From Streptomyces sclerotialus (GTDB taxonomy: Bacteria > Actinomycetota > Actinomycetes > Streptomycetales > Streptomycetaceae), in assembly GCF_040907265.1 (NCBI RefSeq), contig NZ_JBFOHP010000002.1, forward strand, positions 992,001 through 1,056,000: 64,000 bases of DNA. The letters run 5' to 3'. The translations under genes were made by a program, and so were the position numbers. Below, piece by piece: positions 1 through 64,000 of this stretch. Each line of letters begins with the position of its first letter. Within the stretch, counting starts at the first letter, position 1. A model generated the notes under the pieces. It did not search any database and had not been told where the DNA came from. It saw only the letters and a program-made list of their open reading frames with translations.

Positions 1-680
1 GCGGCGGCCGGCAGGGCCGGGAAGCACAGCCGTACCGGTCGTGCGGTCGACGCGGTGACCGTCAGGGTGAAGGTGCCGTCGGAAGGGTCGAGGGTGCCGA
101 TGAGCAGGGCTCCGGAGCGGCCCAGTCCGGACAGGGAGGCCTGACGGAAGGCCGTTCGGCGGCGTAGCGCGCGGGCGGGCAGGGTCACCGAGCGCAGCAG
201 TTCGCCTTCGCCGAGGTCGTTCTCGCCCGCGCCGGTGACGAATGCGGTGACCGGGATGCGGCGGAGGACGCCGGCTTGTGAGCGGAGCAGGCATCGGCCG
301 TCGAGTGCGGCGGTGAGGGAGATCATCGGTCCGGCGGGGAGGGCGTTGCAGAGGTTGCCGCCGACGGTGGCCAGGTTCCAGATCTTGAAGGAGGCGAGGA
401 AGGCGCGGCAGCACTGTTCGACGAGGGGTGCGGCCGGTGCCGTGGAGGTCCGGGCGTAGCGGGAGAGCTGGGTGAGGGTGCAGGTCGCGGCGATCTCCAG
501 GGCGCCGTCCGGGAGGTGGGTGACCGGCTGCCAGCCGGTCCGGCCCAGGTCCACCAGGCGGCGGATCCATGGCTGTGGTTCGGAGAACAGGAACGTGCCG
601 CCGGCGAGCCAGCAGTCGCCCGGCTGCCAGGGGGCCCGCTCCCGCGCGTCCCGTACCTCGGTCACCGTGTTCAGGTCCAT
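1..680 (-). CDS. FAD-binding subunit of a xanthine dehydrogenase-type molybdoenzyme (partial)
   Basis: The reading frame starts at ATG 680 on the minus strand and runs off the left edge, so the C-terminus is missing. About 226 codons are visible. The N-terminus has the FAD/PCMH pattern LAGGT (the dipyrophosphate loop) near residue 26, followed by a second Gly-rich motif, TVGGNLCNALPAGPM, near residue 107, where the CoxM/XdhB family has T(I/V)GGN(I/L). This subunit normally passes electrons between FAD and the 2Fe-2S and molybdopterin subunits of a xanthine or aldehyde dehydrogenase. The partner genes would lie to the left, outside the window. The substrate cannot be told. Family assignment is firm; function beyond 'FAD subunit' is inference. 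Confidence 0.85.
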   Translation of the reverse strand, partial: MDLNTVTEVRDARERAPWQPGDCWLAGGTFLFSEPQPWIRRLVDLGRTGWQPVTHLPDGALEIAATCTLTQLSRYARTSTAPAAPLVEQCCRAFLASFKIWNLATVGGNLCNALPAGPMISLTAALDGRCLLRSQAGVLRRIPVTAFVTGAGENDLGEGELLRSVTLPARALRRRTAFRQASLSGLGRSGALLIGTLDPSDGTFTLTVTASTARPVRLCFPALPAA

Positions 681-863
681 GTCACCGTGCCTCCCGCGGT
701 GGACCGCCGGGCCGGAACATCTCACCGCGCCGTTCCCAGGATAGCGAGCGGGGGTGTGCCGGGCCGGTCCGTGCGGTGTCGGCGGTGCGCGTCGTTATTG
801 CCTCGCGGGTGGCGCAGGCCGGTCCCTAGGGTGGCGGCGGTTGTCGTTCCAGGAGGTGTTGAG

Positions 864-1718
864 GTGTCTTTCGGCGTTGCTGAGCGAGGGTCGGAACGGT
901 CCCGGCCGGTCCGGCTGGCGGCGCGCGTCGCGCGGCTGCGGGAGGTGGCGGAGGCCGATCCGCGGGTGGCGGGGGTGCTGTTGTACGGGTCGTGGACGGT
1001 CGGCGAGGCGGACGAGCACTCGGATCTCGATGCGTATGTGTACGTGGCGGACGCGGAGCCGGCCGCTTTCGACGGGCGGGAGTTCGTCGAGCGGCTGGCG
1101 CCGGTGTCGCTGGCGTACACGAACATGTACGGCATCCTCGCCGTGGTCTTCGCCGATCTGATGCGCGGTGAGTTCCACTTCGAGCCGGCCGGGCGTGGTG
1201 TCGAGGAGGTGCGTGGCTGGCGGGGGATGGTGCACCTGCCGGATCCCGGGGCGGCCGTGCTGCTCGACCGGTCCGGGCGGCTGACCGAGGCGGCGCGTAC
1301 GCTCCAGGATTTCCGGCCGCCGGAGCCGGTCGCGACGGCGCAGGGGTGTGCGGACGAGCTGGCGAACTGGACGCTGATGCTGGGGCATGTGCTGGCGCGC
1401 GGGGAGACGGCCCGTGGTCATGCCCTGCTGCAGACGATCATCGCTCCGCAGCAGCTCCAGCTGTGCCGGCTGTTGCGCGGCTCGACGGGTCACTGGCTGA
1501 CTCCGAGCCGGGCGCTGGAGGCGGATCTGCCCGCGGCGGATGTGGCGCGGTACACGGCGACGACGTGTGCCGCGCGCCCTGAGGAGCTGCGGTCGGCGGC
1601 GGAGGCGAGCTGGCGGTGGAGCCGTGAGCTCGTGGCGGAGGCGGCCGGGCGGTGGGGTACGGAGTTTCCGGCGGGGCTGCACGAGGAGATCGCGGGGCTG
1701 CTGGCCGGGGGCGCGTAG
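864..1718 (+). CDS. Nucleotidyltransferase related to Lnu(B)/Lnu(F) lincosamide nucleotidyltransferases
   Basis: The protein has 284 residues from GTG 864, which has AGGAGG-like bases (851-856) at a suitable distance; the frame is open further upstream but has no better start. Near residue 37 it shows the polymerase-beta-like signature GS(W)...SDLD, that is GS-x10-D-x-D, binding Mg-ATP. Downstream, AYTNMYG...VVFADLMRGEFHFEP matches the layout I recall for Lnu(B)/Lnu(F) enzymes (about 270 residues), which adenylylate lincosamides such as lincomycin. Known of the family: O-nucleotidylylation that inactivates the antibiotic. Inferred: this chromosomal homologue could act on lincosamides or a different hydroxylated substrate. 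No antibiotic cluster is visible nearby. It stands alone, upstream of a membrane-protein gene on the other strand. Confidence 0.8.
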   Translation: MSFGVAERGSERSRPVRLAARVARLREVAEADPRVAGVLLYGSWTVGEADEHSDLDAYVYVADAEPAAFDGREFVERLAPVSLAYTNMYGILAVVFADLMRGEFHFEPAGRGVEEVRGWRGMVHLPDPGAAVLLDRSGRLTEAARTLQDFRPPEPVATAQGCADELANWTLMLGHVLARGETARGHALLQTIIAPQQLQLCRLLRGSTGHWLTPSRALEADLPAADVARYTATTCAARPEELRSAAEASWRWSRELVAEAAGRWGTEFPAGLHEEIAGLLAGGA

Positions 1719-1744
1719 GCCGGGTGGTCCGGGGGGTGGGCCGT

Positions 1745-1787
1745 CGTGGGGTGCGGCGGTGTGCGGGAGGCGTGGGGTGCGGCGGTG
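1745..1787. repeat. Short direct repeat between convergent genes
   Basis: A 17-bp sequence (CGTGGGGTGCGGCGGTG) occurs at 1745-1761 and again at 1771-1787, a 26-bp period, in the 75-bp gap between the nucleotidyltransferase stop and the Rv1733c-like stop. It has no clear terminator shape. It is probably a simple duplication in G-rich spacer DNA. Confidence 0.4.
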
Positions 1788-1793
1788 CGGGGG

Positions 1794-2381
1794 TCAGATG
1801 GGGTTGCGTCCCCATCGCGGGCCTATCTGTGCCCATTCGCGTTCCCAGTCCGCGAGGCGTGCGTGGTCCAGGTAGCGGCGGCCGCCCCAGCGGACGGCCA
1901 GTATGGCCAGGCCGAGTGCCATGCCGGTGCCGAGGCCGGCGGCGACGCCGTCGTCCGCGGCCTGGGCGGTGGTCATGGGTGCGTCGGCGAGCCGCCCGTC
2001 GTGGTAGGTCCAGACGGTGACGGCCGCGCCCTTGCGGGTGCCGGGGTCGACTTTCACGGTGCCGGTGTGCCGGCGGCCGTCGGGCCCGGTCCAGCGGACC
2101 TTGGCGGGCACCTGGTCGATGCCCGCGGCGAAGCCGGTGGCGGACGGGTCGGCCGGGACGGCTTCCAGCAGACGGCCGGTCAGCGTCCGGCGGTCCGCGA
2201 GCTGTTCGGCGCGCTCCACGCGCTGCGCGCCGTAGGTGGCGAGGCCGGCGGAGAGGCCGACGGCCGGTACGCCGAGGAGCAGGGCCAGGGCCGTCACCAG
2301 GCCGAGCCAGGCGTCCCACACGTCCCACCTGCGGCGCAGCGGGCACCGCCGCCACCGCCATCGCCCGCCGATGTGCTGCAT
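1794..2381 (-). CDS. Rv1733c-family membrane protein
   Basis: The protein has 195 residues. A basic N-terminus (RWRWRRCPLRRR...) is followed by a transmembrane segment at about residues 27-47 (LGLVTALALLLGVPAVGLSAG), an extracytoplasmic domain of about 100 residues with the sequence VRWTGPDGRRHTGTVKVDP typical of the family, and a second transmembrane segment near residues 145-162. This two-helix topology with the W-x-x-PDG-x-x-x-x-G-x-V motif is that of the actinobacterial Rv1733c family, whose Mycobacterium member is a dormancy-regulon antigen of unknown biochemical role. It lies alone, convergent with the nucleotidyltransferase gene. The functional role is unknown. Confidence 0.8.
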   Translation of the reverse strand: MQHIGGRWRWRRCPLRRRWDVWDAWLGLVTALALLLGVPAVGLSAGLATYGAQRVERAEQLADRRTLTGRLLEAVPADPSATGFAAGIDQVPAKVRWTGPDGRRHTGTVKVDPGTRKGAAVTVWTYHDGRLADAPMTTAQAADDGVAAGLGTGMALGLAILAVRWGGRRYLDHARLADWEREWAQIGPRWGRNPI

Positions 2382-2601
2382 GGCTGCCGCCTCCCTCGGC
2401 TCGCTCCGCTCCCTCTGCTCCCCGTTCCCCCGTGTCCCTGTGGTCCGGCTACCCCCATTCGGTGGAAGGTACCGGTGGGAATGCGGGGGACTGCGCGTAC
2501 GAGTGCGTTGTTGCTCGCGTTTCGGCCGCTGAGTGGCCCTGTCAGCAGGCTAGCCCGTCCCCGCGCGGGCCGCGCCTTCGCTCGGTGGGCGGGTTTGCTG
2601 G

Positions 2602-2664
2602 GGCGGTACGCCGGTACTCGTACCGCCAGAGATTCGAACGGGAGAACGTTCGAACGCGAGAGCG
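2602..2664. promoter_or_regulatory. Inverted repeat plus TTCGAACG tandem motif upstream of the GvpL/F gene
   Basis: GGCGGTAC at 2602-2609 pairs with GTACCGCC at 2620-2627 across a 10-nt spacer. Just after it come two direct copies of a 16-bp unit beginning TTCGAACG, at 2633-2648 and 2649-2664, and CGTTCGAACG (2647-2656) is itself a perfect palindrome. The block ends about 20 bp before the GvpL/F start, so it is a plausible operator or stress-promoter region. The binding protein is unknown. Confidence 0.45.
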
Positions 2665-2682
2665 TACGGAGAGGGCGGTGGC

Positions 2683-3510
2683 GTGACCCCGCATTCCGAT
2701 ACAGGCCCCCGCGCGGGCCCGGTCCATGTCCACGGCATCGTCCGCAGCGGGTTCCGGCCGCGACCGGGGCTCACCGGGGTCGGCGGCGGCGCCGTTCTCG
2801 TGGTGGCGGAAGGGCCGCTGGCCGCACTGGTGTCCGCCCCTTACGGGCCTCGCGGGGCGTGCGGTCCCCCGGACGCCCCGGGGGACTCCCGTGCTGATGT
2901 CTCCGTCCTGTCCGCGCAGGCCGCCGCCGAGGCCCATCGCAGGGTCGTCGACGAGGCGGCCGCCACGGTGTGTGTGCTGCCGCTGCGCCTCGGTACGGTC
3001 CACCGCGACGTGGAACAGGTACGCCGGGCGCTCGCCGACCGTGCCGACCTGTACCGGCGGCTGCTGACCCGGCTGGACGGACGGCTGGAGTGGGGCGTGA
3101 AGGCGTACGCGGACGATGCGGAGCCCGACGGTGCCGCGGGCTCCGGCGGGGCCACGGCGGGCGGCACCGTCGGGTCGGCGGACGGGCTGGCGCGCGCGGC
3201 GCACCATGCGCTGGCGGACGCCGCCGAGTGCAGCCGGGTGCACCACCCGCAGGACGCCTGTCCGTCCGGCATGGCCGCCGCCTGCGCCACCTCCGCCTAC
3301 TGGACCTCCCCGATCGCCGGTGCCCCGTACCCGCACGGCCGGAACCTGCTCGACAGTGCGTACCTGGTGCCCCGTGAGGAGGCCGGCGCGTTCGCCGAAA
3401 CGGTCGGCGGCCTGGTCGCCCGCTCCCCCGAGCTGCACATCGAGCTGACCGGCCCCTGGGCCCCCTACTCCTTCGCCGACCCGGGCCGGCTGCCCGACCT
3501 GCCGGACTGA
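2683..3510 (+). CDS. GvpL/GvpF family gas-vesicle protein (orphan)
   Basis: The protein has 275 residues from GTG 2683, with GGAGAG at 2668-2673 as ribosome-binding site. The N-terminal half has the GvpL/F layout: VHGIVRSG, then VVAEGPLAALVSAP, then a segment in which the hypothetical partner helix AHRRVVDEAA precedes VLPLRLGTVH, and GVKAYAD closes that domain, as in family members where it reads 'WGVKVY'. The C-terminal part contains LDSAYLVPREEAGAFAETV and HIELTGPWAPYSFAD, also diagnostic. GvpL/F proteins are accessory shell or nucleation proteins of gas vesicles and normally sit in a gvp cluster. No gvpA, gvpJ or gvpN lies within this window, so this copy is isolated. It overlaps the convergent tetR gene by about 46 bp. 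A Gly/Ala-rich insert (residues about 145-167) is unusual. Confidence 0.87.
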   Translation: MTPHSDTGPRAGPVHVHGIVRSGFRPRPGLTGVGGGAVLVVAEGPLAALVSAPYGPRGACGPPDAPGDSRADVSVLSAQAAAEAHRRVVDEAAATVCVLPLRLGTVHRDVEQVRRALADRADLYRRLLTRLDGRLEWGVKAYADDAEPDGAAGSGGATAGGTVGSADGLARAAHHALADAAECSRVHHPQDACPSGMAAACATSAYWTSPIAGAPYPHGRNLLDSAYLVPREEAGAFAETVGGLVARSPELHIELTGPWAPYSFADPGRLPDLPD

Positions 3511-4127
3511 GCCCCGCGGGCCGTTCCGGCCAGCAGTGCCGCCGCCTGACGGCGGGCGTGGCCGAGTGCGTCGGGGAAGACGCCCATGCCGTGCGTGACG
3601 AGGGCGCCCTCGTGCAGCAGCATCAGCGTGCGTCCCCGTTCCTCGGCCCCGCCGGGGTCGAGCTGCCGCGCGAGCCCGGTGAACAGCTCCAGCATCCAGG
3701 CCTTCTGGCAGCTGATCACCGCGTACGCGGGGTGGGCCGGGTCGGTGATCTCGGCGTGCGCGTTGACCATGCTGCAGCCGCGTCTGCTGTGCTCGCCCGC
3801 CCATTCCCGTGACGCGTCGAAGACCGCCAGGATCCGTGCCGCGGGGTCGGGCGGCGCCTCCCCGAGCCGGCCGTCGAGGAACGTCCGCCAGCGTTCGTCC
3901 CGGTCCGCGAGGTACTCCACGACGATCCGGTCCTTGGATCCGAACCGGTCGTAGAGCGTCTTCTTGGTGACCCCGGCCTCGGCCGCGATGAGGTCCACCC
4001 CCACGGCATGGATGCCGCGCTCGTAGAACAGCCGCGCCGCGGCGTCGCGTACCCGCCGCGCGCCGGGCGTCATGGGGATCCGCTCGGCCGGCGCCGCTGC
4101 GTCCGTCGTGTTCTCGTCCGTACCCAC
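3465..4127 (-). CDS. TetR/AcrR-family repressor
   Basis: The protein has 220 residues from GTG 4127. The N-terminal helix-turn-helix (about residues 24-66) reads ARLFYERGIHAVGVDLIAAE then AGVTKKTLYDRFGSKDRIVVEYL, a textbook TetR DNA-binding domain. The rest is a helical ligand-binding domain with RGCSMVNAHAE, typical of the AcrR-like subgroup. I chose GTG 4127 because a promoter-like -35/-10 pair ends 6 bp upstream of it, which would make the mRNA leaderless; ATG at MTPGARR, 18 codons in, is an alternative. It is divergent from the EamA exporter, with two matching palindromes between the genes, so the likely role is ligand-relieved repression of itself and the exporter. Its 3' end overlaps the gvpL/F-like gene on the opposite strand. 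Confidence 0.9.
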   Translation of the reverse strand: MGTDENTTDAAAPAERIPMTPGARRVRDAAARLFYERGIHAVGVDLIAAEAGVTKKTLYDRFGSKDRIVVEYLADRDERWRTFLDGRLGEAPPDPAARILAVFDASREWAGEHSRRGCSMVNAHAEITDPAHPAYAVISCQKAWMLELFTGLARQLDPGGAEERGRTLMLLHEGALVTHGMGVFPDALGHARRQAAALLAGTARGAQSGRSGSRPGSAKE

Positions 4128-4133
4128 GCCCCC

Positions 4134-4162
4134 ACTATACCGATCTGTATAGTACGGTCGAA
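4134..4162 (-). promoter_or_regulatory. Putative sigma70-type promoter of the tetR gene
   Basis: On the minus strand TTCGAC (4157-4162) and TATAGT (4134-4139) are spaced by 17 bp, and the GTG start lies 6 bp after the -10 element, consistent with a leaderless transcript. The first operator palindrome (4135-4152) sits inside this promoter, as expected for autorepression. Confidence 0.6.
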
Positions 4163-4199
4163 GCAGCGAGTAAACCGTTCTGTATACCTGTCGGTATGC
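4135..4199. promoter_or_regulatory. Two TetR-type operator-like palindromes
   Basis: Site 1 is CTATAC-CGATCT-GTATAG at 4135-4152, with perfect 6-bp arms. Site 2 is TATACC-TGTC-GGTATG at 4183-4198, 48 bp away, with a similar ATAC...GTAT core. Both lie between the divergent tetR and exporter starts. Site 1 covers the tetR -10, and site 2 lies 36-51 bp before the exporter ATG. They are the obvious candidates for the local TetR protein. Confidence 0.65.
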
Positions 4200-4233
4200 A
4201 GCTGCCCTGTCCAGCTGTCTTCCGGGGGCCCGT

Positions 4234-5205
4234 ATGAACTTCCTCCTCTCGGCCGCTTTCGTGCTCACCTGGAGCTCCGGCTTCATCGGCGCCAAGCTCG
4301 GCGCGGGGAGCGCCGGGGCGGTCACGATCCTGATGTGGCGTTTCCTGCCGCTCGCCGTGGTACTGGTGGCGGTCGCCGTGATGCGCCGGGCCGCGTGGCG
4401 GGGGCTCACCGTGCGCGACCTGGCCCGCCAGTCGGTGATCGGCGTGCTCTCGCAGAGCGGCTATCTGCTGAGCGTCTACGCGGCCATCCAGCTGGGCGTC
4501 TCCAGCGGTACCACCGCCCTGATCGACGGCGTGCAGCCGCTGGTCGCGGGGGCGCTGGCCGGGCCGCTGCTGCACCAGTACGTCTCGCGGCGGCAGTGGC
4601 TGGGACTCGGGCTGGGCGTGGCCGGCGTCGCCGTGGTCACCCTGGCGGACGCGACGTCCGGCGGTACGCCCGGCGGCCCTGCCGGGGGCGTGCCCTGGTG
4701 GGCGTACGCCGTGCCGTTCCTCGGCATGCTGGCGCTGGTCGCCGCCACCTTCCTGGAGAGCCGGTCCCGCACCCGCGTCGCGCCGTCCGTCCCGCTGACC
4801 GTGCACTGCACCGCCAGCGCGGTCGTCTTCACCGTTCTGGCGCTGTGCACGGGTGCCGCTGCGCCGCCGCCCGAGGCGTCGTTCTGGCTCGCGATCGGCT
4901 GGCTCGTGGCGTTCGCGACGTTCGGCGGGTACGGGCTGTACTGGCTGGTCCTGCGCCGCCGGGGCGTCACCGCCGTCAACACCCTGATGTTCCTGATGGC
5001 GCCGGTCACGGCGGTCTGGGGCGCCCTGATGTTCGGCGAGCCGTTCTCCCTGCGGACCGCCGCCGGCCTCGCGCTCGGGCTCGTCGCGGTCGTCGTGGTG
5101 CAGCGGGGCGCCGCCGACCGGGCGGCGGCCCCGCGCCAGGTGCGGCGCCGGGCGCCCGGCCCCGCTGCGGGGGCCGTGCGCCGCCTCGGGGCTACCCGCC
5201 GCTGA
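4234..5205 (+). CDS. EamA-family (DMT superfamily) exporter
   Basis: The protein has 323 residues and about ten hydrophobic helices arranged as two EamA repeats (about residues 1-140 and 150-295). It begins MNFLLSAAFVLTWSSGFIGAK, the usual first-helix signature (W-S-S-x-F). The end of the second repeat, VTAVNTLMFLMAPVTAVWGALMFGE, also matches the family. Members export amino acids, metabolites or drugs across the cytoplasmic membrane. The substrate is not evident. Expression is probably controlled by the divergent TetR protein through the palindromes in the 106-bp gap. The gene end overlaps the convergent deoR-type gene by 14 bp. The C-terminal tail of about 30 residues is Arg/Ala-rich and likely cytoplasmic. 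Confidence 0.88.
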   Translation: MNFLLSAAFVLTWSSGFIGAKLGAGSAGAVTILMWRFLPLAVVLVAVAVMRRAAWRGLTVRDLARQSVIGVLSQSGYLLSVYAAIQLGVSSGTTALIDGVQPLVAGALAGPLLHQYVSRRQWLGLGLGVAGVAVVTLADATSGGTPGGPAGGVPWWAYAVPFLGMLALVAATFLESRSRTRVAPSVPLTVHCTASAVVFTVLALCTGAAAPPPEASFWLAIGWLVAFATFGGYGLYWLVLRRRGVTAVNTLMFLMAPVTAVWGALMFGEPFSLRTAAGLALGLVAVVVVQRGAADRAAAPRQVRRRAPGPAAGAVRRLGATRR

Positions 5206-6007
5206 CGGTCGTCACCGGCACGCCGAGGTCCCGCATCCGGCGCAGTTCGGCGACCGGCAGGGCGTCGTCGACGAGGACGGTGTCGAAGTCGGTGAGCGGG
5301 GCCAGCGCGTAGATGCCCTGGCGGGTGAACTTGGTGTGGTCCACGAGCAGCACCCGGCGCCCGGCCCGGTTCATCAGCGCCCGCTTGACCTGCACCGTCT
5401 CCTGCGACTGGTGGTAACAGGTGTCGCCGGTGACGGCCGTGGTGGACATGAACAGCACGTCCGCGCGGAAGGAGCGGACCGACTCGGCGGTGTGCGGGCC
5501 GAGGAACGCGTCGTACGCCGGGTAGTAGGAGCCGCCCAGGGCGAGGAGGCTGATGCCGGGCTCCCCCGCCAGCAGCTTGATGACCGGCAGGAAGTTGCTG
5601 ATCACGGTGAGCGGGGCGCGTTCGGTGAGGTGCTGGGCCAGCGCGAGGCAGGTCGTGGACTCGTCGATCATGACTGCCTGGCCGGGGGCGAGCATCCGCA
5701 GTGCGGCCCTGGCGAGCCGGTGTTTGGTCGCGTTCATGGCGTGCATGCGCTCGCTGAGATCGCCGTGGAAGAGCAGCGAGGGCAGCGAGGAGGCGCCGCC
5801 CCGCACCTTCCGCAACCAGCCCTGCGACTGGAGGACGTCGAGGTCGCGGTGGATCGTCATGATGCTGACCGCGTACTCCCGCGCGAGCTCCGCGGTGCGC
5901 ACGAAGCCCTCGGCGGCGACCTGTTCGCGGATGCGCTGCCGCCGCTCCTGCTGGACGTCCGCCCGCCGCACGGCGCCACCGGGCGCGCTGCCGTCGTCCT
6001 CGGTCAC
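5192..6007 (-). CDS. DeoR/GlpR-family transcriptional regulator
   Basis: The protein has 271 residues from GTG 6007. The N-terminal winged helix (about residues 17-72) reads QQERRQRIREQVAAEGFVRT followed by LAREYAVSIMTIHRDLDVLQ, the DeoR helix-turn-helix with the typical (T/S)I-x-RDL. The C-terminal sugar-phosphate sensor domain contains IDESTTCLALAQHL, TVISNFLPV and LLVDHTKFTRQGIYALAPL, matching DeoR C-terminal motifs (DxTKf). It is transcribed divergently from the transporter-kinase operon, which is its probable target, with a phosphorylated sugar or polyol from that pathway as the likely effector. The 285-bp divergent gap contains no clean operator that I could single out. Confidence 0.9.
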   Translation of the reverse strand: MTEDDGSAPGGAVRRADVQQERRQRIREQVAAEGFVRTAELAREYAVSIMTIHRDLDVLQSQGWLRKVRGGASSLPSLLFHGDLSERMHAMNATKHRLARAALRMLAPGQAVMIDESTTCLALAQHLTERAPLTVISNFLPVIKLLAGEPGISLLALGGSYYPAYDAFLGPHTAESVRSFRADVLFMSTTAVTGDTCYHQSQETVQVKRALMNRAGRRVLLVDHTKFTRQGIYALAPLTDFDTVLVDDALPVAELRRMRDLGVPVTTVSGG

Positions 6008-6292
6008 TGCGGGAACCTCTCGTGAACTTCACTCGGATCTCACACGGCGGAGCCGCTCCCCCGCCCCAGGTCAGCGCGGGAATGCCGAGCTCACGTCGCA
6101 TTGCCGTCATGTTAAGCCCGCGGTAGGGCACTCCGCCGCCGGCCGTTTTCACGCGGCGGCCGCCCGGGTCCGCGAGAGGTCCGGCAGCGGCCGTTGACCG
6201 GCGCCGCGCGGCCCGCGTTGCATCGACGCCGAAGGGGCCCGGCGGCGTCGGTCAGGGGCGCGGCCGCCCCGTACCACCGGAAGAGGTGCCTC

Positions 6293-7624
6293 GTGGCCAG
6301 TGACGCTCCCCCACCGACCGGGCCGCCGTACGCGGAGCGGCGGCCTGCCTGGACCGACCGGCTCGGCATCCCGCGCGGGCTGGCCTGGGGATTCCTCGGC
6401 GTGCTCGTCTTCATGATCGGTGACGGTGTCGAGTCCGGGTACCTTTCGCCGTACCTCGTGGAACAGGGCCTGTCCGCGCAGCGGGTGGCGATGCTGTTCA
6501 CGGTGTACGGCATCACGGCGTCCGTCGCCGCGTGGCTGTCCGGCGCGCTGTCGGACCTGTGGGGACCGCGCCGGGTCATGATGGCGGGGTTCGGTGCCTG
6601 GATCGGCTTCCAGGTGCTCATGCTGGCGATCGCGGTGCCCTCGATGAACTATCCGCTGCTGCTCCTCAGCTACGGCCTGCGCGGCATCGGCTATCCGCTC
6701 TTCGCCTTCGGCTTCCTGGTGTGGATCGCGGCGACGGCACCGGAGAAGCGGCTCGGCACGGCCGTCGGCTGGTTCTGGTTCGCCTTCACCGGCGGGCTGC
6801 CGACGCTCGGTTCGCTCACCGCGAGCTTCCTCGTCCCGCAGATCGGGGCCTACCGCACCCTGTGGTTCTCGCTCGGCCTGGTCGTCCTCGGCGGGCTGAT
6901 CGCGTTGCTGCTCGTCCGCGAGCGGACCGGTTTCGCGCGGCTGGCCCCGGCCGGTGAACGGCCGCTGGCCACGCTCTTCGGCAGCCTGGCGCTGCTGGGG
7001 CGCAATCCGCGGATCGGTGCCGGGGCCGTCGTCCGCATGATCAATACGGTGCCGGAGTTCGGCTTCCTGGTCTGCCTGCCGGCGTTCTTCACGCAGACCG
7101 TCGGGCTGAGCCTGTCGCAGTGGCTGCGCCTGCTGTCCGTGATGTTCGCGGTCAACATCGTCTTCAACCTGGTCTTCGGTGTGCTCGGGGACCGGATCGG
7201 CTGGCGGCGCACGGTCGCCTGGTGCGGCGGCTTCGGCTGCACGGTCACCTCGCTGCTGCTGTACTACGTGCCGACCGTGCTGGGCGGGCAGTACGCGCTG
7301 TGCCTGCTGGTGGCCGGCCTGTTCGGCGCGACGCTGGCCGGGTACGTGCCGCTCTCCGCGCTGATGCCGTCGCTCGCCCCCGCGCACAAGGGCCAGGCGA
7401 TGGCGGCCCTCAATCTGGGCGCCGGTGCCAGTACGTTCGTCGGCCCGGCCCTGGTCGCGGTCTTCCTCGGGCCGCTCGGTGTGCAGGGCGTCATCTGGAT
7501 CTTCGCCGGTCTGTACGCGCTGAGCGGGGTGCTGGCCCTGTGGCTGCGGACGCCCGCCGAACGCGACGCCCGGCCCTCCGTCCCGTCCGCCCCGGCCGCC
7601 GTCGGCGCCTCCGAAGGAGTGTGA
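6293..7624 (+). CDS. MFS transporter, RbtT/DalT/CsbX (polyol permease) type
   Basis: The protein has 443 residues from GTG 6293, preceded by GGAAGAGG; an earlier in-frame start would add a low-complexity Arg-rich tail. There are twelve hydrophobic segments. The first helix reads GIPRGLAWGFLGVLVFMIGD then GVESGYLSPYLVEQGLS, very like the ribitol/D-arabinitol permeases RbtT and DalT and Bacillus CsbX, followed by the MFS loop GALSDLWGPRRVM. It is the first gene of a tightly packed operon with two FGGY kinases, so it probably imports a pentitol, tetritol or related sugar in unphosphorylated form. Its TGA lies inside the ribosome-binding region of the next gene, suggesting translational coupling. 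Confidence 0.88.
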   Translation: MASDAPPPTGPPYAERRPAWTDRLGIPRGLAWGFLGVLVFMIGDGVESGYLSPYLVEQGLSAQRVAMLFTVYGITASVAAWLSGALSDLWGPRRVMMAGFGAWIGFQVLMLAIAVPSMNYPLLLLSYGLRGIGYPLFAFGFLVWIAATAPEKRLGTAVGWFWFAFTGGLPTLGSLTASFLVPQIGAYRTLWFSLGLVVLGGLIALLLVRERTGFARLAPAGERPLATLFGSLALLGRNPRIGAGAVVRMINTVPEFGFLVCLPAFFTQTVGLSLSQWLRLLSVMFAVNIVFNLVFGVLGDRIGWRRTVAWCGGFGCTVTSLLLYYVPTVLGGQYALCLLVAGLFGATLAGYVPLSALMPSLAPAHKGQAMAALNLGAGASTFVGPALVAVFLGPLGVQGVIWIFAGLYALSGVLALWLRTPAERDARPSVPSAPAAVGASEGV

Positions 7625-7627
7625 CCC

Positions 7628-9154
7628 GTGTCCGTACTCTCCATCGACGTCGGCACCTCGCTGATCAAGTCCGTGGTCTACGACGCCGGGGGCCACGAGG
7701 TGGCCGTCGCCCGGCGCGCCACCGAGGTCGACCGCCCGCATCCCGGCTGGGCCGAGCAGGACATGGACGCCGTGTGGGACGCGGTGGTGCACACCGTGCG
7801 GGAGGCGCTCGCCGCGGTGCGGGACCGGGGCGCCGCACCGGTGTGGCTGGTCACCTTCACGGCGCAGGGCGACGGCTGCTGGCTGGTGGACGAGGACGGC
7901 CGGCCCACCGGTCCCGCCGTCCTGTGGTCCGACGGACGGGCCGCGGACACGGTCACCGAGTGGCAGCGCGCCGGGGTCCTGGCGGACGCCTTCCGCCGCA
8001 ACGGCTCGCTCACCTTCGCGGGCCTGCCGAACGCGCTCCTCACCTGGTTCGCCGAGCACGACCCCGAGCGGCCGGCCCGTTCCGCCACCGCGCTCACCGC
8101 CGCCGGCTGGCTCTTCCTCCGGCTCACCGGCGAGCGGGTGATCGACGAGTCGGACGCCTCGGCGCCCTTCCTCGACCACGCGACCGGCACGTACGACCAG
8201 GAGGTCATCGACCTCTTCGGGCTCCGGTGGGCCGAGCGGCTGCTGCCCGACGTGGTCGGCGACGACCGGCGCATCGCCGAGATCACCACGGCGGCCGCCG
8301 CCGAACTCGGCGTGCCCGCCGGGCTGCCCGTCGTCATGGCCCCGTACGACATCGCCGCCACCGCACGCGGCATCGGTGTGGTCAATCCAGGCCAGGCGTG
8401 CGCCGTCCTCGGCACCACGCTCTGCGCGGAGGTGGTCCGCACGGCCGTCGACACCACCGGCGAGCCGAGCGGCATCAACATCGCCTACCGCGGCCGGGAA
8501 CGCGTACTCCGCGCCTTCCCCACCCTCTCCGGCACCGAGGTCCTGAACTGGACCGCCGGGGTGCTCGGCCTCTCCGGCGCGGCGGAACTGTGCGCCGAGG
8601 CGTTCCGCTCCGCGCCCGGCGCCCACGGCCTGGCCTTCCTGCCGTACCTCTCCCCCGCCGGCGAACGTGCGCCCTTCCTGGACCCGCGCGCCCGCGGCAC
8701 CTTCTGGGGGCTGAGCCTGGAGCACTCCCGGGCCGACATCGCCCGCGGCGTCCTCGAAGGGCTCTCACTCACCCTGCGCGACGCGCTCACCGCCTCCCGT
8801 ACGGAGGTCAGCGAACTGCGGCTGTGCGGCGGCGGGGCGCGGAGCGACGCGTGGTGCGGCCTGATCGCGGACGTCACGGGCGTGCCCACCACCCGCTCCA
8901 CCGACACCGAACTGGGCGCGAAGGGCGCCTTCCTCACCGGTCTCGTCCTCACCGGCGCCGAGTCCAGCATGCACCGCGCCGCCGACACGTACGTCCACAT
9001 GGGCCCCGCCTGGGAGCCAGACCCGGAGCGCGCCGCGCTCTACACCGAGCGGTACGCCGCCTTCCTGTCCTGGCGCGCACTGGCCCGCGACGCCGGGTGG
9101 CAGCCGTACGCCCCGAAGGACCGGCAGCCGTACGCCCCGAAGGAGGAGAACTGA
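7628..9154 (+). CDS. FGGY-family carbohydrate kinase (first of pair)
   Basis: The protein has 508 residues from GTG 7628, with GAAGGAG just upstream. It starts LSIDVGTSLIKSVVYDAGG, the first ATPase phosphate loop (DxGTs). It has W-(A/E)-EQD-MDAVWDAV, the middle motif LGTTLCAEV and, near residue 400, LRLCGGGARSDAWCGLIADVTG-like adenosine-binding sequence. FGGY enzymes phosphorylate sugars, polyols or sugar derivatives such as xylulose, ribulose, erythritol, glycerol or AI-2. The exact substrate cannot be read here. The extreme C-terminus carries a 24-bp tandem duplication giving two QPYAPK copies. It abuts the permease gene (3 bp) and the second kinase gene (1 bp). Confidence 0.88.
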   Translation: MSVLSIDVGTSLIKSVVYDAGGHEVAVARRATEVDRPHPGWAEQDMDAVWDAVVHTVREALAAVRDRGAAPVWLVTFTAQGDGCWLVDEDGRPTGPAVLWSDGRAADTVTEWQRAGVLADAFRRNGSLTFAGLPNALLTWFAEHDPERPARSATALTAAGWLFLRLTGERVIDESDASAPFLDHATGTYDQEVIDLFGLRWAERLLPDVVGDDRRIAEITTAAAAELGVPAGLPVVMAPYDIAATARGIGVVNPGQACAVLGTTLCAEVVRTAVDTTGEPSGINIAYRGRERVLRAFPTLSGTEVLNWTAGVLGLSGAAELCAEAFRSAPGAHGLAFLPYLSPAGERAPFLDPRARGTFWGLSLEHSRADIARGVLEGLSLTLRDALTASRTEVSELRLCGGGARSDAWCGLIADVTGVPTTRSTDTELGAKGAFLTGLVLTGAESSMHRAADTYVHMGPAWEPDPERAALYTERYAAFLSWRALARDAGWQPYAPKDRQPYAPKEEN

Positions 9155-9155
9155 C

Positions 9156-10664
9156 ATGCCCCGCCACCCCGACCCCGTACGGCTCGGCCTCGACCTGGGC
9201 ACCCAGAGCGCCCGCGCCGTCGCCGTGGACGCCGGCGGCCGGGTGCTCGCCGCCGCCTCCCGGCCGCTGCACAGCAGCCGTACCGGCGCGCGGCACGAGC
9301 AGGACCCCGAGGAGTGGTGGCACGCGCTGGCCGCGGCCTGCCGCGAAGCCTTCGCGGACATCGACCCGCCACGGGTGACCGCCCTCGCCCTGGACGGCAC
9401 GTCCGGCACGATCCTGCTCGCCGACGCGGACGGCACCCCGCTCACCCCCGGCCTGATGTACGACGACGGACGCGCCGCAGCGCAGGCCGTACGGGTCAAC
9501 GAGGCCGGCGCGACGGTGTGGGAGGAGCTGGGTTACCACGCCATGCAGCCTTCGTGGGCACTGCCGAAGCTGCTGTGGCTGCTGGAGCACTCCGCGGCCG
9601 CCACCGTCCCGGGGACCCGGTTGCTGCACCAAGTGGACCTGATCACCTGGCGGCTGGCGGGCCGCCAGGTGGCGAGCGACGCCGGCCACGCCCTGAAGAC
9701 GGGCTACCACCTGCTCGCGGAGTGCTGGCCGGAGAAGGAGCTCGCCGCGCTCGGCGTGCCGGGCTCCCTGCTGCCGGAGGTGGTACGTCCCGGCACCGTG
9801 CTCGGTACGGTGTGCGCCGCCGCGGCGCGCGCCACCGGCATCCCCGAAGGCGTGCAGATCGTCGCGGGCATGACGGACGGCTGCGCAGCGCAGATCGGGG
9901 CCGGCGCGCTCACTCCCGGCGCGTGGAACTCCGTCCTCGGCACCACGCTCGTCCTCAAGGGCGTCAGCCCGCGCCTGGTCCGCGACCCCGGCGGCCTCGT
10001 CTACTGCCACCGCGGCCCGGGGGACGTCTGGCTGCCCGGTGCCGCGTCCAGCAGCGGCGCGGGCGCACTGACCCGCGAGTTCCCGGGCGCGGACCTGGCG
10101 GACCTGACCGAGCGGGCCGTACGCGGCGGCCCGTCCGCGGCGCGCGGGGGCCACGACGCCGTCGCGTATCCACTGGCCGGTTCGGGCGGGGAGCGTTTCC
10201 CCTTCCGGGCGCCCGACGCGCGGCCGTTCGTGCTGGGCGAGCCGGCCGACGAGGCGGAGCGCTTCCACGCCCACCTGCTCGGCGTCGCCTGCCTCGAACG
10301 GCTCTGCTTCGACTACCTCGACCACCTCGGCGCCCCGGTCGACGGGCCGCTCACCCTCACCGGCGGCGGCACCCGCAATACGTACTGGAACCAGCTGCGC
10401 GCCGACGTGCTCGGCCGGACCGTCACCCTGCCCGAACACGCCGAGGGCGCCCTCGGCATGGCCGTGCTCGCCGCCACCGCCGACGGCACCCCGCTCACCG
10501 AGGCCGCCGCCGCGATGGTCCGCGACCGCGCCGAACTCCGCCCAGATCCCGCCCGCACCGCCCGCTTCGTCCCCGCCTACCTGGCGTTCGTGGCCGCGCT
10601 GAACGACCGCGGCCTGCTCGCCCCCGACGTGGCCGAGCACGCCGTCAGAAAGGCCCAGCAGTGA
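9156..10664 (+). CDS. FGGY-family carbohydrate kinase (second of pair)
   Basis: The protein has 502 residues from ATG 9156, preceded by AAGGAGGAG. It starts [19 protein letters not shown] (phosphate 1 loop) and has [20 protein letters not shown], a [11 protein letters not shown] segment like xylulokinases, [14 protein letters not shown] and the C-terminal [20 protein letters not shown] adenosine motif. It is clearly paralogous to, but not a duplicate of, the upstream kinase. Two kinases in one polyol operon suggests either two substrates or sequential phosphorylation. Its stop codon overlaps the next start by 4 bp (GTGA), so the downstream phosphatase is translationally coupled. Confidence 0.88.
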
Positions 10665-11287
10665 CCGACTTCCTTCTGGTACGCCACGGCGAGACCGTCT
10701 GGCACGCGGAGAACCGCTACGCCGGGCGCACCGACGTCGCCCTCACCGAACGCGGCCACGCGCAGGCGGCGGAGCTGGCCGCCTGGGCCGCCGGGGCCCG
10801 CATCGACGCGGTGGTCTCCTCCCCGCTCTCCCGCGCCCGGCTCACCGCCGAGCCGGCCGCGCACGCCCTGGGCCTGACACCGCGCATCGACGAGCGCCTG
10901 GTGGAGGTCGACTTCGGGCGGGGTGACGGGCTCACCCGGACGGAGATGCGGGAGGTGTTCCCGGAGCGGCTGGACGCGTTCCTCGCCGACCCCGTCACCC
11001 ATCACCTCCCCGGCGGCGAGGACCCCGAGCGGGCCGCCGCGCGGGCCGCGGCCTGCCTCGCCGGCCTCGCCGGGGAACTGCCCGAAGGGCGTGTCCTCGT
11101 CGTCGCCCACTCCACCCTCGTCCGTCTGCTGCTCTGCCGCGAGCTCGGCATTCCCCTCGGTACGTACCGCACGGTCTTCCCGGCGCTGGAGAACGGCGCC
11201 CTCACCGAACTGCGTCTCCGCGACGGGCAGGCGTCGTTGCTGCGTCTGAACGCCCCCTGTGCCGTGCCCGTTCCCGGCATCCACTGA
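10661..11287 (+). CDS. Histidine-phosphatase superfamily enzyme (GpmB-like)
   Basis: The protein has 208 residues from GTG 10661, overlapping the previous stop by 4 bp. The catalytic N-terminus is [20 protein letters not shown] (RHG motif; nucleophile His 9). [13 protein letters not shown] supplies the next Arg, LVEVDFG carries the acidic residue and [13 protein letters not shown] the second active-site His. These enzymes remove phosphate from small phosphorylated metabolites; some are cofactor-dependent mutases. In this operon it probably dephosphorylates an intermediate or a dead-end product of the paired kinases. That is inference from context only. Confidence 0.87.
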
Positions 11288-11348
11288 CCCGTACCCCGTA
11301 CCTCGGTACCTCGCACCCCGTACCTCGCACCCACGGAGAACGAACCAC

Positions 11349-12389
11349 ATGTCCACCACCGTCCTCGCCGCGGGCGACCACTTCGTCCTGCCCCGTCTGC
11401 TCGCCGAACAGGTCGGCGCCGCGACCGGCGGCGCCGCCGAGGTCCGCGAACTGCTGCTGCCCTGGCCGCACACCCCCTTCGGGCCGGTCGCCGAGGTCCA
11501 GGAGGCCTCCGGCACCGAGGACCAGATGATCGAGGCGCTCCAGGGCGTCCGCGTCTGCGTCACCCAGCTGGCCCCGCTCACCGAACGCATCCTCGCCCAC
11601 TGCCCCGACCTGGAACTCTTCTGCGCCAGCCGTGGCGGCCCGGTCAACGCCAACCTTGAAGCGGCCACCCGGCACGGCGTCGCCGTCTGCTACGCGCCCG
11701 GCCGCAACGCCGTGGCCACCGCGGAGCACACCCTGGCACTCATCCTCGCCGCGGCCCGCGGCCTCGGCGACGTCCACACCGACCTGCGACGCGGCGTCTG
11801 GCGGGGCGACTACTTCGACTACGACAACTGCGGCATCGAGATCGAGGGCGCGACCGTCGGGCTGGTCGGCTTCGGTGCGGTCGGCAGCCGGGTCGCCAAG
11901 GTGCTGCTCGCGCTCGGCGCGACGGTGCTGGTCCACGACCCGTACGCCGATCCGGAGCGGCTGGCGGGCATCGCCGAGCAGGTCTCCCTGGAAGAGCTGC
12001 TGAGCCGCTCGCGCATCGTCTCGCTGCACGCCCGGGTCACCGAGGAGACCACCGGCATGCTCGGCCGGAAGCAGCTCGACCTCATGCCCGAGGGGGCCGT
12101 ACTGGTCAACTGTGCCCGCGGCGCCCTGCTCGACTACGACGCCGCCTGTGACGCGCTCGCCTCCGGCCGGCTCTCCGCCGCCGGCTTCGACGTCTTCCCC
12201 GAGGAGCCGGTCCCCGCAGGGTCGCCCCTGCTCACCGCCCCCGGCGTCGTCCTCACCCCGCACATCGCGGGCGGCAGCCAGGGCGTCGCCCACAAGGCCG
12301 CCCGGATCGTGGGAGCCGAAGTGGGCCGCTTCGTCCGCGGCGAGGCCCTGTCCCACTGCGCCAACCCGGAGGTACTGGAGCGCCGCTGA
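11349..12389 (+). CDS. D-isomer-specific 2-hydroxyacid dehydrogenase
   Basis: The protein has 346 residues from ATG 11349 with GGAGAA upstream. The NAD domain has GLVGFGAVGSRVAKVLLALG (GxGxxG) near residue 175, followed by an acidic residue in VHDPYAD that favours NAD. Catalytic positions are visible: Arg in NCARGALLDYDA, Glu in FPEEPVP, and His in LTPHIAGGS. It is the last gene of the operon, after a 61-bp gap made of GTACC-rich short repeats. Known family: reversible reduction of 2-ketoacids (SerA/VanH type). Inferred role: oxidation of an acid intermediate of the polyol or sugar-acid pathway. A strong bidirectional terminator follows. Confidence 0.88.
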   Translation: MSTTVLAAGDHFVLPRLLAEQVGAATGGAAEVRELLLPWPHTPFGPVAEVQEASGTEDQMIEALQGVRVCVTQLAPLTERILAHCPDLELFCASRGGPVNANLEAATRHGVAVCYAPGRNAVATAEHTLALILAAARGLGDVHTDLRRGVWRGDYFDYDNCGIEIEGATVGLVGFGAVGSRVAKVLLALGATVLVHDPYADPERLAGIAEQVSLEELLSRSRIVSLHARVTEETTGMLGRKQLDLMPEGAVLVNCARGALLDYDAACDALASGRLSAAGFDVFPEEPVPAGSPLLTAPGVVLTPHIAGGSQGVAHKAARIVGAEVGRFVRGEALSHCANPEVLERR

Positions 12390-12444
12390 GCACGGTTGCC
12401 CTTCTGAGAGCCCCTTCCTCGAAAGCCCCTCCCGCGAATGCTGG

Positions 12445-12480
12445 TCCCGTCCGGTGCCGGGCTGGGAGCACCGGACGGGA
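12445..12480. terminator. Bidirectional terminator between the sugar operon and the chaplin gene
   Basis: TCCCGTCCGGTG (12445-12456) and CACCGGACGGGA (12469-12480) form a perfect 12-bp stem with a 12-nt loop, and AGCCCCT/AGGGGCT outside it can extend pairing. It lies between two convergent genes, where a bidirectional terminator is expected. There is no strong U-run, as is common in Streptomyces. Confidence 0.75.
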
Positions 12481-12499
12481 GGGGCTCCGTGCTGCTGCC

Positions 12500-12850
12500 T
12501 CAGCGCCCGTTGTGGTGATTGTTGTGGTGGTTGTGGTGGTGGTTGTTGTGGTGGTTGTTGTGGTGGTGGTTGTTGTGGTTCTGCTGCTGCGGAACGGTGC
12601 CGGCGCAGCTGTTGCCGAAGGCCGGGTTCAGAAGGCCGATGATGTCGACGGTGTTACCGCAGGCGTTGATCGGGACGCTGACCGGAACCTGGAGCACATT
12701 GCCCGACAGCACACCGGGGGAACCCGCGGCGCCGCCCACGGCGGAGGCGCCGCCACCGCCGCCACCGTGCGCGGAGGCGGCGGTCGCCCCGCCGAAGAGC
12801 GCGGTGGTCGCAAGAGCCGTAAGAGCGGTGAACTTCGCCATTCGTGACAT
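12500..12850 (-). CDS. Short chaplin with a His/Asn-rich C-terminal tail
   Basis: The protein has 116 residues from ATG 12850, with GAAAGG 9 nt upstream. A Sec signal peptide covers about residues 1-27 (MAKFTALTALATTALFGG...AASA). A Gly/His spacer leads into one chaplin domain at about residues 43-84, SPGVLSGNVLQVPVSVPINA then CGNTVDIIGLLNPAFGNSCA, with the two conserved Cys (64, 82). Short chaplins self-assemble into amyloid films on aerial hyphae and spores. From about residue 88 to the end the protein is almost only His and Asn (NHNNHHHNNHH type), which ordinary short chaplins lack. That tail could bind metal or extend the amyloid surface. On the other strand the tail reads as a poly-Val frame, a shadow. 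The gene is adjacent to, and divergent from, cslA. Confidence 0.9.
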   Translation of the reverse strand: MSRMAKFTALTALATTALFGGATAASAHGGGGGGASAVGGAAGSPGVLSGNVLQVPVSVPINACGNTVDIIGLLNPAFGNSCAGTVPQQQNHNNHHHNNHHNNHHHNHHNNHHNGR

Positions 12851-13115
12851 GACAACTGGCCTTTCTTCTGCAAAAGCGTGAGAGGCGGCCGTGCTGCCGC
12901 ATCCCTTCCCCCTCTTGATCGGACGAGCTGCACCCGAAGTTGCGGAGATATCGGTTTTTCACCTGTTCGGACGCATCGAAAACCGCCGCCGCCGGGCTGC
13001 CCCGACCGGCCCCCGCCGCCATTCGGGCGGGCCCGCGGGGACGCTGACCGACCGCCATACAGAAGGTTTGTTAGCTTAGCGTTTTAGTGGCCCGTTCGAT
13101 CTGATAAAGACATAC
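12851..13115. promoter_or_regulatory. Divergent control region between the chaplin and cslA genes
   Basis: This 265-bp gap holds the promoters of two developmental surface genes. It includes locally A/T-rich stretches (GATATCGGTTTTTCACC near 12945-12961 and TTTGTTAGCTTAGCGTTTTAG near 13066-13086). I cannot assign a sigma factor with confidence. No open frame in it looks coding. Confidence 0.5.
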
Positions 13116-15596
13116 GTGACGAGGGGTAACGTGGCGTTCTCGCGGAAAACTGCCATGGATGAGCACGGCGGCCACCCGACGGGGGCGGTCATGGACCGTT
13201 CCGCACCAGCGCAAGGGGGCACAGAAGCCGGAATCCGTTCCCCTGCCGGCGACCCGCCGTCCGTCCCCCGTTACGACTACGAGAAATTCAGCCGGCTGGC
13301 CGGTCCGCTGACCACGCCGGAATCCGGTGCCGAGCCGTACCGGGTGCGGTACCGGTCCTTGCTGAGCAGCAGTTCGCACCGGCTGCTGACGGCCCTGCTG
13401 CTGGCCTGCGCGCCGCTGGCCTCGCTGGCGCTGCTCATCTGGCTGATGCGGCCGCAGCACTGGGTGCACCGCGAGTACGCAGCGGGCTGGCAGGTCTTCG
13501 CCGACACGGTCATGCTCGTCTCCATCGGCCTGCTGGAGACCTTCCGCGTCCTGAACGTCGTCTCCATCGCGCACGCCACGCTCGTCGCCCGGGACCCGGT
13601 GCCGGTCCGTGCGGCGCCCGGCACCCGGGTGGCGTTCCTGACCACCTTCGTCCCCGGCAAGGAGCCCCTGGAGATGGTCCGGGCGACGCTGACCGGTGCC
13701 GTCGCCCTGCGGCACGACGGGCCGCTGGACGTCTGGCTGCTGGACGAGGGAAACGTCCCCGAAGTACGGCGGCTGTGCGAGGAACTGGGCGTCCGGCACT
13801 TCTCCCGCAAGGGCGTGGAGAAATGGAATCAGCCGTCCGGACCGTTCCGCGCGAGAACCAAGCACGGCAATTACAATGCCTGGCTGGATGCCCACGGCGA
13901 CGCCTATGAATTCCTGGCGGGCGTGGACACGGACCATGTTCCGCTGCCCGCGTACCTGGAACGCATGATGGGCTTTTTCCGGGACCCGGACGTGGCTTTC
14001 GTCGTCGGCCCGCAGGTGTACGGGAACTACGACAGCACGGTCGCCAAGGCCTCGGAGAGCCAGCAGTTCCTTTTCCATGCGCTGATTCAGCGAGCCGGGA
14101 ACGCCTACGGCTCCCCGATGTTCGTCGGCACCAACAACTGCTCCCGGATCAGCGCCCTGCGGCAGGCCGGCGGTTTCTACGACTCCATCACCGAGGACAT
14201 GGCCACCGGTCTGGAGATCCACCGCCGGCGGAATCCCGCCACCGGCCGCCCGTGGCGTTCGGTCTACACCCCCGATGTCCTGGCCGTGGGCGAGGGCCCG
14301 GCCACCTGGACCGACTTCTTCAACCAGCAGCTGCGGTGGAGCCGCGGCACCTACGAAACGATCCTCCGGCAGTTCTGGCGGGCGGTCTTCCGCCTCTCCC
14401 CCGGCCAGGCCCTCAACTACGGGCTCATGGTGACGTACTACCCGATCGCCGGGATCAACTGGGTCATCGGCGGTCTGTCCTGCGCGCTGTTCCTGTGCCT
14501 CGGCTCCTCCGGCGTCCAGGTCCAGTCGGAGATGTGGATGATGCTGTACAGCGACGCCGCGGCCCTCCAGATCGGGCTGTACCTGTGGAACCGGCGGCAC
14601 AACGTCAGTCCCCACGAACCGCAGGGCTCCTCGGGCATCGCGGGCATGGCGATGTCCGCGATGTCCGCGCCGCTGTACGCCCGCTCCCTGACGGGCGCCG
14701 TACTGCGGCGGAAGGCCGGCTTCGTCGTCACCTCGAAGGGTGACACCGCCAACCCGGACCGGCTGCGGACGTTCACCACCCACCTGGTGTGGGCCGGCGC
14801 GTTCGCCGCGACGCTGGTGGCCTCGGTCTTCCTCGGCAACACCCATGTGGCCATGCGGACCTGGGCCTCGCTCGCGCTGGTGGCCGCCGTCGCCCCGGCG
14901 GCCGTCTGGCGTGTCTCGCTGGCGTACGAGCGGCGACGCGCCCGGCGCCCGGCACCGGCCCGCCCGGAGCCGGTCCCCGCCGCCGGGCGGCTCGGGACCG
15001 ACGACGACGGGCGGCTCGGGACCGACGACGACGGGCACGCGACGCACGAGGACGAGACCGCCACCGCGAGCGAGGCGGAGCGCTTCCGGGAGCTGGTGCG
15101 GCACGCACTCGACACGGAGGCCCCGTTCTCCTGGATCACCGCCGACGCGGCGTACGGGCGGGACAAGCCGCTCCGTGACTGGCTGGAGCGGTCCCGCGTC
15201 CCGTACGTGCTGGCCCTCGGCGGCAACGACACGGTGGACACCGGGGACGGCGCGGACGCCCGCGTCGACACGCTGGTCACGGCCCTCCCCGTGCAGGCGT
15301 GGAAGTGCGTCCCGGGCCGGGCGGGCCCCTGTGACGCGCGCGACTGCACGTGGGCGCGGGTCACGATCCGCCCGGCCGCGCAGGACGGTTACGGGCACTG
15401 GGTGCTGGCCCGGCGGTCCGGCGGCGACCCGCACGGGATCTCGTACTACGTCTGCTACGGGCCGTCGGCCTCGCGGCTGAAGGACCTGGTCCAGGTCGCC
15501 TCGTCCCGGTGGGCGGTGGCGGAGTACCTGCGGAGTCCCGACACCGGGGGCGGCCTGCCCGGTCCCGACGCGGCCGACGCGCCCACGCCACCCTGA
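13116..15596 (+). CDS. cslA: Cellulose synthase-like GT2 enzyme CslA with a transposase-derived C-terminal extension
   Basis: The protein has 826 residues from GTG 13116; GTG 13131 and ATG 13155 are alternative starts. Transmembrane helices lie near residues 90-111 and 130-155. A GT2 catalytic domain (about 168-420) shows DTD (271-273), TED (359-361, general base) and QQLRW (404-408, acceptor site), followed by further membrane helices to about residue 605. Family members such as S. coelicolor CslA are about 650 residues and make a beta-glucan at hyphal tips with GlxA; the order cslA-glxA-cslZ here is the conserved locus. Oddly, after a GRLGTDDD tandem (624-639) the frame continues into about 150 residues that look like the C-terminal half of an IS701-type transposase. 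The 82-bp gap to glxA suggests co-transcription. Confidence 0.9.
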   Translation: MTRGNVAFSRKTAMDEHGGHPTGAVMDRSAPAQGGTEAGIRSPAGDPPSVPRYDYEKFSRLAGPLTTPESGAEPYRVRYRSLLSSSSHRLLTALLLACAPLASLALLIWLMRPQHWVHREYAAGWQVFADTVMLVSIGLLETFRVLNVVSIAHATLVARDPVPVRAAPGTRVAFLTTFVPGKEPLEMVRATLTGAVALRHDGPLDVWLLDEGNVPEVRRLCEELGVRHFSRKGVEKWNQPSGPFRARTKHGNYNAWLDAHGDAYEFLAGVDTDHVPLPAYLERMMGFFRDPDVAFVVGPQVYGNYDSTVAKASESQQFLFHALIQRAGNAYGSPMFVGTNNCSRISALRQAGGFYDSITEDMATGLEIHRRRNPATGRPWRSVYTPDVLAVGEGPATWTDFFNQQLRWSRGTYETILRQFWRAVFRLSPGQALNYGLMVTYYPIAGINWVIGGLSCALFLCLGSSGVQVQSEMWMMLYSDAAALQIGLYLWNRRHNVSPHEPQGSSGIAGMAMSAMSAPLYARSLTGAVLRRKAGFVVTSKGDTANPDRLRTFTTHLVWAGAFAATLVASVFLGNTHVAMRTWASLALVAAVAPAAVWRVSLAYERRRARRPAPARPEPVPAAGRLGTDDDGRLGTDDDGHATHEDETATASEAERFRELVRHALDTEAPFSWITADAAYGRDKPLRDWLERSRVPYVLALGGNDTVDTGDGADARVDTLVTALPVQAWKCVPGRAGPCDARDCTWARVTIRPAAQDGYGHWVLARRSGGDPHGISYYVCYGPSASRLKDLVQVASSRWAVAEYLRSPDTGGGLPGPDAADAPTPP
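15078..15530 (+). mobile_element. IS701-like transposase fragment fused in frame to cslA
   Basis: Residues 655-805 of the CslA frame read like the distal half of IS701-family (DDE_5) transposases: FSWITADAAYGRDKPLRDWL with the second catalytic Asp (ADAAYG), then VPYVLAL, then GYGHWVLARR, YYVCYGPSAS and SRWAVAEYL where the catalytic Glu region would be. The N-terminal half with the first Asp is absent, so it cannot be an active transposase. No inverted repeats or target duplication are obvious. I read it as an IS remnant captured by the 3' end of cslA. Confidence 0.72.
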
Positions 15597-15678
15597 TCCC
15601 CCACTCGTCCCCCTGTGCAGCACCCCGCCCGTTCTCTCTGGTCCTCTCGGACCGCCTCGCCCTCAGGAGGCTTCCACC

Positions 15679-17607
15679 GTGAGATTCAGACCCAGCCCCC
15701 GCACCCGCAAGATGGCGGTCGGTGCCCTCGCACTGAGTGCGGTCGGCGCGATGAACGCCCCGGCGGTCATCGGCTATGCCTCGCACAAGTACCACGAGTA
15801 CAAGATCAATCAGCCGTCCTACAAGGCACGGTACGGCCACTGGGACCTGGTCGACGTCCCGGAGCGCTACCGGATCAACTCCATCCACGCCGCGCTGCTG
15901 CACACCGGCAAGGTGCTGATGATCGCCGGTTCCGGCAACGACGAGAAGAACTTCGACGCCGGCACCTTCCAGAGCGTGCTGTGGGACCCGGTGAAGAACA
16001 CCTTCAAGGAGATCCACACCCCCAAGGACATGTTCTGCGCCGGCCACGCCCAACTGCCCGGCGGCAAGCTGCTGGTCGCGGGCGGCACCCGCCGGTACGA
16101 GAAGCTCAAGGGCGACGTCACCCGGGCCGGCGGCCTGATGGTCGTCAAGAACGAGGACCCCGACAAGCCCAGGACCCTGCCCAAGGGCACCGTCTTCCGC
16201 AGCCCGAAGGGCGTCGAATACCGCTCGCAGTTCCCGGTGGTCGTGCCGCGCGCCAAGAAGAGCGCCACGCCCGACGGGAGCGGCAAGCTGCGGGTCACGG
16301 CGCGCGAGGCGCGGGTGTTCGTCGAGGCCGTGCGGCGCGGGAAGGCCGGGGTGACCAACGCGGCCGCGCAGTACAGCATCAAGGGGCTCAAGGGCGCGGA
16401 CGCCCGTAACCACTACGGGCTGGCGACCAAGCTCGGCCTGGACAAGAAGGACTTCCAGGGGCTGAAGGACGCGTACGAGTTCGACCCGGTCGCCGAGCGG
16501 TACCTCCGCGTCGACCCGATGCGCGAGGCCCGCTGGTACCCGACCCTGGTGACCCTCAAGAGCGGCAAGGTCCTCGCGGTGTCCGGGCTGGACGACATGG
16601 GTCAGATCATCCCGGGCAAGAACGAGATCTACGACCCGAGGACCCGCAAGTGGTCCAAGGGGCCGAACCGTTACTTCCCGACCTACCCCGCGCTCTTCCT
16701 GACCGGCGACGGCACGCTCTTCTACTCCGGTTCCAACGCCGGCTACGGCCCGGCCGAGAAGGGCCGCGTGCCCGGCATCTGGAACGTGAAGAAGAACACC
16801 TTCACCCCCGTACCGGGACTGCCGCAGCCCGGCCTGACCGAGACCTCGGCGTCCGTGCTGCTGCCGCCCGCCCAGAAGCAGCAGGTCATGCTCCTCGGCG
16901 GAGGCGGCGTCGGCGAGTCCCCGCGGTCCACCGGCCGCACCGCGCTGGTGGACCTGACGGAGAAGAAGCCGCGGTACCGGAACGGACCCGAGCTGTCGGA
17001 GGGCACCCGCTACCTCAACGCGGTGCTCACCCCGGACGACAAGGTGTTCACCAGCAACGGGTCCGGCGACTACCGCGGCAAGGGCGCCAGCGACAACCAC
17101 AAGGCCCAGATCTTCGACCCGCGCACGCGTGCCTTCACCCGGGTCGCCGACCCGGCGGTGGGCCGCAACTACCACTCCGAGGCGCTGCTGCTGCCGGACG
17201 GCCGGATCGCGGTCTTCGGCTCGGACCCGCTCTTCGCGGACCGGGCGAACAGCCGGGGCGGGGAGTTCGAGAAGCGCATCGAGGTCTACACGCCGCCGTA
17301 CCTCTACGCGCGGACGCGGCCCGCGGCGGCGCACGGCCCGGCCGAGGTGGAGCGGGGCGGGACGACCCGCTTCACCGTGGCCGGTGCCGGGAAGGTGCGG
17401 TCCGTCCGGCTGATGCGCCCGAGCGCCGTCACCCATGTCACCGACGTGGAGCAGCGGTCCGTCGCGCTGGACTTCACGCGGCGCGGCGGGACCCTGTCGG
17501 TGAAGGTGCCCAAGAGCTATTCGCTGGTGCCCCGGGGCTGGTACATGCTCTTCCTCACGGACGCGCGGGGGACTCCGTCGCAGGCGAAGTGGGTTCACGT
17601 GAAGTGA
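15679..17607 (+). CDS. glxA: GlxA, galactose-oxidase-like copper radical oxidase
   Basis: The protein has 642 residues from GTG 15679 with a perfect AGGAGG at 15665-15670. An N-terminal signal-anchor (about residues 11-33) puts the enzyme outside the membrane. The body is a kelch beta-propeller followed by an Ig-like C-terminal domain, as in galactose oxidase. Active-site features seen: Cys 120 in DMFCAGH and the GGTRRY tyrosine (140), which could form the Tyr-Cys cofactor; the Tyr-His pair in RNYHSEALLLPDG; and a distal His in PSAVTHVTD. In S. lividans GlxA works with CslA in tip glycan deposition and development, and needs copper delivered to it. The 3' 53 bp overlap the convergent cslZ gene. 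Confidence 0.92.
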   Translation: MRFRPSPRTRKMAVGALALSAVGAMNAPAVIGYASHKYHEYKINQPSYKARYGHWDLVDVPERYRINSIHAALLHTGKVLMIAGSGNDEKNFDAGTFQSVLWDPVKNTFKEIHTPKDMFCAGHAQLPGGKLLVAGGTRRYEKLKGDVTRAGGLMVVKNEDPDKPRTLPKGTVFRSPKGVEYRSQFPVVVPRAKKSATPDGSGKLRVTAREARVFVEAVRRGKAGVTNAAAQYSIKGLKGADARNHYGLATKLGLDKKDFQGLKDAYEFDPVAERYLRVDPMREARWYPTLVTLKSGKVLAVSGLDDMGQIIPGKNEIYDPRTRKWSKGPNRYFPTYPALFLTGDGTLFYSGSNAGYGPAEKGRVPGIWNVKKNTFTPVPGLPQPGLTETSASVLLPPAQKQQVMLLGGGGVGESPRSTGRTALVDLTEKKPRYRNGPELSEGTRYLNAVLTPDDKVFTSNGSGDYRGKGASDNHKAQIFDPRTRAFTRVADPAVGRNYHSEALLLPDGRIAVFGSDPLFADRANSRGGEFEKRIEVYTPPYLYARTRPAAAHGPAEVERGGTTRFTVAGAGKVRSVRLMRPSAVTHVTDVEQRSVALDFTRRGGTLSVKVPKSYSLVPRGWYMLFLTDARGTPSQAKWVHVK

Positions 17608-18733
17608 CCGGGGAGGCGGCCGGCGCCGGTGAGGCAGCTCCGGCGCCGGCCTGCTCCTGTGCCGGCTGCTGCGGAGGCTCCGGCGACGGCCGCTGCGGGG
17701 GCTCCGGTTCCGGCCGCCGTGGCGGCTGCGGTGCCTGCGGGGTCTCCACGGCGCCGCGCACCAGCTGCAGGGCGTAGTCGGTCCACCACTGGCCGGCCGG
17801 CGGCCCGCCGCGGCAGGTGCCGTCCGACTCCCCTGGCCGCTTGACCCACAGGTACGCGTCCACGAGGGGGTGGCCGGTGCGGGTGGTGGGCGGTGTGCCG
17901 AGCGCGCGGTCGGGCGGGTTGCACCAGTTCTCCGCGCCGGTCTCGTGGTCCTGGGTGTCCGGGGGCGGCCCGTTCCCGTTGCGGCTGGTGTCGATCACGT
18001 AGTGGGAGCCGCCGAGCGCCCGGGAGAGCTTGTCGCCGTAGACCTGACTGGCCTCGGTGGTCTGGAAGTTGGAGACGTTGAGCGCGAAGCCGTCGGCGCG
18101 CTTGACGCCTGCCGACGTCAGGTACGTGGCGAGCGCGTCGATGTCCTTGATCCAGGAGGCGTTGCCCGCGTCCACGTAGACGGAAGCGCCGGGGCGCGCC
18201 TTGAGCTTCTCGACCGCCTCGGCCAGCAGTGCCATGCGGTCGGTGCGGGCGCGGTTGCGGCAGCCGGCGACGGTGTGCGGCACCGCGTCCGGTTCCAGCA
18301 CGACGACCGCCTTGCGGCTGCCCAGTCCCTCGGCCAGCCGGGTGACCCACTGGCGGTAGGCGCGGTCGCTGCCGGCGCCGCCCGCCGAGTAGTGGTTGCA
18401 GTCCCGCTGCGGGATGTTGTACGCGACGAAGACCGGCACCTGGCCGTCGCCGGCCGCTTCCTTGGTGATGCGGGCCACGCGGGGCGCGGGGTCGTCCTCG
18501 GTGAGCCAGACGGCCACGGGCCGGTCGGCGATGCGGCGCAGCAGGCCCGCCTCCGCCTCCCGGCCCCGCTCGGCCAGCACCCGCGCCTTGCGGGCGCCCG
18601 CGGAGTCCGGGTCGACCCAGAACCCGGACGGCGGTTTCTCCTCGGGTGCCGCTGCCCAGCACGCGGCGGTCAGCAGCCCGAGCAGCGGCAGCACCCCCAG
18701 GGCCACCCCCATCCGGTCAGTTCGCCGGCTCAT
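17555..18733 (-). CDS. cslZ: CslZ, secreted GH6 (endoglucanase/cellobiohydrolase family) lipoprotein
   Basis: The protein has 392 residues. The signal sequence ends in the lipobox-like LTAAC (Cys about 25). The GH6 core (about residues 36-325) includes VFVAYNIPQRDCNHYSAGG (conserved Y-N-x-P-x-R-DC), VVVLEPDAVPH (catalytic Asp), GNASWI, GFALNVSNF, HYVIDTSRNGNGP and DAYLWVKRPGESDG. GH6 enzymes hydrolyse beta-1,4-glucans with inversion. In the csl locus CslZ is thought to trim the CslA/GlxA product. The last 65 residues are Pro/Glu/Gln/Ala-rich and unstructured, and their codons overlap the end of glxA on the other strand. That tail may be an accident of the missing stop rather than a functional domain. 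Confidence 0.9.
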   Translation of the reverse strand: MSRRTDRMGVALGVLPLLGLLTAACWAAAPEEKPPSGFWVDPDSAGARKARVLAERGREAEAGLLRRIADRPVAVWLTEDDPAPRVARITKEAAGDGQVPVFVAYNIPQRDCNHYSAGGAGSDRAYRQWVTRLAEGLGSRKAVVVLEPDAVPHTVAGCRNRARTDRMALLAEAVEKLKARPGASVYVDAGNASWIKDIDALATYLTSAGVKRADGFALNVSNFQTTEASQVYGDKLSRALGGSHYVIDTSRNGNGPPPDTQDHETGAENWCNPPDRALGTPPTTRTGHPLVDAYLWVKRPGESDGTCRGGPPAGQWWTDYALQLVRGAVETPQAPQPPRRPEPEPPQRPSPEPPQQPAQEQAGAGAASPAPAASPVTSREPTSPATESPARP

Positions 18734-18803
18734 AAGCCGTCCGCCCAGTCATCAGTTCCCCTTCCTTCGCGGTACGTCCCGCGCGGCGCGTCGACCCACA
18801 GAA

Positions 18804-18848
18804 CGGTCATTCCATGTCATACCCTTTCAGACTGACACGGAATGACCG
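18804..18848. terminator. Long imperfect hairpin between the sox operon end and cslZ
   Basis: CGGTCATTCC (18804-18813) pairs with GGAATGACCG (18839-18848), and inside it TGTCA (18815-18819) pairs with TGACA (18833-18837), leaving a 13-nt loop. A CCTTTTGT run follows on the plus strand. Since both neighbouring genes run on the minus strand, this is either the sox terminator or an operator at the cslZ promoter. Confidence 0.5.
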
Positions 18849-18905
18849 CCTTTTGTGGTATTTACTGCCCGGCCGAGGCGGGCGCCGCGCACGAGTGGCG
18901 CACCG

Positions 18906-19535
18906 TCAGGGCACCTCCGGCCGGGCGTACTCGGCCATCGCGTCGATCAGCCAGCGCGCCAGGTGGTCGGCGAAGGAGGAGCGCGGGAGCAGCCGGTAGG
19001 TGTCCTCGGCGGTCCGCCAGAGGATGACGGGGACCGGTCCGAGCTGGGTGGTGACCGCCTGGCCCGGGGTGAAGACACTCGGGTGCAGGTCGAGCGGGCA
19101 GCCCTTGTCGAGGACGTCCCGGGCGGCGGGGCCGCGCAGTTCCACGACGGTCCGGTGGGCGGAGACGTCGACGACGGAGCCGGGCTCGCCCGCCAGCGCC
19201 TCGTGGAGCTCGGCGGTGAACGGCGCCGCGCCGGGCGGCGCGACCACCAGCCACTCGTCGGGCCCGAGCCACAGGGTGGTACGCGGTCCGGCCGGCGCCG
19301 TCTCCCCGCAGTACGCGGGCAGCGCGGCGCCGAGACACTTCTCGATACGCCCGGCGGCGGCCGAGCCCGGCTCGACGCGCAGGCTCACCATGGTGGCGTA
19401 CGGCCACTCGCTGACGGCGACACCGCGCCGCCCGGTGACCGTGGCCTCCCGGAGGCGGTCGGCGAGGTGGGCGAGCGGGCTGCGGCGGAGCGCCGCCGGC
19501 CCGGTGGCGGTGTCGGTGAAGGTCGGCTCAGCCAT
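18906..19535 (-). CDS. soxG: Sarcosine oxidase gamma subunit
   Basis: The protein has 209 residues. The sequence [20 protein letters not shown] near the N-terminus, [15 protein letters not shown] in the middle and [20 protein letters not shown] match SoxG of the heterotetrameric enzyme, a fold related to part of the T-protein. SoxG caps the alpha-beta core. It is the last gene of the glyA-soxBDAG operon and overlaps soxA by 8 bp, so it is translationally coupled. About 170 bp separates it from cslZ. Confidence 0.9.
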
Positions 19536-22419
19536 CGCGCTTGGTCCCTTCGGGGTCGTAGAGGACGGGTCCGGTCACCTCGACGGGTACGAGGTCGTCG
19601 CCGACGACGGCGAGCAGGGTGTCGCCGATCCGGTCCCGTCCCGACTTCACCAGTGCCAGGCCGAACGGGCGGCCGAGCGCCGGGCTGTAGTAGGCGGAGG
19701 TGACATGGCCGAGCATGGGGACCGGGCCGGCCTCCGGCGTCACGGGGACGCCCTGGTCGACGAGCTGGGTGCCTTCGGGCAGCCGGGTGGTGCGGTCGGT
19801 GGGCAGCAGCCCGACCAGGTGCTTGCGGTCGGTGCGTGCGGTGTCGGGACGGGTGAAGGAGCGCTTGCCGATGAAGTCCTTCAGCTTGGAGACCACCCAG
19901 TCCATCCCGGCGTCCTGCGGGGTGACCGTGCCGTCGGTGTCCTGGCCGACGATGATGAAGCCCTTCTCGGCCCGCAGCACGTGCATGGTCTCGGTGCCGT
20001 ACGGGGTGATGCCGTACGGGCGGCCCGCGTCGTGCACCTCGTCCCAGACCGCCCTGCCGTACCAGGACGAGACGTTGATCTCGAAGGCCAGCTCGCCGGA
20101 GAAGGAGATCCGGCAGATGCGGGCCGGCACGCCGGAGGCGAGGGTGGTCTCGCGGAAGGTCATGAAGGGGAAGGCGTCGTTGGAGACGTCCAGGCCGGGC
20201 GCCACCTGCGCGATGACGTCGCGGGACTTCGGGCCGACGACCGCGACGGTGGTCCACTCCTCGGTGACCGAGGTGCACTTGACGTCCAGCTCGGGCCACT
20301 CGGTCTGCAGCCACTCCTCCAGCCAGTCCAGTACGGCGGCGGCGTTGCCGGTCGTGGTGGTCATGAAGTAGCGGTCCTCGGCGATCCGGAGGGTCACCCC
20401 GTCATCGAAGATCATCCCGTCCGGCTTGCACATCACGCCGTAGCGCGCGAAGCCGGGCTTCAGCTTCTTGAAGCCGTTGGTGTAGATCCGGTTGAGGAAT
20501 TCGCCGGCGTCGGCTCCCCATATCTCGATCTTGCCGAGGGTGGAGGCGTCCATGAAGGCGACGCCCTCGCGGGCCGCGCGGCACTCGCGCTCCACCGCGG
20601 CGGCCATGTCCTCGCCGGGCCGCGGGTAGTACCACGGCCGCTTCCACTGCCCGACGTCCTCGAACTCCGCGCCCTGCTCGACGTGCCAGTCGTGGACCGC
20701 GGTCCGGCGCACCGGGTCGAAGAGCTCGCCGCGCTCGCGCCCGGCCAGGGCGGCGAAGGCGACGGGGGTGTAGGGCGCGCGGTAGGTGGTCGTGCCGATG
20801 TCACCGGGCGAGACGGGCGCGCTGCCCTCCTTCAGCAGCTCGCCGATGACGCCGATGGCGTTGACGCCGGAGGTCTTGCCCTGGTCGTTGGCGGTGCCGA
20901 GCGAGGTGTACCGCTTGACGTGCTCGGCGCCGCGCATCCCGGCCCCGGTGGAGCGCCGCACGTCGGCGACGGTGACGTCCCGCTGGAGGTCGACGAAGTG
21001 GGTGTCCCAGGCGCCCGGGTCGTCCCCCTCACCAGGGACGAGCCAGACGGCGCGTACCGGCGCGGGCTGTTCCGGTGTCCGCGCGTCGGGCACGGCGGTC
21101 ATGAACCCCGCCTCCGTGGCGGCCAGTGCGCCGGCCCGCGCCCCGTCCGCGACGCAGTCCGCCAGGCCGTACGTCCCGCACACCGCGCCCGCGAGGTGCT
21201 GGCCGCCCACCGCGCCGTCGGGCACGAAGCCGGCCAGGCCCTCGTCCCAGCGCAGCTTCCCCTGCCGCTGGCTGTGCAGGTGGACGACGGGACTCCAGCC
21301 GCCGGAGACCGCGAGCAGATCGCAGTCGAAGGACCGGGCGGGGCCGGTCAGCCGCCCGTCCTCCGCCGGCTCCCGTACGGTGACGCCGGTCAGCCGCGGG
21401 TCTCCGGCGGTGCCGGTCACCACGCTGCCGGTCAGCACCTCGACACCGGTCTCCGTGGCGAACTCCCCCGCCAGGTCGGTTAGTTCGGTGCGGGTGTCGA
21501 CGACCGCCGCCACCTCGACACCGGCCGCGTAGAGGTCGGCCGCCGTCTCGTAGGCGCTGTCGTTGGTGGTGGCGACGACGACGCGGGCGCCGGGGGCCAC
21601 GGCGTACCGGTTGACGTACGTCCGGACGGCGGAGGCGAGCATGACGCCGGGGCGGTCGTTGTCGGCGAAGACCAGCGGCCGTTCGTGGGCGCCGGTGGCC
21701 AGCACGACCCGCGCCGCCCTGATGTGCCACAGCCGCTGCCGTGAGACGCCCTCGGGCGCCTGGGAGCCGAGGTGGTCGGTGCGGCGCTGCACCGCGAGCA
21801 CGTAGTTGTCGTCGTACGAGCCGAAGGCGGTGGTGCGGGTGAGCACGGTCGTCTCAGGCGCCGCGTCCAGCGCGGCCAGGGTCTCCCGCACCCAGGCGAG
21901 GGCGCCCCGGCCGTCGACCGTCTGCCCGCGCCCGGAGAGCAACGAGCCCCCGGCTTCCGGCTGTTCGTCGAGGAGGACGACCCGGGCGCCGGTGGCCGAG
22001 GCGGTGGCGGCGGCCGCGAGTCCGGCCGGCCCGGCACCGATGACCAGGACGTCGGTGTGGACGTACTTCTTGTCGTAGACGGCCGTGTCGGGCGTCGGGT
22101 CGAGCCGCCCCTGGCCGGAGAGCGTGGTGGCGGCCAGGCCGTCGTACAGCTCGACGGTGGTGGCCGGGAGCATGCCCTCGGAGCACGGCCCGGCGAGCTG
22201 GAGGAGCGCGTTGGGCTCCTCGACGCCGGCGGCGGTGATGCCGCGGGGACGGCCGCGGTAGATCGAGGGCGCGGCCTCGACGATGCCGGAGGCCAGCAGC
22301 GCGGAGGCGACGGTGTCGCCCGGATGGCCGGTCAGTTCGCGTCCGTCGACGGTGAAGCGGAGCGTGGTGGCGCGGTCGACGCGGCCCCCGTAGGGGAGGC
22401 GGCGGTGCTGGTCGGTCAT
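19528..22419 (-). CDS. soxA: Sarcosine oxidase alpha subunit
   Basis: The protein has 963 residues from ATG 22419, which overlaps the soxD stop in ATGA; the frame continues further 5' but that part lies inside soxD. Domains: N-terminal 2Fe-2S-ferredoxin-like fold ([20 protein letters not shown], about 20-100); NAD-binding [20 protein letters not shown] near residue 140; pyridine-nucleotide oxidoreductase domain to about residue 560; and a C-terminal aminomethyltransferase-like domain that binds tetrahydrofolate (from about residue 580, with [20 protein letters not shown]). The heterotetramer oxidises sarcosine to glycine, with formaldehyde captured as 5,10-methylene-THF. That product feeds the neighbouring glyA step. 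Confidence 0.93.
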
Positions 22420-22712
22420 CGGGTCCCTCCCTCGGACAGGACGTCGGGGCGCGGCTCGTCGAGCCGGTAGGTGGCCAGCACCTGGTAGGTGGCGGTGTCG
22501 CGGACGGCGTTGAACCAGCGGCGGCAGCCGGTCGCGTGCATCCACCGCTCGGCGAAGGGACCCTTGGGGTTGTCGCGGTAGAAGACGTACTCGGCCCACT
22601 GCCGGTCGTCGAGCGCGTGCGGGTCACCGGGGTAGGGGACGTGGGCCTGGCCCCCGTAGTGGAATTCGGTCTCGTCGCGGGGACCGCACCATGGGCAGTT
22701 CAGTCGGAGCAC
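22416..22712 (-). CDS. soxD: Sarcosine oxidase delta subunit
   Basis: The protein has 98 residues. The N-terminal [19 protein letters not shown] and the later [10 protein letters not shown] supply the Cys-x2-Cys...His-x3-Cys set that binds structural zinc in Sox[20 protein letters not shown] is also a family signature. It starts 12 bp after the soxB stop and its stop overlaps the soxA start (ATGA), consistent with stoichiometric co-translation of the tetramer. Confidence 0.92.
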
Positions 22713-22724
22713 CGTGCCGTCCTC

Positions 22725-23945
22725 TCAGTGGGCCACGGCGGCGGCGCCGTGTTCGTCGATCAGGGCGCCCGTGACGAAGCGGTCGAGGGCGAAGGGGGCG
22801 TTGAGCGGGTGCGGGGAGCCGGTCGCGATGGTGTGCGCGAAGGTCCAGCCGGCGGCCGGGGTGGCCTTGAAACCGCCGGTGCCCCAGCCGCAGTTGACGT
22901 ACATGCCGTCCACCGGTGTGGTGGAGATGATCGGCGAGGCGTCGGGGGTGACGTCGACGATGCCGCCCCAGGTGCGCAGCACGTGCGCCCGCGCGAAGAC
23001 GGGGAAGAGCTCGACGGCGGCGGCCATCTGCTGCTCGATGACGTGGAAGGCGCCGCGCTGCCCGTACCCGTTGTAGGAGTCGACGCCCGCGCCCATCACC
23101 AGCTCGCCCTTGTGCGCCTGCGAGACGTAGACGTGCACGTGGTTGGACATCACGACGGTCGGGTGGACCGGTTCGTGGAGTTCGGAGACCAGGGCCTGGA
23201 GGGGGTGGGACTGCACCGGGAGGCGGAAACCGGCCTTCTCGGCGAGGACGCTGCTGTGACCGGCGGCCGCGAGGCCGACCCGGCCGGCGTTGATGCGGCC
23301 GCGGTCGGTCTCCACGCCGACGACCCGGCCGCCGTCCTTCACGAAGCCGGTGACCTCGCAGTGCTGGATGATGTCGACGCCCAGTTCGTCGGCGCGGCGG
23401 GCCAGCGCCCAGGCGACGTGGTCGTGCTTGGCGATGCCGGCCCGCGGCTGGTAGGTGCCGCCGAGTACGGGGTAGCGGGTGTCGCGGGAGACGTTGAGGA
23501 TCGGGCAGACCTCCGCGACCTCCTCCGGGCCCAGCCACTCGGCGTCCACGCCGTTGAGCTTGTTGGCGCCCACCCGGCGGACGCCTTCGCGTACGTCCTG
23601 GAGGGTGTGCGCGAGGTTGAGGACGCCGCGCTGGCTGAACAGGAAGTCGTAGTCCAGCTCGGCGGGCAGGCCCTCCCACAGCTTGAGCGCGTGCTCGTAG
23701 ATCCCCGCGCTCTCGTCCCAGAGGTAGTTGGAGCGGATGATGGTGGTGTTGCGGGCCATGTTGCCGCCCGCGAGCCAGCCCTTCTCCAGGACGGCGACGT
23801 TCGTGATGCCGTGGACGGTGGCGAGGTAGTAGGCGGTGGCCAGGCCGTGTCCGCCGCCGCCCACGATGACCACGTCGTAGGAGGAGCGGGGCTCGGGGTT
23901 GCGCCAGAGGTGGGCGGGGTGCTCGGGCAGCGGTGTCGTGCTCAT
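22725..23945 (-). CDS. soxB: Sarcosine oxidase beta subunit
   Basis: The protein has 406 residues from ATG 23945, which overlaps the glyA stop (ATGA). An N-terminal FAD-binding Rossmann motif, [19 protein letters not shown], is followed by [20 protein letters not shown], the SoxB segment carrying the covalent FMN-site His/Arg region in related enzymes. The C-terminal [20 protein letters not shown] is typical of DAAO-fold oxidases. The beta subunit holds the sarcosine oxidation site with FAD and covalent FMN. Confidence 0.93.
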
Positions 23946-25240
23946 ACGGTGGCTCCGTCCAGGCCCGGGTACAGGGGGAACTTCTGCGCGAGCGCGGTGA
24001 CGCGGCCGCGCAGCGCGGCGGTCCGCTCCTCGTCGGGCTCGTCCTTGAGCGTCTGCGCGATGATGTCGGCGACCTCGCGGAACTCCTCCCGGCCGAAGCC
24101 GCGGGTGGCGAGCGCCGGGGTGCCGATGCGCAGGCCGGAGGAGACCATCGGCGGGCGGGGGTCGAAGGGGACGGCGTTGCGGTTGACGGTGATGCCGATG
24201 CGGTGCAGCCGGTCCTCGCCCTGCTGCCCGTCGAGCGCTGAGGCGCGCAGGTCGACGAGGACGAGATGCACCTCGGTGCCGCCGGTGAGGACGGAGACGC
24301 CGGTCTCGGCGACGTCGTCGGCGAGCAGCCGCCCGGCGAGGATGCGGGCACCCTCCAGCGTCCGCCGCTGCCGTTCCTTGAACTCCTCGGAGGCGGCGAC
24401 CTTGAACGCCACGGCCTTGGCGGCGATCACATGCTCCAGCGGGCCGCCCTGCTGACCGGGGAAGACCGCCGAGTTGATCTTCTTGGCGAGCGCCGCCTTG
24501 GAGAGGATCACGCCGCCGCGCGGGCCGCCGAGCGTCTTGTGGGTGGTCGTGGTGACGACATCGGCGTACGGGACGGGGCTGGGGTGCAGCCCGGCGGCGA
24601 CGAGCCCGGCGAAGTGCGCCATGTCGACCATCAGGTACGCGCCGACCTCGTCCGCGATCCGGCGGAAGGCGGCGAAGTCCAGCTGGCGCGGGTAGGCCGA
24701 CCAGCCCGCGACGATCATCTTCGGCCGGTGTTCGCGGGCGAGTGCCGCGACCTCGTCCATGTCGATGCGCAGGTCGTCCTTGCTGACGTGGTACGGGACG
24801 ACGTTGTAGAGCTTGCCGGAGAAGTTGATGCGCATGCCGTGGGTGAGGTGACCGCCGTGCGCGAGGTCCAGGCCGAGGATGGTGTCACCGGGCTGGAGCA
24901 GCGCGAACATGGCGGCCGCGTTGGCCTGCGCGCCGGAGTGCGGCTGGACGTTGGCGGCCTCGGCCCCGAAGAGCTCCTTGACCCGGTCCCTGGCCAGCTG
25001 CTCGACGACGTCGACGTGCTCGCAGCCGCCGTAGTAGCGGCGGCCCGGGTAGCCCTCGGCGTACTTGTTGGTGAGGACCGAGCCCTGGGCCTCCATGACG
25101 GCGGCCGGAGCGAAGTTCTCCGACGCGATCATTTCGAGGGTGGACTGCTGACGGTGGAGTTCGGCGTCGACAGCGGCCGCGACCTCGGGGTCGAGCGCGC
25201 CGAGCGGGGAGATAAGGGCGTTCGTAGGGTTCGCTGTCAT
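23942..25240 (-). CDS. glyA: Serine hydroxymethyltransferase
   Basis: The protein has 432 residues from ATG 25240 with AGGAG upstream. It has [11 protein letters not shown] and [15 protein letters not shown] near the N-terminus, [14 protein letters not shown], and the PLP-lysine motif [15 protein letters not shown]. It interconverts serine plus THF with glycine plus 5,10-methylene-THF. As first gene of the sarcosine oxidase operon it can combine the glycine and methylene-THF made by Sox into serine, so it is likely a catabolic isoform distinct from a housekeeping glyA elsewhere. Expression is probably set by the divergent GntR regulator. Confidence 0.94.
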
Positions 25241-25271
25241 GGCGCACTCCTAGAATCCAGTTGAAGAGCAA

Positions 25272-25283
25272 CTGATATATCAG
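25272..25283. promoter_or_regulatory. Perfect palindromic operator between glyA and the GntR gene
   Basis: CTGATATATCAG is a perfect 12-bp palindrome in the 93-bp divergent gap, 32 bp before the glyA start and 51 bp before the regulator start. GntR/FadR proteins typically bind short AT-centred palindromes, so this is the likely site for the divergent regulator and could overlap the -10 of either promoter. Confidence 0.65.
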
Positions 25284-25333
25284 GCTGTGCGGTAAGGTAT
25301 GGGAGTCCGGAGAACAGGTCAAGAGGTGCCTTC

Positions 25334-25993
25334 ATGAGCGCTGCCGAATTGCGTACCGAGGAGCTCTCGCTCGCCGAGCAGGCCTACCGCGCCATCCGTG
25401 ACCGGCTGGTCATGCTGGACATCCGGCCCGGCGCCCCGATCAACGAGGACCAGCTCTCCCAGTCCCTCGGCTTCGGCCGCACCCCCGTGCGCGAGGCGCT
25501 CAAACGACTCCAGTACGAGCGGCTGATCGCCACGTTCCCCCGCCGCGGCACCTTCGCCACCGAGGTCAACATCACCGACCTCGCGCACATCTCCGAGGTC
25601 CGCCGGCAGCTGGAGCCGATGGCCGCCGCGCAGGCGGCCCGGCGCGCCACCGACGGCGACCGGACCCGGCTGACCGGCCTGCTGCGCGAGCTGGAGAGCG
25701 CCGACGAGCAGGGCCACGGCCCGGACGGCCTGATGCGCCTGGACCTGGCGGTGCACCGCGCGATCTACGCCGCCACGCACAATCCGTACCTGGAGGACAC
25801 CCTCGTGCGGTACGACAACCTCGCCACCCGTGTGTGGTGCCTCTTCGTCGACCGCCTGCCCGGCATGGCGGGCCACATCGGCGAGCACGGCCCACTGATC
25901 CGCACCATCACGGCCGCCGACCCGGACAAGGCCGCCGAGCTGGCCCGCAGCCATGTCGAGGGCTTCGAGCGGGCGATCCGCGCGGCCATCTGA
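25334..25993 (+). CDS. GntR family (FadR/FCD subfamily) regulator of the sarcosine operon
   Basis: The protein has 219 residues. The winged helix (about 12-75) reads AEQAYRAIRDRLVMLDIRPG, then DQLSQSLGFGRTPVREALKR, a textbook GntR domain. An FCD domain follows with D-x3-H...H metal-site features: RLDLAVHRAIYAATHNPYLE, GEHGPLIRTITAADP and ARSHVEGFERAI. FadR-type regulators with this C-terminus bind carboxylic acids, often through Zn or Ni. It is divergent from glyA-soxBDAG, so it probably responds to sarcosine, glycine or a related ligand, inferred from position. Confidence 0.9.
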   Translation: MSAAELRTEELSLAEQAYRAIRDRLVMLDIRPGAPINEDQLSQSLGFGRTPVREALKRLQYERLIATFPRRGTFATEVNITDLAHISEVRRQLEPMAAAQAARRATDGDRTRLTGLLRELESADEQGHGPDGLMRLDLAVHRAIYAATHNPYLEDTLVRYDNLATRVWCLFVDRLPGMAGHIGEHGPLIRTITAADPDKAAELARSHVEGFERAIRAAI

Positions 25994-26229
25994 GAGCCTG
26001 TGTCATGACCCCGGCCGGGGGCACGGACTCGACACTCCGGTCCGTGATGTTCTGACCTTGGTTTCCCTGGGGCGGTACGGCTTTGGGACCGTGTACGCAA
26101 GGGGACCGGGGGAACTCGACAGCACCGCGCGGCAGTGGCCTGCGGCGCGGCGGGGCCCGGCGGCGACGGTCCACCGTCGAGCCACAGCGCGGCGGACTGC
26201 CCCGCGCCGGACCAGTCGAGGTGACCCTC

Positions 26230-26817
26230 ATGACGACCACAGCCCAGCCTGCGACGACAGCCCAGCCCGTGCCGACCGGCCGGCCCCAGGCGGAGCCGCC
26301 ACCCGCCGCCGCTCCCCCGACACCGCGCCAGATGCGCGCCCTGGGCGCCTTCGCGACCGGGGTGACGGTGGTGACCGGCCTGGACGGCGGCGAACCGGTC
26401 GGCTTCACCTGCCAGTCCTTCGCCTCGGTGTCCCTCGCTCCCCCACTGGTGCTGTTCTGCGCCGACCATCGAGGCCGCAGCTGGCCGCGGATCCGGGCCG
26501 CCGGCCGGTTCGCTGTCAACGTACTGAGCGAGGACCAGACGGAGCTGTCCGCACGCTTCGGGTCGCGCACGGGACGGAAGTACGAGGGGCTGGGCTGGGA
26601 CCTGTCGCGGTGGGGCACACCGTCACTGCGCGGGGTACTGCTGCGCGTGCACGCCGAGGTCACCGACGTGCACGGCGCCGGCGACCACGACGTGGTGATC
26701 GGGCGGGTGCTCGCGCTGGAACCGGGCCGTGAGTCCCGCCCGCTGGTCTACCACCGCGGACAGTTCGTCAGAACCGCAGCCGTTCCGCCGGCTCCGGAGT
26801 GGCACCGCCCCCGGTGA
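26230..26817 (+). CDS. Flavin reductase-like, FMN-binding split-barrel protein
   Basis: The protein has 195 residues from ATG 26230, preceded by GAGG at 26218-26221. After a disordered Pro/Ala-rich N-terminus the flavin-reductase domain (about 40-180) shows ALGAFATGVTVVTG, GFTCQSFASVSLAPPLVLFC and RFAVNVLSEDQTELSARFGS, characteristic of the HpaC/ActVB-type short-chain flavin reductases that feed FMNH2 or FADH2 to monooxygenases. No monooxygenase partner is next to it, so it may serve in trans. The 236-bp gap before it has a CCCCGGCCGGGG palindrome but nothing gene-like. Confidence 0.87.
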   Translation: MTTTAQPATTAQPVPTGRPQAEPPPAAAPPTPRQMRALGAFATGVTVVTGLDGGEPVGFTCQSFASVSLAPPLVLFCADHRGRSWPRIRAAGRFAVNVLSEDQTELSARFGSRTGRKYEGLGWDLSRWGTPSLRGVLLRVHAEVTDVHGAGDHDVVIGRVLALEPGRESRPLVYHRGQFVRTAAVPPAPEWHRPR

Positions 26818-26872
26818 CGGGGCGACACCCCCGATCGGCGAGAGCCTGCGGGAGAGCGGGCGCGTCCGCCGC

Positions 26873-29023
26873 TCAGCAGACGGTCGCCGAGCCCTCCGGC
26901 TCCTGCCCCTCGGGGCCGGGCATGCGGGCCGCGATCACGGCGATGTCGTCGTTGCTGGACGCGGCGGGCTCCGCGACCAGGGCGCGGCAGAAGTCGTCCA
27001 GCGGCTCCGTGGCGAGCCTGGCGGCGTGCCGGCGCAGCCGTTCCAGTCCCTCGTCGATGTCCTCGTCGGCGCGTTCGATCAGGCCGTCCGTGTAGAGCAG
27101 GACGGTGCTGCGCGGCGGCAGCGGTTCCTTCGTGCTCGCCCGCTCCTGGTCGGGGGCGAGCCCGCCGAGCATGATGTCCTGGGCCGCGTCCAGGAACCGC
27201 GCCTCGCCCTCGGCCGTGACCAGGAGCGGCGGCGGATGTCCGGCGACGCTGAAGTGCAGCTGCCAGGGCCCGCCCTCCGGGCCCTCGATACGGGCGTACA
27301 CACAGGTCGCGGTGCCCTCCTCGGTGCCGAGGATCTGGGTGCTCACGTCCAGCCTGCGCAGGATGTCGCCGGGCGGCTCCTGCCGGTCGACGACCAGGCC
27401 GCGCAGCATGTTGCGCATCTTGCTCATGGCCACGGCCGCGGTCAGGTCGTGGCCCGCGACGTCACCGATGATCAGGGTGGTGGCACCGTCGGGCAGCAGG
27501 AAGGAGTCGTACCAGTCGCCGCCGACCTCGTCCGCCATGGAGCTGGGCAGATAACGGGCGACGATCTCCAGGCCGTCGACCACGGGCGGGTCGGTGAGCA
27601 GGCTCCGCTGCAGGGCGAGGGCGATGCGCTGGGTGTGGCGCAGCTCCAGGCTGGTGCTGAAGACCGGCAGGGACTGGTCGAGCACGGCCCGGACCAGGCG
27701 AAGCTCGTCGCGGCTGAACCCCTCCCGGTCATGACAGGCGTAGACGGCGACCACCGCATGGACGCTGCCGGCCACCGTCACCGGGAACATGACCACGTCG
27801 TGGACGCCCACCGTCTCCGCCCACGGCGCGACACCCGGCGGCACCGCCTCGGGCGCCACGGGGCCGGGCCCGATCCTGCGGTGGACCGGGCGGCGCTCAC
27901 GGATCGCCTGGTCGAAGGCCGACCCGGGCAGCACCCGTTCGGGGCCCAGCGGAGCCACGCCCGGCGACAGCCCGTCCCGGATGGTGGCGGAGATCCGGTG
28001 GATGACCCCCGACTCCTGCTCGGCCCCCGGCTCGCTCTCGGGAAAGAGATACACCCCGCAGGCGTCGGCCAGCTCGGGCACGATCACCCGGCCCACCGCC
28101 GCGAAGGCATGGTCGGCGCGGGCCGACTCGGTCACCGCGGCGGAGGCCCGCGCCAGCAGTTCCTTGCGGCGTTCCGCGAGCCACTGGTCCTCGACGTCGG
28201 CACAGGCACCGACCCACTCCACGACCCGGCCGCCCTCCCTGATCGGGACCGCGCGCAGCTCGCAGTGGCGGTGGCAGCCGTCCTTGTGCCGCAGCCGGAA
28301 GCGGTGCCGGAACAGCTCCGGCACCTCCCGCACCGCGCGCCACCACGCCTCGGCGAGCTCGGGGCGGTCCTCGGGGTGCGCGGCGTCCAGCCAGCCGTGG
28401 CCGCGCAGCTGCTCCCACGACATGCCCGTGACCCGCTCCCACGCCGGGCTGCCTTCGATGAGCCCGCCGTCCCGGTCGGTGACCCACACCTTCTGCGCGC
28501 CGGCCGTGACCAGGCTCTGGTACCGGTGGAGGGCGCGCAGCCGCTTCTCCGACAGCAGGCGGGCCCGCTCCTTGGCGGTCACCTCGCCGGTGACCTCCAT
28601 GGCCACCAGCAGCACGCCCGCCTCCTCCCGGCTTCCCGCCCGGCCCGCGGGCACGGCCCGGGAGAGGCTGAGGCTGAACCAGCGGTCGTGCACCTCGCCC
28701 CGCCCGTCCTCCAGGCGTACCGGCCGGTCGGAGCCGACGGCGACCGGCTCCCCCGTCCAGTACACCCGGTCCAGCAGTGTGAAGTGCTCCTGCGGCTGGA
28801 GGTCGGACAGCGCCTGACGGGCCGGCACGCCGAGCGGCCGGTCGCCGAAGAGCCGCCGGTAGACGGCGTTGGTGTACGTGAGGACGTGCTCGGGCCCCTG
28901 GAAGACGGCCACGGCCACCGGCGCCGGGTCGAACACGTTCAGCGCCGGCACGACCGAGGACTCCCCGACGGGTCCGTCCGCCCCGTCCCCCGCCCCGGCC
29001 CCGTGCGGCTGCTCAGTCACCAT
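26873..29023 (-). CDS. PAS-PAS-GAF-PP2C (SpoIIE/RsbU-type) phosphatase
   Basis: The protein has 716 residues from ATG 29023, preceded by GGAAGTGAG; an in-frame GTG five codons upstream is possible. Domains: a PAS domain (about 30-145, ending near GVLLVAMEVTG), a second PAS (about 165-280, with AWERVTGMSW and a RFRLRHKDGCHRH turn), a GAF domain (about 290-460), and a PPM serine phosphatase domain (about 480-705) with the metal-binding VGGDWYDSF and IGDVAGHDLTAA motifs. There is no anti-sigma kinase domain. Such enzymes dephosphorylate STAS anti-anti-sigma proteins. A STAS gene sits 1.2 kb away at 30208, a plausible partner but not co-transcribed. Confidence 0.9.
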   Translation of the reverse strand: MVTEQPHGAGAGDGADGPVGESSVVPALNVFDPAPVAVAVFQGPEHVLTYTNAVYRRLFGDRPLGVPARQALSDLQPQEHFTLLDRVYWTGEPVAVGSDRPVRLEDGRGEVHDRWFSLSLSRAVPAGRAGSREEAGVLLVAMEVTGEVTAKERARLLSEKRLRALHRYQSLVTAGAQKVWVTDRDGGLIEGSPAWERVTGMSWEQLRGHGWLDAAHPEDRPELAEAWWRAVREVPELFRHRFRLRHKDGCHRHCELRAVPIREGGRVVEWVGACADVEDQWLAERRKELLARASAAVTESARADHAFAAVGRVIVPELADACGVYLFPESEPGAEQESGVIHRISATIRDGLSPGVAPLGPERVLPGSAFDQAIRERRPVHRRIGPGPVAPEAVPPGVAPWAETVGVHDVVMFPVTVAGSVHAVVAVYACHDREGFSRDELRLVRAVLDQSLPVFSTSLELRHTQRIALALQRSLLTDPPVVDGLEIVARYLPSSMADEVGGDWYDSFLLPDGATTLIIGDVAGHDLTAAVAMSKMRNMLRGLVVDRQEPPGDILRRLDVSTQILGTEEGTATCVYARIEGPEGGPWQLHFSVAGHPPPLLVTAEGEARFLDAAQDIMLGGLAPDQERASTKEPLPPRSTVLLYTDGLIERADEDIDEGLERLRRHAARLATEPLDDFCRALVAEPAASSNDDIAVIAARMPGPEGQEPEGSATVC

Positions 29024-29246
29024 CACGCTCACTTCCACATCGCGTATACGTCATTTTTACTCAATACGGGATGTTTCCGTCGGTCAGGGCGCGTGAACGG
29101 GTGGGCCGGCCCCGGCAGGCGGCTCAGCGGGCGGTTCCCGCCCGTCGCCGGGCGCCTGCCGGGGCTGCTCGCGGGCGAGGCCGGAAATCGTCGGCCGCGT
29201 GCGGGGCCGCGCCGCCCGGCCCGGGGCCGCTGGCAGGATGCTCGGC

Positions 29247-30110
29247 ATGACCGACCATCCGCTGCTCGGAACGTACGAGGTGTCCGCCGTCGAGCCGTAT
29301 CTCGCCCGGGTGGGCGAGGTGTTCGCGGCCGGGCCCGTCCATGACTCGGGGTGCCGTACGTACGGTGTGCGACTCCCGGACGGCGAGCGCTGGTGCGTGA
29401 AGGAGGCGCTGACGGACGCGGCGCAGCGGTCGCTGGACCGCGGCTGGGCGTTCCACCGGGCCGTACAGCACCCCGCGATCGTCCCGCAGGTGCACCGGCT
29501 GCGGGTGGGCGAGCGGACCGCCACGGTGCTGCCCTGGCGGGACGGCGAGCCGCTGTACCACCGTGCCCCGGCGAAGCTCCCCGGGCAGCCGCCGGGCGCC
29601 GCGATGGCGCGCTTCCGGGCGCTGCCCCTGGAGCGGGTGCTGGCGGCGCTGGACCGCATCATGGACGCGCACCTGGCGGTGGAGCAGGCGGGCCACGTCG
29701 CGGTGGACTTCTACGACGGGGCGGTGCTGTACGACTTCGCGACGCACACCCCGCACCTCATCGACCTCGACGAGTACCGTCGCGGGCCGTTCGTCCTCCA
29801 GGCGGACCGGCTGCCGGGGTCGCGCCGGTTCATGGCGCCGGAGGAGTGGGTGCGCGGCGCGATCATCGATGTCCGCACGACGGTGTTCACCCTCGGGCGG
29901 ACGGCACGGCTGCTGCTGGACGCGGGTGACGAGGAGCGGGCCTGGCGCGGCACGCCGCGGCAGCGCGCCGTGATAGCCCAGGCCACCTGCGCCGATCCGC
30001 CGCACCGTCACCCGAGCGTGCGGCAGTTCGTCGGGGAGTGGCGCGCGGCGAGCCGGGAAGGGGCGGGCGATCCTCACCTACCCCTTGGCCGCGGCGAGTT
30101 GATGCATTAA
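29247..30110 (+). CDS. Protein-kinase-like/aminoglycoside phosphotransferase-fold protein
   Basis: The protein has 287 residues from ATG 29247, preceded by AGGATG; ATG 29238 is too close to that site. A diverged small-molecule kinase fold is suggested by the nucleotide-lobe Lys in RWCVKEALTDA, AFHRAVQHPAIVPQVHRL, and the catalytic-loop-like segment HVAVDFYDGAVLYDF followed by HLIDLDEYRRGPF, where a DFG-like Asp would be in IDLDEY. FMAPEEW...RTTVFTLGRTARLLL is like Ser/Thr kinase subdomains VIII-IX. It resembles the small kinase-like proteins common in Streptomyces, of unknown substrate. A pseudokinase cannot be excluded. Confidence 0.68.
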   Translation: MTDHPLLGTYEVSAVEPYLARVGEVFAAGPVHDSGCRTYGVRLPDGERWCVKEALTDAAQRSLDRGWAFHRAVQHPAIVPQVHRLRVGERTATVLPWRDGEPLYHRAPAKLPGQPPGAAMARFRALPLERVLAALDRIMDAHLAVEQAGHVAVDFYDGAVLYDFATHTPHLIDLDEYRRGPFVLQADRLPGSRRFMAPEEWVRGAIIDVRTTVFTLGRTARLLLDAGDEERAWRGTPRQRAVIAQATCADPPHRHPSVRQFVGEWRAASREGAGDPHLPLGRGELMH

Positions 30111-30140
30111 TCTATCGAACGGAACGGTGCATTAATGCAT
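30102..30140. promoter_or_regulatory. TGCATTAAT inverted repeat pair in a convergent gap
   Basis: ATGCATTAAT (30102-30111) is repeated inverted as ATTAATGCAT (30131-30140), 19 bp apart, and TGCATTAATGCA (30128-30139) is itself a perfect palindrome. The first arm includes the stop codon of the kinase-like gene. These AT-rich palindromes are striking in such GC-rich DNA and look like a MarR- or TetR-type operator. They lie between convergent genes, so the regulated transcript is unclear. Confidence 0.45.
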
Positions 30141-30207
30141 CGGGGAGGGATGCGCGCACCTCACAGGCAATGACCGCACGAGCGACGGCCGGACAGAGGG
30201 CGGCCGG

Positions 30208-30594
30208 TCAGGCGATGGCGTCGTCGGATGTCGCACCCAGGGGGTCGAGCGCGGAGAGCAGATCGGGATGGACCTCGAAGCAGTCGAGGAGGCCGGTCAG
30301 GCGCAGCAGCCGGACCACACCGGCACTGCCGTCGTCCGAGACGATCCGGAGACGTCCCTTCCGGTCGATGATCCGCAGCCGTGCCCGGCACAGCAGCGAC
30401 AGTCCACTGCAGTCCACGAAGGTCACCTGACGCAGGTCGACGATCAGGTCGGGCCGGACCGTGCTGGTGAGCACGTCCATCCGCTCGGCCAGGTTGATCC
30501 TCGCCAGAATGTCCAGTTCCCCGCAGAGCTCGATGACCGTGGTGGCACCCACGGCCCGTTCGCGGCCCCCGAAGGACCGCCTCTCTTCGGCCAT
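30208..30594 (-). CDS. STAS-domain anti-sigma factor antagonist
   Basis: The protein has 128 residues from ATG 30594. The single STAS domain contains VIELCGELDILARINLAERM and VDLRQVTFVDCSGLSLLCRA, where the Ser in DCSGLS is the position phosphorylated by a partner anti-sigma kinase in the SpoIIAA/RsbV family. VRLLRLTGLLDCFEVHPDL completes the fold. Unphosphorylated, it would bind an anti-sigma factor and free a sigma factor. No anti-sigma gene lies beside it; a PP2C phosphatase of the right type lies at 26.9-29.0 kb. Confidence 0.88.
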   Translation of the reverse strand: MAEERRSFGGRERAVGATTVIELCGELDILARINLAERMDVLTSTVRPDLIVDLRQVTFVDCSGLSLLCRARLRIIDRKGRLRIVSDDGSAGVVRLLRLTGLLDCFEVHPDLLSALDPLGATSDDAIA

Positions 30595-31297
30595 CCCCGT
30601 CCCCACTTCACTGTTCGGCCGAGGCGCGCGATCACGCCGTACACCGGCGATGGAGGCTTGCGGAGGTGGGGGACACCCGCGGAGAAAGGTCTGCAACGAC
30701 CACCGTCAGCGTTCGGGAATCCGCGCCGTGCCGGCCGTCGGCAGGGTCCGGGTCATCGGCCGGTCCGTTACGTGTGAATACGGTGTACCCGGCTCTGCTG
30801 TCCCGAGTCAACAACTTGGTTGTACCGGAAAGTTGTTGACCCCCTTCCGCCACTCTTCGCCACCCTCCGCGCTTCCTTCTCGCTGTCGTGTGCACAGAGG
30901 GAAGACCCGCGTGCCGTGCTGTCCGGGCGGGCGGGCGCGCCGGCACACACGGACCTGCGCCGACGCCCCCGCCGTCCCCCGTTCGGCGCCCCTCGGCGCC
31001 GCTGGGAACAGCCTGCCGCCTGCGACGGGCCCTGAGAAGAAGATCGTGATAGGTCTTCGGTGCGTATTGATGCAGCAGCGCTTATCAGCGCGCCACGAGG
31101 GACGCTCAGGGGAACGCGACGGCCGCACGGTGATTACCGGCGCCCTCGCGGGGCACCCGGCGCCCCTGGAACGCCCGGTACTCACCCGGTCGCGCGACCC
31201 GGACCCCGGCCCGATGGCGGGCCCGAGGGGTGCGTGCCAGCGTGTCCAGGGGTGGCGTCGCCACCGGGCTCCTGCTGCCGATATTGCGAGGACCGTG
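30595..31297. other. Long non-coding leader region of the NDH-2 gene
   Basis: About 700 bp without a convincing gene. It holds a long-armed inverted repeat at 30807-30840 and an A-rich stretch near 31031-31048 (GAGAAGAAGATCGTGATA). Open frames across it have no recognisable family and poor codon usage. It probably contains the NDH-2 promoter and a structured leader. Confidence 0.45.
30807..30840. promoter_or_regulatory. 11-bp-arm inverted repeat upstream of the NDH-2 gene
   Basis: GTCAACAACTT (30807-30817) and AAGTTGTTGAC (30830-30840) are perfectly complementary, with a 12-nt spacer. A smaller ACAAC/GTTGT pair overlaps the first arm. There is no T-run after it. It may be a dimeric-regulator operator or an RNA hairpin, about 460 bp before the NDH-2 start. 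Confidence 0.5.
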
Positions 31298-32656
31298 ATG
31301 GAACGACCCAGAGTGCTGATCGTGGGCGGCGGTTTCGCCGGCGTGGAATGCGCCCGCGCCCTCGAACACGGCCTGGAGGCCCGCGAGGCCGAGCTGACGC
31401 TGGTCTCCCCCACCAATTACGAGCTCTATCTGCCACTGCTGCCGCACCTGGCGGCCGGCGTGGTCACACCCCAGTCCATCGCCCCGTCCCTGCGCCGCAT
31501 ACTGCGCCGGACGCGGCTCGTGCCGGGCGGCGTGGTCGGCGTGGACACCGCCGCCAAGGTCTGCGTGGTCCGCCAGATCACCGGCGACACCGTCGACGTG
31601 CCGTACGACCACCTCGTCCTGACCCCCGGCTCGGTGACCCGGACCTTCGACATCCCGGGCCTGACCGAGCACGCGCTCGGCATGAAGACGCTCGCCGAGG
31701 CCGCGTACATCCGCGACCACGTCATCGCGCAGCTCGACATCGCCGCGTGCTGCGCAGACCCGGCCGAGAAGGAGGCCCGGCTGCAGTTCGTCGTAGTCGG
31801 CGGCGGTTACGCGGGTACCGAGACGGCGGCGTACCTGCAGCGGCTGACCAGTGCGGCGGTCGAACGGTACGCGGGCCGCATCGAGCCGGACGAGATCAAG
31901 TGGCATCTGATCGACATCGCACCGAGGCTGATGCCCGAGCTGGGCGAGCGGCTCGGCACCAAGGCGATGGAACTGGTGCGCAAGCGCGGCATCGAGGTGT
32001 CGCTCGGGGTGTCCGTCGAATCGGTCACCGAGGACACGGTGACCTTCACCGACGGCCGGGTGCTCCCCTGCCACACGCTGATCTGGACCGCCGGCGTCAC
32101 CGCGAGCCCGCTCATCGCCACGCTCGGCGCGGAGACCGTGAAGGGCCGGCTGGCGGTCCACGCTGACCTGTCCGTGCCGCGCATGCCCGGCGTCTGGGCC
32201 TGCGGTGACGCGGCCGCGGTACCGGACATCACCAAGGAGGGCGGCGCGGTCTGCCCGCCCACCGCGCAGCACGCGCAGCGCCAGGGCAAGCACGCCGCGA
32301 AGAACATCATCGCCTCGCTCCGCGGCCGGCTCTGCACGCCGTACAAGCACAAGGACCTGGGGCTGGTGGTCGACCTCGGGGGCGTCGACGCGGTGTCCCG
32401 GCCGCTGGGCAAGGAACTGGTCGGCCTGCCCGCGCAGGTGGTGGCACGCGGCTATCACCTGATGGCGCTGCGGACCGGTACCGCGCGGTTCCGTACCGTA
32501 GCCAACTGGCTGCTCAACGCCACCGCGGGGGACGATTTCGTACGGACCGGGTTCCAGTCGGGCCGGGACGCGACGCTGCGCGACTTCGAGCGCACGGACG
32601 TCTACTTCTCGGCGGACGACGTCAAGGCCCGGACGGGAAGCCGCTCGGACGGCTGA
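31298..32656 (+). CDS. ndh: Type II NADH dehydrogenase (NDH-2)
   Basis: The protein has 452 residues from ATG 31298 (GTG 31295 is an alternative), with GCGAGGA upstream. The FAD motif PRVLIVGGGFAGVECARALE (near residue 5) and a second dinucleotide motif, QFVVVGGGYAGTETAAYLQR (near residue 165), give the two Rossmann sites. VWACGDAAAVPD binds FAD, and CPPTAQHAQRQGKHAAKN matches the quinone-side AQxAxQQ region. NDH-2 is a peripheral membrane flavoenzyme that passes electrons from NADH to menaquinone without pumping protons. It is a single gene followed by the nmtR gene on the other strand. Confidence 0.92.
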   Translation: MERPRVLIVGGGFAGVECARALEHGLEAREAELTLVSPTNYELYLPLLPHLAAGVVTPQSIAPSLRRILRRTRLVPGGVVGVDTAAKVCVVRQITGDTVDVPYDHLVLTPGSVTRTFDIPGLTEHALGMKTLAEAAYIRDHVIAQLDIAACCADPAEKEARLQFVVVGGGYAGTETAAYLQRLTSAAVERYAGRIEPDEIKWHLIDIAPRLMPELGERLGTKAMELVRKRGIEVSLGVSVESVTEDTVTFTDGRVLPCHTLIWTAGVTASPLIATLGAETVKGRLAVHADLSVPRMPGVWACGDAAAVPDITKEGGAVCPPTAQHAQRQGKHAAKNIIASLRGRLCTPYKHKDLGLVVDLGGVDAVSRPLGKELVGLPAQVVARGYHLMALRTGTARFRTVANWLLNATAGDDFVRTGFQSGRDATLRDFERTDVYFSADDVKARTGSRSDG

Positions 32657-32690
32657 GGGGTGAGGTGTGCGGCGACGGCCGAGCGGGGCT

Positions 32691-33065
32691 TCAGTCCTGC
32701 TCGGCCGCGTCGTCGGCGGGCAGGTCACGGGCGCCCAGACGGAGGTGCTCGATGTGGTAGACGGCCTCGTCCAGGAGCTGGGCGACATGGTTGTCGTACA
32801 GGCTGTAGACGATGCGGCGGCCCCGGCGGGCGCCGGTGACCAGGCCCAGCGCGCGCAGCAGCCGGAGCTGGTGGGAGACGGCCGACTGCTCCATGCCCAC
32901 CGCTTCGGCCAGCTCCCCCACCGGGCAGGCGCCCTGGCGGAGCCGGGTGAGGATCATCAGGCGTGACGGCGTGGCCAGCGCCTGAAGTGTGGCGGCGATG
33001 GTCGCGGCGGACTCCGCGTCCAGATGCTCGGCCGGCGTGACCCGGGCGTCGACTCCATGTCCCAT
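32691..33065 (-). CDS. nmtR: NmtR-type Ni/Co-sensing ArsR/SmtB repressor
   Basis: The protein has 124 residues. The winged helix includes ALATPSRLMILTRLR and IGMEQSAVSHQLRLLRALGL-like sequence. On helix alpha-5, YDNHVAQLLDEAVYHIEH supplies Asp 91, His 93, His 104 and His 107, the same numbering and ligand set as Mycobacterium tuberculosis NmtR, which senses Ni(II)/Co(II). The N-terminus MGHGV also matches NmtR, whose Gly 2/His 3 are reported metal ligands. It is divergent from a P1B-4 ATPase, as nmtR is from its metal-exporting ATPase. Two matching palindromes lie between. Metal binding should release repression of the ATPase. Confidence 0.9.
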   Translation of the reverse strand: MGHGVDARVTPAEHLDAESAATIAATLQALATPSRLMILTRLRQGACPVGELAEAVGMEQSAVSHQLRLLRALGLVTGARRGRRIVYSLYDNHVAQLLDEAVYHIEHLRLGARDLPADDAAEQD

Positions 33066-33091
33066 GCGCCCATCGTAACGACCAGCATATT

Positions 33092-33163
33092 TGAAGACCT
33101 CTTCATGTATTCCGCTATGGTGACTTCATCAGGTACGCATGAAGAGGTCTTCATGCGTACCTG
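33092..33163. promoter_or_regulatory. Paired NmtR-type operators around the P1B-4 ATPase promoter
   Basis: Site 1 (33092-33105) is TGAAGA-CC-TCTTCA. Site 2 has the same core, TGAAGA-GG-TCTTCA, at 33140-33153, inside a longer inverted repeat with 16-bp perfect arms, CAGGTACGCATGAAGA (33130-33145) and its complement (33148-33163), around a 2-bp centre. A promoter TTGAAG (33091-33096) -19 bp- TATGGT (33116-33121) is flanked by the two sites, so binding at both could block or loop it. TGAA-N-TTCA half-sites fit the 12-2-12 style of SmtB-family operators. Confidence 0.75.
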
Positions 33164-33250
33164 GTAACCGTCCCCGTCCGTCACGTCGCGCGTCCGGGTC
33201 CCCCGCCCGTCCCGCGCGCGTCTCCGTCCGCTCCCCGAGGTGTCCTCCCC

Positions 33251-35224
33251 ATGGCTTCCACGCTGGCCGACGAGCACCCGGCCGCCACGGCCACCGCTCC
33301 GGCGCCACCCGCCCCGGCGGCGCTCCCCCGCCGCACCAGGCTCTTCGCGCTGCCCGAGGTCCGCTGGGCCGCGCTCGCCGCGCTCGCCTTCCTGATCGCC
33401 TTCCCGCTCGACCTCGCGGGCGCCCCCGCCTGGGCGTGGGGCCCGCTGTACGCCGTGTGTTACGCGGCGGGCGGCTGGGAGCCGGGCTGGGCGGGCCTGA
33501 CGGCGCTGCGCGAACGCACCCTCGACGTCGACCTGTTGATGGTCGTCGCGGCGATCGGCGCCGCCGCCATCGGCCAGTACCTCGACGGCGGACTGCTCAT
33601 CGTGATCTTCGCGGTCTCCGGTGCGCTGGAGGCGCTGGCCACCCGGCGCACCGAGGACTCCGTACGCGGTCTGCTCGACCTCGCGCCGTCCACCGCCGTA
33701 CGGCTGACCGCGGACGGCGAGGAGACCGTCGCCGCCACGGCGCTCGCGGTCGGCGACACCGTCCTGGTACGCCCCGGCGAGCGGCTGCCGGCCGACGGCA
33801 CCGTGCTGGACGGCGCGAGCGAGGTGGACCAGGCGTCCATCACCGGCGAACCGCTGCCCGCCGAGAAGCGCGTGGGCGACACGGTGTTCGCCGGCACCCT
33901 CAACGGCACCGGCGCCCTTCGCCTCCGCGTCGACAAGGACGCCTCCGAATCGGTCATCGCGCGCATCGTGACGATGGTCGAGGAGGCGAGCGGCACCAAG
34001 GCGCCGACCCAGCTGTTCATCGAGAAGATCGAGCAGCGGTACTCCGTCGGCGTGGTCGTGGCCACGCTCGCGCTCTTCGCGGTACCGCTGGCCTTCGGCG
34101 CCGACCTCACGTCCACGCTGCTGCGCGCCATGACCTTCATGATCGTGGCCTCGCCGTGCGCGGTCGTGCTGGCCACCATGCCGCCCCTGCTCTCCGCCAT
34201 CGCCAACGCCGGCCGGCACGGCGTGCTGGTGAAGTCGGCGGTGGCGATGGAGCGGCTGGGCTCGGTCACCCGCGTCGCGATGGACAAGACCGGCACCCTC
34301 ACCGAGGGCACCCCGCGGGTCGCCGCCGTCCGGGCGCTGCCCGGCTTCGCCGAGGACGAGGCGCTGGCGGCGGCCGCCGCCGCCGAACTCCCCAGCGAGC
34401 ACCCGCTCGCCCGCGCCGTGGTCACCGCGGCCCGCGACCGCGGCCTGGACCTGGCGGACGCCGAGGACTTCTCCTCCGTACCGGGCCAGGGCGTCCGCGC
34501 GGAGGTCGGCGGGCGCACGGTCCGGGTCGGCAGCCCGGCGGGCCTGCTGGACTCGGGGGACCGCGTGGCCGATGCCCGTAAGGCCGTCGCCGCATACGAG
34601 GACGAGGGCCGCACCGCCGTCGTCGTACTGATCGACGGAACGCCCGCCGCCGTCCTCGCGCTCGCCGACCGGCTGCGTCCCGGCGCGCCCGGGGCCGTCG
34701 CCCGGCTGCGCGCCCTGACCGGCGCCGAACCCGCCCTGCTGACCGGTGACAACGCCCGCACCGCCGCCCGTACCGCCGACGAGTCGGGGATGTCCGACGT
34801 ACGGGCCGGACTGCTGCCCGAGGACAAGGTGGCGGCCGTACGCGCCTGGCAGGAACAGGGCGAACGGGTGCTGGTCGTGGGCGACGGCGTCAACGACGCG
34901 CCCGCGCTGGCCGCCGCCGACAGCGGCGTGGCGATGGGCCGGGCCGGTTCGGACCTGGCGCTGGAGACCGCCGACGCGGTGGTCGTCCGCGACGAGGTCG
35001 GCGCCGTGCCCACCGTGGTCGCGCTCTCCCGGCGCGCCCGCAAGCTGGTGACCCAGAATCTCGTCATCGCGTCGGTGTGCATCGGGGGCCTGGTGATCTG
35101 GGACCTGGCAGGCCATCTGCCGCTGCCGCTGGGCGTGCTGGGCCACGAGGGCTCGACCGTCCTGGTGGGGCTGAACGGGCTGCGGCTGCTGCGCGCGGCC
35201 GCCTGGCGCCGCGCGGCGGACTGA
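33251..35224 (+). CDS. P1B-4-type heavy-metal (Co/Ni/Fe) efflux ATPase
   Basis: The protein has 657 residues from ATG 33251. There is no N-terminal metal-binding domain. ITGEPLP (actuator, 197-203), SPC (301-303) in the sixth helix, phosphorylation motif DKTGT (345-349), SEHPLARAV (HP motif) and GDGVNDAPAL are visible. The C-terminal helix has HEGST (632-636), which with SPC defines the P1B-4 group (CoaT, CtpD, CtpJ/NmtA), exporters of Co(II), Ni(II) or Fe(II). The divergent gene is an NmtR homologue, supporting Ni/Co. The 186-bp gap contains the operators and promoter. No metallochaperone gene is adjacent. Confidence 0.92.
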   Translation: MASTLADEHPAATATAPAPPAPAALPRRTRLFALPEVRWAALAALAFLIAFPLDLAGAPAWAWGPLYAVCYAAGGWEPGWAGLTALRERTLDVDLLMVVAAIGAAAIGQYLDGGLLIVIFAVSGALEALATRRTEDSVRGLLDLAPSTAVRLTADGEETVAATALAVGDTVLVRPGERLPADGTVLDGASEVDQASITGEPLPAEKRVGDTVFAGTLNGTGALRLRVDKDASESVIARIVTMVEEASGTKAPTQLFIEKIEQRYSVGVVVATLALFAVPLAFGADLTSTLLRAMTFMIVASPCAVVLATMPPLLSAIANAGRHGVLVKSAVAMERLGSVTRVAMDKTGTLTEGTPRVAAVRALPGFAEDEALAAAAAAELPSEHPLARAVVTAARDRGLDLADAEDFSSVPGQGVRAEVGGRTVRVGSPAGLLDSGDRVADARKAVAAYEDEGRTAVVVLIDGTPAAVLALADRLRPGAPGAVARLRALTGAEPALLTGDNARTAARTADESGMSDVRAGLLPEDKVAAVRAWQEQGERVLVVGDGVNDAPALAAADSGVAMGRAGSDLALETADAVVVRDEVGAVPTVVALSRRARKLVTQNLVIASVCIGGLVIWDLAGHLPLPLGVLGHEGSTVLVGLNGLRLLRAAAWRRAAD

Positions 35225-35265
35225 GGACCGAAGAGTACTCCTCACGGGGACCTCCGGGGAAGCAA

Positions 35266-35296
35266 TTGACCTCAACATTGGTTGAGGTCATAGCTT
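35266..35296 (+). promoter_or_regulatory. MerR-family-type promoter with 19-bp spacer before the ABC exporter gene
   Basis: TTGACC (35266-35271) and TAGCTT (35291-35296) are separated by exactly 19 bp. The spacer region contains TGACCTCAAC (35267-35276), ATTG, and GTTGAGGTCA (35281-35290), perfect 10-bp arms. An over-long spacer with a palindrome in it is the hallmark of promoters activated by MerR/SoxR-type proteins through DNA distortion, and the sequence resembles SoxR-type boxes. No merR-like gene lies beside it. Confidence 0.75.
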
Positions 35297-35355
35297 CCTG
35301 CTGTGTCGCCGGTCATTCCCGACCGCGACGGACGACCGCATCCCGGAGGTCCGCG

Positions 35356-37248
35356 ATGGACATGGAAGTCGCCGCCTGGCATTCGATGCACAGCACCGTC
35401 ACCGCGCAGCAGGACAAGCGCCCCTTCTCGCGCGCGACGGTGCGCCGCATCGCGGCCTTCGCCCGCCCGCACTGCCGCAACCTCGTGGCGTTCCTGCTGC
35501 TCAGCACCGTCACCTCGATGCTCGCGGTGGCCACTCCGCTGCTCGCGGGCCGGGTCGTCGACGCGATCGTGCACCGCTCCTCGACGGAGCTCGTGCTCGG
35601 CCTGTCCGGGCTGATCGCCGCGATCGCGGTCGCCGAGGCGGGCCTCGGCCTGCTCACCCGCCGGCTCTCCGCCACCATCGGCGAAGGCCTGATCCTCGAC
35701 CTGCGCACGACCGTGTACGACCACGTCCAGCGCATGCCGGTCGCCTTCTTCACCCGTACCCGCACCGGCGCCCTGGTCAGCCGGCTCAACAACGACGTCA
35801 TCGGCGCGCAGCGGGCGTTCAGCGACACCCTCTCCCAAGTCGTCGGCAACATCGTCACGCTCGTCCTCACACTGGTCGTGATGCTGGGCCTGTCCTGGCA
35901 GATCACCCTGATCGCCCTCGTACTGCTCCCCGTGTTCGTCCTGCCGGCACGGCGCGTCGGCCGGCGCCTGGCACAGCTGCGCCGGGAAGCCGCCACGCAC
36001 AACGCCACGATGGGCACCCAGATGACCGAGCGCTTCTCGGCACCCGGCGCCACGCTGGTCAAGCTCTTCGGGCGGCCCGAGCGGGAGTCCGCCGAGTTCG
36101 CCGCGCGGGCCCGCCGGGTACGCGACATCGGCGTCCGTACCGCCATGGTGCAGACGTACTTCGTCACCGCGCTCACCCTCGTCTCCGCCCTCGCCCTGGC
36201 CGTCGTCTACGGACTCGGCGGATTCTTCGCGCTGCGCGGCAGCCTGGACCCCGGCGCGATCGTCTCCCTCGCCCTGCTGCTGACCCGGCTCTACGCCCCG
36301 CTCACCGCGCTCTCCGGCGCCCACGTCGAGGTGATGAGCGCCCTGGTGAGCTTCGAGCGGGTCTTCGAGGTACTGGACCTCAAGCCGCTGATCAGCGAGA
36401 AGCCGGACGCCCGCCAGGTGCCCGACGGTCCGCTGGCCGTGGAGTTCGACGGCGTACGCTTCGGCTACCCGGCCGCCGACAAGGTCTCCCTCGCCTCCCT
36501 CGAAGAGGTCGCGACGCTGGACACGAGGGGCGGCGACGAGGTCCTGCACGACGTCTCCTTCCGCGCCGAGCCGGGCCAGATGGTCGCCCTGGTCGGCTCC
36601 TCCGGAGCGGGCAAGTCCACCATCGCGCAGCTGCTGCCGCGGCTGTACGACGTGGACGAGGGCGCCGTACGCGTCGGGGGCGTGGACGTACGCGACCTGT
36701 CCGCCGCCTCGCTGCGCGACACCCTCGGCATGGTCACCCAGGACGGCCACCTCTTCCACGACTCGCTCCGCGAGAACCTGCTGCTGGCCCGGCCCGAGGC
36801 GACCGAGGAAGAGCTGTGGGACGTACTGCGCCGGGCCCGCCTGGACGGCCTGATCGCTTCCCTCCCCGACGGCCTGGACACGGTCGTCGGCGAGCGCGGG
36901 TACCGGCTCTCCGGCGGGGAGCGGCAGCGGCTGACCATCGCCCGGCTGCTGCTGGCCCGCCCTCGGGTGGTCATCCTCGACGAGGCCACCGCGCACCTGG
37001 ACAACACCTCCGAAGCGGCGGTGCAGGAAGCCCTGACCGAGGCGCTGGCGGGCCGCACCTCCCTGGTGATCGCCCACCGGCTGTCCACCGTACGGTCCGC
37101 CGATCTGATCCTCGTCGTCGAGGACGGCCGGATCGTGGAGCGCGGCACCCACGAGGCGCTGCTCGCGGCGGGCGGACGCTACGAGGAGCTGTACCGCACC
37201 CAGTTCGCCGGGTCGCCGGCCACGCCGAAGGCGGCGGCGGTCAACTGA
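35356..37248 (+). CDS. ABC-type multidrug exporter, fused permease-ATPase half-transporter
   Basis: The protein has 630 residues from ATG 35356, with GGAGG at 35345-35349. A type-1 exporter membrane domain (about 36-330, six helices) leads to an ATPase domain (about 360-605) with Walker A GSSGAGKST, signature LSGGERQRLTIARLLL, Walker B RVVILDEATAHLD and the switch IAHRLSTV. It works as a homodimer to export lipids or drugs. It is a single gene behind a MerR-type promoter, so induction by a small molecule or redox signal is likely. A hairpin terminator follows. Confidence 0.9.
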   Translation: MDMEVAAWHSMHSTVTAQQDKRPFSRATVRRIAAFARPHCRNLVAFLLLSTVTSMLAVATPLLAGRVVDAIVHRSSTELVLGLSGLIAAIAVAEAGLGLLTRRLSATIGEGLILDLRTTVYDHVQRMPVAFFTRTRTGALVSRLNNDVIGAQRAFSDTLSQVVGNIVTLVLTLVVMLGLSWQITLIALVLLPVFVLPARRVGRRLAQLRREAATHNATMGTQMTERFSAPGATLVKLFGRPERESAEFAARARRVRDIGVRTAMVQTYFVTALTLVSALALAVVYGLGGFFALRGSLDPGAIVSLALLLTRLYAPLTALSGAHVEVMSALVSFERVFEVLDLKPLISEKPDARQVPDGPLAVEFDGVRFGYPAADKVSLASLEEVATLDTRGGDEVLHDVSFRAEPGQMVALVGSSGAGKSTIAQLLPRLYDVDEGAVRVGGVDVRDLSAASLRDTLGMVTQDGHLFHDSLRENLLLARPEATEEELWDVLRRARLDGLIASLPDGLDTVVGERGYRLSGGERQRLTIARLLLARPRVVILDEATAHLDNTSEAAVQEALTEALAGRTSLVIAHRLSTVRSADLILVVEDGRIVERGTHEALLAAGGRYEELYRTQFAGSPATPKAAAVN

Positions 37249-37350
37249 CGGCGCCGGCGGTCGCCTGACGGCGGACCGTGCACCGGTGACGGTCGTGCAC
37301 CGGTCGCGGCGGCGCACCGGCAGCGGCCGTGAGCTGATACGGCATCACAC

Positions 37351-37383
37351 CGGCCGGTCCCGCCCCTTGGCGGCGACCGGCCG
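37351..37383 (+). terminator. Hairpin terminator after the ABC exporter gene
   Basis: CGGCCGGTC (37351-37359) and GACCGGCCG (37375-37383) form a 9-bp stem, extended by an inner CCGCC/GGCGG pairing. It lies 100 bp after the exporter stop and immediately before the next reading frame. There is no U-tract. GTGCACCGGT-type direct repeats precede it at about 37277-37317. Confidence 0.6.
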
Positions 37384-37401
37384 ATGCCGAACACTCGGAG
37401 G

Positions 37402-37917
37402 GTGACTCAGCGCGCTGAACACTCGACCGTCATGGACCGCCTCGCGATCGACGACCTGGTCACCGGTTACGCCATCGCCGTCGACGACGGCGACTGGGCC
37501 GCCTACCGGGAGCTCTTCACCAAGGACGGCCGGGCGGACTACCGCTCGGCCGGCGGCATCGAGGGCGGCTCCGAGGAGATCGCCGCCTGGCTCGCGGAGA
37601 TGATGCGCCACTTCCCCGTCCGCCAGCACCTGATAGTCAACCGCAGGATCACCCTGGACACCCGGGACGGCGCCCCCGGCGACACCGCCACCGTACGGGC
37701 CGACTACCTCAACCCGATGCGGCTCGCCGACCCGGCGGCACCGCCCGCCTCCGATCCCTCCGGCACCGACCCGCGCGGCCACGGCGCCCTCGCCCCGAAC
37801 TACACCTGCGCGGGCCGCTACGCCTTCACCGCCCACCGCACCCCGGACGGCTGGCGCCTGGCGGAGGTGGTCGTCCACGAGAAATGGCGCCAGGTCGGGC
37901 CGGCGAAGAAGCCGTGA
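37402..37917 (+). CDS. SnoaL-like (NTF2-fold) protein
   Basis: The protein has about 171 residues from GTG 37402. The frame opens at ATG 37384, but that codon touches the terminator hairpin, and ATG 37432 is another option. DRLAIDDLVTGYAIAVDDGD, then WAAYRELFTKDGRADYRSAGG, gives the start of the SnoaL/NTF2 cone fold, with HLIVNRRITLDT and CAGRYAFTAHRTPDGWRLAEV typical of its later strands. The family includes polyketide cyclases, hydroxylases, isomerases and ligand-binding proteins, so the reaction cannot be told. An insert of about 20 residues rich in Pro/Ala/Ser/Asp precedes RYAFTAH. It is probably monocistronic. Confidence 0.78.
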   Translation: MTQRAEHSTVMDRLAIDDLVTGYAIAVDDGDWAAYRELFTKDGRADYRSAGGIEGGSEEIAAWLAEMMRHFPVRQHLIVNRRITLDTRDGAPGDTATVRADYLNPMRLADPAAPPASDPSGTDPRGHGALAPNYTCAGRYAFTAHRTPDGWRLAEVVVHEKWRQVGPAKKP

Positions 37918-38024
37918 GGGGCCTCCCCCGCACGGTGTCCTCCTGAACATGTGCCGCCGCGCCCCCTGTGCGTGATCGGCGTCGTGGCGCACACTGGGCG
38001 TCCGACCCGAGAGGGGGACACGGT

Positions 38025-39560
38025 ATGGGCCGCCCGGCCGGCCGAGAGGACAGGAGCCCCGGCTCCCCCTGGTGGCGCGCGGTCGCCGCGCCGGCGGCCG
38101 GCGCCCTGCCGGCCCTGTGCTTCCCCGCGCCCGCCCTGTGGTGGTCGGCCTATGTCGCCCTGGTCCCCTGGCTGGCCCTGCTCGCCACGGCTGCCACCCG
38201 GCGCCGCGCCGCGCTGGAGGGCTGGCTGGGCGGCACCGGCTTCATGCTGGCGGTGCACCACTGGCTGCTGCCCAGCCTGCACGTCTTCCTCCTCGTACTG
38301 GCCGCACTGCTCGGGGCGCTGTGGGCGCCGTGGGGCATGCTCGTCCGCGATCTGCTGCGGCGGCGGCCAGGCACCGGGGCGGGCGGCAGGCGGTGCCTGG
38401 CCGCGCTGGTCCTCGTACCGTCCGGCTGGCTGCTGATCGAACTGGTCCGGTCCTGGGAGTACCTGGGCGGGCCGTGGGGGGTGTTCGGCGCGAGCCAGTG
38501 GCAGGTGGCGCCCGCCCTGCGGCTGGCCTCCCTCGGCGGTGTCTGGCTGCTGACGCTGCTGCTCGTCGCGGTGAACACCGGGCTGGCCGTGCTGCTGCTG
38601 GTCCCCACGGCGCGGCGGGCCGCACTCGGCGGGCTGCTGGCCGTCGCCCTGCTGACGGGCGCGGCCTGGGCGTGGACACCGGGCCCCGAACCCGCCGGTA
38701 CGGCCCGGATCGCGGTGGTGCAGGCGGGCGTGGTGGTCGGCCCCGACGCCCGGTTCGCGCGGGGCGAGCGGCTGACCCGTACTCTCGCGGGCCGCGGCGT
38801 GGACCTGGTGGTCTGGGGCGAGAGCAGCGTCGGCGCCGACCTGACCCGCCGCCCGGACCTGCGGGCCCGGCTGGCCGCGCTCTCCCGCGAGGTGGACGCC
38901 GACCTGCTGGTCAACGTGGACGCCCGGCGCGCCGACCGCCCCGGTATCTACAAGTCGTCCGTACTGATCGGCCCGGACGGCCCGACCGGCGACCGCTACG
39001 ACAAGATGCGCCTGGTGCCGTTCGGCGAGTACGTACCGGCCCGCTCGATACTCGGCTGGGCCACCAGCGTCGGCAAGGCCGCCACCGAGGACCGCCACCG
39101 CGGCACCCGCCAGGTCGTCATGGCAACGGACGCCGCACCGGCCGCCGGGCTGCGCTTCGGTCCCCTCGTCTGCTTCGAGACGGCGTTCCCCGACATGAGC
39201 CGCCGTCTGGTCCGCCAGGGCGCGGGACTCCTGGTCGCCCAGTCCGCGACCTCCTCCTTCCAGGAGAGCTGGGCCCCCGAACAGCACGCCTCGCTCGCCG
39301 CACTGCGCGCCGCCGAGACCTGGCGCCCGATGGTGCACGCCACGCTGACCGGCGTCAGCGCGGTCCACGGCCCGCACGGCGAACAGCTCGGCGACCGGCT
39401 GACCACCGACCGCACCACCGCCACCGTCTACGACGTCCCACTGGCCCACGGCACCAGCCCGTACGTCCGCCTCGGCGACTGGCCCCTGTACGCGGCGCTC
39501 CTCGCGGTCGCGGCGTACTGCCTGCGGGCGGGGGTACGGGCGCTGCGGCGGCCGGGCTGA
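38025..39560 (+). CDS. lnt: Apolipoprotein N-acyltransferase
   Basis: The protein has 511 residues from ATG 38025 with GAGGGGG upstream. About six N-terminal transmembrane helices and one C-terminal helix flank a nitrilase-like domain (about 225-470). The catalytic triad is visible: Glu in VVWGESSVG, Lys in YDKMRLVPFGEYVP, and Cys in LVCFETAFPDMS. Lnt adds the third acyl chain to the N-terminal Cys of lipoproteins. Streptomyces encode two Lnt homologues and also the lipoprotein CslZ is in this window. There is no ppm1 (dolichol-phosphate mannose synthase) neighbour, so this is likely the stand-alone copy. Confidence 0.9.
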   Translation: MGRPAGREDRSPGSPWWRAVAAPAAGALPALCFPAPALWWSAYVALVPWLALLATAATRRRAALEGWLGGTGFMLAVHHWLLPSLHVFLLVLAALLGALWAPWGMLVRDLLRRRPGTGAGGRRCLAALVLVPSGWLLIELVRSWEYLGGPWGVFGASQWQVAPALRLASLGGVWLLTLLLVAVNTGLAVLLLVPTARRAALGGLLAVALLTGAAWAWTPGPEPAGTARIAVVQAGVVVGPDARFARGERLTRTLAGRGVDLVVWGESSVGADLTRRPDLRARLAALSREVDADLLVNVDARRADRPGIYKSSVLIGPDGPTGDRYDKMRLVPFGEYVPARSILGWATSVGKAATEDRHRGTRQVVMATDAAPAAGLRFGPLVCFETAFPDMSRRLVRQGAGLLVAQSATSSFQESWAPEQHASLAALRAAETWRPMVHATLTGVSAVHGPHGEQLGDRLTTDRTTATVYDVPLAHGTSPYVRLGDWPLYAALLAVAAYCLRAGVRALRRPG

Positions 39561-39579
39561 CGGGCGGGGCGGTGAGACC

Positions 39580-40485
39580 TCAGGCGGCCTGGTCCAGCGC
39601 CTCGGTGATCACCCGTTCGCACAGCTCGTGCGTACGCAGCGCGTCCTCGGCGGTCAGCAGCGTCCCGGCGCGTACCGCCTCCAGGAAGGCGAGCGACACC
39701 TGCTCGATCCCGCGCTGCCGGGCGACCGGCACCCAGTCGCCACGCCGCCGTACGCTCGGCTGCCCCTTGTGGTCGATCACCTCGGAGAGGTTGACGACCT
39801 GCCGCTTGGTGTCCTGCCCGGAAACGTCGAGGATTTCCTCGGCCGAACCGCTGAGCCGGTTCATCGTGCCGATGGCGGAGAACCCGTCCCCGGCCAGATG
39901 CAGCACCACGTGCTCCATCAGCCCGTCCCGGACACGCGCCCGCACGTGCACCTGGTCGACGGTCCCCGGCGCCAGGAACCGCAGCGTGTCGACGACGTGG
40001 ATGAAGTCGTCCAGCACGAGGGTGCGCGGGTCCTCGGGGAGCCCGACGCGGTTCTTCTGCATCAGGACCAGCTCGCGCGGGTGCTCCAGGCACTGCGCGT
40101 AGGCGGGGGCGTAGCGGCGGTTGAACCCGACCGCGAGGCTGACGCCACGGTCGGCGGCCCGCCGCACGATCCGCTCGCTCTCCTCGTAATGGTAAGAAAT
40201 CGGCTTGTCGACATAGGTCGGCACGCCCGCCTCTATGAGCCGGCTGACGATCTCCGGGTGCGCTCCGGTCGGCGCATGCACGAACGCCGCGTCCAGCCCG
40301 GCCCCCAGCAGCGACTCCAGGTCGCCGTGGCGCTGCGCGGCAGGCAGGTGAAGGCTGTCGGCGACCCGTTCGAGGGTGGCGGGGGTCCGGGTCTGCACAT
40401 GCAGCTCGACCCCGGGCTGCACCCCGAGCACCGGAAGGTACGCCTTCCGCGCGATGTCACCGAGGCCGATGCAGCCTACCTTCAC
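39580..40485 (-). CDS. Gfo/Idh/MocA-family NAD(P)-dependent oxidoreductase
   Basis: The protein has 301 residues from ATG 40485. It starts MKVGCIGLGDIARKAYLPVL, a Rossmann GxGxxx motif, and has the family's catalytic lysine in YVDKPISYHYEES (EKP-like DKP). GFNRRYAPAYAQ and DDFIHVVDTLRFL match the substrate domain (conserved Asp-x2-His). It is shorter than most members (330-380). Substrates in this family are sugars, inositols or their derivatives. It is convergent with lnt (19 bp apart) and divergent from the DUF664 gene across a 281-bp gap. Confidence 0.85.
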   Translation of the reverse strand: MKVGCIGLGDIARKAYLPVLGVQPGVELHVQTRTPATLERVADSLHLPAAQRHGDLESLLGAGLDAAFVHAPTGAHPEIVSRLIEAGVPTYVDKPISYHYEESERIVRRAADRGVSLAVGFNRRYAPAYAQCLEHPRELVLMQKNRVGLPEDPRTLVLDDFIHVVDTLRFLAPGTVDQVHVRARVRDGLMEHVVLHLAGDGFSAIGTMNRLSGSAEEILDVSGQDTKRQVVNLSEVIDHKGQPSVRRRGDWVPVARQRGIEQVSLAFLEAVRAGTLLTAEDALRTHELCERVITEALDQAA

Positions 40486-40766
40486 TCTGTTTCACCTCTG
40501 GTCTGGAGAATCGCTGGACGTCCGGGCCCGGCTTGCCGGGCGGCCCCGAGCCTACGCGGTCGGACGGCGGCCCCGAGCGGCCGGACGACGGACGCGGGCC
40601 ACCCGGCGGGGACCGGTCGGCGACACATGCTCGGCGCCCCCTCCTGGAGCAGTCCGGGGCGCCCGCCGTACCCCGTTTTCTGAAGGCTGGCGCAAAATTG
40701 CGGGCCACAGGGGCCGAACCGGGAAAAACCGGGTCGGCGCGCGCCGCAGCGGCCATGCTGGGCGGC

Positions 40767-41282
40767 ATGACCACACCCGATCCAGCACGCACCGTCCCCA
40801 TCGGCACCGGCGACGAACTCACGCAGATGGTGCGCTGGCTGGACTACCACCGCGCGACCCTGGCCACGAAGTGCGCGGGGCTCACCGAAGAACAACTGCG
40901 GACCGCCTCCGTACCGCCCTCGGAGCTGACCCTGCTCGGCCTGCTGCGCCACATGGCGGAGGTGGAGCGCCACTGGTTCCGGCGGATCATGACCGGCGAG
41001 GACCTCCCGTGGATCTACTGCGACGAGGAGGACTGGGACCGCGACTGGCACTTCGGCGAACACGACACCGCCGCCGAGGCACTGGCCACCTGGCGGACGG
41101 AGGTGGAGCTCGCCGCCAAGGCCGCCGAGGGCCGCACGCTGGACGAGCCGGCCCCCGACCGCCTCCCGGGCAAGGAGCTGACCCTGCGCTGGATCTACCT
41201 CCACATGATCGAGGAATACGCCCGCCACAACGGCCACGCCGACTTCCTCCGCGAACGCCTGGACGGCGACACGGGCGTCTGA
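40767..41282 (+). CDS. DUF664/DinB-fold protein
   Basis: The protein has 171 residues from ATG 40767 (ATG 40755 is possible). MVRWLDYHRATLATKCAGLT near the start, LLRHMAEVERHWFRRI with the conserved metal-site His, and IYLHMIEEYARHNGHADFLR with the second and third His positions define the DinB four-helix bundle of the DUF664 (mini-circle) group. Related enzymes include metal-dependent bacillithiol- and mycothiol-using transferases such as MST. A mycothiol-dependent transferase role is plausible in an actinomycete but not shown. It stands alone on the plus strand. Confidence 0.85.
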   Translation: MTTPDPARTVPIGTGDELTQMVRWLDYHRATLATKCAGLTEEQLRTASVPPSELTLLGLLRHMAEVERHWFRRIMTGEDLPWIYCDEEDWDRDWHFGEHDTAAEALATWRTEVELAAKAAEGRTLDEPAPDRLPGKELTLRWIYLHMIEEYARHNGHADFLRERLDGDTGV

Positions 41283-41360
41283 CCCACCCCGGGGCGCCGC
41301 ACGCCGCCTGGCCCGCCGGACGGCCTGCCGGTTCGTCGTCCGTCGCCCCGAGGGTGCGCG

Positions 41361-41846
41361 CTACGCCCGGGAGCCGCCCGCTCGGTCCAGGCGTTGCTGG
41401 AGGCGCTCGATGGCGGCGCGGATGCCCTGGCGGTGCGAGTCGTCCTCCAGGGCGGCCAGTGCCGTACGGGCGCGCCCCAGCTCCCAGCGGGCCTCGGGGT
41501 GCCGGGCCAGCCGGGCGTAATCCGCCGCGAGATCGAGATGGAGCGCGGGCAGCAGCGCCCGCAGCTCCGCACGCCCCGCGTCCGCATGCCCCCGGCACCC
41601 CTGAGCCGCACTCAGGGCCCGCAGGTCCCAGCGCAGTTCCTCCAGAGGGCTGTCCTGCGTGTCGGCCAGATAGTGGGCGAGCGTGCAGCGCTGGTACGCG
41701 TCGGCGTACGGCCCGAGCTCCTGCCACAGTGCGGTCATCCGCTTACGGGCTTCTTCACGGTCGCCGCCGCGGTGCAGCATGACGGCCTGCCCGATCCTGG
41801 TCAGGACGCCGTGCTCGGCCGTCGCCCCCTGCCGACTCTGTACCAC
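41361..41846 (-). CDS. Helical hypothetical protein (TPR-like)
   Basis: The protein has 161 residues from GTG 41846. It is wholly helical in character, with repeating patterns such as RIGQAVMLHRGGDREEARKR, RCTLAHYLADTQDSPLEELR and LHLDLAADYARLARHPEARWE that look like degenerate tetratricopeptide repeats. I do not recognise a catalytic motif. Proteins of this size and composition are common in Streptomyces without assigned function. It is flanked by a convergent DUF664 gene and by ung on the same strand 206 bp upstream; that gap shows nothing gene-like. Confidence 0.7.
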   Translation of the reverse strand: MVQSRQGATAEHGVLTRIGQAVMLHRGGDREEARKRMTALWQELGPYADAYQRCTLAHYLADTQDSPLEELRWDLRALSAAQGCRGHADAGRAELRALLPALHLDLAADYARLARHPEARWELGRARTALAALEDDSHRQGIRAAIERLQQRLDRAGGSRA

Positions 41847-42052
41847 TGCGCTCTCCCGCGTCCGTACGCCGCCTCACCACCTGCTCCCCCGACGCTAACC
41901 GCGCCCCGCACACCCGGCACGACGAACCGTCCAGACGGCCCCGCCGCACGCCCCCACGGCCGCTTATCCGCACCGGGCCCGACCGACCGGCGCCCTCCCC
42001 CCGCCCGCCGATCAGCCGCCGCCGAGGACGACGTACCACCGCGGACGGGCGC

Positions 42053-42730
42053 TCAGCCGAGGTTCGGAATGCGCCAGTCGATGGGGGTGTGTCCCTGGGC
42101 GGCGACCGCGTCGTTTATCTGCGTGAAGGGGCGCGAGCCGAAGAACTTCTTCGCGGAGAGCGGCGAGGGGTGCGCCCCCTGCACGACCACATGCCGCTGC
42201 CCGTCGATCAGCGGCAGCTTCTTCTTCGCGTAGTTGCCCCACAGTACGAACACCGCAGGGTCGGGCCGGGCAGCGACCGCCCTGATCACCGCGTCGGTGA
42301 ACTTCTCCCAGCCCTTGCCCTTGTGGGAGTTGGCCTCGCCCGCCCGCACGGTCAGCACGGCGTTCAGCAGCAGCACCCCCTGCCGGGCCCAGGGCATCAG
42401 GTACCCGTTGTCGGGGATCGGCGTACCGAGTTCGTCGTGCATCTCCTTGTAGATGTTGCGCAGCGACGGCGGAGTCCTGACCCCGGGACGCACGGAGAAG
42501 CACAGCCCGTGTCCCTGCCCCTCGCCGTGATACGGGTCCTGGCCGAGGATCAGCACCTTCACCTGGTCGTACGGCGTGGCGTCCAGCGCGGCGAAGACCT
42601 CCTCGCGCGGCGGGTAGACCGGCCCCCGAGCGCGCTCCTCCTCCACGAAGGCCGTCAGCTCCTGGAAATAGGGCTTGGTCAGCTCTTCGCCGAGTACGCC
42701 GCGCCAGGACTCGGGCAGCATGTCGGGCAT
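42053..42730 (-). CDS. ung: Uracil-DNA glycosylase family 1
   Basis: The protein has 225 residues from ATG 42730, the usual length for Ung; the open frame extends 49 codons upstream without family similarity. Active-site motif A is GQDPYH (63-68; Asp 65 activates water), followed by GQGHGLCFSV. Uracil-recognition LLLNAVLTV and FVLWGNYA are present, and the DNA-intercalating loop HPSPLS lies near residue 185. It removes uracil from DNA to start base-excision repair. Streptomyces often have more than one ung copy. It is a single gene. Confidence 0.95.
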   Translation of the reverse strand: MPDMLPESWRGVLGEELTKPYFQELTAFVEEERARGPVYPPREEVFAALDATPYDQVKVLILGQDPYHGEGQGHGLCFSVRPGVRTPPSLRNIYKEMHDELGTPIPDNGYLMPWARQGVLLLNAVLTVRAGEANSHKGKGWEKFTDAVIRAVAARPDPAVFVLWGNYAKKKLPLIDGQRHVVVQGAHPSPLSAKKFFGSRPFTQINDAVAAQGHTPIDWRIPNLG

Positions 42731-42893
42731 CACGTCAACGACCTCCGGGTGGGTTCCGCGTCTTTCCCGTCTTTCCTTGCAGAACCTACCGGCGACCACT
42801 GACAACGCCCCCCGCCGGGCCCCGCCCCCTGTGGACGACTCGCCAGGACGCGAGGCCGCCGGCGGAACGGGAGCCACCGGGGCGCCCGAACGG

Positions 42894-42927
42894 CCGGTGG
42901 CGGCGGCCCCAGGACCGCCGCCACCGG
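42894..42927 (-). terminator. Terminator of the SDR/fabG unit
   Basis: CCGGTGGCGGCGG (42894-42906) and CCGCCGCCACCGG (42915-42927) form a perfect 13-bp stem with an 8-nt loop, 24 bp beyond the SDR stop on the minus strand. A very stable GC hairpin without a U-run is typical of Streptomyces terminators. Confidence 0.7.
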
Positions 42928-42950
42928 TACTCCCCCGCGGTCGAGCGCCC

Positions 42951-43703
42951 TCACACCCCCGCGTTCAAGAAGCGCCCGCCGTCGATGACGAGGTTCTGGC
43001 CCGTGATCCAGCCCGCGTCGTCCGACAGCAGGAACGCCGCGGCGCCCCCGATGTCCTGCGGCACGCCCAGCCGCGCCATCGGGTACTGCGCCGCCGCCTC
43101 CGCCTCACGGTCCTCGTACAGCGCGGCCGCGAACTTCGTCTTGACCACGGCGGGCGAGATGGAGTTGACCCGCACCACGGGCGCGAACTCGTGCGCGAGC
43201 TGCTGCGTGAGGTTGATCATCGCGGCCTTGCTCATGCCGTACGCACCGATGAACGGCGACGCGGAGACCCCTGCGATGGAGGCGATGTTGACGATCGCCC
43301 CGCCGTTGTCCTTCTGCCACGCCTTCCACGTCTGCTGGGCGAAGCCGAGCGCGGAGACGACGTTCGTCTCGTACACCTTGCGGGCGACCGCGAGGTCCAG
43401 CTCGGCCATCGGCCCGAAGACCGGGTTGGTGCCGGCGTTGTTCACGAGGTAGTCGACCCGCCCGAAGGCCTCCATGGCCCGCTCGACGGCGGCCGCCTGG
43501 TGAGCCTCGTCGTGCGCCTTCCCGGCCACGCCGATCACCCGGTCGGCGCCGAGCTTCTCGACGGCCTCCTTCAGCGCTTCCTCGTTGCGGCCGGTGATCA
43601 CGGCGCGGTGGCCGCGCGCGAGCACGGCCTCGGCGACGCCGTACCCGATGCCGCGGCTGGCACCCGTGATGAGGGCGACCTTGGCGTTGTCCTGCTCAGT
43701 CAT
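42951..43703 (-). CDS. Short-chain dehydrogenase/reductase (FabG-like)
   Basis: The protein has 250 residues from ATG 43703. It has TGASRGIGYGVAE (cofactor loop, about 13-25), NNAGTNP, catalytic Ser in VNIASIAGVS and Tyr-x3-Lys in GAYGMSKAAM, then the C-terminal GAAAFLLSDDAGWITGQNLV, all classic SDR features. It reduces ketones or oxidises alcohols with NAD(P)H. It lies 154 bp downstream of the fabG-type gene on the same strand, separated by tandem 36-bp repeats, so the two reductases may be co-transcribed, perhaps in fatty-acid or polyketide-like metabolism. Confidence 0.88.
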   Translation of the reverse strand: MTEQDNAKVALITGASRGIGYGVAEAVLARGHRAVITGRNEEALKEAVEKLGADRVIGVAGKAHDEAHQAAAVERAMEAFGRVDYLVNNAGTNPVFGPMAELDLAVARKVYETNVVSALGFAQQTWKAWQKDNGGAIVNIASIAGVSASPFIGAYGMSKAAMINLTQQLAHEFAPVVRVNSISPAVVKTKFAAALYEDREAEAAAQYPMARLGVPQDIGGAAAFLLSDDAGWITGQNLVIDGGRFLNAGV

Positions 43704-43747
43704 GTTCCTTGGCTCTCCTGGCGTCGGTTGACCGTGTTCCATCGGCC

Positions 43748-43843
43748 GGTGGTGTTCCGTCGGCCGACCATGCCCCGCCGACCGGCGGCGTCCCGTCGGC
43801 CGACCATGCCCCGCCGGCCGATGGCGTCCCGTCGGCTGGTCCT
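43748..43843. repeat. 36-bp tandem repeat between two SDR genes
   Basis: Two full 36-bp units (43748-43783, 43784-43819) share the core CCGTCGGCCGACCATGCCCC, and a third partial unit runs to 43843; a weaker partial copy precedes unit 1. The array fills most of the 154-bp intergenic gap. It is too short, and has no spacers, to be a CRISPR. It could form RNA structure between the coding regions. Confidence 0.7.
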
Positions 43844-43857
43844 GACGTACCCGGACG

Positions 43858-44619
43858 TCAGTTGAGCGGGCCGCCGGCGACGTACATGACCTGGCCGGAG
43901 ACGAAGCCGGCCTGCTCGCCCGTGAAGAACGCGATCGCGTTGGCGATGTCCTCGGGCTTGCCGACGCGCTGGACCGGAATCTGGGTGGCGGCCGCGGCCT
44001 GGAACTCCTCGAAGCCCATGCCGACCCGCTCGGCGGTGGCCGCGGTCATGTCGGTGACGATGAACCCGGGCGCGACGGCGTTGGCGGTGATGCCGAACTT
44101 GCCGAGCTCCTTGGCGAGCGTCTTGGTGAAGCCCTGCAGACCCGCCTTGGCGGCCGAGTAGTTGACCTGGCCCCGGTTGCCGAGCGCGGAGCTGGAGGAG
44201 AGGTTCACGATACGGCCGAACTTGGCGTCCACCATGTGCTTCTGGCAGGCCCGCGACATCAGGAACGCGCCGCGCAGGTGCACGTTCATGACCGTGTCCC
44301 AGTCGCTGTCGCTCATCTTGAACAGCAGGTTGTCGCGGAGCACGCCCGCGTTGTTGACGAGTACGGTCGGCGCGCCCAGCTCGTCGGCGACGCGCGCGAC
44401 GGCGGCCTCCACCTGCGCCGAGTCCGACACGTCGCAGCCCACCGCGATGGCCTTGCCGCCGGCCGCGGTGATCTTCTCGACGGTGTCCTTGCAGGCGGCC
44501 TCGTCCAGGTCGAGTACGGCGACGGCGCGGCCCTCGGCGGCCAGGCGCACGGCGGTGGCGGCGCCGATGCCGCGGGCGGCACCCGTCACGATGGCTACGC
44601 GCTGCTCGGTGGTGGACAT
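43858..44619 (-). CDS. 3-oxoacyl-ACP reductase-type SDR (FabG family)
   Basis: The protein has 253 residues from ATG 44619, with AGGTGAGGAG upstream. It has VTGAARGIGAATAVRLAAEG (cofactor loop), DVSDSAQVEAAV, VLVNNAGVLRDNLLFKM, catalytic Ser in VNLSSSSALGN and Tyr in VNYSAAKAGLQGF. The loop RDNLLFKMSDSDWD is the FabG4-like type found with acyl-CoA genes. The closest roles are NAD(P)H-dependent 3-ketoacyl reduction. A GCTCACC/GGTGAGC inverted repeat and an AGCAACCGCTTA box in the leader look like an operator for a TetR-type lipid regulator. Confidence 0.88.
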   Translation of the reverse strand: MSTTEQRVAIVTGAARGIGAATAVRLAAEGRAVAVLDLDEAACKDTVEKITAAGGKAIAVGCDVSDSAQVEAAVARVADELGAPTVLVNNAGVLRDNLLFKMSDSDWDTVMNVHLRGAFLMSRACQKHMVDAKFGRIVNLSSSSALGNRGQVNYSAAKAGLQGFTKTLAKELGKFGITANAVAPGFIVTDMTAATAERVGMGFEEFQAAAATQIPVQRVGKPEDIANAIAFFTGEQAGFVSGQVMYVAGGPLN

Positions 44620-44645
44620 GCGGGGTTCTCCTCACCTCGAAAGCG

Positions 44646-44682
44646 GCTCACCGCTCCCGGAAGGCAGGTGAGCAACCGCTTA
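44646..44682. promoter_or_regulatory. Operator-like repeats in the fabG leader
   Basis: GCTCACC (44646-44652) and GGTGAGC (44667-44673) are perfect inverted arms with a 14-nt spacer. AGCAACCGCTTA (44671-44682) overlaps the second arm and resembles AGCA-N-CGCT boxes bound by TetR-type acyl regulators in actinobacteria. Both lie 27-63 bp before the fabG ATG. The regulator is not in the window. Confidence 0.5.
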
Positions 44683-44830
44683 GTCGCTTCAGCAGAGCTG
44701 ACGCTAGAAGCCAGGCCACCCGCTGTCAACGCCCCCCGAACGCGCCGTTGCTCACCTCACCTGCGCAATCGGACGCCGCGGACGGGCACGGAAGCCCGCA
44801 CCCGCCCGCACATCCCTACATCCCCCGGCC

Positions 44831-44874
44831 GACCTGCCGACCTGCCGACCTGCCTACCTGCCCGCCTGCCTGCC
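44831..44874. repeat. 8-bp tandem repeat (GACCTGCC)
   Basis: Three exact copies of GACCTGCC (44831-44854), then TACCTGCC, CGCCTGCC and a partial TGCC, ending 2 bp before the DUF3037 stop on the minus strand. Slippage-type microsatellite DNA. No function is evident. Confidence 0.75.
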
Positions 44875-44876
44875 AC

Positions 44877-45272
44877 TCACCGCACCAACAGATCCAGCAA
44901 CCTCTCCGCCTCCTTGGACGGGTCGGCCGTCAGCCCGGTGTGCACGGGCCCCGGCTGCACGATCGTGCTGCGCGGCGCGATCAGCCACCGGAACCGCCGC
45001 CCGACGTCCTCCCCCGCGGCCTGCCCCGCATGCTCACCGCCCTGGCAGATCCCCTCGACGGCACTCAGCGCGGCCCGTACGCCCGCCACGTCCACCGAAG
45101 GGTCCAGCGCCCGCAGCCGTGCCTCGTCCAGATGCGTACGCGCCTCCACGAAGCGCCGCGCATGGCAGTAGACGACCACCCCCGCATTGATCATTTCCCC
45201 GCGCTCGACCCGCGGCACGACCCGCAGCAGCGCGTACTCGAACACGTCCCGTCCGTTGTGCAGCCCGCTCAC
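44877..45272 (-). CDS. DUF3037 protein, partner of HipA-like kinase
   Basis: The protein has 131 residues from GTG 45272, whose codon overlaps the upstream stop as GTGA. It begins VSGLHNGRDVFEYALLRVVP and has RVERGEMINAGVVVYC, the DUF3037 signature. RFRWLIAPRSTIVQPGPVHT is the second conserved block. DUF3037 genes are regularly coupled to a HipA-like kinase gene in actinobacteria and other bacteria. The biochemical role is unknown. The overlap and pairing argue that the two proteins form a complex or a modification pair. Confidence 0.87.
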   Translation of the reverse strand: MSGLHNGRDVFEYALLRVVPRVERGEMINAGVVVYCHARRFVEARTHLDEARLRALDPSVDVAGVRAALSAVEGICQGGEHAGQAAGEDVGRRFRWLIAPRSTIVQPGPVHTGLTADPSKEAERLLDLLVR

Positions 45273-46093
45273 TTCACTGCCCTCCGCGGCAACTTTCCGG
45301 CCAGCCATTCCGGCGCCTGCGAAGGCTTGTCCTCCGTACGCTCCCCGATCGTGATGTTGTCACTGATCACGCCGGCCCGGGCGAGCAGCGCCCGCACGTA
45401 CGCCTGCCGCACCTCATCGGCCGATGCGAACCCCGGCTCATCCACCAGCCACTCGTCCGGCACGTCCGCCACGACCTCGGTCAGCAGCTCCTCGGTGACC
45501 AGCGGCGCGAACTCCTCCGCCGCGGCCGCCACGTCCGGCCCGAACGTAGCCAGCACGTGATCGGAGGCGTCGTACGGCTTCAGGGCCGCCTTCTCCGCCC
45601 CCGGCCAGTTGTGGTGCCAGATCATCGTGGCCCCGTGGTCGATCAGCCACAGCTCACCGTGCCACACCAGCAGATTCGGGTTACGCCACGACCGGTCGAC
45701 GTTGTTGATCAGCGCGTCGAACCACACCACGCGCCCCGCCTCGCGCGCACTCACCTCGAACGCGAGCGGATCGAACCCCAGCGACCCCGGCAGGTAGTCC
45801 ATGCCAAGATTCAGCCCGCCACTGGCCTTGAGCAGCTCCTGAACCTCCTGATCGGGCTCCCCCAGCCCGATCACCGGATCCAGCTGCATCCGCACCAGCT
45901 CCGGCACCCGCAGCCCCAGCCGCCGCCCCAGCTGCCCGCACACCACCTCAGCAACGAGCGTCTTCCGCCCCTGCCCCGCCCCGGTGAACTTCATGACGTA
46001 AGTACCCGGGTCGTCACCCTCGACGATCCCGGGGAGCGATCCACCCTCCCTGAGGGGTGTCACATATCGAGTCGCAATGACTTCTGTCAGCAT
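45269..46093 (-). CDS. HipA-like kinase-domain protein
   Basis: The protein has 274 residues from ATG 46093, with CTGGGGA upstream. It has the HipA-like core: GTYVMKFTGAGQGRKTLVAE (nucleotide Lys), ELVRMQLDPVIGLGE, WFDALINNVDRSWRNPNLLV (catalytic loop with Asn-x2-Asp-R), and LWLIDHGATMIWHHNWPG (the DFG-equivalent Asp-His-Gly). It lacks the N-terminal HipA domain and has no HipB antitoxin; the partner is DUF3037. HipA proteins phosphorylate translation factors, but this short class has no known target. It lies 34 bp from the integrase gene end and so marks the edge of the inserted element. Confidence 0.87.
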   Translation of the reverse strand: MLTEVIATRYVTPLREGGSLPGIVEGDDPGTYVMKFTGAGQGRKTLVAEVVCGQLGRRLGLRVPELVRMQLDPVIGLGEPDQEVQELLKASGGLNLGMDYLPGSLGFDPLAFEVSAREAGRVVWFDALINNVDRSWRNPNLLVWHGELWLIDHGATMIWHHNWPGAEKAALKPYDASDHVLATFGPDVAAAAEEFAPLVTEELLTEVVADVPDEWLVDEPGFASADEVRQAYVRALLARAGVISDNITIGERTEDKPSQAPEWLAGKLPRRAVK

Positions 46094-46127
46094 TTCCCCA
46101 GGCTATACGCCCGTCTGACCTTAGGAA

Positions 46128-47450
46128 TCACGACGGACCGACAAGGCCCTCCGACCTGGCGATCCACCCTGAACCCCCCTGGGGAGTTTCTGGGGAGTTT
46201 CGGCCGCTGACGACGACGCCGCTCTCCCCACCTCCGAACAGAGCGTCGATGGCACCCCGCCCCCTATTACCGGCCTCCGGCATGAAGTGCGCGTAGTGGT
46301 CCAGCGTGATGGTCGGCGACGAGTGCCCCAGCCACCGCGCGAGCGTAACCACCGACTCCCCCGCCTCCAACATCACTGAGGCGTACGTGTGCCGCAGCAC
46401 ATGGAAGCCGTCCTTGGGTGCCGCCGCCCACTGCCAGGGCTTCGCGCCTTCGGCCTGCGGCGGGATGACGCCGGCCTTCGCGAGGGCTGGCTTCCACACG
46501 TAGGTGTTCCACGTGTTCACCGCGACAGCATTGCCGAAGCGAGAGGTCAGCAGAAGCGGGAATTTCTTGCGTGCCATGTCCTCGCCCGGCCCTCCCCAAG
46601 GGAGCTCCACCTCCACCGGAGGAAAGTGCTCGATGTGCTGCCTCAGCTCTGCAGCCACTGAGGCGGGCATGTCCACACTGCGGGTCTTCCCACCCTTCGG
46701 AAGGGCGTAGTACAGCTTCCCACCGAGGGCCTGCACCTGCTTCCGGACGTGCAGGATGCCTCGCGCCCAGTCGATGTCCTCCGGGCCGACGCCGAACACC
46801 TCTCCTTGGCGCAGCCCGCATCCCAGGCCGAGCACCACCGCTATCCGGTGTCGGTCATTGATCAGGTCCCGGACGCGGAGTGCGGTCTCCAGCGACCATG
46901 CCTCGCGACGCTCCTTCGACGCCTTCGGCCATCGCACCGACTTCGACCGCATCGGATTCCTGACGATCCGCCGGTCGTCCACGGCAGTCTCCAAAATCGC
47001 GGACAGCTCGCCCAGAATCGCTCGCCGATAGTCGACCGACAAGACTGTCGCGTCCAACTTTGCTAGGAACGCGCGCAGTTCGGCTGCCGTCACCTGCCTG
47101 AGAGGCAGATGCCCCAGGTGCGGAACGATATGGAGCCGAACCCGCCGCTCCTGCCCCTGCCGAGTCTTCGGAGCCGCTCCCGCAGCCGGCGCCCAGAACT
47201 TGGCGATGTAGTCGGCGAGCGCAATGGACCCATCGCGCGGGTCCACGAACTCGCCCCGCTCCTCATCCGTGGAAGACCGACGAAGCCACGCCTTGGCATC
47301 CTCCAAGGTCTCGAACGACCGATCTCGGACCCCGGGGATGCCGGCGACCCGGTATCGCTTCCCCTTCCCGTAGCGGGTAGTCCGTTCCCTCTTCCCGGTT
47401 ATCGGGTCCTTCCGCTTCTTGAGCCACCTGTCTTCTACGTACCCCGGCAC
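46128..47450 (-). CDS. int: Tyrosine-type site-specific integrase
   Basis: The protein has 440 residues from GTG 47450, with GAGGAG 8 nt upstream. An N-terminal arm-binding part is followed by a SAM-like core-binding domain (about residues 85-180) and the catalytic domain. Catalytic residues seen: Arg in GCGLRQGEVFG, His-x2-Arg in FHVLRHTYAS, and His plus Tyr nucleophile in LGHSSPTITLDHYAHF. The layout is that of actinophage and AICE integrases (pSAM2-like). The stop is 34 bp from the HipA-like gene, where the attachment site should lie. The C-terminal tail is encoded by a direct repeat at 46180-46201. Confidence 0.92.
   Translation of the reverse strand: MPGYVEDRWLKKRKDPITGKRERTTRYGKGKRYRVAGIPGVRDRSFETLEDAKAWLRRSSTDEERGEFVDPRDGSIALADYIAKFWAPAAGAAPKTRQGQERRVRLHIVPHLGHLPLRQVTAAELRAFLAKLDATVLSVDYRRAILGELSAILETAVDDRRIVRNPMRSKSVRWPKASKERREAWSLETALRVRDLINDRHRIAVVLGLGCGLRQGEVFGVGPEDIDWARGILHVRKQVQALGGKLYYALPKGGKTRSVDMPASVAAELRQHIEHFPPVEVELPWGGPGEDMARKKFPLLLTSRFGNAVAVNTWNTYVWKPALAKAGVIPPQAEGAKPWQWAAAPKDGFHVLRHTYASVMLEAGESVVTLARWLGHSSPTITLDHYAHFMPEAGNRGRGAIDALFGGGESGVVVSGRNSPETPQGGSGWIARSEGLVGPS
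46180..46201. repeat. 11-bp direct repeat in the integrase 3' end
   Basis: TGGGGAGTTTC occurs twice head to tail (46180-46190 and 46191-46201). Arm-type integrase sites are often short direct repeats near attP, so it may be one. It could equally be a coding duplication (the tail reads NSPETPQ). Confidence 0.4.
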
Positions 47451-47617
47451 TCTTGCTACTCCTCGTCTTTCTGGAGGTCGTCCATGCTTCTTGCAAGCAA
47501 CACCAACCCACACCCCTCCCCGGAAGTTCCTCGACTGCGATCGGAATTCAGCGGATCCGATGCACGAGAGGGGGCCCGACTCGACGGACGCGGGCGATGC
47601 GCCAAATGCGCTCACCG

Positions 47618-47881
47618 TCAAGCAGCGACCCGCGACCGATGCTGCGGCTCGCGCTCCAGTGGACTCAGCAGCGGATTCGACCGCGAGTCAGCAGCCTCTT
47701 GCTGACCTATCCACGCGTCGAGCGCGGAGACCCGATACATGACCCTGCCGCCCATGCGGAAACTGGGCGGCCCCTGCCGCCTATGCCGCCACACGTACAG
47801 AGTGTTCTCAGAGATACCGAGGTAAGAGGCTGCCCTCTTGACTGTCAGGAAAGCCGCGACAGGGGCGGTGGCGTCAGACAT
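47618..47881 (-). CDS. xis: Excisionase-like helix-turn-helix protein
   Basis: The protein has 87 residues from ATG 47881, preceded by GGAAGGG. FLTVKRAASYLGISENTLYV then WRHRRQGPPSFRMGGRVMYR is the MerR-like excisionase fold (HTH_17) used by phage and AICE Xis proteins to bend DNA. It lies 167 bp upstream of int on the same strand, as in pSAM2-type elements, and is likely co-expressed with it. It could instead control integrase expression. Confidence 0.85.
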   Translation of the reverse strand: MSDATAPVAAFLTVKRAASYLGISENTLYVWRHRRQGPPSFRMGGRVMYRVSALDAWIGQQEAADSRSNPLLSPLEREPQHRSRVAA

Positions 47882-48033
47882 GTCAGCCCTTCCATCTGCA
47901 AGGTCGTTACGCAGATGAGAGTGCACGCAAGAACACTGTTTGGTTGTGCCGCGTTTACCTGCTAATGCAATAGATCAGCTTCGATACCCGCGCCTCGGCC
48001 TCAGCTCAGTGGTACCTGACCAATCACAACAAA

Positions 48034-48054
48034 TCCCCGCCACGTGGGCGGGGA
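48034..48054. terminator. Hairpin between xis and the giant ATPase gene (first of two)
   Basis: TCCCCGCC (48034-48041) and GGCGGGGA (48047-48054) pair across a 5-nt loop. It sits between the excisionase start and the ATPase stop. Probably part of the terminator region of the ATPase transcript. Confidence 0.45.
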
Positions 48055-48083
48055 CCTCAGGCACGGTTCCGCATCGTCTTCCG

Positions 48084-48113
48084 CTTGCGGCCCGCTGGCC
48101 AGCGGGCCGCAAG
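48084..48113 (-). terminator. Perfect 30-bp palindrome after the giant ATPase gene
   Basis: CTTGCGGCCCGCTGG (48084-48098) is followed immediately by its complement (48099-48113), a perfect 30-bp palindrome with no spacer, 17 bp beyond the ATPase stop on the minus strand. It can form a strong terminator hairpin, though a perfect palindrome could also be a resolution or binding site. Confidence 0.6.
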
Positions 48114-48129
48114 GGACGGCTGGAGGGCA

Positions 48130-51100
48130 TTAACCGCCGAGTGTCACACACCGCTGAAGCAGTGGCTCCAAGCGCAGCTGCATGCCGTCGCGGTCGAACA
48201 CCTGAAGGGCATCGAGACACGAGAAGACCCAGCGGGCCTCTTCCTCGTCCCCGGCCTGGTACGCGATGGCGGTCACCATGGCCTCCGTGTCGACCAGGTC
48301 TCCATGGAGCTCAGCGCCGATGGCCCGGTATCCCGCAGCAAGCTGCGGGTCCGCATACACACCCGTCTCCTCGACAAATGCGCGGGCCGCTGAGGGATCC
48401 GTGAGCATGACGGCCAATCGCCGCAGGACCTCGTCGGGGTCGCCGAGCTCACCATGCAGCTGGTGGGCGCGGTCGACGAGGAGTGGCCAGCCGCTCGTCA
48501 GCGCGTAGAGTCGGTCCAGGCGTTCGTCCGTGTTGAACACCTCGACTTGCTGTGCCCACCCTCGCAAGCTGCTGCGGTCGTGGCGGCGCAGCACCACAGG
48601 AAGCGCCGAGGTGCGTTCCTGACCCGTCAGCAGGACACGCCACAGGTCCAGTTGCCGGGTGTCAGTCACGAGCACTACCGCCCGGGTCACTCCTGGAGTA
48701 ATGGGGAGCAGGGTCTCTGCCAGGTCGACGGCCTCGCGGCAGGTCTCCGGCTTGGCCGGGTAACGGGCGAAGTCGCTGATGATCACTCGTCGCTCGCGGG
48801 GCCGCCCGCCCGTGAGTTCCTGCTTGAACACGCTGGGCTTGCCGATAGGGGGAAGCTTCCAGTCCGCGATGCGTCCTGCGACCGCGCGCAGGGTGTCGCC
48901 CACGTCGCCGATTCCGGTAGCCGGTGTTCCCAGGACAACCCGCGTCTGGTTGGCGCGCTCACCGAGAAGGTCATCGAGCTGGGTGATAGTGAGGGGCGCG
49001 GGTCGCCGGTCGGGCAGCTCAGGTCGTCCCTCCAGCACGATGCTTTCTTCCAGTTTGCAGTCCTGTTCGGCCCTCAGCAGACGGGCCTCCACCTCGTGGG
49101 ATGTACCGATCATGCGCAGCGCGTTCGGTCCTCTCAGATGCCAGCCCTGACCGTCGTGGTTGGGCGCGAGGACGCCCAGCCCCACCATTTCGGAGAGGTA
49201 GGCCCGGAACCCCTCGGTGTCGAGCTGCTGGAAACCCTGCCGCCACCAGGTTTCACACTCCTCACGCAGTTCGGCGTCGCTCAGGCGCACTTCCAGACCG
49301 CGGTGACGAGCGTGGTACGCGAGAACGTTGGCGATCACGTCATAACGGTGGTCCAGGCTCAGGGTGTCCTTGAAGGCCGCTGAGATGCCCGTCCTGAGGG
49401 CAACATCGGACTCCACGGCCTCGATGTCGGCTACCTGCACCGTATACGGAGGTCCCTCAAGTCCGCGCCGTGCCCGCTTGCGGTGCATCAGCTCGACCAG
49501 CCGGTGGCCGAACATCTGCAGAAGGAACGGCTGGTACGAGCAGTAGCCCAGCACCCGATTCACCAGGTCAACGTCGTCGAACTCGAAGCCGAGTGCCCGC
49601 ATCGGCTCCACCAGCAGTTCGGCGGCGAACTGCGGAGAAAGCGGGCCGATCACCTTCGGGGTCTGCGCCAGATGACCGAACGGACCGTTACTCGCGAGCT
49701 TGGAAAAACGCTGCACGGAGTGCAGGCCGGCGAAGACCACCTTGGCCCGGTCTTTGGTGTCGCTGCCGAGTCCCTTCAGCTTCTTGGTCTGGTCGAATCG
49801 AGGAGCGTCCGCCTCGAAGAACTGGTCACACTCGTCGAGCAGGATCAGCAGCCGGCGCCGTGAATCGTCGTCGAGCCAGCTGCGGATTCCGGCCCGCACG
49901 CGCTCGGAGCGTTCCCGCTGCGACTTGCGCCCTTGGGGTCGGCCCAGAACTTCGGCCTCGGTCAGCTCCCGGTCCAGGACGCTCCACAACGCCTCCGGCC
50001 CGAGGGAGCTGCCCTTGCCGATGTTTTCCTGGTCCAGGTTCACGTACACCGATTGATGGAATCCTGCTCGCTGCTCCATGAAGCGTTCTCCGGCGTCACT
50101 GAGCAGGGCCGACTTGCCCAGCCCACGACCGCCGAAGATGACCTGGGTGCCGCGCGGGTCGAGGATGCTTTTGCGTTCCGCGTCCCGCCCGTAGAACATC
50201 TCACCACCGATGCGGCCGCGCTTTTCTCTGATATACGGATTAACACCGGAGAACGGCAGTAGCGTCTGCGTGGCCGTACTGACCTGCCGACTGCCGCGGG
50301 CCGCAAGGTAGGCCAAGGCCGCGTCGTCCACGACGAGGAGTGGCTGTAGGCGGTCGGATCCAGCGGCGAGCTCTGCTCGGGCCTCCCGGCCGAGCGTGCC
50401 GAAGTAGACGACCAGCAGACTGGTCTCACTGGGGTCCCGGGACGCCAGGCTCATGACGACCTCGGCGGGTGGGCGGCCCCATACCATCAGCACCCGGAGG
50501 TTGCCGCCTTGCTCCTTGATCTGCGAGCCAAAGGCCGGCACCTTTGCCCGTCCGTTGACCTCCACGCCGGTCGCTTCGAAAAAGCGGTACTCCCGCCGCT
50601 GCGGCGACAGTTCGTCCAGCGACCTGGCACTCTTCGCGTCGTACCCCAGAAGCTTCAAGGCCGGGAGCAGCTTCCGCCGGGCAGAGACGTTGGGCCGGTC
50701 CTTCGGCTCGGTGGCACCCAGCTCACGCCAGTCGTTCAGGGCGTCCGCCGCCAGTGCCGCCTCGTCGCTGGAGAGGTTTACGTAGTCCAGTACCGGAACG
50801 GTGGGGTGCTTGCCGCCAGAGCGAACCACTTCGACGAGTTCGTGATCGATGCCCCTGGGGAGTCCGTCTGGCACGGCGGGGAAGAACTCCGTCAGGTGGG
50901 ATTCGCCTGCCTCGATGTCCGGAACCTCTTCGCCGATCTCCAGGAAGTAGACGAGGTCTGCTGCGGTCGCCAGGCCGCCGGTGTCCAGGTGTCGCAGAAC
51001 GCGCGCCCGTTCGTCGTCCGTGACCTCCAAGGCGTCCAGGCGTGCCCGGATTCGGTCGGTCGCCTCCTGCCTGTGCGCAGGCAGGTCCGATCGGACCGTT

Positions 51101-54100
51101 TCCAGGGCCCGTCGCACGTCGTTGAGTTCGCGGTGATCGACGTCGTCGAGGCTCTTGCGCGCGTCAGCCAGCAGCTCTTGCAACCGTAGGTCCTGGTCGT
51201 CGGTCACCGCGCCGTCGGCCTGAGCCCGGTGCAGCTCCGCGACGAGTTCGTCGTGGACAGCCCGGAGCGCAGTACGCCTCGTGGCTTCCAGCTCCTCGAT
51301 CTCCGCGCTCGTCGCCGCTCCGAACGTCACTCCGTCGGAAGCCGGCAGCGCGCCCTTGTCAGCCAGCTCCACAATTGCCCGAGCCGCCGTGAACGCGTCA
51401 CGGCTGAGCCGCTCGCGCAGCGCATCTTCCCAGCCGAGGTCCACCGCCGTCAGAAGCACCCCAAGTGAGGGCCGCTCTCCGACCGTGTCGCATACCTTCA
51501 ACAACTCCGCGTCCAGGACGAGCTCCGGGTTGTCCCCACTGCCGGGACGCACGGTGCCGATGTCCCCCGACAGCAACGAGAAGAGTTCCTCCATGGCACT
51601 GCGCGCTGCCCATGCAGCTGCTGCGGTGAAACTACCGGGTCGCCTCGCCAACCGTTCGAGCTCCGTCAGGACGGCATCACGACGCACCAGCATCGACTGA
51701 CGCAGGGCCGAAACCTCCTTGGCAGCCCGGCTGCCGTCCGACCGGTCACCTCGCTGAATCCCGTCGACCGCCAGGCACCAGTCCTTGGCCAGCCCCACGG
51801 CCCGCTCGACGATGTGCACGAGGTCTTGTCGCCCGGAGCCCTGAAGCGGCCTACTGCTCGATGCACGGTGCTTGCGGTCCATACGGTCGATCTCGCCGTT
51901 GATCTCTGCCAGTTTCGACAGACGCTCCGTCCTCTCTTGGACGGTCGACAAGGCGTCACGGTCATCGTTGATCACAGCCGTGAGCATGGAGCCGAGCAAC
52001 CCCTCATCAGGGTCCAGCCATCGTTTGACGATGTCTGTAGCCCTGGCGAATCGGAGCCGCTGTGGTGCGATGAGGGCGCTGCACTGCGTGCGAAGCTCCC
52101 GCAATCTGGCCTCGGTCTCGGAGACGTCGGCGATCACGCCCAGTGGGGAGACAATCATCAGGGCACCGCTGAGTGCACGGTCTGCGACTGCGGTCGCCAC
52201 TTCGGCGAGCGCGTCCGGGAGCCGAGGCACCATGGCCTTGAGCTGGGCGCCGGCCAGGTGGTCACCGGTGATCAGAGCCGCACGCAAGAGAGCCGGAAGC
52301 AGAACGAGGTCACTGGTTTCGGCGTCACGGCCGGCGAAACTACTCTGTTGCTGGAGCAGATCCGCGACCAGCCGGGCCCCGTGACTGGTGCCAGAGGTGA
52401 GGAGTGCCGCCGCACCAGCCAGCCGGAGCGCTGTCACTTGGGGGTCGGGGCGACCTGCGGCTCGCGCCACATGGTGGGCGAGTCCGAAGCGCCGCTCCGC
52501 AACCAGTCTCGCCAAGGCGCGCTCGGCCTCAGCCCCGTCGTCATCCAGATCGGCTGCTTCCTCCTTCGGGGCCTCCTCCTCGTACGAGGTGCTGTCGGCG
52601 GGCGCAGGTGCAGGGGCGCCGTCATCCGCGGTCGCTGTGGTGTGCCCGATTGCGTGGTGGAGCTTCGTGGGTGCGGTTTCCTCGTCCCCGACAAAGGGAC
52701 CAGCCGTTGAGGCCGCATCAAGCGCCTTGGGAGCAGATGGTTCCGGAGAAACCGCTTCCGGGCCCACGGTCGGCTGCGGGGCTGCATGGGCTGCGGGCAT
52801 GGAGTTCTCGGTGGCCTCGTCAGGGGTGTCCCTGGCGGTGCTCTGCTCGGCGGTCTCTGTGATCGAAGCCTCGGAAGGTGTTGTGATCAGATGCCGGCCC
52901 GTCACCGAGTCGGTCACTGGGGTACTGGCCTCCGCCTCGGTGCTGCCGGGCCCGTCTGTTTCAGTGGGGTCCTGTCCCACGGGGTCTCCCGCCGAGCCAG
53001 GCAGTGTCAGTTCGTGTGCCATCACTGCCGCCATGGCGCATGCAGGCAGCACACGTACGACCTGTTCCTGAAGGGCCAGGATTTCCGTCGCGGCATCCGT
53101 CTGCCGCCCCAGCCGGACAAGGTCGGCGAGGGCGGTGAGCGCGGTGCTCTCCTGCCGCTCCGTCTCTCCCCACATCGCAACGCCGAGGAGCCGTCCGGCG
53201 ACGGCACGCACGGCCTCAGCGGCAGCGGCAGCGGCAGCGGGGCTGTCCTTCCGGCAATCGATGGACAGCATTTCCCGCAGGTTCTGTCGCGCAGCTCGAT
53301 CGCGGTCACGTGTCGAGCGATACAGCTGTGCGGCCCGCCTCATGTCTTCCAAGCGGAGCTGCCCCACGGCTATGCCCGCCGTGACGAACACGGTCCGAGC
53401 ACTGTCGAATCGAGCCTCCAGCCCAGTCAACGGGGCCAGGTCAGCCGGGGCGGGAGGGCGTCCGTCCAGGACCGCCGCGGTGACCCGCTCCGCGGCCCCT
53501 GCGGCCTCGGAAAGGGCGGACTGCAACTTCCGGCAGACTTCTTCCGGATCCGCAACGTCATCGACCGCAGAGTCATCCGATACCGCGGTGGGCGTCTCCT
53601 GGCCCGAGGCGTGCCGTGTCGACGCAGTCGGAGAGGCCAGCAGGTCCACGCCGGAGGGCCGGTCCTTCACGGTCGTCACCTGCACACCTTTGTGTTCGGA
53701 GTCGCTGAGGGCTTCAGGTTCGCCGACAACGAAGTCCGGATGCGCGTCCACCAGGGCCTGCGCTGCAGCCCGTACAGCGTCAAAAGCCTGCGCAGCGTCT
53801 TCGCTCGCCGCCCCGAACCAGTCCTCGGCCGCCGCCCAGGAGAGGAGGTAAGCGTCAGCGACCGAGGCGTTGCACCATGCGAACAGGGCAGCTCGGACCA
53901 GTGGTCCGCCCCACCGGGACACGGGGACCGAGGCGGCCTCGCTGCCGTCCGCGAAGGCGGCATTCTTCACATCGTTCAGCACGGCACGGGTGAGTGTTTT
54001 TACGCCGCCGGTGCGCGAGTGCTGCCGCACCTCACGCTGCAGCCTGTTCAGTACGTCACGGCACAGGGCGCTGCCCGCTCTTCGAGGAGCTGCCATGCGG

Positions 54101-54309
54101 ATCCCCAGGCGGCTGAGCAGACTTTGCCGGTCTCTGGGCGGAAGGGAGTTGAAGGCCAGCTCCACCATGCCGACCGTGAGGTCGTCCATGGCGGTGGCGA
54201 CTGGGCGTTCCAGTGCGTTGAGCTCTGCGGCCAAAGCCTCAAGGCTCTCCACCGAGACACTTTGCGGTGACATCGGCGGTTTCGCTACGACGTGGTAAGC
54301 GTCCTGCAT
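48130..54309 (-). CDS. Giant protein with a STAND/AAA-type P-loop ATPase module (unassigned; candidate conflict-system ATPase)
   Basis: About 2059 residues from ATG 54309 (GGAG upstream); ATG 54324 adds five residues. The first 500 residues are helical, then comes an acidic, Pro/Ala/Ser/Thr-rich linker (about 420-590) and a long alpha-helical, coiled-coil-prone region (about 600-1250) with REase- or Rossmann-like VLMVWGRPP...LLVVYFGTLG near 1300. The ATPase block (about 1375-1700) starts MFYGRDAERKSIL, then Walker A GGRGLGKSALL, Walker B LLILLDECDQFFE and a winged-helix-like part; a further C-terminal domain of about 350 residues follows. The order 'FYGR...GGRGLGKSALL' is the style of STAND/ORC-like ATPases in bacterial defence. 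I do not recognise the whole protein. It is downstream of the 826-codon gene on the same strand (99 bp) and probably in one operon with it. Confidence 0.8.
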   Translation of the reverse strand: MQDAYHVVAKPPMSPQSVSVESLEALAAELNALERPVATAMDDLTVGMVELAFNSLPPRDRQSLLSRLGIRMAAPRRAGSALCRDVLNRLQREVRQHSRTGGVKTLTRAVLNDVKNAAFADGSEAASVPVSRWGGPLVRAALFAWCNASVADAYLLSWAAAEDWFGAASEDAAQAFDAVRAAAQALVDAHPDFVVGEPEALSDSEHKGVQVTTVKDRPSGVDLLASPTASTRHASGQETPTAVSDDSAVDDVADPEEVCRKLQSALSEAAGAAERVTAAVLDGRPPAPADLAPLTGLEARFDSARTVFVTAGIAVGQLRLEDMRRAAQLYRSTRDRDRAARQNLREMLSIDCRKDSPAAAAAAAEAVRAVAGRLLGVAMWGETERQESTALTALADLVRLGRQTDAATEILALQEQVVRVLPACAMAAVMAHELTLPGSAGDPVGQDPTETDGPGSTEAEASTPVTDSVTGRHLITTPSEASITETAEQSTARDTPDEATENSMPAAHAAPQPTVGPEAVSPEPSAPKALDAASTAGPFVGDEETAPTKLHHAIGHTTATADDGAPAPAPADSTSYEEEAPKEEAADLDDDGAEAERALARLVAERRFGLAHHVARAAGRPDPQVTALRLAGAAALLTSGTSHGARLVADLLQQQSSFAGRDAETSDLVLLPALLRAALITGDHLAGAQLKAMVPRLPDALAEVATAVADRALSGALMIVSPLGVIADVSETEARLRELRTQCSALIAPQRLRFARATDIVKRWLDPDEGLLGSMLTAVINDDRDALSTVQERTERLSKLAEINGEIDRMDRKHRASSSRPLQGSGRQDLVHIVERAVGLAKDWCLAVDGIQRGDRSDGSRAAKEVSALRQSMLVRRDAVLTELERLARRPGSFTAAAAWAARSAMEELFSLLSGDIGTVRPGSGDNPELVLDAELLKVCDTVGERPSLGVLLTAVDLGWEDALRERLSRDAFTAARAIVELADKGALPASDGVTFGAATSAEIEELEATRRTALRAVHDELVAELHRAQADGAVTDDQDLRLQELLADARKSLDDVDHRELNDVRRALETVRSDLPAHRQEATDRIRARLDALEVTDDERARVLRHLDTGGLATAADLVYFLEIGEEVPDIEAGESHLTEFFPAVPDGLPRGIDHELVEVVRSGGKHPTVPVLDYVNLSSDEAALAADALNDWRELGATEPKDRPNVSARRKLLPALKLLGYDAKSARSLDELSPQRREYRFFEATGVEVNGRAKVPAFGSQIKEQGGNLRVLMVWGRPPAEVVMSLASRDPSETSLLVVYFGTLGREARAELAAGSDRLQPLLVVDDAALAYLAARGSRQVSTATQTLLPFSGVNPYIREKRGRIGGEMFYGRDAERKSILDPRGTQVIFGGRGLGKSALLSDAGERFMEQRAGFHQSVYVNLDQENIGKGSSLGPEALWSVLDRELTEAEVLGRPQGRKSQRERSERVRAGIRSWLDDDSRRRLLILLDECDQFFEADAPRFDQTKKLKGLGSDTKDRAKVVFAGLHSVQRFSKLASNGPFGHLAQTPKVIGPLSPQFAAELLVEPMRALGFEFDDVDLVNRVLGYCSYQPFLLQMFGHRLVELMHRKRARRGLEGPPYTVQVADIEAVESDVALRTGISAAFKDTLSLDHRYDVIANVLAYHARHRGLEVRLSDAELREECETWWRQGFQQLDTEGFRAYLSEMVGLGVLAPNHDGQGWHLRGPNALRMIGTSHEVEARLLRAEQDCKLEESIVLEGRPELPDRRPAPLTITQLDDLLGERANQTRVVLGTPATGIGDVGDTLRAVAGRIADWKLPPIGKPSVFKQELTGGRPRERRVIISDFARYPAKPETCREAVDLAETLLPITPGVTRAVVLVTDTRQLDLWRVLLTGQERTSALPVVLRRHDRSSLRGWAQQVEVFNTDERLDRLYALTSGWPLLVDRAHQLHGELGDPDEVLRRLAVMLTDPSAARAFVEETGVYADPQLAAGYRAIGAELHGDLVDTEAMVTAIAYQAGDEEEARWVFSCLDALQVFDRDGMQLRLEPLLQRCVTLGG

Positions 54310-54408
54310 ACCTGCGTACTCCATCCGAAGATGCGGGCGCTTTCGCCCGGTGACACCAGGCTCTGAGCGCGAGGAAGGGTTGGTCGCGAGCGAGCTCTCG
54401 CCAAAGAC

Positions 54409-56772
54409 TCAGTGACCGCGGGTGTGCTCGGTCACGAAGGTGTATCCCTGGGGTAGTTCCCAGCCGTCAGCCTTGCCGAGCCTTCGGCAGTGTTCCCGAA
54501 AGGCAGTCCGCTGGGTTTCGCTCGGCGAGCAACCAGGCCGCAAGCGGCGCAGATGCCCAGGCACATACTGCATGCGCATCGGCTCATCTGCCGATCCGGT
54601 AGCTCCCCAGGGATGCCTTACGCGCACTCGGGCCGGACGGTAACCGATGAGCGGTATGACCGGTTGCCCGAAGCATGCCGGGAAATGAGGTTGGCCGGTG
54701 GAGTCACGGCTGCCGACGGCAGGTTCGAGGAACCGCTCGGTGAGCAGTTGCTCCACCGCTGCTTCCAGCGCGGCCGACTGTCTACGGGATGGGCGCCGCC
54801 CGTAGACGGCAAGCGGCAAACCTAAGCGATCGAGCAGAGCGTGACCGTCAACTGTCAGCAGCCCACAGCGTCGCACCGTGCGCATTACCAGTTGCCGTGG
54901 GCCGAGGCCCACTGCCGTGTCACCGTTACGATCGCTGCCCGGGGCGTCTTCCCGCGTGAGAACACAAGGGTCGTAGTAGTGGCCGACAAGTCGGTCACCG
55001 ACTTGCACCGGCTGATCGAGCCGGGACGTCACAACGCGGATTGACCGGCTCCCGCGGCGCCAGTGCAGCTGGAGCATCAGGCCGGGGAAGTAATCGAGGG
55101 GCCAGACGATTCCGGTCAGCCAGCCGGTTTCGCTGCCGAGTTCTGCCACGGTGTTCTGTACCCCTTCGGCGGCGTCCAGAGTGCCGCCGGGGTGATCGAG
55201 TTCTAGCCGTAGGGCGGGACGCCTTCCGAAGGCCCTTTGCAGTTCCTCGGCGATGGGCGAGCGCAGAGGCAGACAGCCGTCGATGAGGTGCGCCAAGCGC
55301 AGCGGCAGTCGCCAAATGAACTCATCCTGTCCGTCCTGCAGCAGCTCGCTCGGCCCAAGGACAGCATCGTCCGGGAGCGGAAGATCGGCCGGCTCCGGCT
55401 CCGGCTCCCTACCCATCGTGGACGTCCATCCCAGCCCGGCCGGGGCCAGGGGGTTCGCCGGCGCTTCCGTGTCACCGGGATTACGGGAACGCCAGACACC
55501 TCCTCCTTGGAAGGCGTCGTCGAGCACCACTCGCGTACCGTTCGCGAACAACCCCTGCTCACTGTCGCGCTGAACGACGTCCGCGAGCGCCACATTCGCC
55601 CGGCACACCGCCGCGGCGTACCCCACCCCCTTGAGGAGTTCCTTGGCCCCGGGGAACGCTCGTAAGCGAGGACCGACCGCCGTGTAGACGGCGGTCGGAG
55701 CGGTGAGTCCGAAGCGGCGCCGCGAAGGGGTGGCCGCCCGTTCCACGGTGGCCGCGAGAGTTCTTAAGTCGTCACCACCCAACGGTCCGCTGTCGCGCCA
55801 GCCGGCCGCCAGGGCCGACCGTGACACGGCGTACGGCCCCCAGGTACGAAGCAAGTCACTGGAGGTGAGTATGCGCTGAACCGTACCGAGCAGGCGTAGC
55901 AGGCCGGCGCGGATCGCTTCGTCGTCCGTGCTCCCCACGAGATCGGCGATGGACACGGGAACGAATGGGCTGAGGAGCTGCGCCCGTGCGGTGGTCATCA
56001 AGTAGTCCGTGTAGGCGGACAGGTCATCGCGCTGGGCCGCCTCTTGCGACGGATAGCGAGCTTCGACGACGAGATGGCCGTCCTCGTTGATCCAGCGCTG
56101 GTGATTGCATAAACGGTGGACCTGGGCAGGCGAAAGACTCACACCGGGCCCAAAAGCGTGTGGATCCGGGACCAGAAGTTCCCGGCGACGCGGAGAGGCC
56201 TCCGACCCAGGCCTGCCCGGGCCCTCGGCACCCGCCGGCGCTCCGGACACCCAGCCCGGCACCTCGCCGAGCTCACCTATGTCCGGGTGGGCGCCCTCCT
56301 TGTAGACGATCTCGGCAAAGAGCGGATCCGACCCCGTGGCCACGCACACCATGGCGCCCACCGGGAGCGCTGCCGCGCACTCACCGAGAGCGGCCACAGG
56401 GAAGTCGTCCAGGCGGAGAGGGCTGCGGCCGTAACCGTCACCACCGAGGTCGTAGCCGAAGTACACGGCATTGAAAGCGACAGCGGCGTGCAGGGGTATG
56501 CCACGGACAGTGATGACCGCTTCCAAGTACCGGAGTAACCGCTCCCGTTCCACCGCCGGTACCGCGTCATGGCCCGCCACCATGGCGGGGGTCAACAACG
56601 CCTGGTCTCCATAAGGGTCCGAGACCTTGGCCGCGGCATGACCCACCCGAGACGCCGGCAAGCCCTCGGCTGGATTCCTCTGCCCCAACTGCCCGACCCC
56701 GTACTTTAAATGATCTTCAGGCAGCCCTCCAGACTTCCCGACGGCTGCTGGTCTCCGCGGCTCCCCACCCAT
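54409..56772 (-). CDS. Large protein of unknown family, partner of the giant ATPase
   Basis: About 787 residues from ATG 56772, which has GGAGG just upstream; the open frame continues 39 codons further 5'. No motif I can assign. The body is mixed alpha/beta with several conserved-looking stretches: HDAVPAVERERLLRYLEAVI, GIPLHAAVAFNAVYFGYDLG, NGTRVVLDDAFQGGGVWRS, DEFIWRLPLRLAHLIDG. The tail, QYVPGHLRRLRPGCSPS...ELPQGYTFVTEHTRGH, has the look of a conserved C-terminal signature. There is no obvious nuclease or transmembrane motif. It precedes the giant ATPase gene in the same direction, so the two likely act together. An AT-rich inverted repeat lies upstream of its start. Confidence 0.75.
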   Translation of the reverse strand: MGGEPRRPAAVGKSGGLPEDHLKYGVGQLGQRNPAEGLPASRVGHAAAKVSDPYGDQALLTPAMVAGHDAVPAVERERLLRYLEAVITVRGIPLHAAVAFNAVYFGYDLGGDGYGRSPLRLDDFPVAALGECAAALPVGAMVCVATGSDPLFAEIVYKEGAHPDIGELGEVPGWVSGAPAGAEGPGRPGSEASPRRRELLVPDPHAFGPGVSLSPAQVHRLCNHQRWINEDGHLVVEARYPSQEAAQRDDLSAYTDYLMTTARAQLLSPFVPVSIADLVGSTDDEAIRAGLLRLLGTVQRILTSSDLLRTWGPYAVSRSALAAGWRDSGPLGGDDLRTLAATVERAATPSRRRFGLTAPTAVYTAVGPRLRAFPGAKELLKGVGYAAAVCRANVALADVVQRDSEQGLFANGTRVVLDDAFQGGGVWRSRNPGDTEAPANPLAPAGLGWTSTMGREPEPEPADLPLPDDAVLGPSELLQDGQDEFIWRLPLRLAHLIDGCLPLRSPIAEELQRAFGRRPALRLELDHPGGTLDAAEGVQNTVAELGSETGWLTGIVWPLDYFPGLMLQLHWRRGSRSIRVVTSRLDQPVQVGDRLVGHYYDPCVLTREDAPGSDRNGDTAVGLGPRQLVMRTVRRCGLLTVDGHALLDRLGLPLAVYGRRPSRRQSAALEAAVEQLLTERFLEPAVGSRDSTGQPHFPACFGQPVIPLIGYRPARVRVRHPWGATGSADEPMRMQYVPGHLRRLRPGCSPSETQRTAFREHCRRLGKADGWELPQGYTFVTEHTRGH

Positions 56773-56809
56773 GACACCTCCGCCGCACCATAGGCCTCTC
56801 GACCCAAAT

Positions 56810-56830
56810 GCATATTGATTAAGAATATGC
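56810..56830. promoter_or_regulatory. AT-rich operator-like inverted repeat before the two-gene ATPase operon
   Basis: GCATATT (56810-56816) and AATATGC (56824-56830) are perfect 7-bp arms around a 7-bp centre (GATTAAG). It lies 38-58 bp before ATG 56772 in DNA that is otherwise GC-rich and is likely the promoter/operator of the operon. Confidence 0.6.
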
Positions 56831-57380
56831 CTGCCTTCGGCACTCCCGCCACGTTTTCGACCGTCTCTTCGTTGCAGCTCAGTCGTCACCCTGCTTGCCC
56901 CCGCCCCATGGGCCGACGAGCTGCACCGGACTGGGTCAACCTCACAGTCGTCACCGACCCAGACCAGCAGTCCCTAGCTGAACCACCAGGTCGACTCCAT
57001 ACGATGACGGCCTTGCGCGACCATCCACGTAGGTTCTGGGCCCATGTACTGGTCGGGGCCAGCGTGACGGTACGCGGTAGCCCTTACGCGCACAGTCCTG
57101 CCTGCTCGGTGGGCGGGACACGCTCCGGGTACACCCGCGTACAGGAACGTGGTCCACCGCTTGCCTTCAGTGCGGCGGAGCCCGTTGGCGCTTCCCTGCC
57201 GACCTGGGGATGCACCACGGACGCCGGACCGCCCTCCCGTGGGGAAGACGTACGGCGCACCACACCGCGTCGGCGAAGAAGCCTGCCCGGCCCGCGCCCT
57301 CTCCCTTGACTATCGAGCTACGCGATATTCGCCACCGTGCCTCCCGCACTGGCGAAGCGCAGACACTTACCGTTCACGCT
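56831..57380. other. 550-bp intergenic region between the ATPase operon and the PIN gene
   Basis: No convincing gene. Open frames here on both strands lack family similarity, usable ribosome-binding sites or conserved composition. The region must hold the plus-strand promoter of the PIN gene and perhaps part of the divergent operon's control region. Confidence 0.5.
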
Positions 57381-57872
57381 ATGCGCCGCTACGTTTTCGA
57401 CTCCAACGCAGTGGACCCCATCGCTGATCTCCCTGGGGCTTACGAAGTGGTTCGCGCAGCGGTCGATGAGAAGCACATCGAGATCCTCTTCCCGCATATC
57501 ACGCTAGACGAGCTGTCCCAGGTTAAGGAGCTGGAACGCCGGCAGCTGCTGCTGGTAGTGCTGGTCAGCCTTGCCCGGCTCGTCTTCAGCGGTGGGTTCG
57601 TCCTCGACCAGTCGAGGCTCGATCAAGCTCGTCTGAGCGAAGACACGGTCACCTTCGATGTCCTGAAATCGGGCAAGGACAGGAACACCCGCGATGCTTT
57701 GATCGGAGTGACGGCAGAATTCGAGCAGTGCACGCTTGTAACCAGAGACGACGAACTTTCACGAAATGCTCATGCGAACGGGGGCGACGTCGTCGCCCCA
57801 CTCGACTTCCTTGCGCAGCTCGGCTTCGCCGACAGCGCTGAGCAAGCACCTTCGCCACCATGGATGAGATAG
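57381..57872 (+). CDS. PIN-domain (predicted RNase) protein
   Basis: The protein has 163 residues from ATG 57381, which lacks a good ribosome-binding site, so it may be leaderless. The PIN fold is indicated by YVFDSNAVDPI (Asp 7), FPHITLDELSQV (Glu 44), TRDALIGVTAEFEQCTLVTR with Asp 105, and the following DDEL (Asp 123 region), which together give the acidic metal site. PIN proteins are typically VapC toxins or other RNases. No vapB-like antitoxin gene of the usual small AbrB/RHH type is next to it, so it may be a single-gene effector or a component of the neighbouring conflict systems. Transcribed opposite to both neighbours. Confidence 0.82.
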   Translation: MRRYVFDSNAVDPIADLPGAYEVVRAAVDEKHIEILFPHITLDELSQVKELERRQLLLVVLVSLARLVFSGGFVLDQSRLDQARLSEDTVTFDVLKSGKDRNTRDALIGVTAEFEQCTLVTRDDELSRNAHANGGDVVAPLDFLAQLGFADSAEQAPSPPWMR

Positions 57873-58140
57873 CGCAGAGAAGCACAAGAACATACGCGCC
57901 AGTCCCGAATAATCCCACTGACGTCAGCGCGCTTCCGCGTCCCTCGCCCCTCGGCGAGCGACCCGACATGAGTTGCCCTGGGAGCGGCTGTGCTGCACCG
58001 GCCAAGCGCCTGCGGTCACCTCCCACCCCCCTGGTCGTCTTCGGTGACACCCCTGGCCCGGACAACGACAGCAGTCCCTCACTTGAATGCAGGTGCCGGC
58101 CTTGGACGCCAGCCTGCGGACATAGCGGCACTCTCAGTGG
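57873..58140. other. 268-bp convergent gap between the PIN and pPIWI-RE genes
   Basis: No gene, and I see no clear hairpin terminator. The two genes converge here. Confidence 0.5.
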
Positions 58141-60804
58141 TCAGGAGACGTCCTCGCCGATCTGGTCGGCCTCGCTTTCGAAGCTGGAGCCACGGTATTC
58201 GGGGTGGTTCCGATCAACTGCTCCTGCAACGTGGAGTGGTACAGGATGGCGGGTGCGTGCGTCCCAGGCGAGTGACTGATGGCACAGTGCTGCGGCTAGT
58301 GCGGCGAGATCCTTCGCCTTGTGCTGGCCGGGCTGCGGCACGGTGATCTGAGTTGCGGTGAAACTGTGCCAGTCCTTGCGCAGCAGTGTCTCTTTGAGGT
58401 GGCTCGGAATCGTGAACCGGGTGCAGGTACTGCCATTAATGCTGGTCTGGCCGAAGCCATCGTAGCTGCGCGACTTCTGGGCGAAGTACCAGCTGGTCAC
58501 CCCTGTGGCTGTGGCTCGTTCGTGCAGCCAGTCGTCGGGGGCTTGTGGCCGAGCGGGGTCACGCCGGCCTCGGGCGTCGGCGCGGTCGACGGGGGTGGGT
58601 ACTTCGCCGTACGACGTGTTGATGCTGACCACGGCAACCGAGCGTCCGTTGTCATCGAGCCCCTCGCTGGGAAGCGTGCCTTCACCGAATTGGGCATGTT
58701 GCAACCCTGGCCAGATGGTCCGGCATGCCTCTGTGTCCACGAAGATGATGAGGGGTGTCTGGCCCGGGAGAATCCGCAGCGCCGCCTTAATGTGTTCACG
58801 GACAAGGGCAGCGCCTTCTTTGTGGCGAGCGTGCTGATCGACACCGATCGGTCCGGCACCGAAGGAAGCCTCTCCTTGCGGAAGCGGTAGCCAGGCATGA
58901 TCGCGGCGGCTGTACATCTCCAGTCGCCAGGGCTGGCGCGGATCCGGATCGGTGTGCAGGGCCGTGAGGACCTCCACCATCTGGGTCTTGTCGGCAGCGC
59001 CGAACCTCTGGCTGACCCGCTGCTGGCGCAGGTGTAGGCCGACAAGGATCGCTGGGTGATCGAGCGCGACCCCCTCGGCGAGACGTCCGTCCACCGCGCC
59101 CAAGCGGAACGTCAGGTCGCGCAACCCGTTGATCGCCGGATAGTCCAGCCGGGGCCGTCGCTGCTTCGGCTTCTTGACCTCCTCACGCTCCTCGGGCGCG
59201 GGGGCGTCGTCAGCTTCGGGTGTCTGAAGCTCGGCACCGGCCTCAAGGTTCTTAGGCAGGCAGTCTTCGTCTTCGGGCTTGGGCGGTTTCGGGCGCGGAC
59301 GATGAGCGATGAACTGGGAGACCACGCCTCGCAGGTGAAAGTTTCGGCGGAGGTCACGCTTCGGATCATAGATGTCGGACTGTTGGCTCTTGCGAGCGGT
59401 GCGCTTCTTGGGGTTCCAGAGTGTTTCGACCCATACGCCGGTGAGCGCAGTCTTCGCAAGGGGGGCGAGGAAGGCGAGTTCGCGGTCCCAATCGACTGGT
59501 ACCGGGGAGACAAGAGCAGGCATGCGCCGGAATTGGACCCAAAGCTTATCCGTGAGCCGGTGATCGCGGGTGTCGACCCATTCCTTGGCTTGTTCGGGTT
59601 CCTCAAGGTACGGGCTGAGAGCAGTGATCATGCGTTCGCGTGTGTACTCCGCGTCGTACAAAGCGAGGATTCGCACGCGGTCCTGTCCGGTGCCGCTCAG
59701 CGCGTGGTCGAGGTCTTCCCGTAGGACTGGCCCCTTCGTATGGCGGACTACCTCCACGTCGGTTCGTTCATATGTGACCTGCTCAGCCTTCAGCTTGGCT
59801 GTGGCCTCCTTGATGTGGTTGGCCAGATGGAGGTTGAAGCGAGTGCCCGTGCCCTTTCCCAGCGGATGCTCGGTGGGGCCGGGAACCAAGGCGCGTACCG
59901 ATCCGCACACCTTGGCCAGGGTTTCGTTGGTGCCGAGTTCGATCGCCTCAAGGTTGCAGGCCGCGACGACCTGGGCCGCGAAGTTGCGAGCGTAGGGTTC
60001 CCAACCTTCCTCGGTGCGGCGGTGGCCGACAGGAATGCGAAGCACAGTGTTCTTTCCGCGTTGAACGAACGCGGTGCGAGTGCCGGCCCAGTGGGTGGCC
60101 AGCCTGCTGAACGTCGGTAGCACGTGAATGCCGACCCGGGGCTCGCCGGGGAGCGTGATGACCCGGAAGTCGAGTTTGTGCATCGCGTAGCCGACCCGCG
60201 CCGGCCTCTCGGTCTTGCCTTCCAGTACGTGGCTCCACGCGAGCAGACTGCCTCTGGTGTCCATGAGCCAGTGGAGACGCTGACCCGCGTCTGCCACGCC
60301 CCCGGGCAGGTGGAGCGGGGCGCGCGCGAGCGTTGCGGCGAAGTTCCATGCGGCGACTCGGTAGAACCACTGCGGCGCGCGCGGTCGGCCGGCGCCCGCG
60401 TCTCGGATGAAGCTGTCGAGTTTGGGCTTGACCATCTCGCCCTGCGCCAGGAGCGGGGCGAGGACGTTTTCGTCGACGCCGCCGCGGATGAGCTGCTCCC
60501 AGCTGCGGATGGCCCGTGTGAGCAGACGTGGCGCGATGGGCTTGGTGGTGGCCAGGACAGCGGGAACGGTGAGGTCGTCGTCGGGCGGCGCGATGGTGTC
60601 CGGCATGATCACGACGGGTTGGTTGGTCACCGCGGAGAGCGCTGTGGCGAGTCCTGCGTAGGCGGGCCGTACCGGCTTGGAGGTGTCGTTGTCTCGGTAG
60701 CGCGGCAGCTCGCTCCATGCCTGAGCAAAGTCCTCGCTCAGCTTGTAGAGCACGACAGAGCCGAGACGCTTGGGGTCAAGGAGGTAGGCCAGGGAGGTCA
60801 GCAT
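58141..60804 (-). CDS. pPIWI-RE family protein (predicted PIWI with conserved R and E)
   Basis: The protein has 887 residues from ATG 60804, overlapping the helicase stop by 7 bp. The N-terminal ~400 residues form the module seen in this family (with GTGTRFNLHLANHIKE) and a MID-like segment, DRVRILALYDAEYTRERMIT. A Pro/Glu/Lys-rich linker (about 510-565) precedes the RNase H/PIWI region: ILVGLHLRQQRVSQRFGAAD, PLIIFVDTEACRTIWPGLQH (first acidic residues, about 690), and the C-terminal FTATQITVPQ and LCHQSLAWDARTRHPVPLHVA (about 845), which carries the family's R and E region. It lies next to a DinG-like helicase, as known for the family. Predicted role: recognition or cleavage of invader nucleic acid such as R-loops. 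No experimental data that I know of for this group. Confidence 0.85.
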   Translation of the reverse strand: MLTSLAYLLDPKRLGSVVLYKLSEDFAQAWSELPRYRDNDTSKPVRPAYAGLATALSAVTNQPVVIMPDTIAPPDDDLTVPAVLATTKPIAPRLLTRAIRSWEQLIRGGVDENVLAPLLAQGEMVKPKLDSFIRDAGAGRPRAPQWFYRVAAWNFAATLARAPLHLPGGVADAGQRLHWLMDTRGSLLAWSHVLEGKTERPARVGYAMHKLDFRVITLPGEPRVGIHVLPTFSRLATHWAGTRTAFVQRGKNTVLRIPVGHRRTEEGWEPYARNFAAQVVAACNLEAIELGTNETLAKVCGSVRALVPGPTEHPLGKGTGTRFNLHLANHIKEATAKLKAEQVTYERTDVEVVRHTKGPVLREDLDHALSGTGQDRVRILALYDAEYTRERMITALSPYLEEPEQAKEWVDTRDHRLTDKLWVQFRRMPALVSPVPVDWDRELAFLAPLAKTALTGVWVETLWNPKKRTARKSQQSDIYDPKRDLRRNFHLRGVVSQFIAHRPRPKPPKPEDEDCLPKNLEAGAELQTPEADDAPAPEEREEVKKPKQRRPRLDYPAINGLRDLTFRLGAVDGRLAEGVALDHPAILVGLHLRQQRVSQRFGAADKTQMVEVLTALHTDPDPRQPWRLEMYSRRDHAWLPLPQGEASFGAGPIGVDQHARHKEGAALVREHIKAALRILPGQTPLIIFVDTEACRTIWPGLQHAQFGEGTLPSEGLDDNGRSVAVVSINTSYGEVPTPVDRADARGRRDPARPQAPDDWLHERATATGVTSWYFAQKSRSYDGFGQTSINGSTCTRFTIPSHLKETLLRKDWHSFTATQITVPQPGQHKAKDLAALAAALCHQSLAWDARTRHPVPLHVAGAVDRNHPEYRGSSFESEADQIGEDVS

Positions 60805-63800
60805 GCAGTGTCCAGGGAGTCGGCGGTGACTGAGTGGCTGTCGGCGAACTTGAAGAAGGCCCGTAGAGCCTCGCCGTTGGTGGTGAGCAGCGTGTCGAGT
60901 TCACCGGAGCGAGCCCAGTCACCACGGAGCTGCCGAATGAGATTAGGTAGGTCGGAGTTACCCTTTGGGTCCAGGAAGGCGTAGTCGACGAGCCGGATCC
61001 GGCCAGGTGTGCCACCGCGGCGGGCGCGTCCGACCAGCTGGATGATGGAGGCGATGAGCTCGGCCGCGATGGCCTTTTTCGCCCGACGGGGCAGCGCGCT
61101 GAAATAGCGCTCGCTGCTGAGCAGATCGTCGAAGTACTGGCCAGAGACCTGCTTGGATCGTGCAAGTGCGCGCCAAGGTTGGTCGTCGAGATATTGATCG
61201 TCGAGGGCTCTCGCGCCCACGTGAGCGAGCAGTTCATCAGGGTCGTCAACGATCGACATCGGACGTACCGCGAGCCAGATGGAGCCGATCCGGGAGCGGC
61301 GCTCGCCGGGGGTGAGAATGTTGAGGCTGCGCTCGGCTCGCTTGAGTGGGGCGATGAGAATGCGAGCGTGCGCTAGGGCGCCGAAGTCCTCCAGCTGATC
61401 GCCGGTGATCTCGATCCAGGGCCGGTCCTCAACTTCCGGCTCAGGCATCGTCTCGGTGTTCGTGTCAGGTCGTACCGCTACCGCGATCAGGCCCGGCGGC
61501 GCGCCGGCGGCGCGCAGCCCTTCGGCCAGGTCTCGACAGCTCTGATAGGAGGTTGTCGCGAGCAGGATCGCATCCTGGATACCAGGGAGGTTGCCTTCGG
61601 CGAGCCCTTCGAGTTCCCGGGAGAGCTCGCTCCACAGTTTCATGCCGAGCTCTCTCGTGGCCTCACGTCTCTTCTTCCCGGTCAGCCCCGAGATCCGGAT
61701 CATTTCGCCGGTCAGGTCGGGAATGGCTCGGGCGTCGATCACGACCGATGAGCCTTCGTCCGGCACGATGAACTGGGGCCGGGTGTGGATGTGGTGCCGG
61801 TGTGCGCCTGGCATATAGGCGGTCGCCGACAGGCCGAGGACGACTCTCGGGTGCCCCGAGTGAGCGAGTGCGGCGGTCTGCCCCAGCGAAGTGATGTAGC
61901 GGTGCGGGTCACCGCCGAACGCGGCAGCGCTGAGCTTGGTCTCGTGGGGGGATTTGGGGTTGTGGTCCTCGGTAAAGGCGAACACCAGTCGCCCGAGCGG
62001 TCCGTGCGGGATGGCCTTCCACTTTTCGTAGCCGCCCAGGGCCTGGGCGATCTCCTCTGCCGCCGGGACGCCGGCGAGCGCCAGCTGTGGGGCATCGTGG
62101 ACGAAGCTGTACAGCATGTCCCTCAGGGGAACGAGGAACATTCTGCGTACCAGCCGGTCGATCACAGCGGCTCGGGTCTTCGGCGCAGGGACCCAGGAGG
62201 CCAGCATCTCGAACAGCTCGCCGCGGGCGTTCTCCAGAATCCCGGCAGCGTCAGCGGCGGTGGTGATCGAGCGCACTGTTTGCGTGAATTCGCGGACATG
62301 CGCGGGCAGGAGGTGCGTGGCGATCTTGCTGTCGTACACGGCTTCCAGCAGCACGGCGGCGCCTGCGGGCTGCTGAGGTTCGGGAATGCTGGACACTTGG
62401 GCGACGTCGTCGGCAAGGAACGCGGCGAGGTGCCTGCCCAGCCACCCGTCCCAGCGCTGTGGAACAATCCACCGACGGCCGCCTCGGTGTTTGCGTAGTT
62501 TGTGGTGCGGATCGTCCGGGAGTTGCTCGCTCAGGGTGAGGTCGCCTCGTGCCAGGTGCATGGTGTAGGTCTCGGCCAGGCGCCTGCACTCCGACACGTT
62601 GGAGCGTGCCCGCTCTTCCAAGGCTGCGGGCAGTCGGTTGAAGGCGCTGACGAGCTGGGTGTCCGTCTCCAGGAGTGGGCGATCGTGCCCACGATCGCCC
62701 CACGCCAGTGTCAGCCCCCGCCCGGAGCGGTCCATCACTGTCGACTGGAAGGCGTCGAGCTCATCGATCAGGATGACCTGGGCGCGTGTCGTGAGGAACT
62801 TCTCCACGCTGATCTTTTCGTCCACCACCCCGTCGTCGGTCTCCAGGGGGATGTGCATGCGTCCCTCGTAGAGGTTGGTGTGCGTGGTGACGATGATCTG
62901 CGCGGAACTTGCCTGTCGGGCCAGGCGGAACTTGCCACAGCCCTGCCGGAAGGGGCAGACCCTCGGGGCCGGCATGCTCCGGTAGGGTTCACCTCGCTCT
63001 GGACGTACGGGTGTCAGCTTTGTGCAGGGCTCTCCGCCGGGCACCCATGTGTCAACTGCCTCGTCTACCGAGGCGCATGCGGGCAATTGACAGGAGTAGC
63101 CGATCCGGGCGAAGACCCAGTCGACGTAGTCCGGGTCGTGTGCACCCTTGACCGCTCGATCCAGTTCTCGCATCAGGCTGTTCGGCGACATCAACGGGAC
63201 CACCACTGTTGAGGCGTCGACCCCCAGTCGCTTTAGAACGCCCCACTCGTCCAGGTCCTGTTCGATCGCGTGGGCGAGCTTCAGGGCGTTTGCATTGGTA
63301 TCGACGATCAGGGCCACTGTTTGTCCCTCTTGCACGGCCCAGGTCGCGTAACTCCGCAGCAGCACGCTCTTGCCTGAGCCCGTGGGGGCGCTCAGCACTC
63401 TCGTCGGCCCCGCCTGCAGCCTCAGGATGTTCTCGACTGCTTCTCCCCGTGCGGTACGCATCTTCTTGAAAAAGGGGGTCAGGGTTTCAGCCCGGAACGC
63501 CTTACCCGTCGCCTCATCGAGCTCTGTGTTGAGCTGCAGGAAGGGCTCGATTTTGAGCGCTGCCTCCACGAGTTCCGGAGCGGTGGACAACCGTACTGGT
63601 GACGATTGCCGTGGCGGGGTCTGGTGCTCTTCGAAGGTGTAGTAGGCGAGCACGGGTGCGCTCTGCCGGCCGGCCATAGGCACCCGCAGTGTGTGGGTGT
63701 ACTCACCGGGCTTCGCGATCGGGCTGGTGATCAGCTGTGCCGCCCGGATGTCATCCATCTCTTTCAGGAGCTGGTCAACGCAGGCACGGGGCTCAAGGCC

Positions 63801-64000
63801 GTGGTGCGCGACCACATGTTCACCGCTCTCGTGCAATCGGAAACCGGGGACGTTCCTCTCGAAGAAGCTGGTGCTGGCGTACTCACGGAACGCGGTGTCG
63901 TTCGCGAGGGGGTTCGCCCTGTGGGCCAGCAGTCGACTGAGGCGACGTTGATCGTCCAGGGGCAGCGAGGCGAAGACCGACCAGGTGTCGTACTTGCCGG
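60798..64000 (-). CDS. DinG-like superfamily 2 helicase of the pPIWI-RE system (partial, 5' end outside window)
   Basis: At least 1067 codons are visible; the frame stays open to the right edge (ending ...SVFASLPLDDQRRLSRLL in the window's leftward reading), so the N-terminus is missing. A TTG at 63836 is not the true start. Motifs: Walker A APTGSGKSVLLRSY (about 63360-63400), then a Cys set CQLPAC, GEPC and CPFRQGC (about 62940-63095) that could hold the 4Fe-4S cluster of XPD/DinG enzymes, Walker B VILIDELDAFQS (about 62760) and motif VI IIQLVGRARRGGTPGRIRL (about 61020). This is the helicase expected next to pPIWI-RE; it would unwind DNA or RNA:DNA hybrids. The predicted third component, a nuclease, may lie to the right. 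Confidence 0.85.
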   Translation of the reverse strand, partial: GKYDTWSVFASLPLDDQRRLSRLLAHRANPLANDTAFREYASTSFFERNVPGFRLHESGEHVVAHHGLEPRACVDQLLKEMDDIRAAQLITSPIAKPGEYTHTLRVPMAGRQSAPVLAYYTFEEHQTPPRQSSPVRLSTAPELVEAALKIEPFLQLNTELDEATGKAFRAETLTPFFKKMRTARGEAVENILRLQAGPTRVLSAPTGSGKSVLLRSYATWAVQEGQTVALIVDTNANALKLAHAIEQDLDEWGVLKRLGVDASTVVVPLMSPNSLMRELDRAVKGAHDPDYVDWVFARIGYSCQLPACASVDEAVDTWVPGGEPCTKLTPVRPERGEPYRSMPAPRVCPFRQGCGKFRLARQASSAQIIVTTHTNLYEGRMHIPLETDDGVVDEKISVEKFLTTRAQVILIDELDAFQSTVMDRSGRGLTLAWGDRGHDRPLLETDTQLVSAFNRLPAALEERARSNVSECRRLAETYTMHLARGDLTLSEQLPDDPHHKLRKHRGGRRWIVPQRWDGWLGRHLAAFLADDVAQVSSIPEPQQPAGAAVLLEAVYDSKIATHLLPAHVREFTQTVRSITTAADAAGILENARGELFEMLASWVPAPKTRAAVIDRLVRRMFLVPLRDMLYSFVHDAPQLALAGVPAAEEIAQALGGYEKWKAIPHGPLGRLVFAFTEDHNPKSPHETKLSAAAFGGDPHRYITSLGQTAALAHSGHPRVVLGLSATAYMPGAHRHHIHTRPQFIVPDEGSSVVIDARAIPDLTGEMIRISGLTGKKRREATRELGMKLWSELSRELEGLAEGNLPGIQDAILLATTSYQSCRDLAEGLRAAGAPPGLIAVAVRPDTNTETMPEPEVEDRPWIEITGDQLEDFGALAHARILIAPLKRAERSLNILTPGERRSRIGSIWLAVRPMSIVDDPDELLAHVGARALDDQYLDDQPWRALARSKQVSGQYFDDLLSSERYFSALPRRAKKAIAAELIASIIQLVGRARRGGTPGRIRLVDYAFLDPKGNSDLPNLIRQLRGDWARSGELDTLLTTNGEALRAFFKFADSHSVTADSLDTAC

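Follow-up and report, generated by a model that had tools for sequence, protein, structure and literature searches.

Restriction systems of the LlaJI/McrBC type couple a B3-like DNA-reading domain to an AAA+ NTPase. RecBCD and AddAB join two motors with a nuclease, and DISARM, Druantia and ARMADA are defined by a YprA-type helicase with DUF1998. Giant STAND ATPases characterize Avs and related NLR-like defence, and RecQ-like helicases occur in systems of the PsyrTA and DpdF type. In the available portions of the respective papers, BREX is described with an Orc/Cdc6 ATPase (BrxC), an inactive STAND protein (BrxB) and winged helix-turn-helix (wHTH) components (BrxA/PglW) (PMC12839542), pPIWI-RE as occurring either singly or as a three-gene set (Burroughs et al. 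2013, PMC3702460), and methyl-specific restriction as an activity of S. coelicolor that includes the pair Sco3261-62 (PMC3874153).

The locus described here lies in a window, the whole stretch of 64,000 nucleotides that was analysed, and centres on two adjacent genes, NTP and MID. With slightly better than even confidence, we read this pair as the HEL-less branch of an actinobacterial restriction-type DNA-targeting conflict system: MID reads, NTP switches, and a third protein, the helicase-nuclease HEL, destroys. The pair and its surroundings comprise:

46128..47621, minus strand: tyrosine integrase (Pfam)
47618..47926, minus strand: excisionase-like small HTH open reading frame (by sequence)
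48130..54324, minus strand: NTP, giant STAND-type ATPase; intact ORF of 2064 residues, or 2059 from Met6 at 54309
54409..56772, minus strand: MID, predicted DNA-recognition protein; intact ORF of 787 residues
57381..57872, plus strand: PIN-domain gene between MID and PprPIWI (PF01850, E 1.2e-5)
58141..60804, minus strand: PprPIWI (PADLOC PprPIWI, E 4.9e-78; Pfam PF13032)
60798..63836, minus strand: PprDinG (PADLOC, E 2.7e-107; PF18154, E 1.2e-13), its ORF continuing past the window
L003:145-1269, beyond the window: PprRE, completing the pPIWI-RE triad
L003:2190-2939, minus strand: DNA methyltransferase of the same island (PF01555), immediately beyond the right edge of the window

The preliminary description placed two large minus-strand genes between an excisionase/integrase pair and pPIWI-RE, and this arrangement stands (ORFs 47618-47926 and 46128-47621 on one side, pPIWI-RE from 58141 on the other). 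Its 99-bp spacing holds only if NTP begins at Met6 (54309); to ATG 54324 the gap is 84 bp. Its 826 codons for the upstream protein read too far 5'. This length corresponds to the ORF as listed from a GTG (54409..56889, minus strand), and the gene has ~787 codons from ATG 56772, which is the end coordinate that the same description gave. MID very probably starts at this ATG because an MGG(D/E)P start is kept there in the close relatives aligned, because the ORF has no earlier start in L024 and L027, and because GGAGG stands just 5' of it.

Both ORFs are real rather than chance and are under purifying selection. Across 12 pairs, eight of them from the two-gene clade, dN/dS ranges from 0.18 to 0.29 in NTP and from 0.19 to 0.44 in MID. 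In a database search with ~8000 candidates scored, at least 827 proteins match NTP residues 1250-2060 and at least 432 match the 826-residue MID ORF at E <= 1e-3. Where named, the best 120 of the 827 NTP matches and of the 432 MID matches belong almost without exception to Streptomyces and its relatives, and adjacent locus tags appear repeatedly.

The upstream protein had been called free of recognisable motifs. This is correct by sequence, as MID has no significant match in Pfam, PADLOC or NCBIfam, and ceases to be so once the protein is folded. The AF2 model (pLDDT 87.0, pTM 0.61) contains these predicted elements:

55804..56607, minus strand: winged-helix-like elements, MID residues ~56-323
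54973..55338, minus strand: B3-like DNA-recognition pseudobarrel, MID residues ~479-600
54631..54912, minus strand: winged helix, MID residues ~621-714

Taken from this model, MID is predicted to carry a B3-like domain for DNA recognition, of the kind known from EcoRII, BfiI and LlaJI.R1, set between winged helices. The B3 rows surfaced on a second look at the structure matches (VIA); LlaJI.R1-N is the best Foldseek match by probability (0.72) among the matches listed, and Foldseek against PDB and against viral models gives no match at E <= 1e-3. A search of viral_contigs yields 10 pattern matches, of which 0 are confirmed as MID relatives. The distant relatives of MID comprise 79 proteins, including two that carry the name Thermoleophilia or Solirubrobacterales. 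A B3-like domain is thus common to MID and to LlaJI/McrBC-type restriction. Unlike in those systems, recognition and ATPase here are divided between two proteins of much greater size, the NTPase is of the STAND/Orc kind, and a helicase-exonuclease partner is present in most divergent module loci. No nuclease of the McrC/LlaJI.R2 type was found by Pfam and PADLOC in the window proteins scanned, or in HEL.

For the downstream protein, the earlier account of ~2060 residues with ATPase motifs late in the chain agrees with the present analysis: Walker A (GGRGLGKSALL, ~1398-1408) and Walker B (LLDECD) are genuine, and the ATPase occupies ~residues 1361-1750 of 2064. The parts of NTP are:

52525..53724, minus strand: poorly conserved stretch, residues 201-600 (identity/gap table and composition, 12 proteins)
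50293..50631, minus strand: conserved alpha/beta domain of no assigned family, ~1232-1344, directly before the ATPase (AF2 secondary structure, conserved columns)
49075..50244, minus strand: STAND/Orc-Cdc6 NTPase core and winged helix, ~1361-1750 (Walker A and B intact)
48133..48990, minus strand: C-terminal alpha/beta and helical domain, ~1779-2064, with a TGGWP-like motif (AF2 secondary structure)

Across 12 aligned proteins, NTP is conserved over its full length except for ~residues 201-600, which include an Ala/Thr/Pro/Glu-rich linker (residues 426-600). Pfam AAA_22 matches residues 1392-1538 weakly (E 1.9e-4, under its cut-off), and Pfam, PADLOC and NCBIfam otherwise return only weak AAA_22/ATPase_2 matches. 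In the predicted structure, a P-loop with Walker A/B is followed by a winged helix in an NB-ARC/MNS-like fold, as in STAND NTPases. NTP is accordingly modelled as a STAND/Orc-type ATPase with a winged helix, located late in a long, largely helical protein. Its C-terminal domain is perhaps a degenerate second STAND-like domain; profile comparison of this domain with the ATPase found no similarity. By the same approach, the ~1232-1344 domain shows no likeness to either the ATPase or the C-terminal domain.

A giant STAND ATPase is also the hallmark shared with Avs, and NTP could be an Avs-like sensor of a phage protein, with an effector in its long N-terminal part and MID as a regulator or DNA-binding helper. 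The modelled STAND fold is consistent with this, and Avs3 is among the Foldseek matches (8dgc, E 1.4e-5), but with a TM-score of 0.21 by query length. We consider such a sensor unlikely. The PADLOC library includes Avs models, and PADLOC 2.0.0 matches none of them to NTP, for which it returns only PDC-S01 (E 0.07) and MTase_I (E 0.09); MID has no PADLOC match at all. Pfam finds no effector domain in NTP. Unlike in Avs, the ATPase lies late in the chain, with only ~315 residues after the winged helix, and the constant partner is a predicted DNA reader, joined by a helicase-exonuclease in most divergent copies.

A large Orc/STAND ATPase scaffold with a separate multi-wHTH DNA-binding component is BREX-like, insofar as the excerpted source describes BREX (PMC12839542). 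The Orc/STAND-plus-wHTH logic also recalls DndFGH-like capture systems as presented in part of PMC10853773; the components differ. The module departs from BREX in its DinG-RecQ-exonuclease partner, and no PglZ, BrxX/PglX or BrxC homologue occurs among the window proteins scanned, nor any PglZ match in the window's genome.

The third gene came to light among the five divergent Streptomyces copies that were read first. A large helicase gene lies upstream in four (L031, L032, L033, L034) and none in L035; its overlap with MID measures 4 bp in L031 and L032. Four complete HEL proteins have 1971, 1993, 2010 and 1985 residues. By its motifs, HEL is a predicted fusion of a DEDDh-type exonuclease with DinG/XPD-like and RecQ-like helicases, ~2000 residues when complete. 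The exonuclease is recognised as Pfam RNase_T in L043 (E 1.9e-10) and L044 (E 6.6e-10) and as phrog_192 in L042 (E 3.3e-15), with no Pfam exonuclease match in L041. The helicases correspond to Helicase_C_2 (DinG/XPD-type) and to DEAD plus Helicase_C (RecQ-type). Six aligned copies keep the exonuclease motifs DxE, DFP and HxA-D and the two Walker A motifs; they also retain a DEAH box (once DEGH) in the DinG part and the RecQ-type motifs DEAHTxxxW, FRP and GRAGRD.

By analogy with RecBCD/AddAB, HEL would combine two motors, of predicted opposite polarity, with a nuclease. The differences are that its helicase families are unrelated to theirs, that all parts form a single polypeptide, and that MID and NTP are fixed partners. 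In three HEL pieces, the RecQ module matches the PADLOC models of both PsyrT (E 2.5e-50 to 9e-52) and DpdF (best E 2.6e-61 to 1.3e-63). Unlike PsyrTA and DpdF, HEL adds a DinG/XPD helicase and a DEDDh exonuclease; the other components differ as well, and no PADLOC PsyrA model is matched by MID or NTP. DUF1998 is absent from four full HELs in which DEAD, Helicase_C and Helicase_C_2 are present, so these are not of the DISARM/Druantia/ARMADA type. By term counts, 'RecQ' and 'pPIWI' are absent from a DinG review (PMC11981726), as are 'RecQ' and 'DinG' from a YprA preprint (PMC12458937).

HEL stands upstream of MID in 32 of the 33 loci with full MID and NTP that lie outside the window's Streptomyces/Kitasatospora clade. 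Inside this clade it is seen in 0/31 loci; the DNA upstream of MID is short in L061 (0.2 kb), L082 (1.1 kb) and L066 (2.6 kb) and amounts to 3.4 kb or more in the others. By a quick tree method that leaves some long branches, the clade is a single branch (SH-aLRT 100) nested among HEL-bearing loci. Because of this nesting, the simplest reading is that HEL was lost in the window's lineage, most simply once. Elsewhere in nine genomes with clade-I copies HEL was not found: a search with its residues 901-1993 reaches 106 bits at best, against at least 1316.7 bits in the four genomes that have HEL, the query's genome included. HEL is also missing nearby in L132, L035 and the distant plasmid copy L153, the last of which branches outside the window's clade; besides L132 and L153, the tree class lacking HEL takes in L129, whose locus begins inside MID, and L122 (Nocardiopsis). 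Deep relatives retain these associations. L156, a contig with a MID identical to a Thermoleophilia-named protein, shows a 4-bp overlap of HEL and MID, and in L158, from another genome of the phylum, NTP and HEL are accompanied by a weakly MID-like match (E 3.6e-6), the gene order being different. The two-gene form probably derives from a three-gene operon.

The likeness of HEL to RecQ, DinG and an exonuclease could also indicate a host DNA repair or recombination module. We regard this as highly improbable: presence is patchy, copies are shortened, neighbours vary, and an entire clade does without HEL.

The conflict-system reading draws further on distribution. The related loci are the best 80 of 107, from named species representatives, and the window makes 81. 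Conservation of the two genes together had been set beforehand as a test of the pair, and both are present at full length in 63 of these best 80 of 107. A full-length filter, which drops MID below 600, NTP below 1500 or HEL below 900 residues, keeps 64/81 loci for MID and NTP, window included. Over these 64, the correlation between MID distances and NTP distances, taken pair by pair, is 0.98; the value is 0.89 in the two-gene clade and 0.96 in trio loci, with 0/2000 permutations as high in each. HEL distances correlate at 0.94 with MID and at 0.94 with NTP. Shared species history may add to these correlations, which cover the module's own genes only. Together, co-inheritance and purifying selection argue that the HEL-less pair is a working unit rather than debris.

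Any NTP match, some of them weak, occurs in only 18 of 101 sampled Streptomyces genomes. Strong matches (E < 1e-180) are found in 13 genomes besides the window's: in nine MID-NTP is intact, in two NTP is split over several ORFs beside MID, and in two a shortened NTP lacks a recognised MID. The intact pair is present in 10/101, the window's genome included. As MID-NTP is missing from most Streptomyces, it is not housekeeping, the role that the preliminary description had named as speaking against a conflict module. Hosts include Streptomyces, Kitasatospora, Nonomuraea, Microtetraspora, Acrocarpospora, Amycolatopsis, Pseudonocardia, Microlunatus and one Geodermatophilaceae bacterium. Copies occur on plasmids and also in contigs of chromosome size with differing neighbours. 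A phylum-wide search with alignment A3 gives at least 5/296, a lower bound with three candidates scored per genome.

The window's island offers two further readings. Its integrase shares 66.5% identity over 403 residues with one that flanks a three-gene copy (L044), and a HipA-like gene lies near the pair. The methyltransferase has no BLAST relative in the related loci searched. An ORF at 57649-58131 (minus strand) is probably spurious, as it has no family and overlaps the PIN gene. NlpC/P60 lies further out, along with weak EccE-like and AAA matches, perhaps the mark of a conjugative element. The module could therefore serve its own mobile element in replication initiation, partition or conjugation, in the manner of Orc-like ATPases with origin-binding proteins: NTP has an Orc/Cdc6-like ATPase with a winged helix, the B3 domain and winged helices of MID could read origins, plasmid copies exist, and the integrase and the outlying matches accompany the pair. 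This seems quite unlikely, however, with copies in contigs of varied neighbours, several of them chromosome-sized, with no conserved replication or transfer gene alongside in the gene calls, and with a DEDDh exonuclease in HEL.

The second reading makes MID-NTP an accessory part of pPIWI-RE, in a five-gene system RE-DinG-PIWI-MID-NTP. The two are sometimes physically linked, and a DinG-type helicase is also part of HEL; unlike pPIWI-RE, the module has neither PIWI nor REase. An S. xanthophaeus plasmid (L153), on which MID is left without annotation, carries all five genes in the order and strand of the window, despite MID and NTP being only ~26-32% identical. Among the best 80 of 107 loci, pPIWI-RE genes lie near the module in six (L081, L083, L087, L096, L120, L121), from adjacent to ~7 kb away and in several arrangements: same strand upstream, same strand downstream and convergent. 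In L087 and L096, only RE and DinG are visible before the sequence stretch ends. PADLOC confirms the system in L031, which comes from the L083 genome, and its DinG and PIWI genes in L121. Chance would give ~0.05 of 80 loci by our own estimate (~8.6 Mb per genome, 15 kb per locus), which ignores kinship and defence-island clustering. As a clustering control, 0 of 16 PglZ places (ORF >900 residues) lie within 20 kb of pPIWI-RE, with only six genomes holding both. We nevertheless think a five-gene system distinctly unlikely. In the other 74 of the best 80 loci, the stretch searched, sometimes short, holds no pPIWI-RE gene by three reference systems. Across the 101 Streptomyces genomes there are 38 RNaseH_pPIWI_RE matches and 31 genomes with pPIWI-RE, most of them without intact MID-NTP. 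Adjacency to pPIWI-RE is found in 2/10 intact-pair genomes, or 1/9 leaving out the window's. In the window, the PIN gene stands between on the opposite strand, and MID and NTP match no PADLOC Ppr model, with the complete RE-DinG-PIWI triad next door. The differing arrangements suggest that the linkage arose more than once; it is rare all the same.

No Pfam, PADLOC or NCBIfam model names the MID-NTP(-HEL) set, and no description of it was found in the literature searched, with subscription journals mostly outside its coverage. The proposal of a new conflict module fits the conserved accessory pair with its giant STAND-type ATPase, unnamed in family libraries; it needs amending in that the two-gene form probably derives from a three-gene system with a helicase-nuclease. 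A function in defence is one that we infer, since the same literature held no phage-resistance or other phenotype for the module.

If the pair is a HEL-less branch of a DNA-targeting system, the mechanism would likely involve: reading of DNA by MID through its predicted B3-like domain and winged helices; assembly of NTP, as a putative ATP-driven STAND/Orc switch, on MID-marked DNA; and, in the full system, unwinding by the DinG/XPD-type and RecQ-type motors of HEL and digestion of the unwound DNA by its DEDDh exonuclease. In the window's branch, with HEL probably lost, the pair itself may block or mark invading DNA. Alternatively, it could hand this DNA to a host nuclease or, in the window's island, to the neighbouring pPIWI-RE enzymes. 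MID, NTP and HEL contain no recognised methyltransferase; speculatively, modified DNA or site avoidance might then be the basis for telling self from non-self.

A broader and more tentative proposal, which we hold to be possible but doubtful, is a new class of actinobacterial DNA immunity. Here, a B3 reader would license a giant STAND/Orc ATPase, which would load a bipolar DEDDh-DinG-RecQ chain on invading, perhaps modified DNA. The core would be modular, able to drop the helicase and repeatedly linked to pPIWI-RE as a possible alternative executioner, and could explain part of the methyl-specific restriction of Streptomyces.

If the conflict-system reading is true, an unnamed multi-gene system has its MID-NTP pair intact in 10/101 sampled Streptomyces genomes, with relatives in several other actinobacterial families. 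It would combine a B3 domain for recognition with a STAND switch in a way for which no description was found, with a three-enzyme fusion as executioner. The modules are concrete candidates for DNA-transfer barriers in industrially important hosts. The entire clade without an adjacent helicase gene, its other two genes still under purifying selection, provides a natural experiment.

Several minor observations accompany these results. Sco3261-62 was considered as a MID-NTP pair and set aside on size, not sequence: per the portion available of PMC1934918, its SCO3250-3270 islet (14.0 kb, 21 genes) is too small to hold the 8.6-kb pair comfortably. MID homologues without a listed gene occur in NZ_CP116356.1 (L153:15992-18154), NC_016113.1 and NC_017585.1, in the plasmid collection's incomplete table. 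Two proteins (L155:10822-12972, L157:10110-12518), one of them on a conjugative Streptomyces plasmid, share only the C-terminal half of MID (B3 and winged helix) and may form a family of DNA readers in their own right. Two Streptomyces (L036:5428-11686, L037:5528-13075) carry a distantly related form of NTP (27% identity) that has another partner gene downstream, of 500-576 residues, with no family found; genome G015 holds this form and the MID-paired form together. Proteins of ~2000 residues in L039 and L040, with weak NTP similarity (25-26%), adjoin conserved genes of ~526, 305 and 283 residues and are probably another ATPase family. AbiEii/AbiEi-like toxin-antitoxin genes lie near the module in L023, L025 (the L082 locus), L042, L043, L063, L071 and L074; the assignment is by PF08843 in L042 (E 2e-16) and by BLAST or by eye in the others, L074 having only the AbiEi-like partner. 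In L030 and L034, an RHS-repeat protein with a T7SS signal (~1578 residues) and small partners stand beside the module, which looks like a polymorphic toxin locus.
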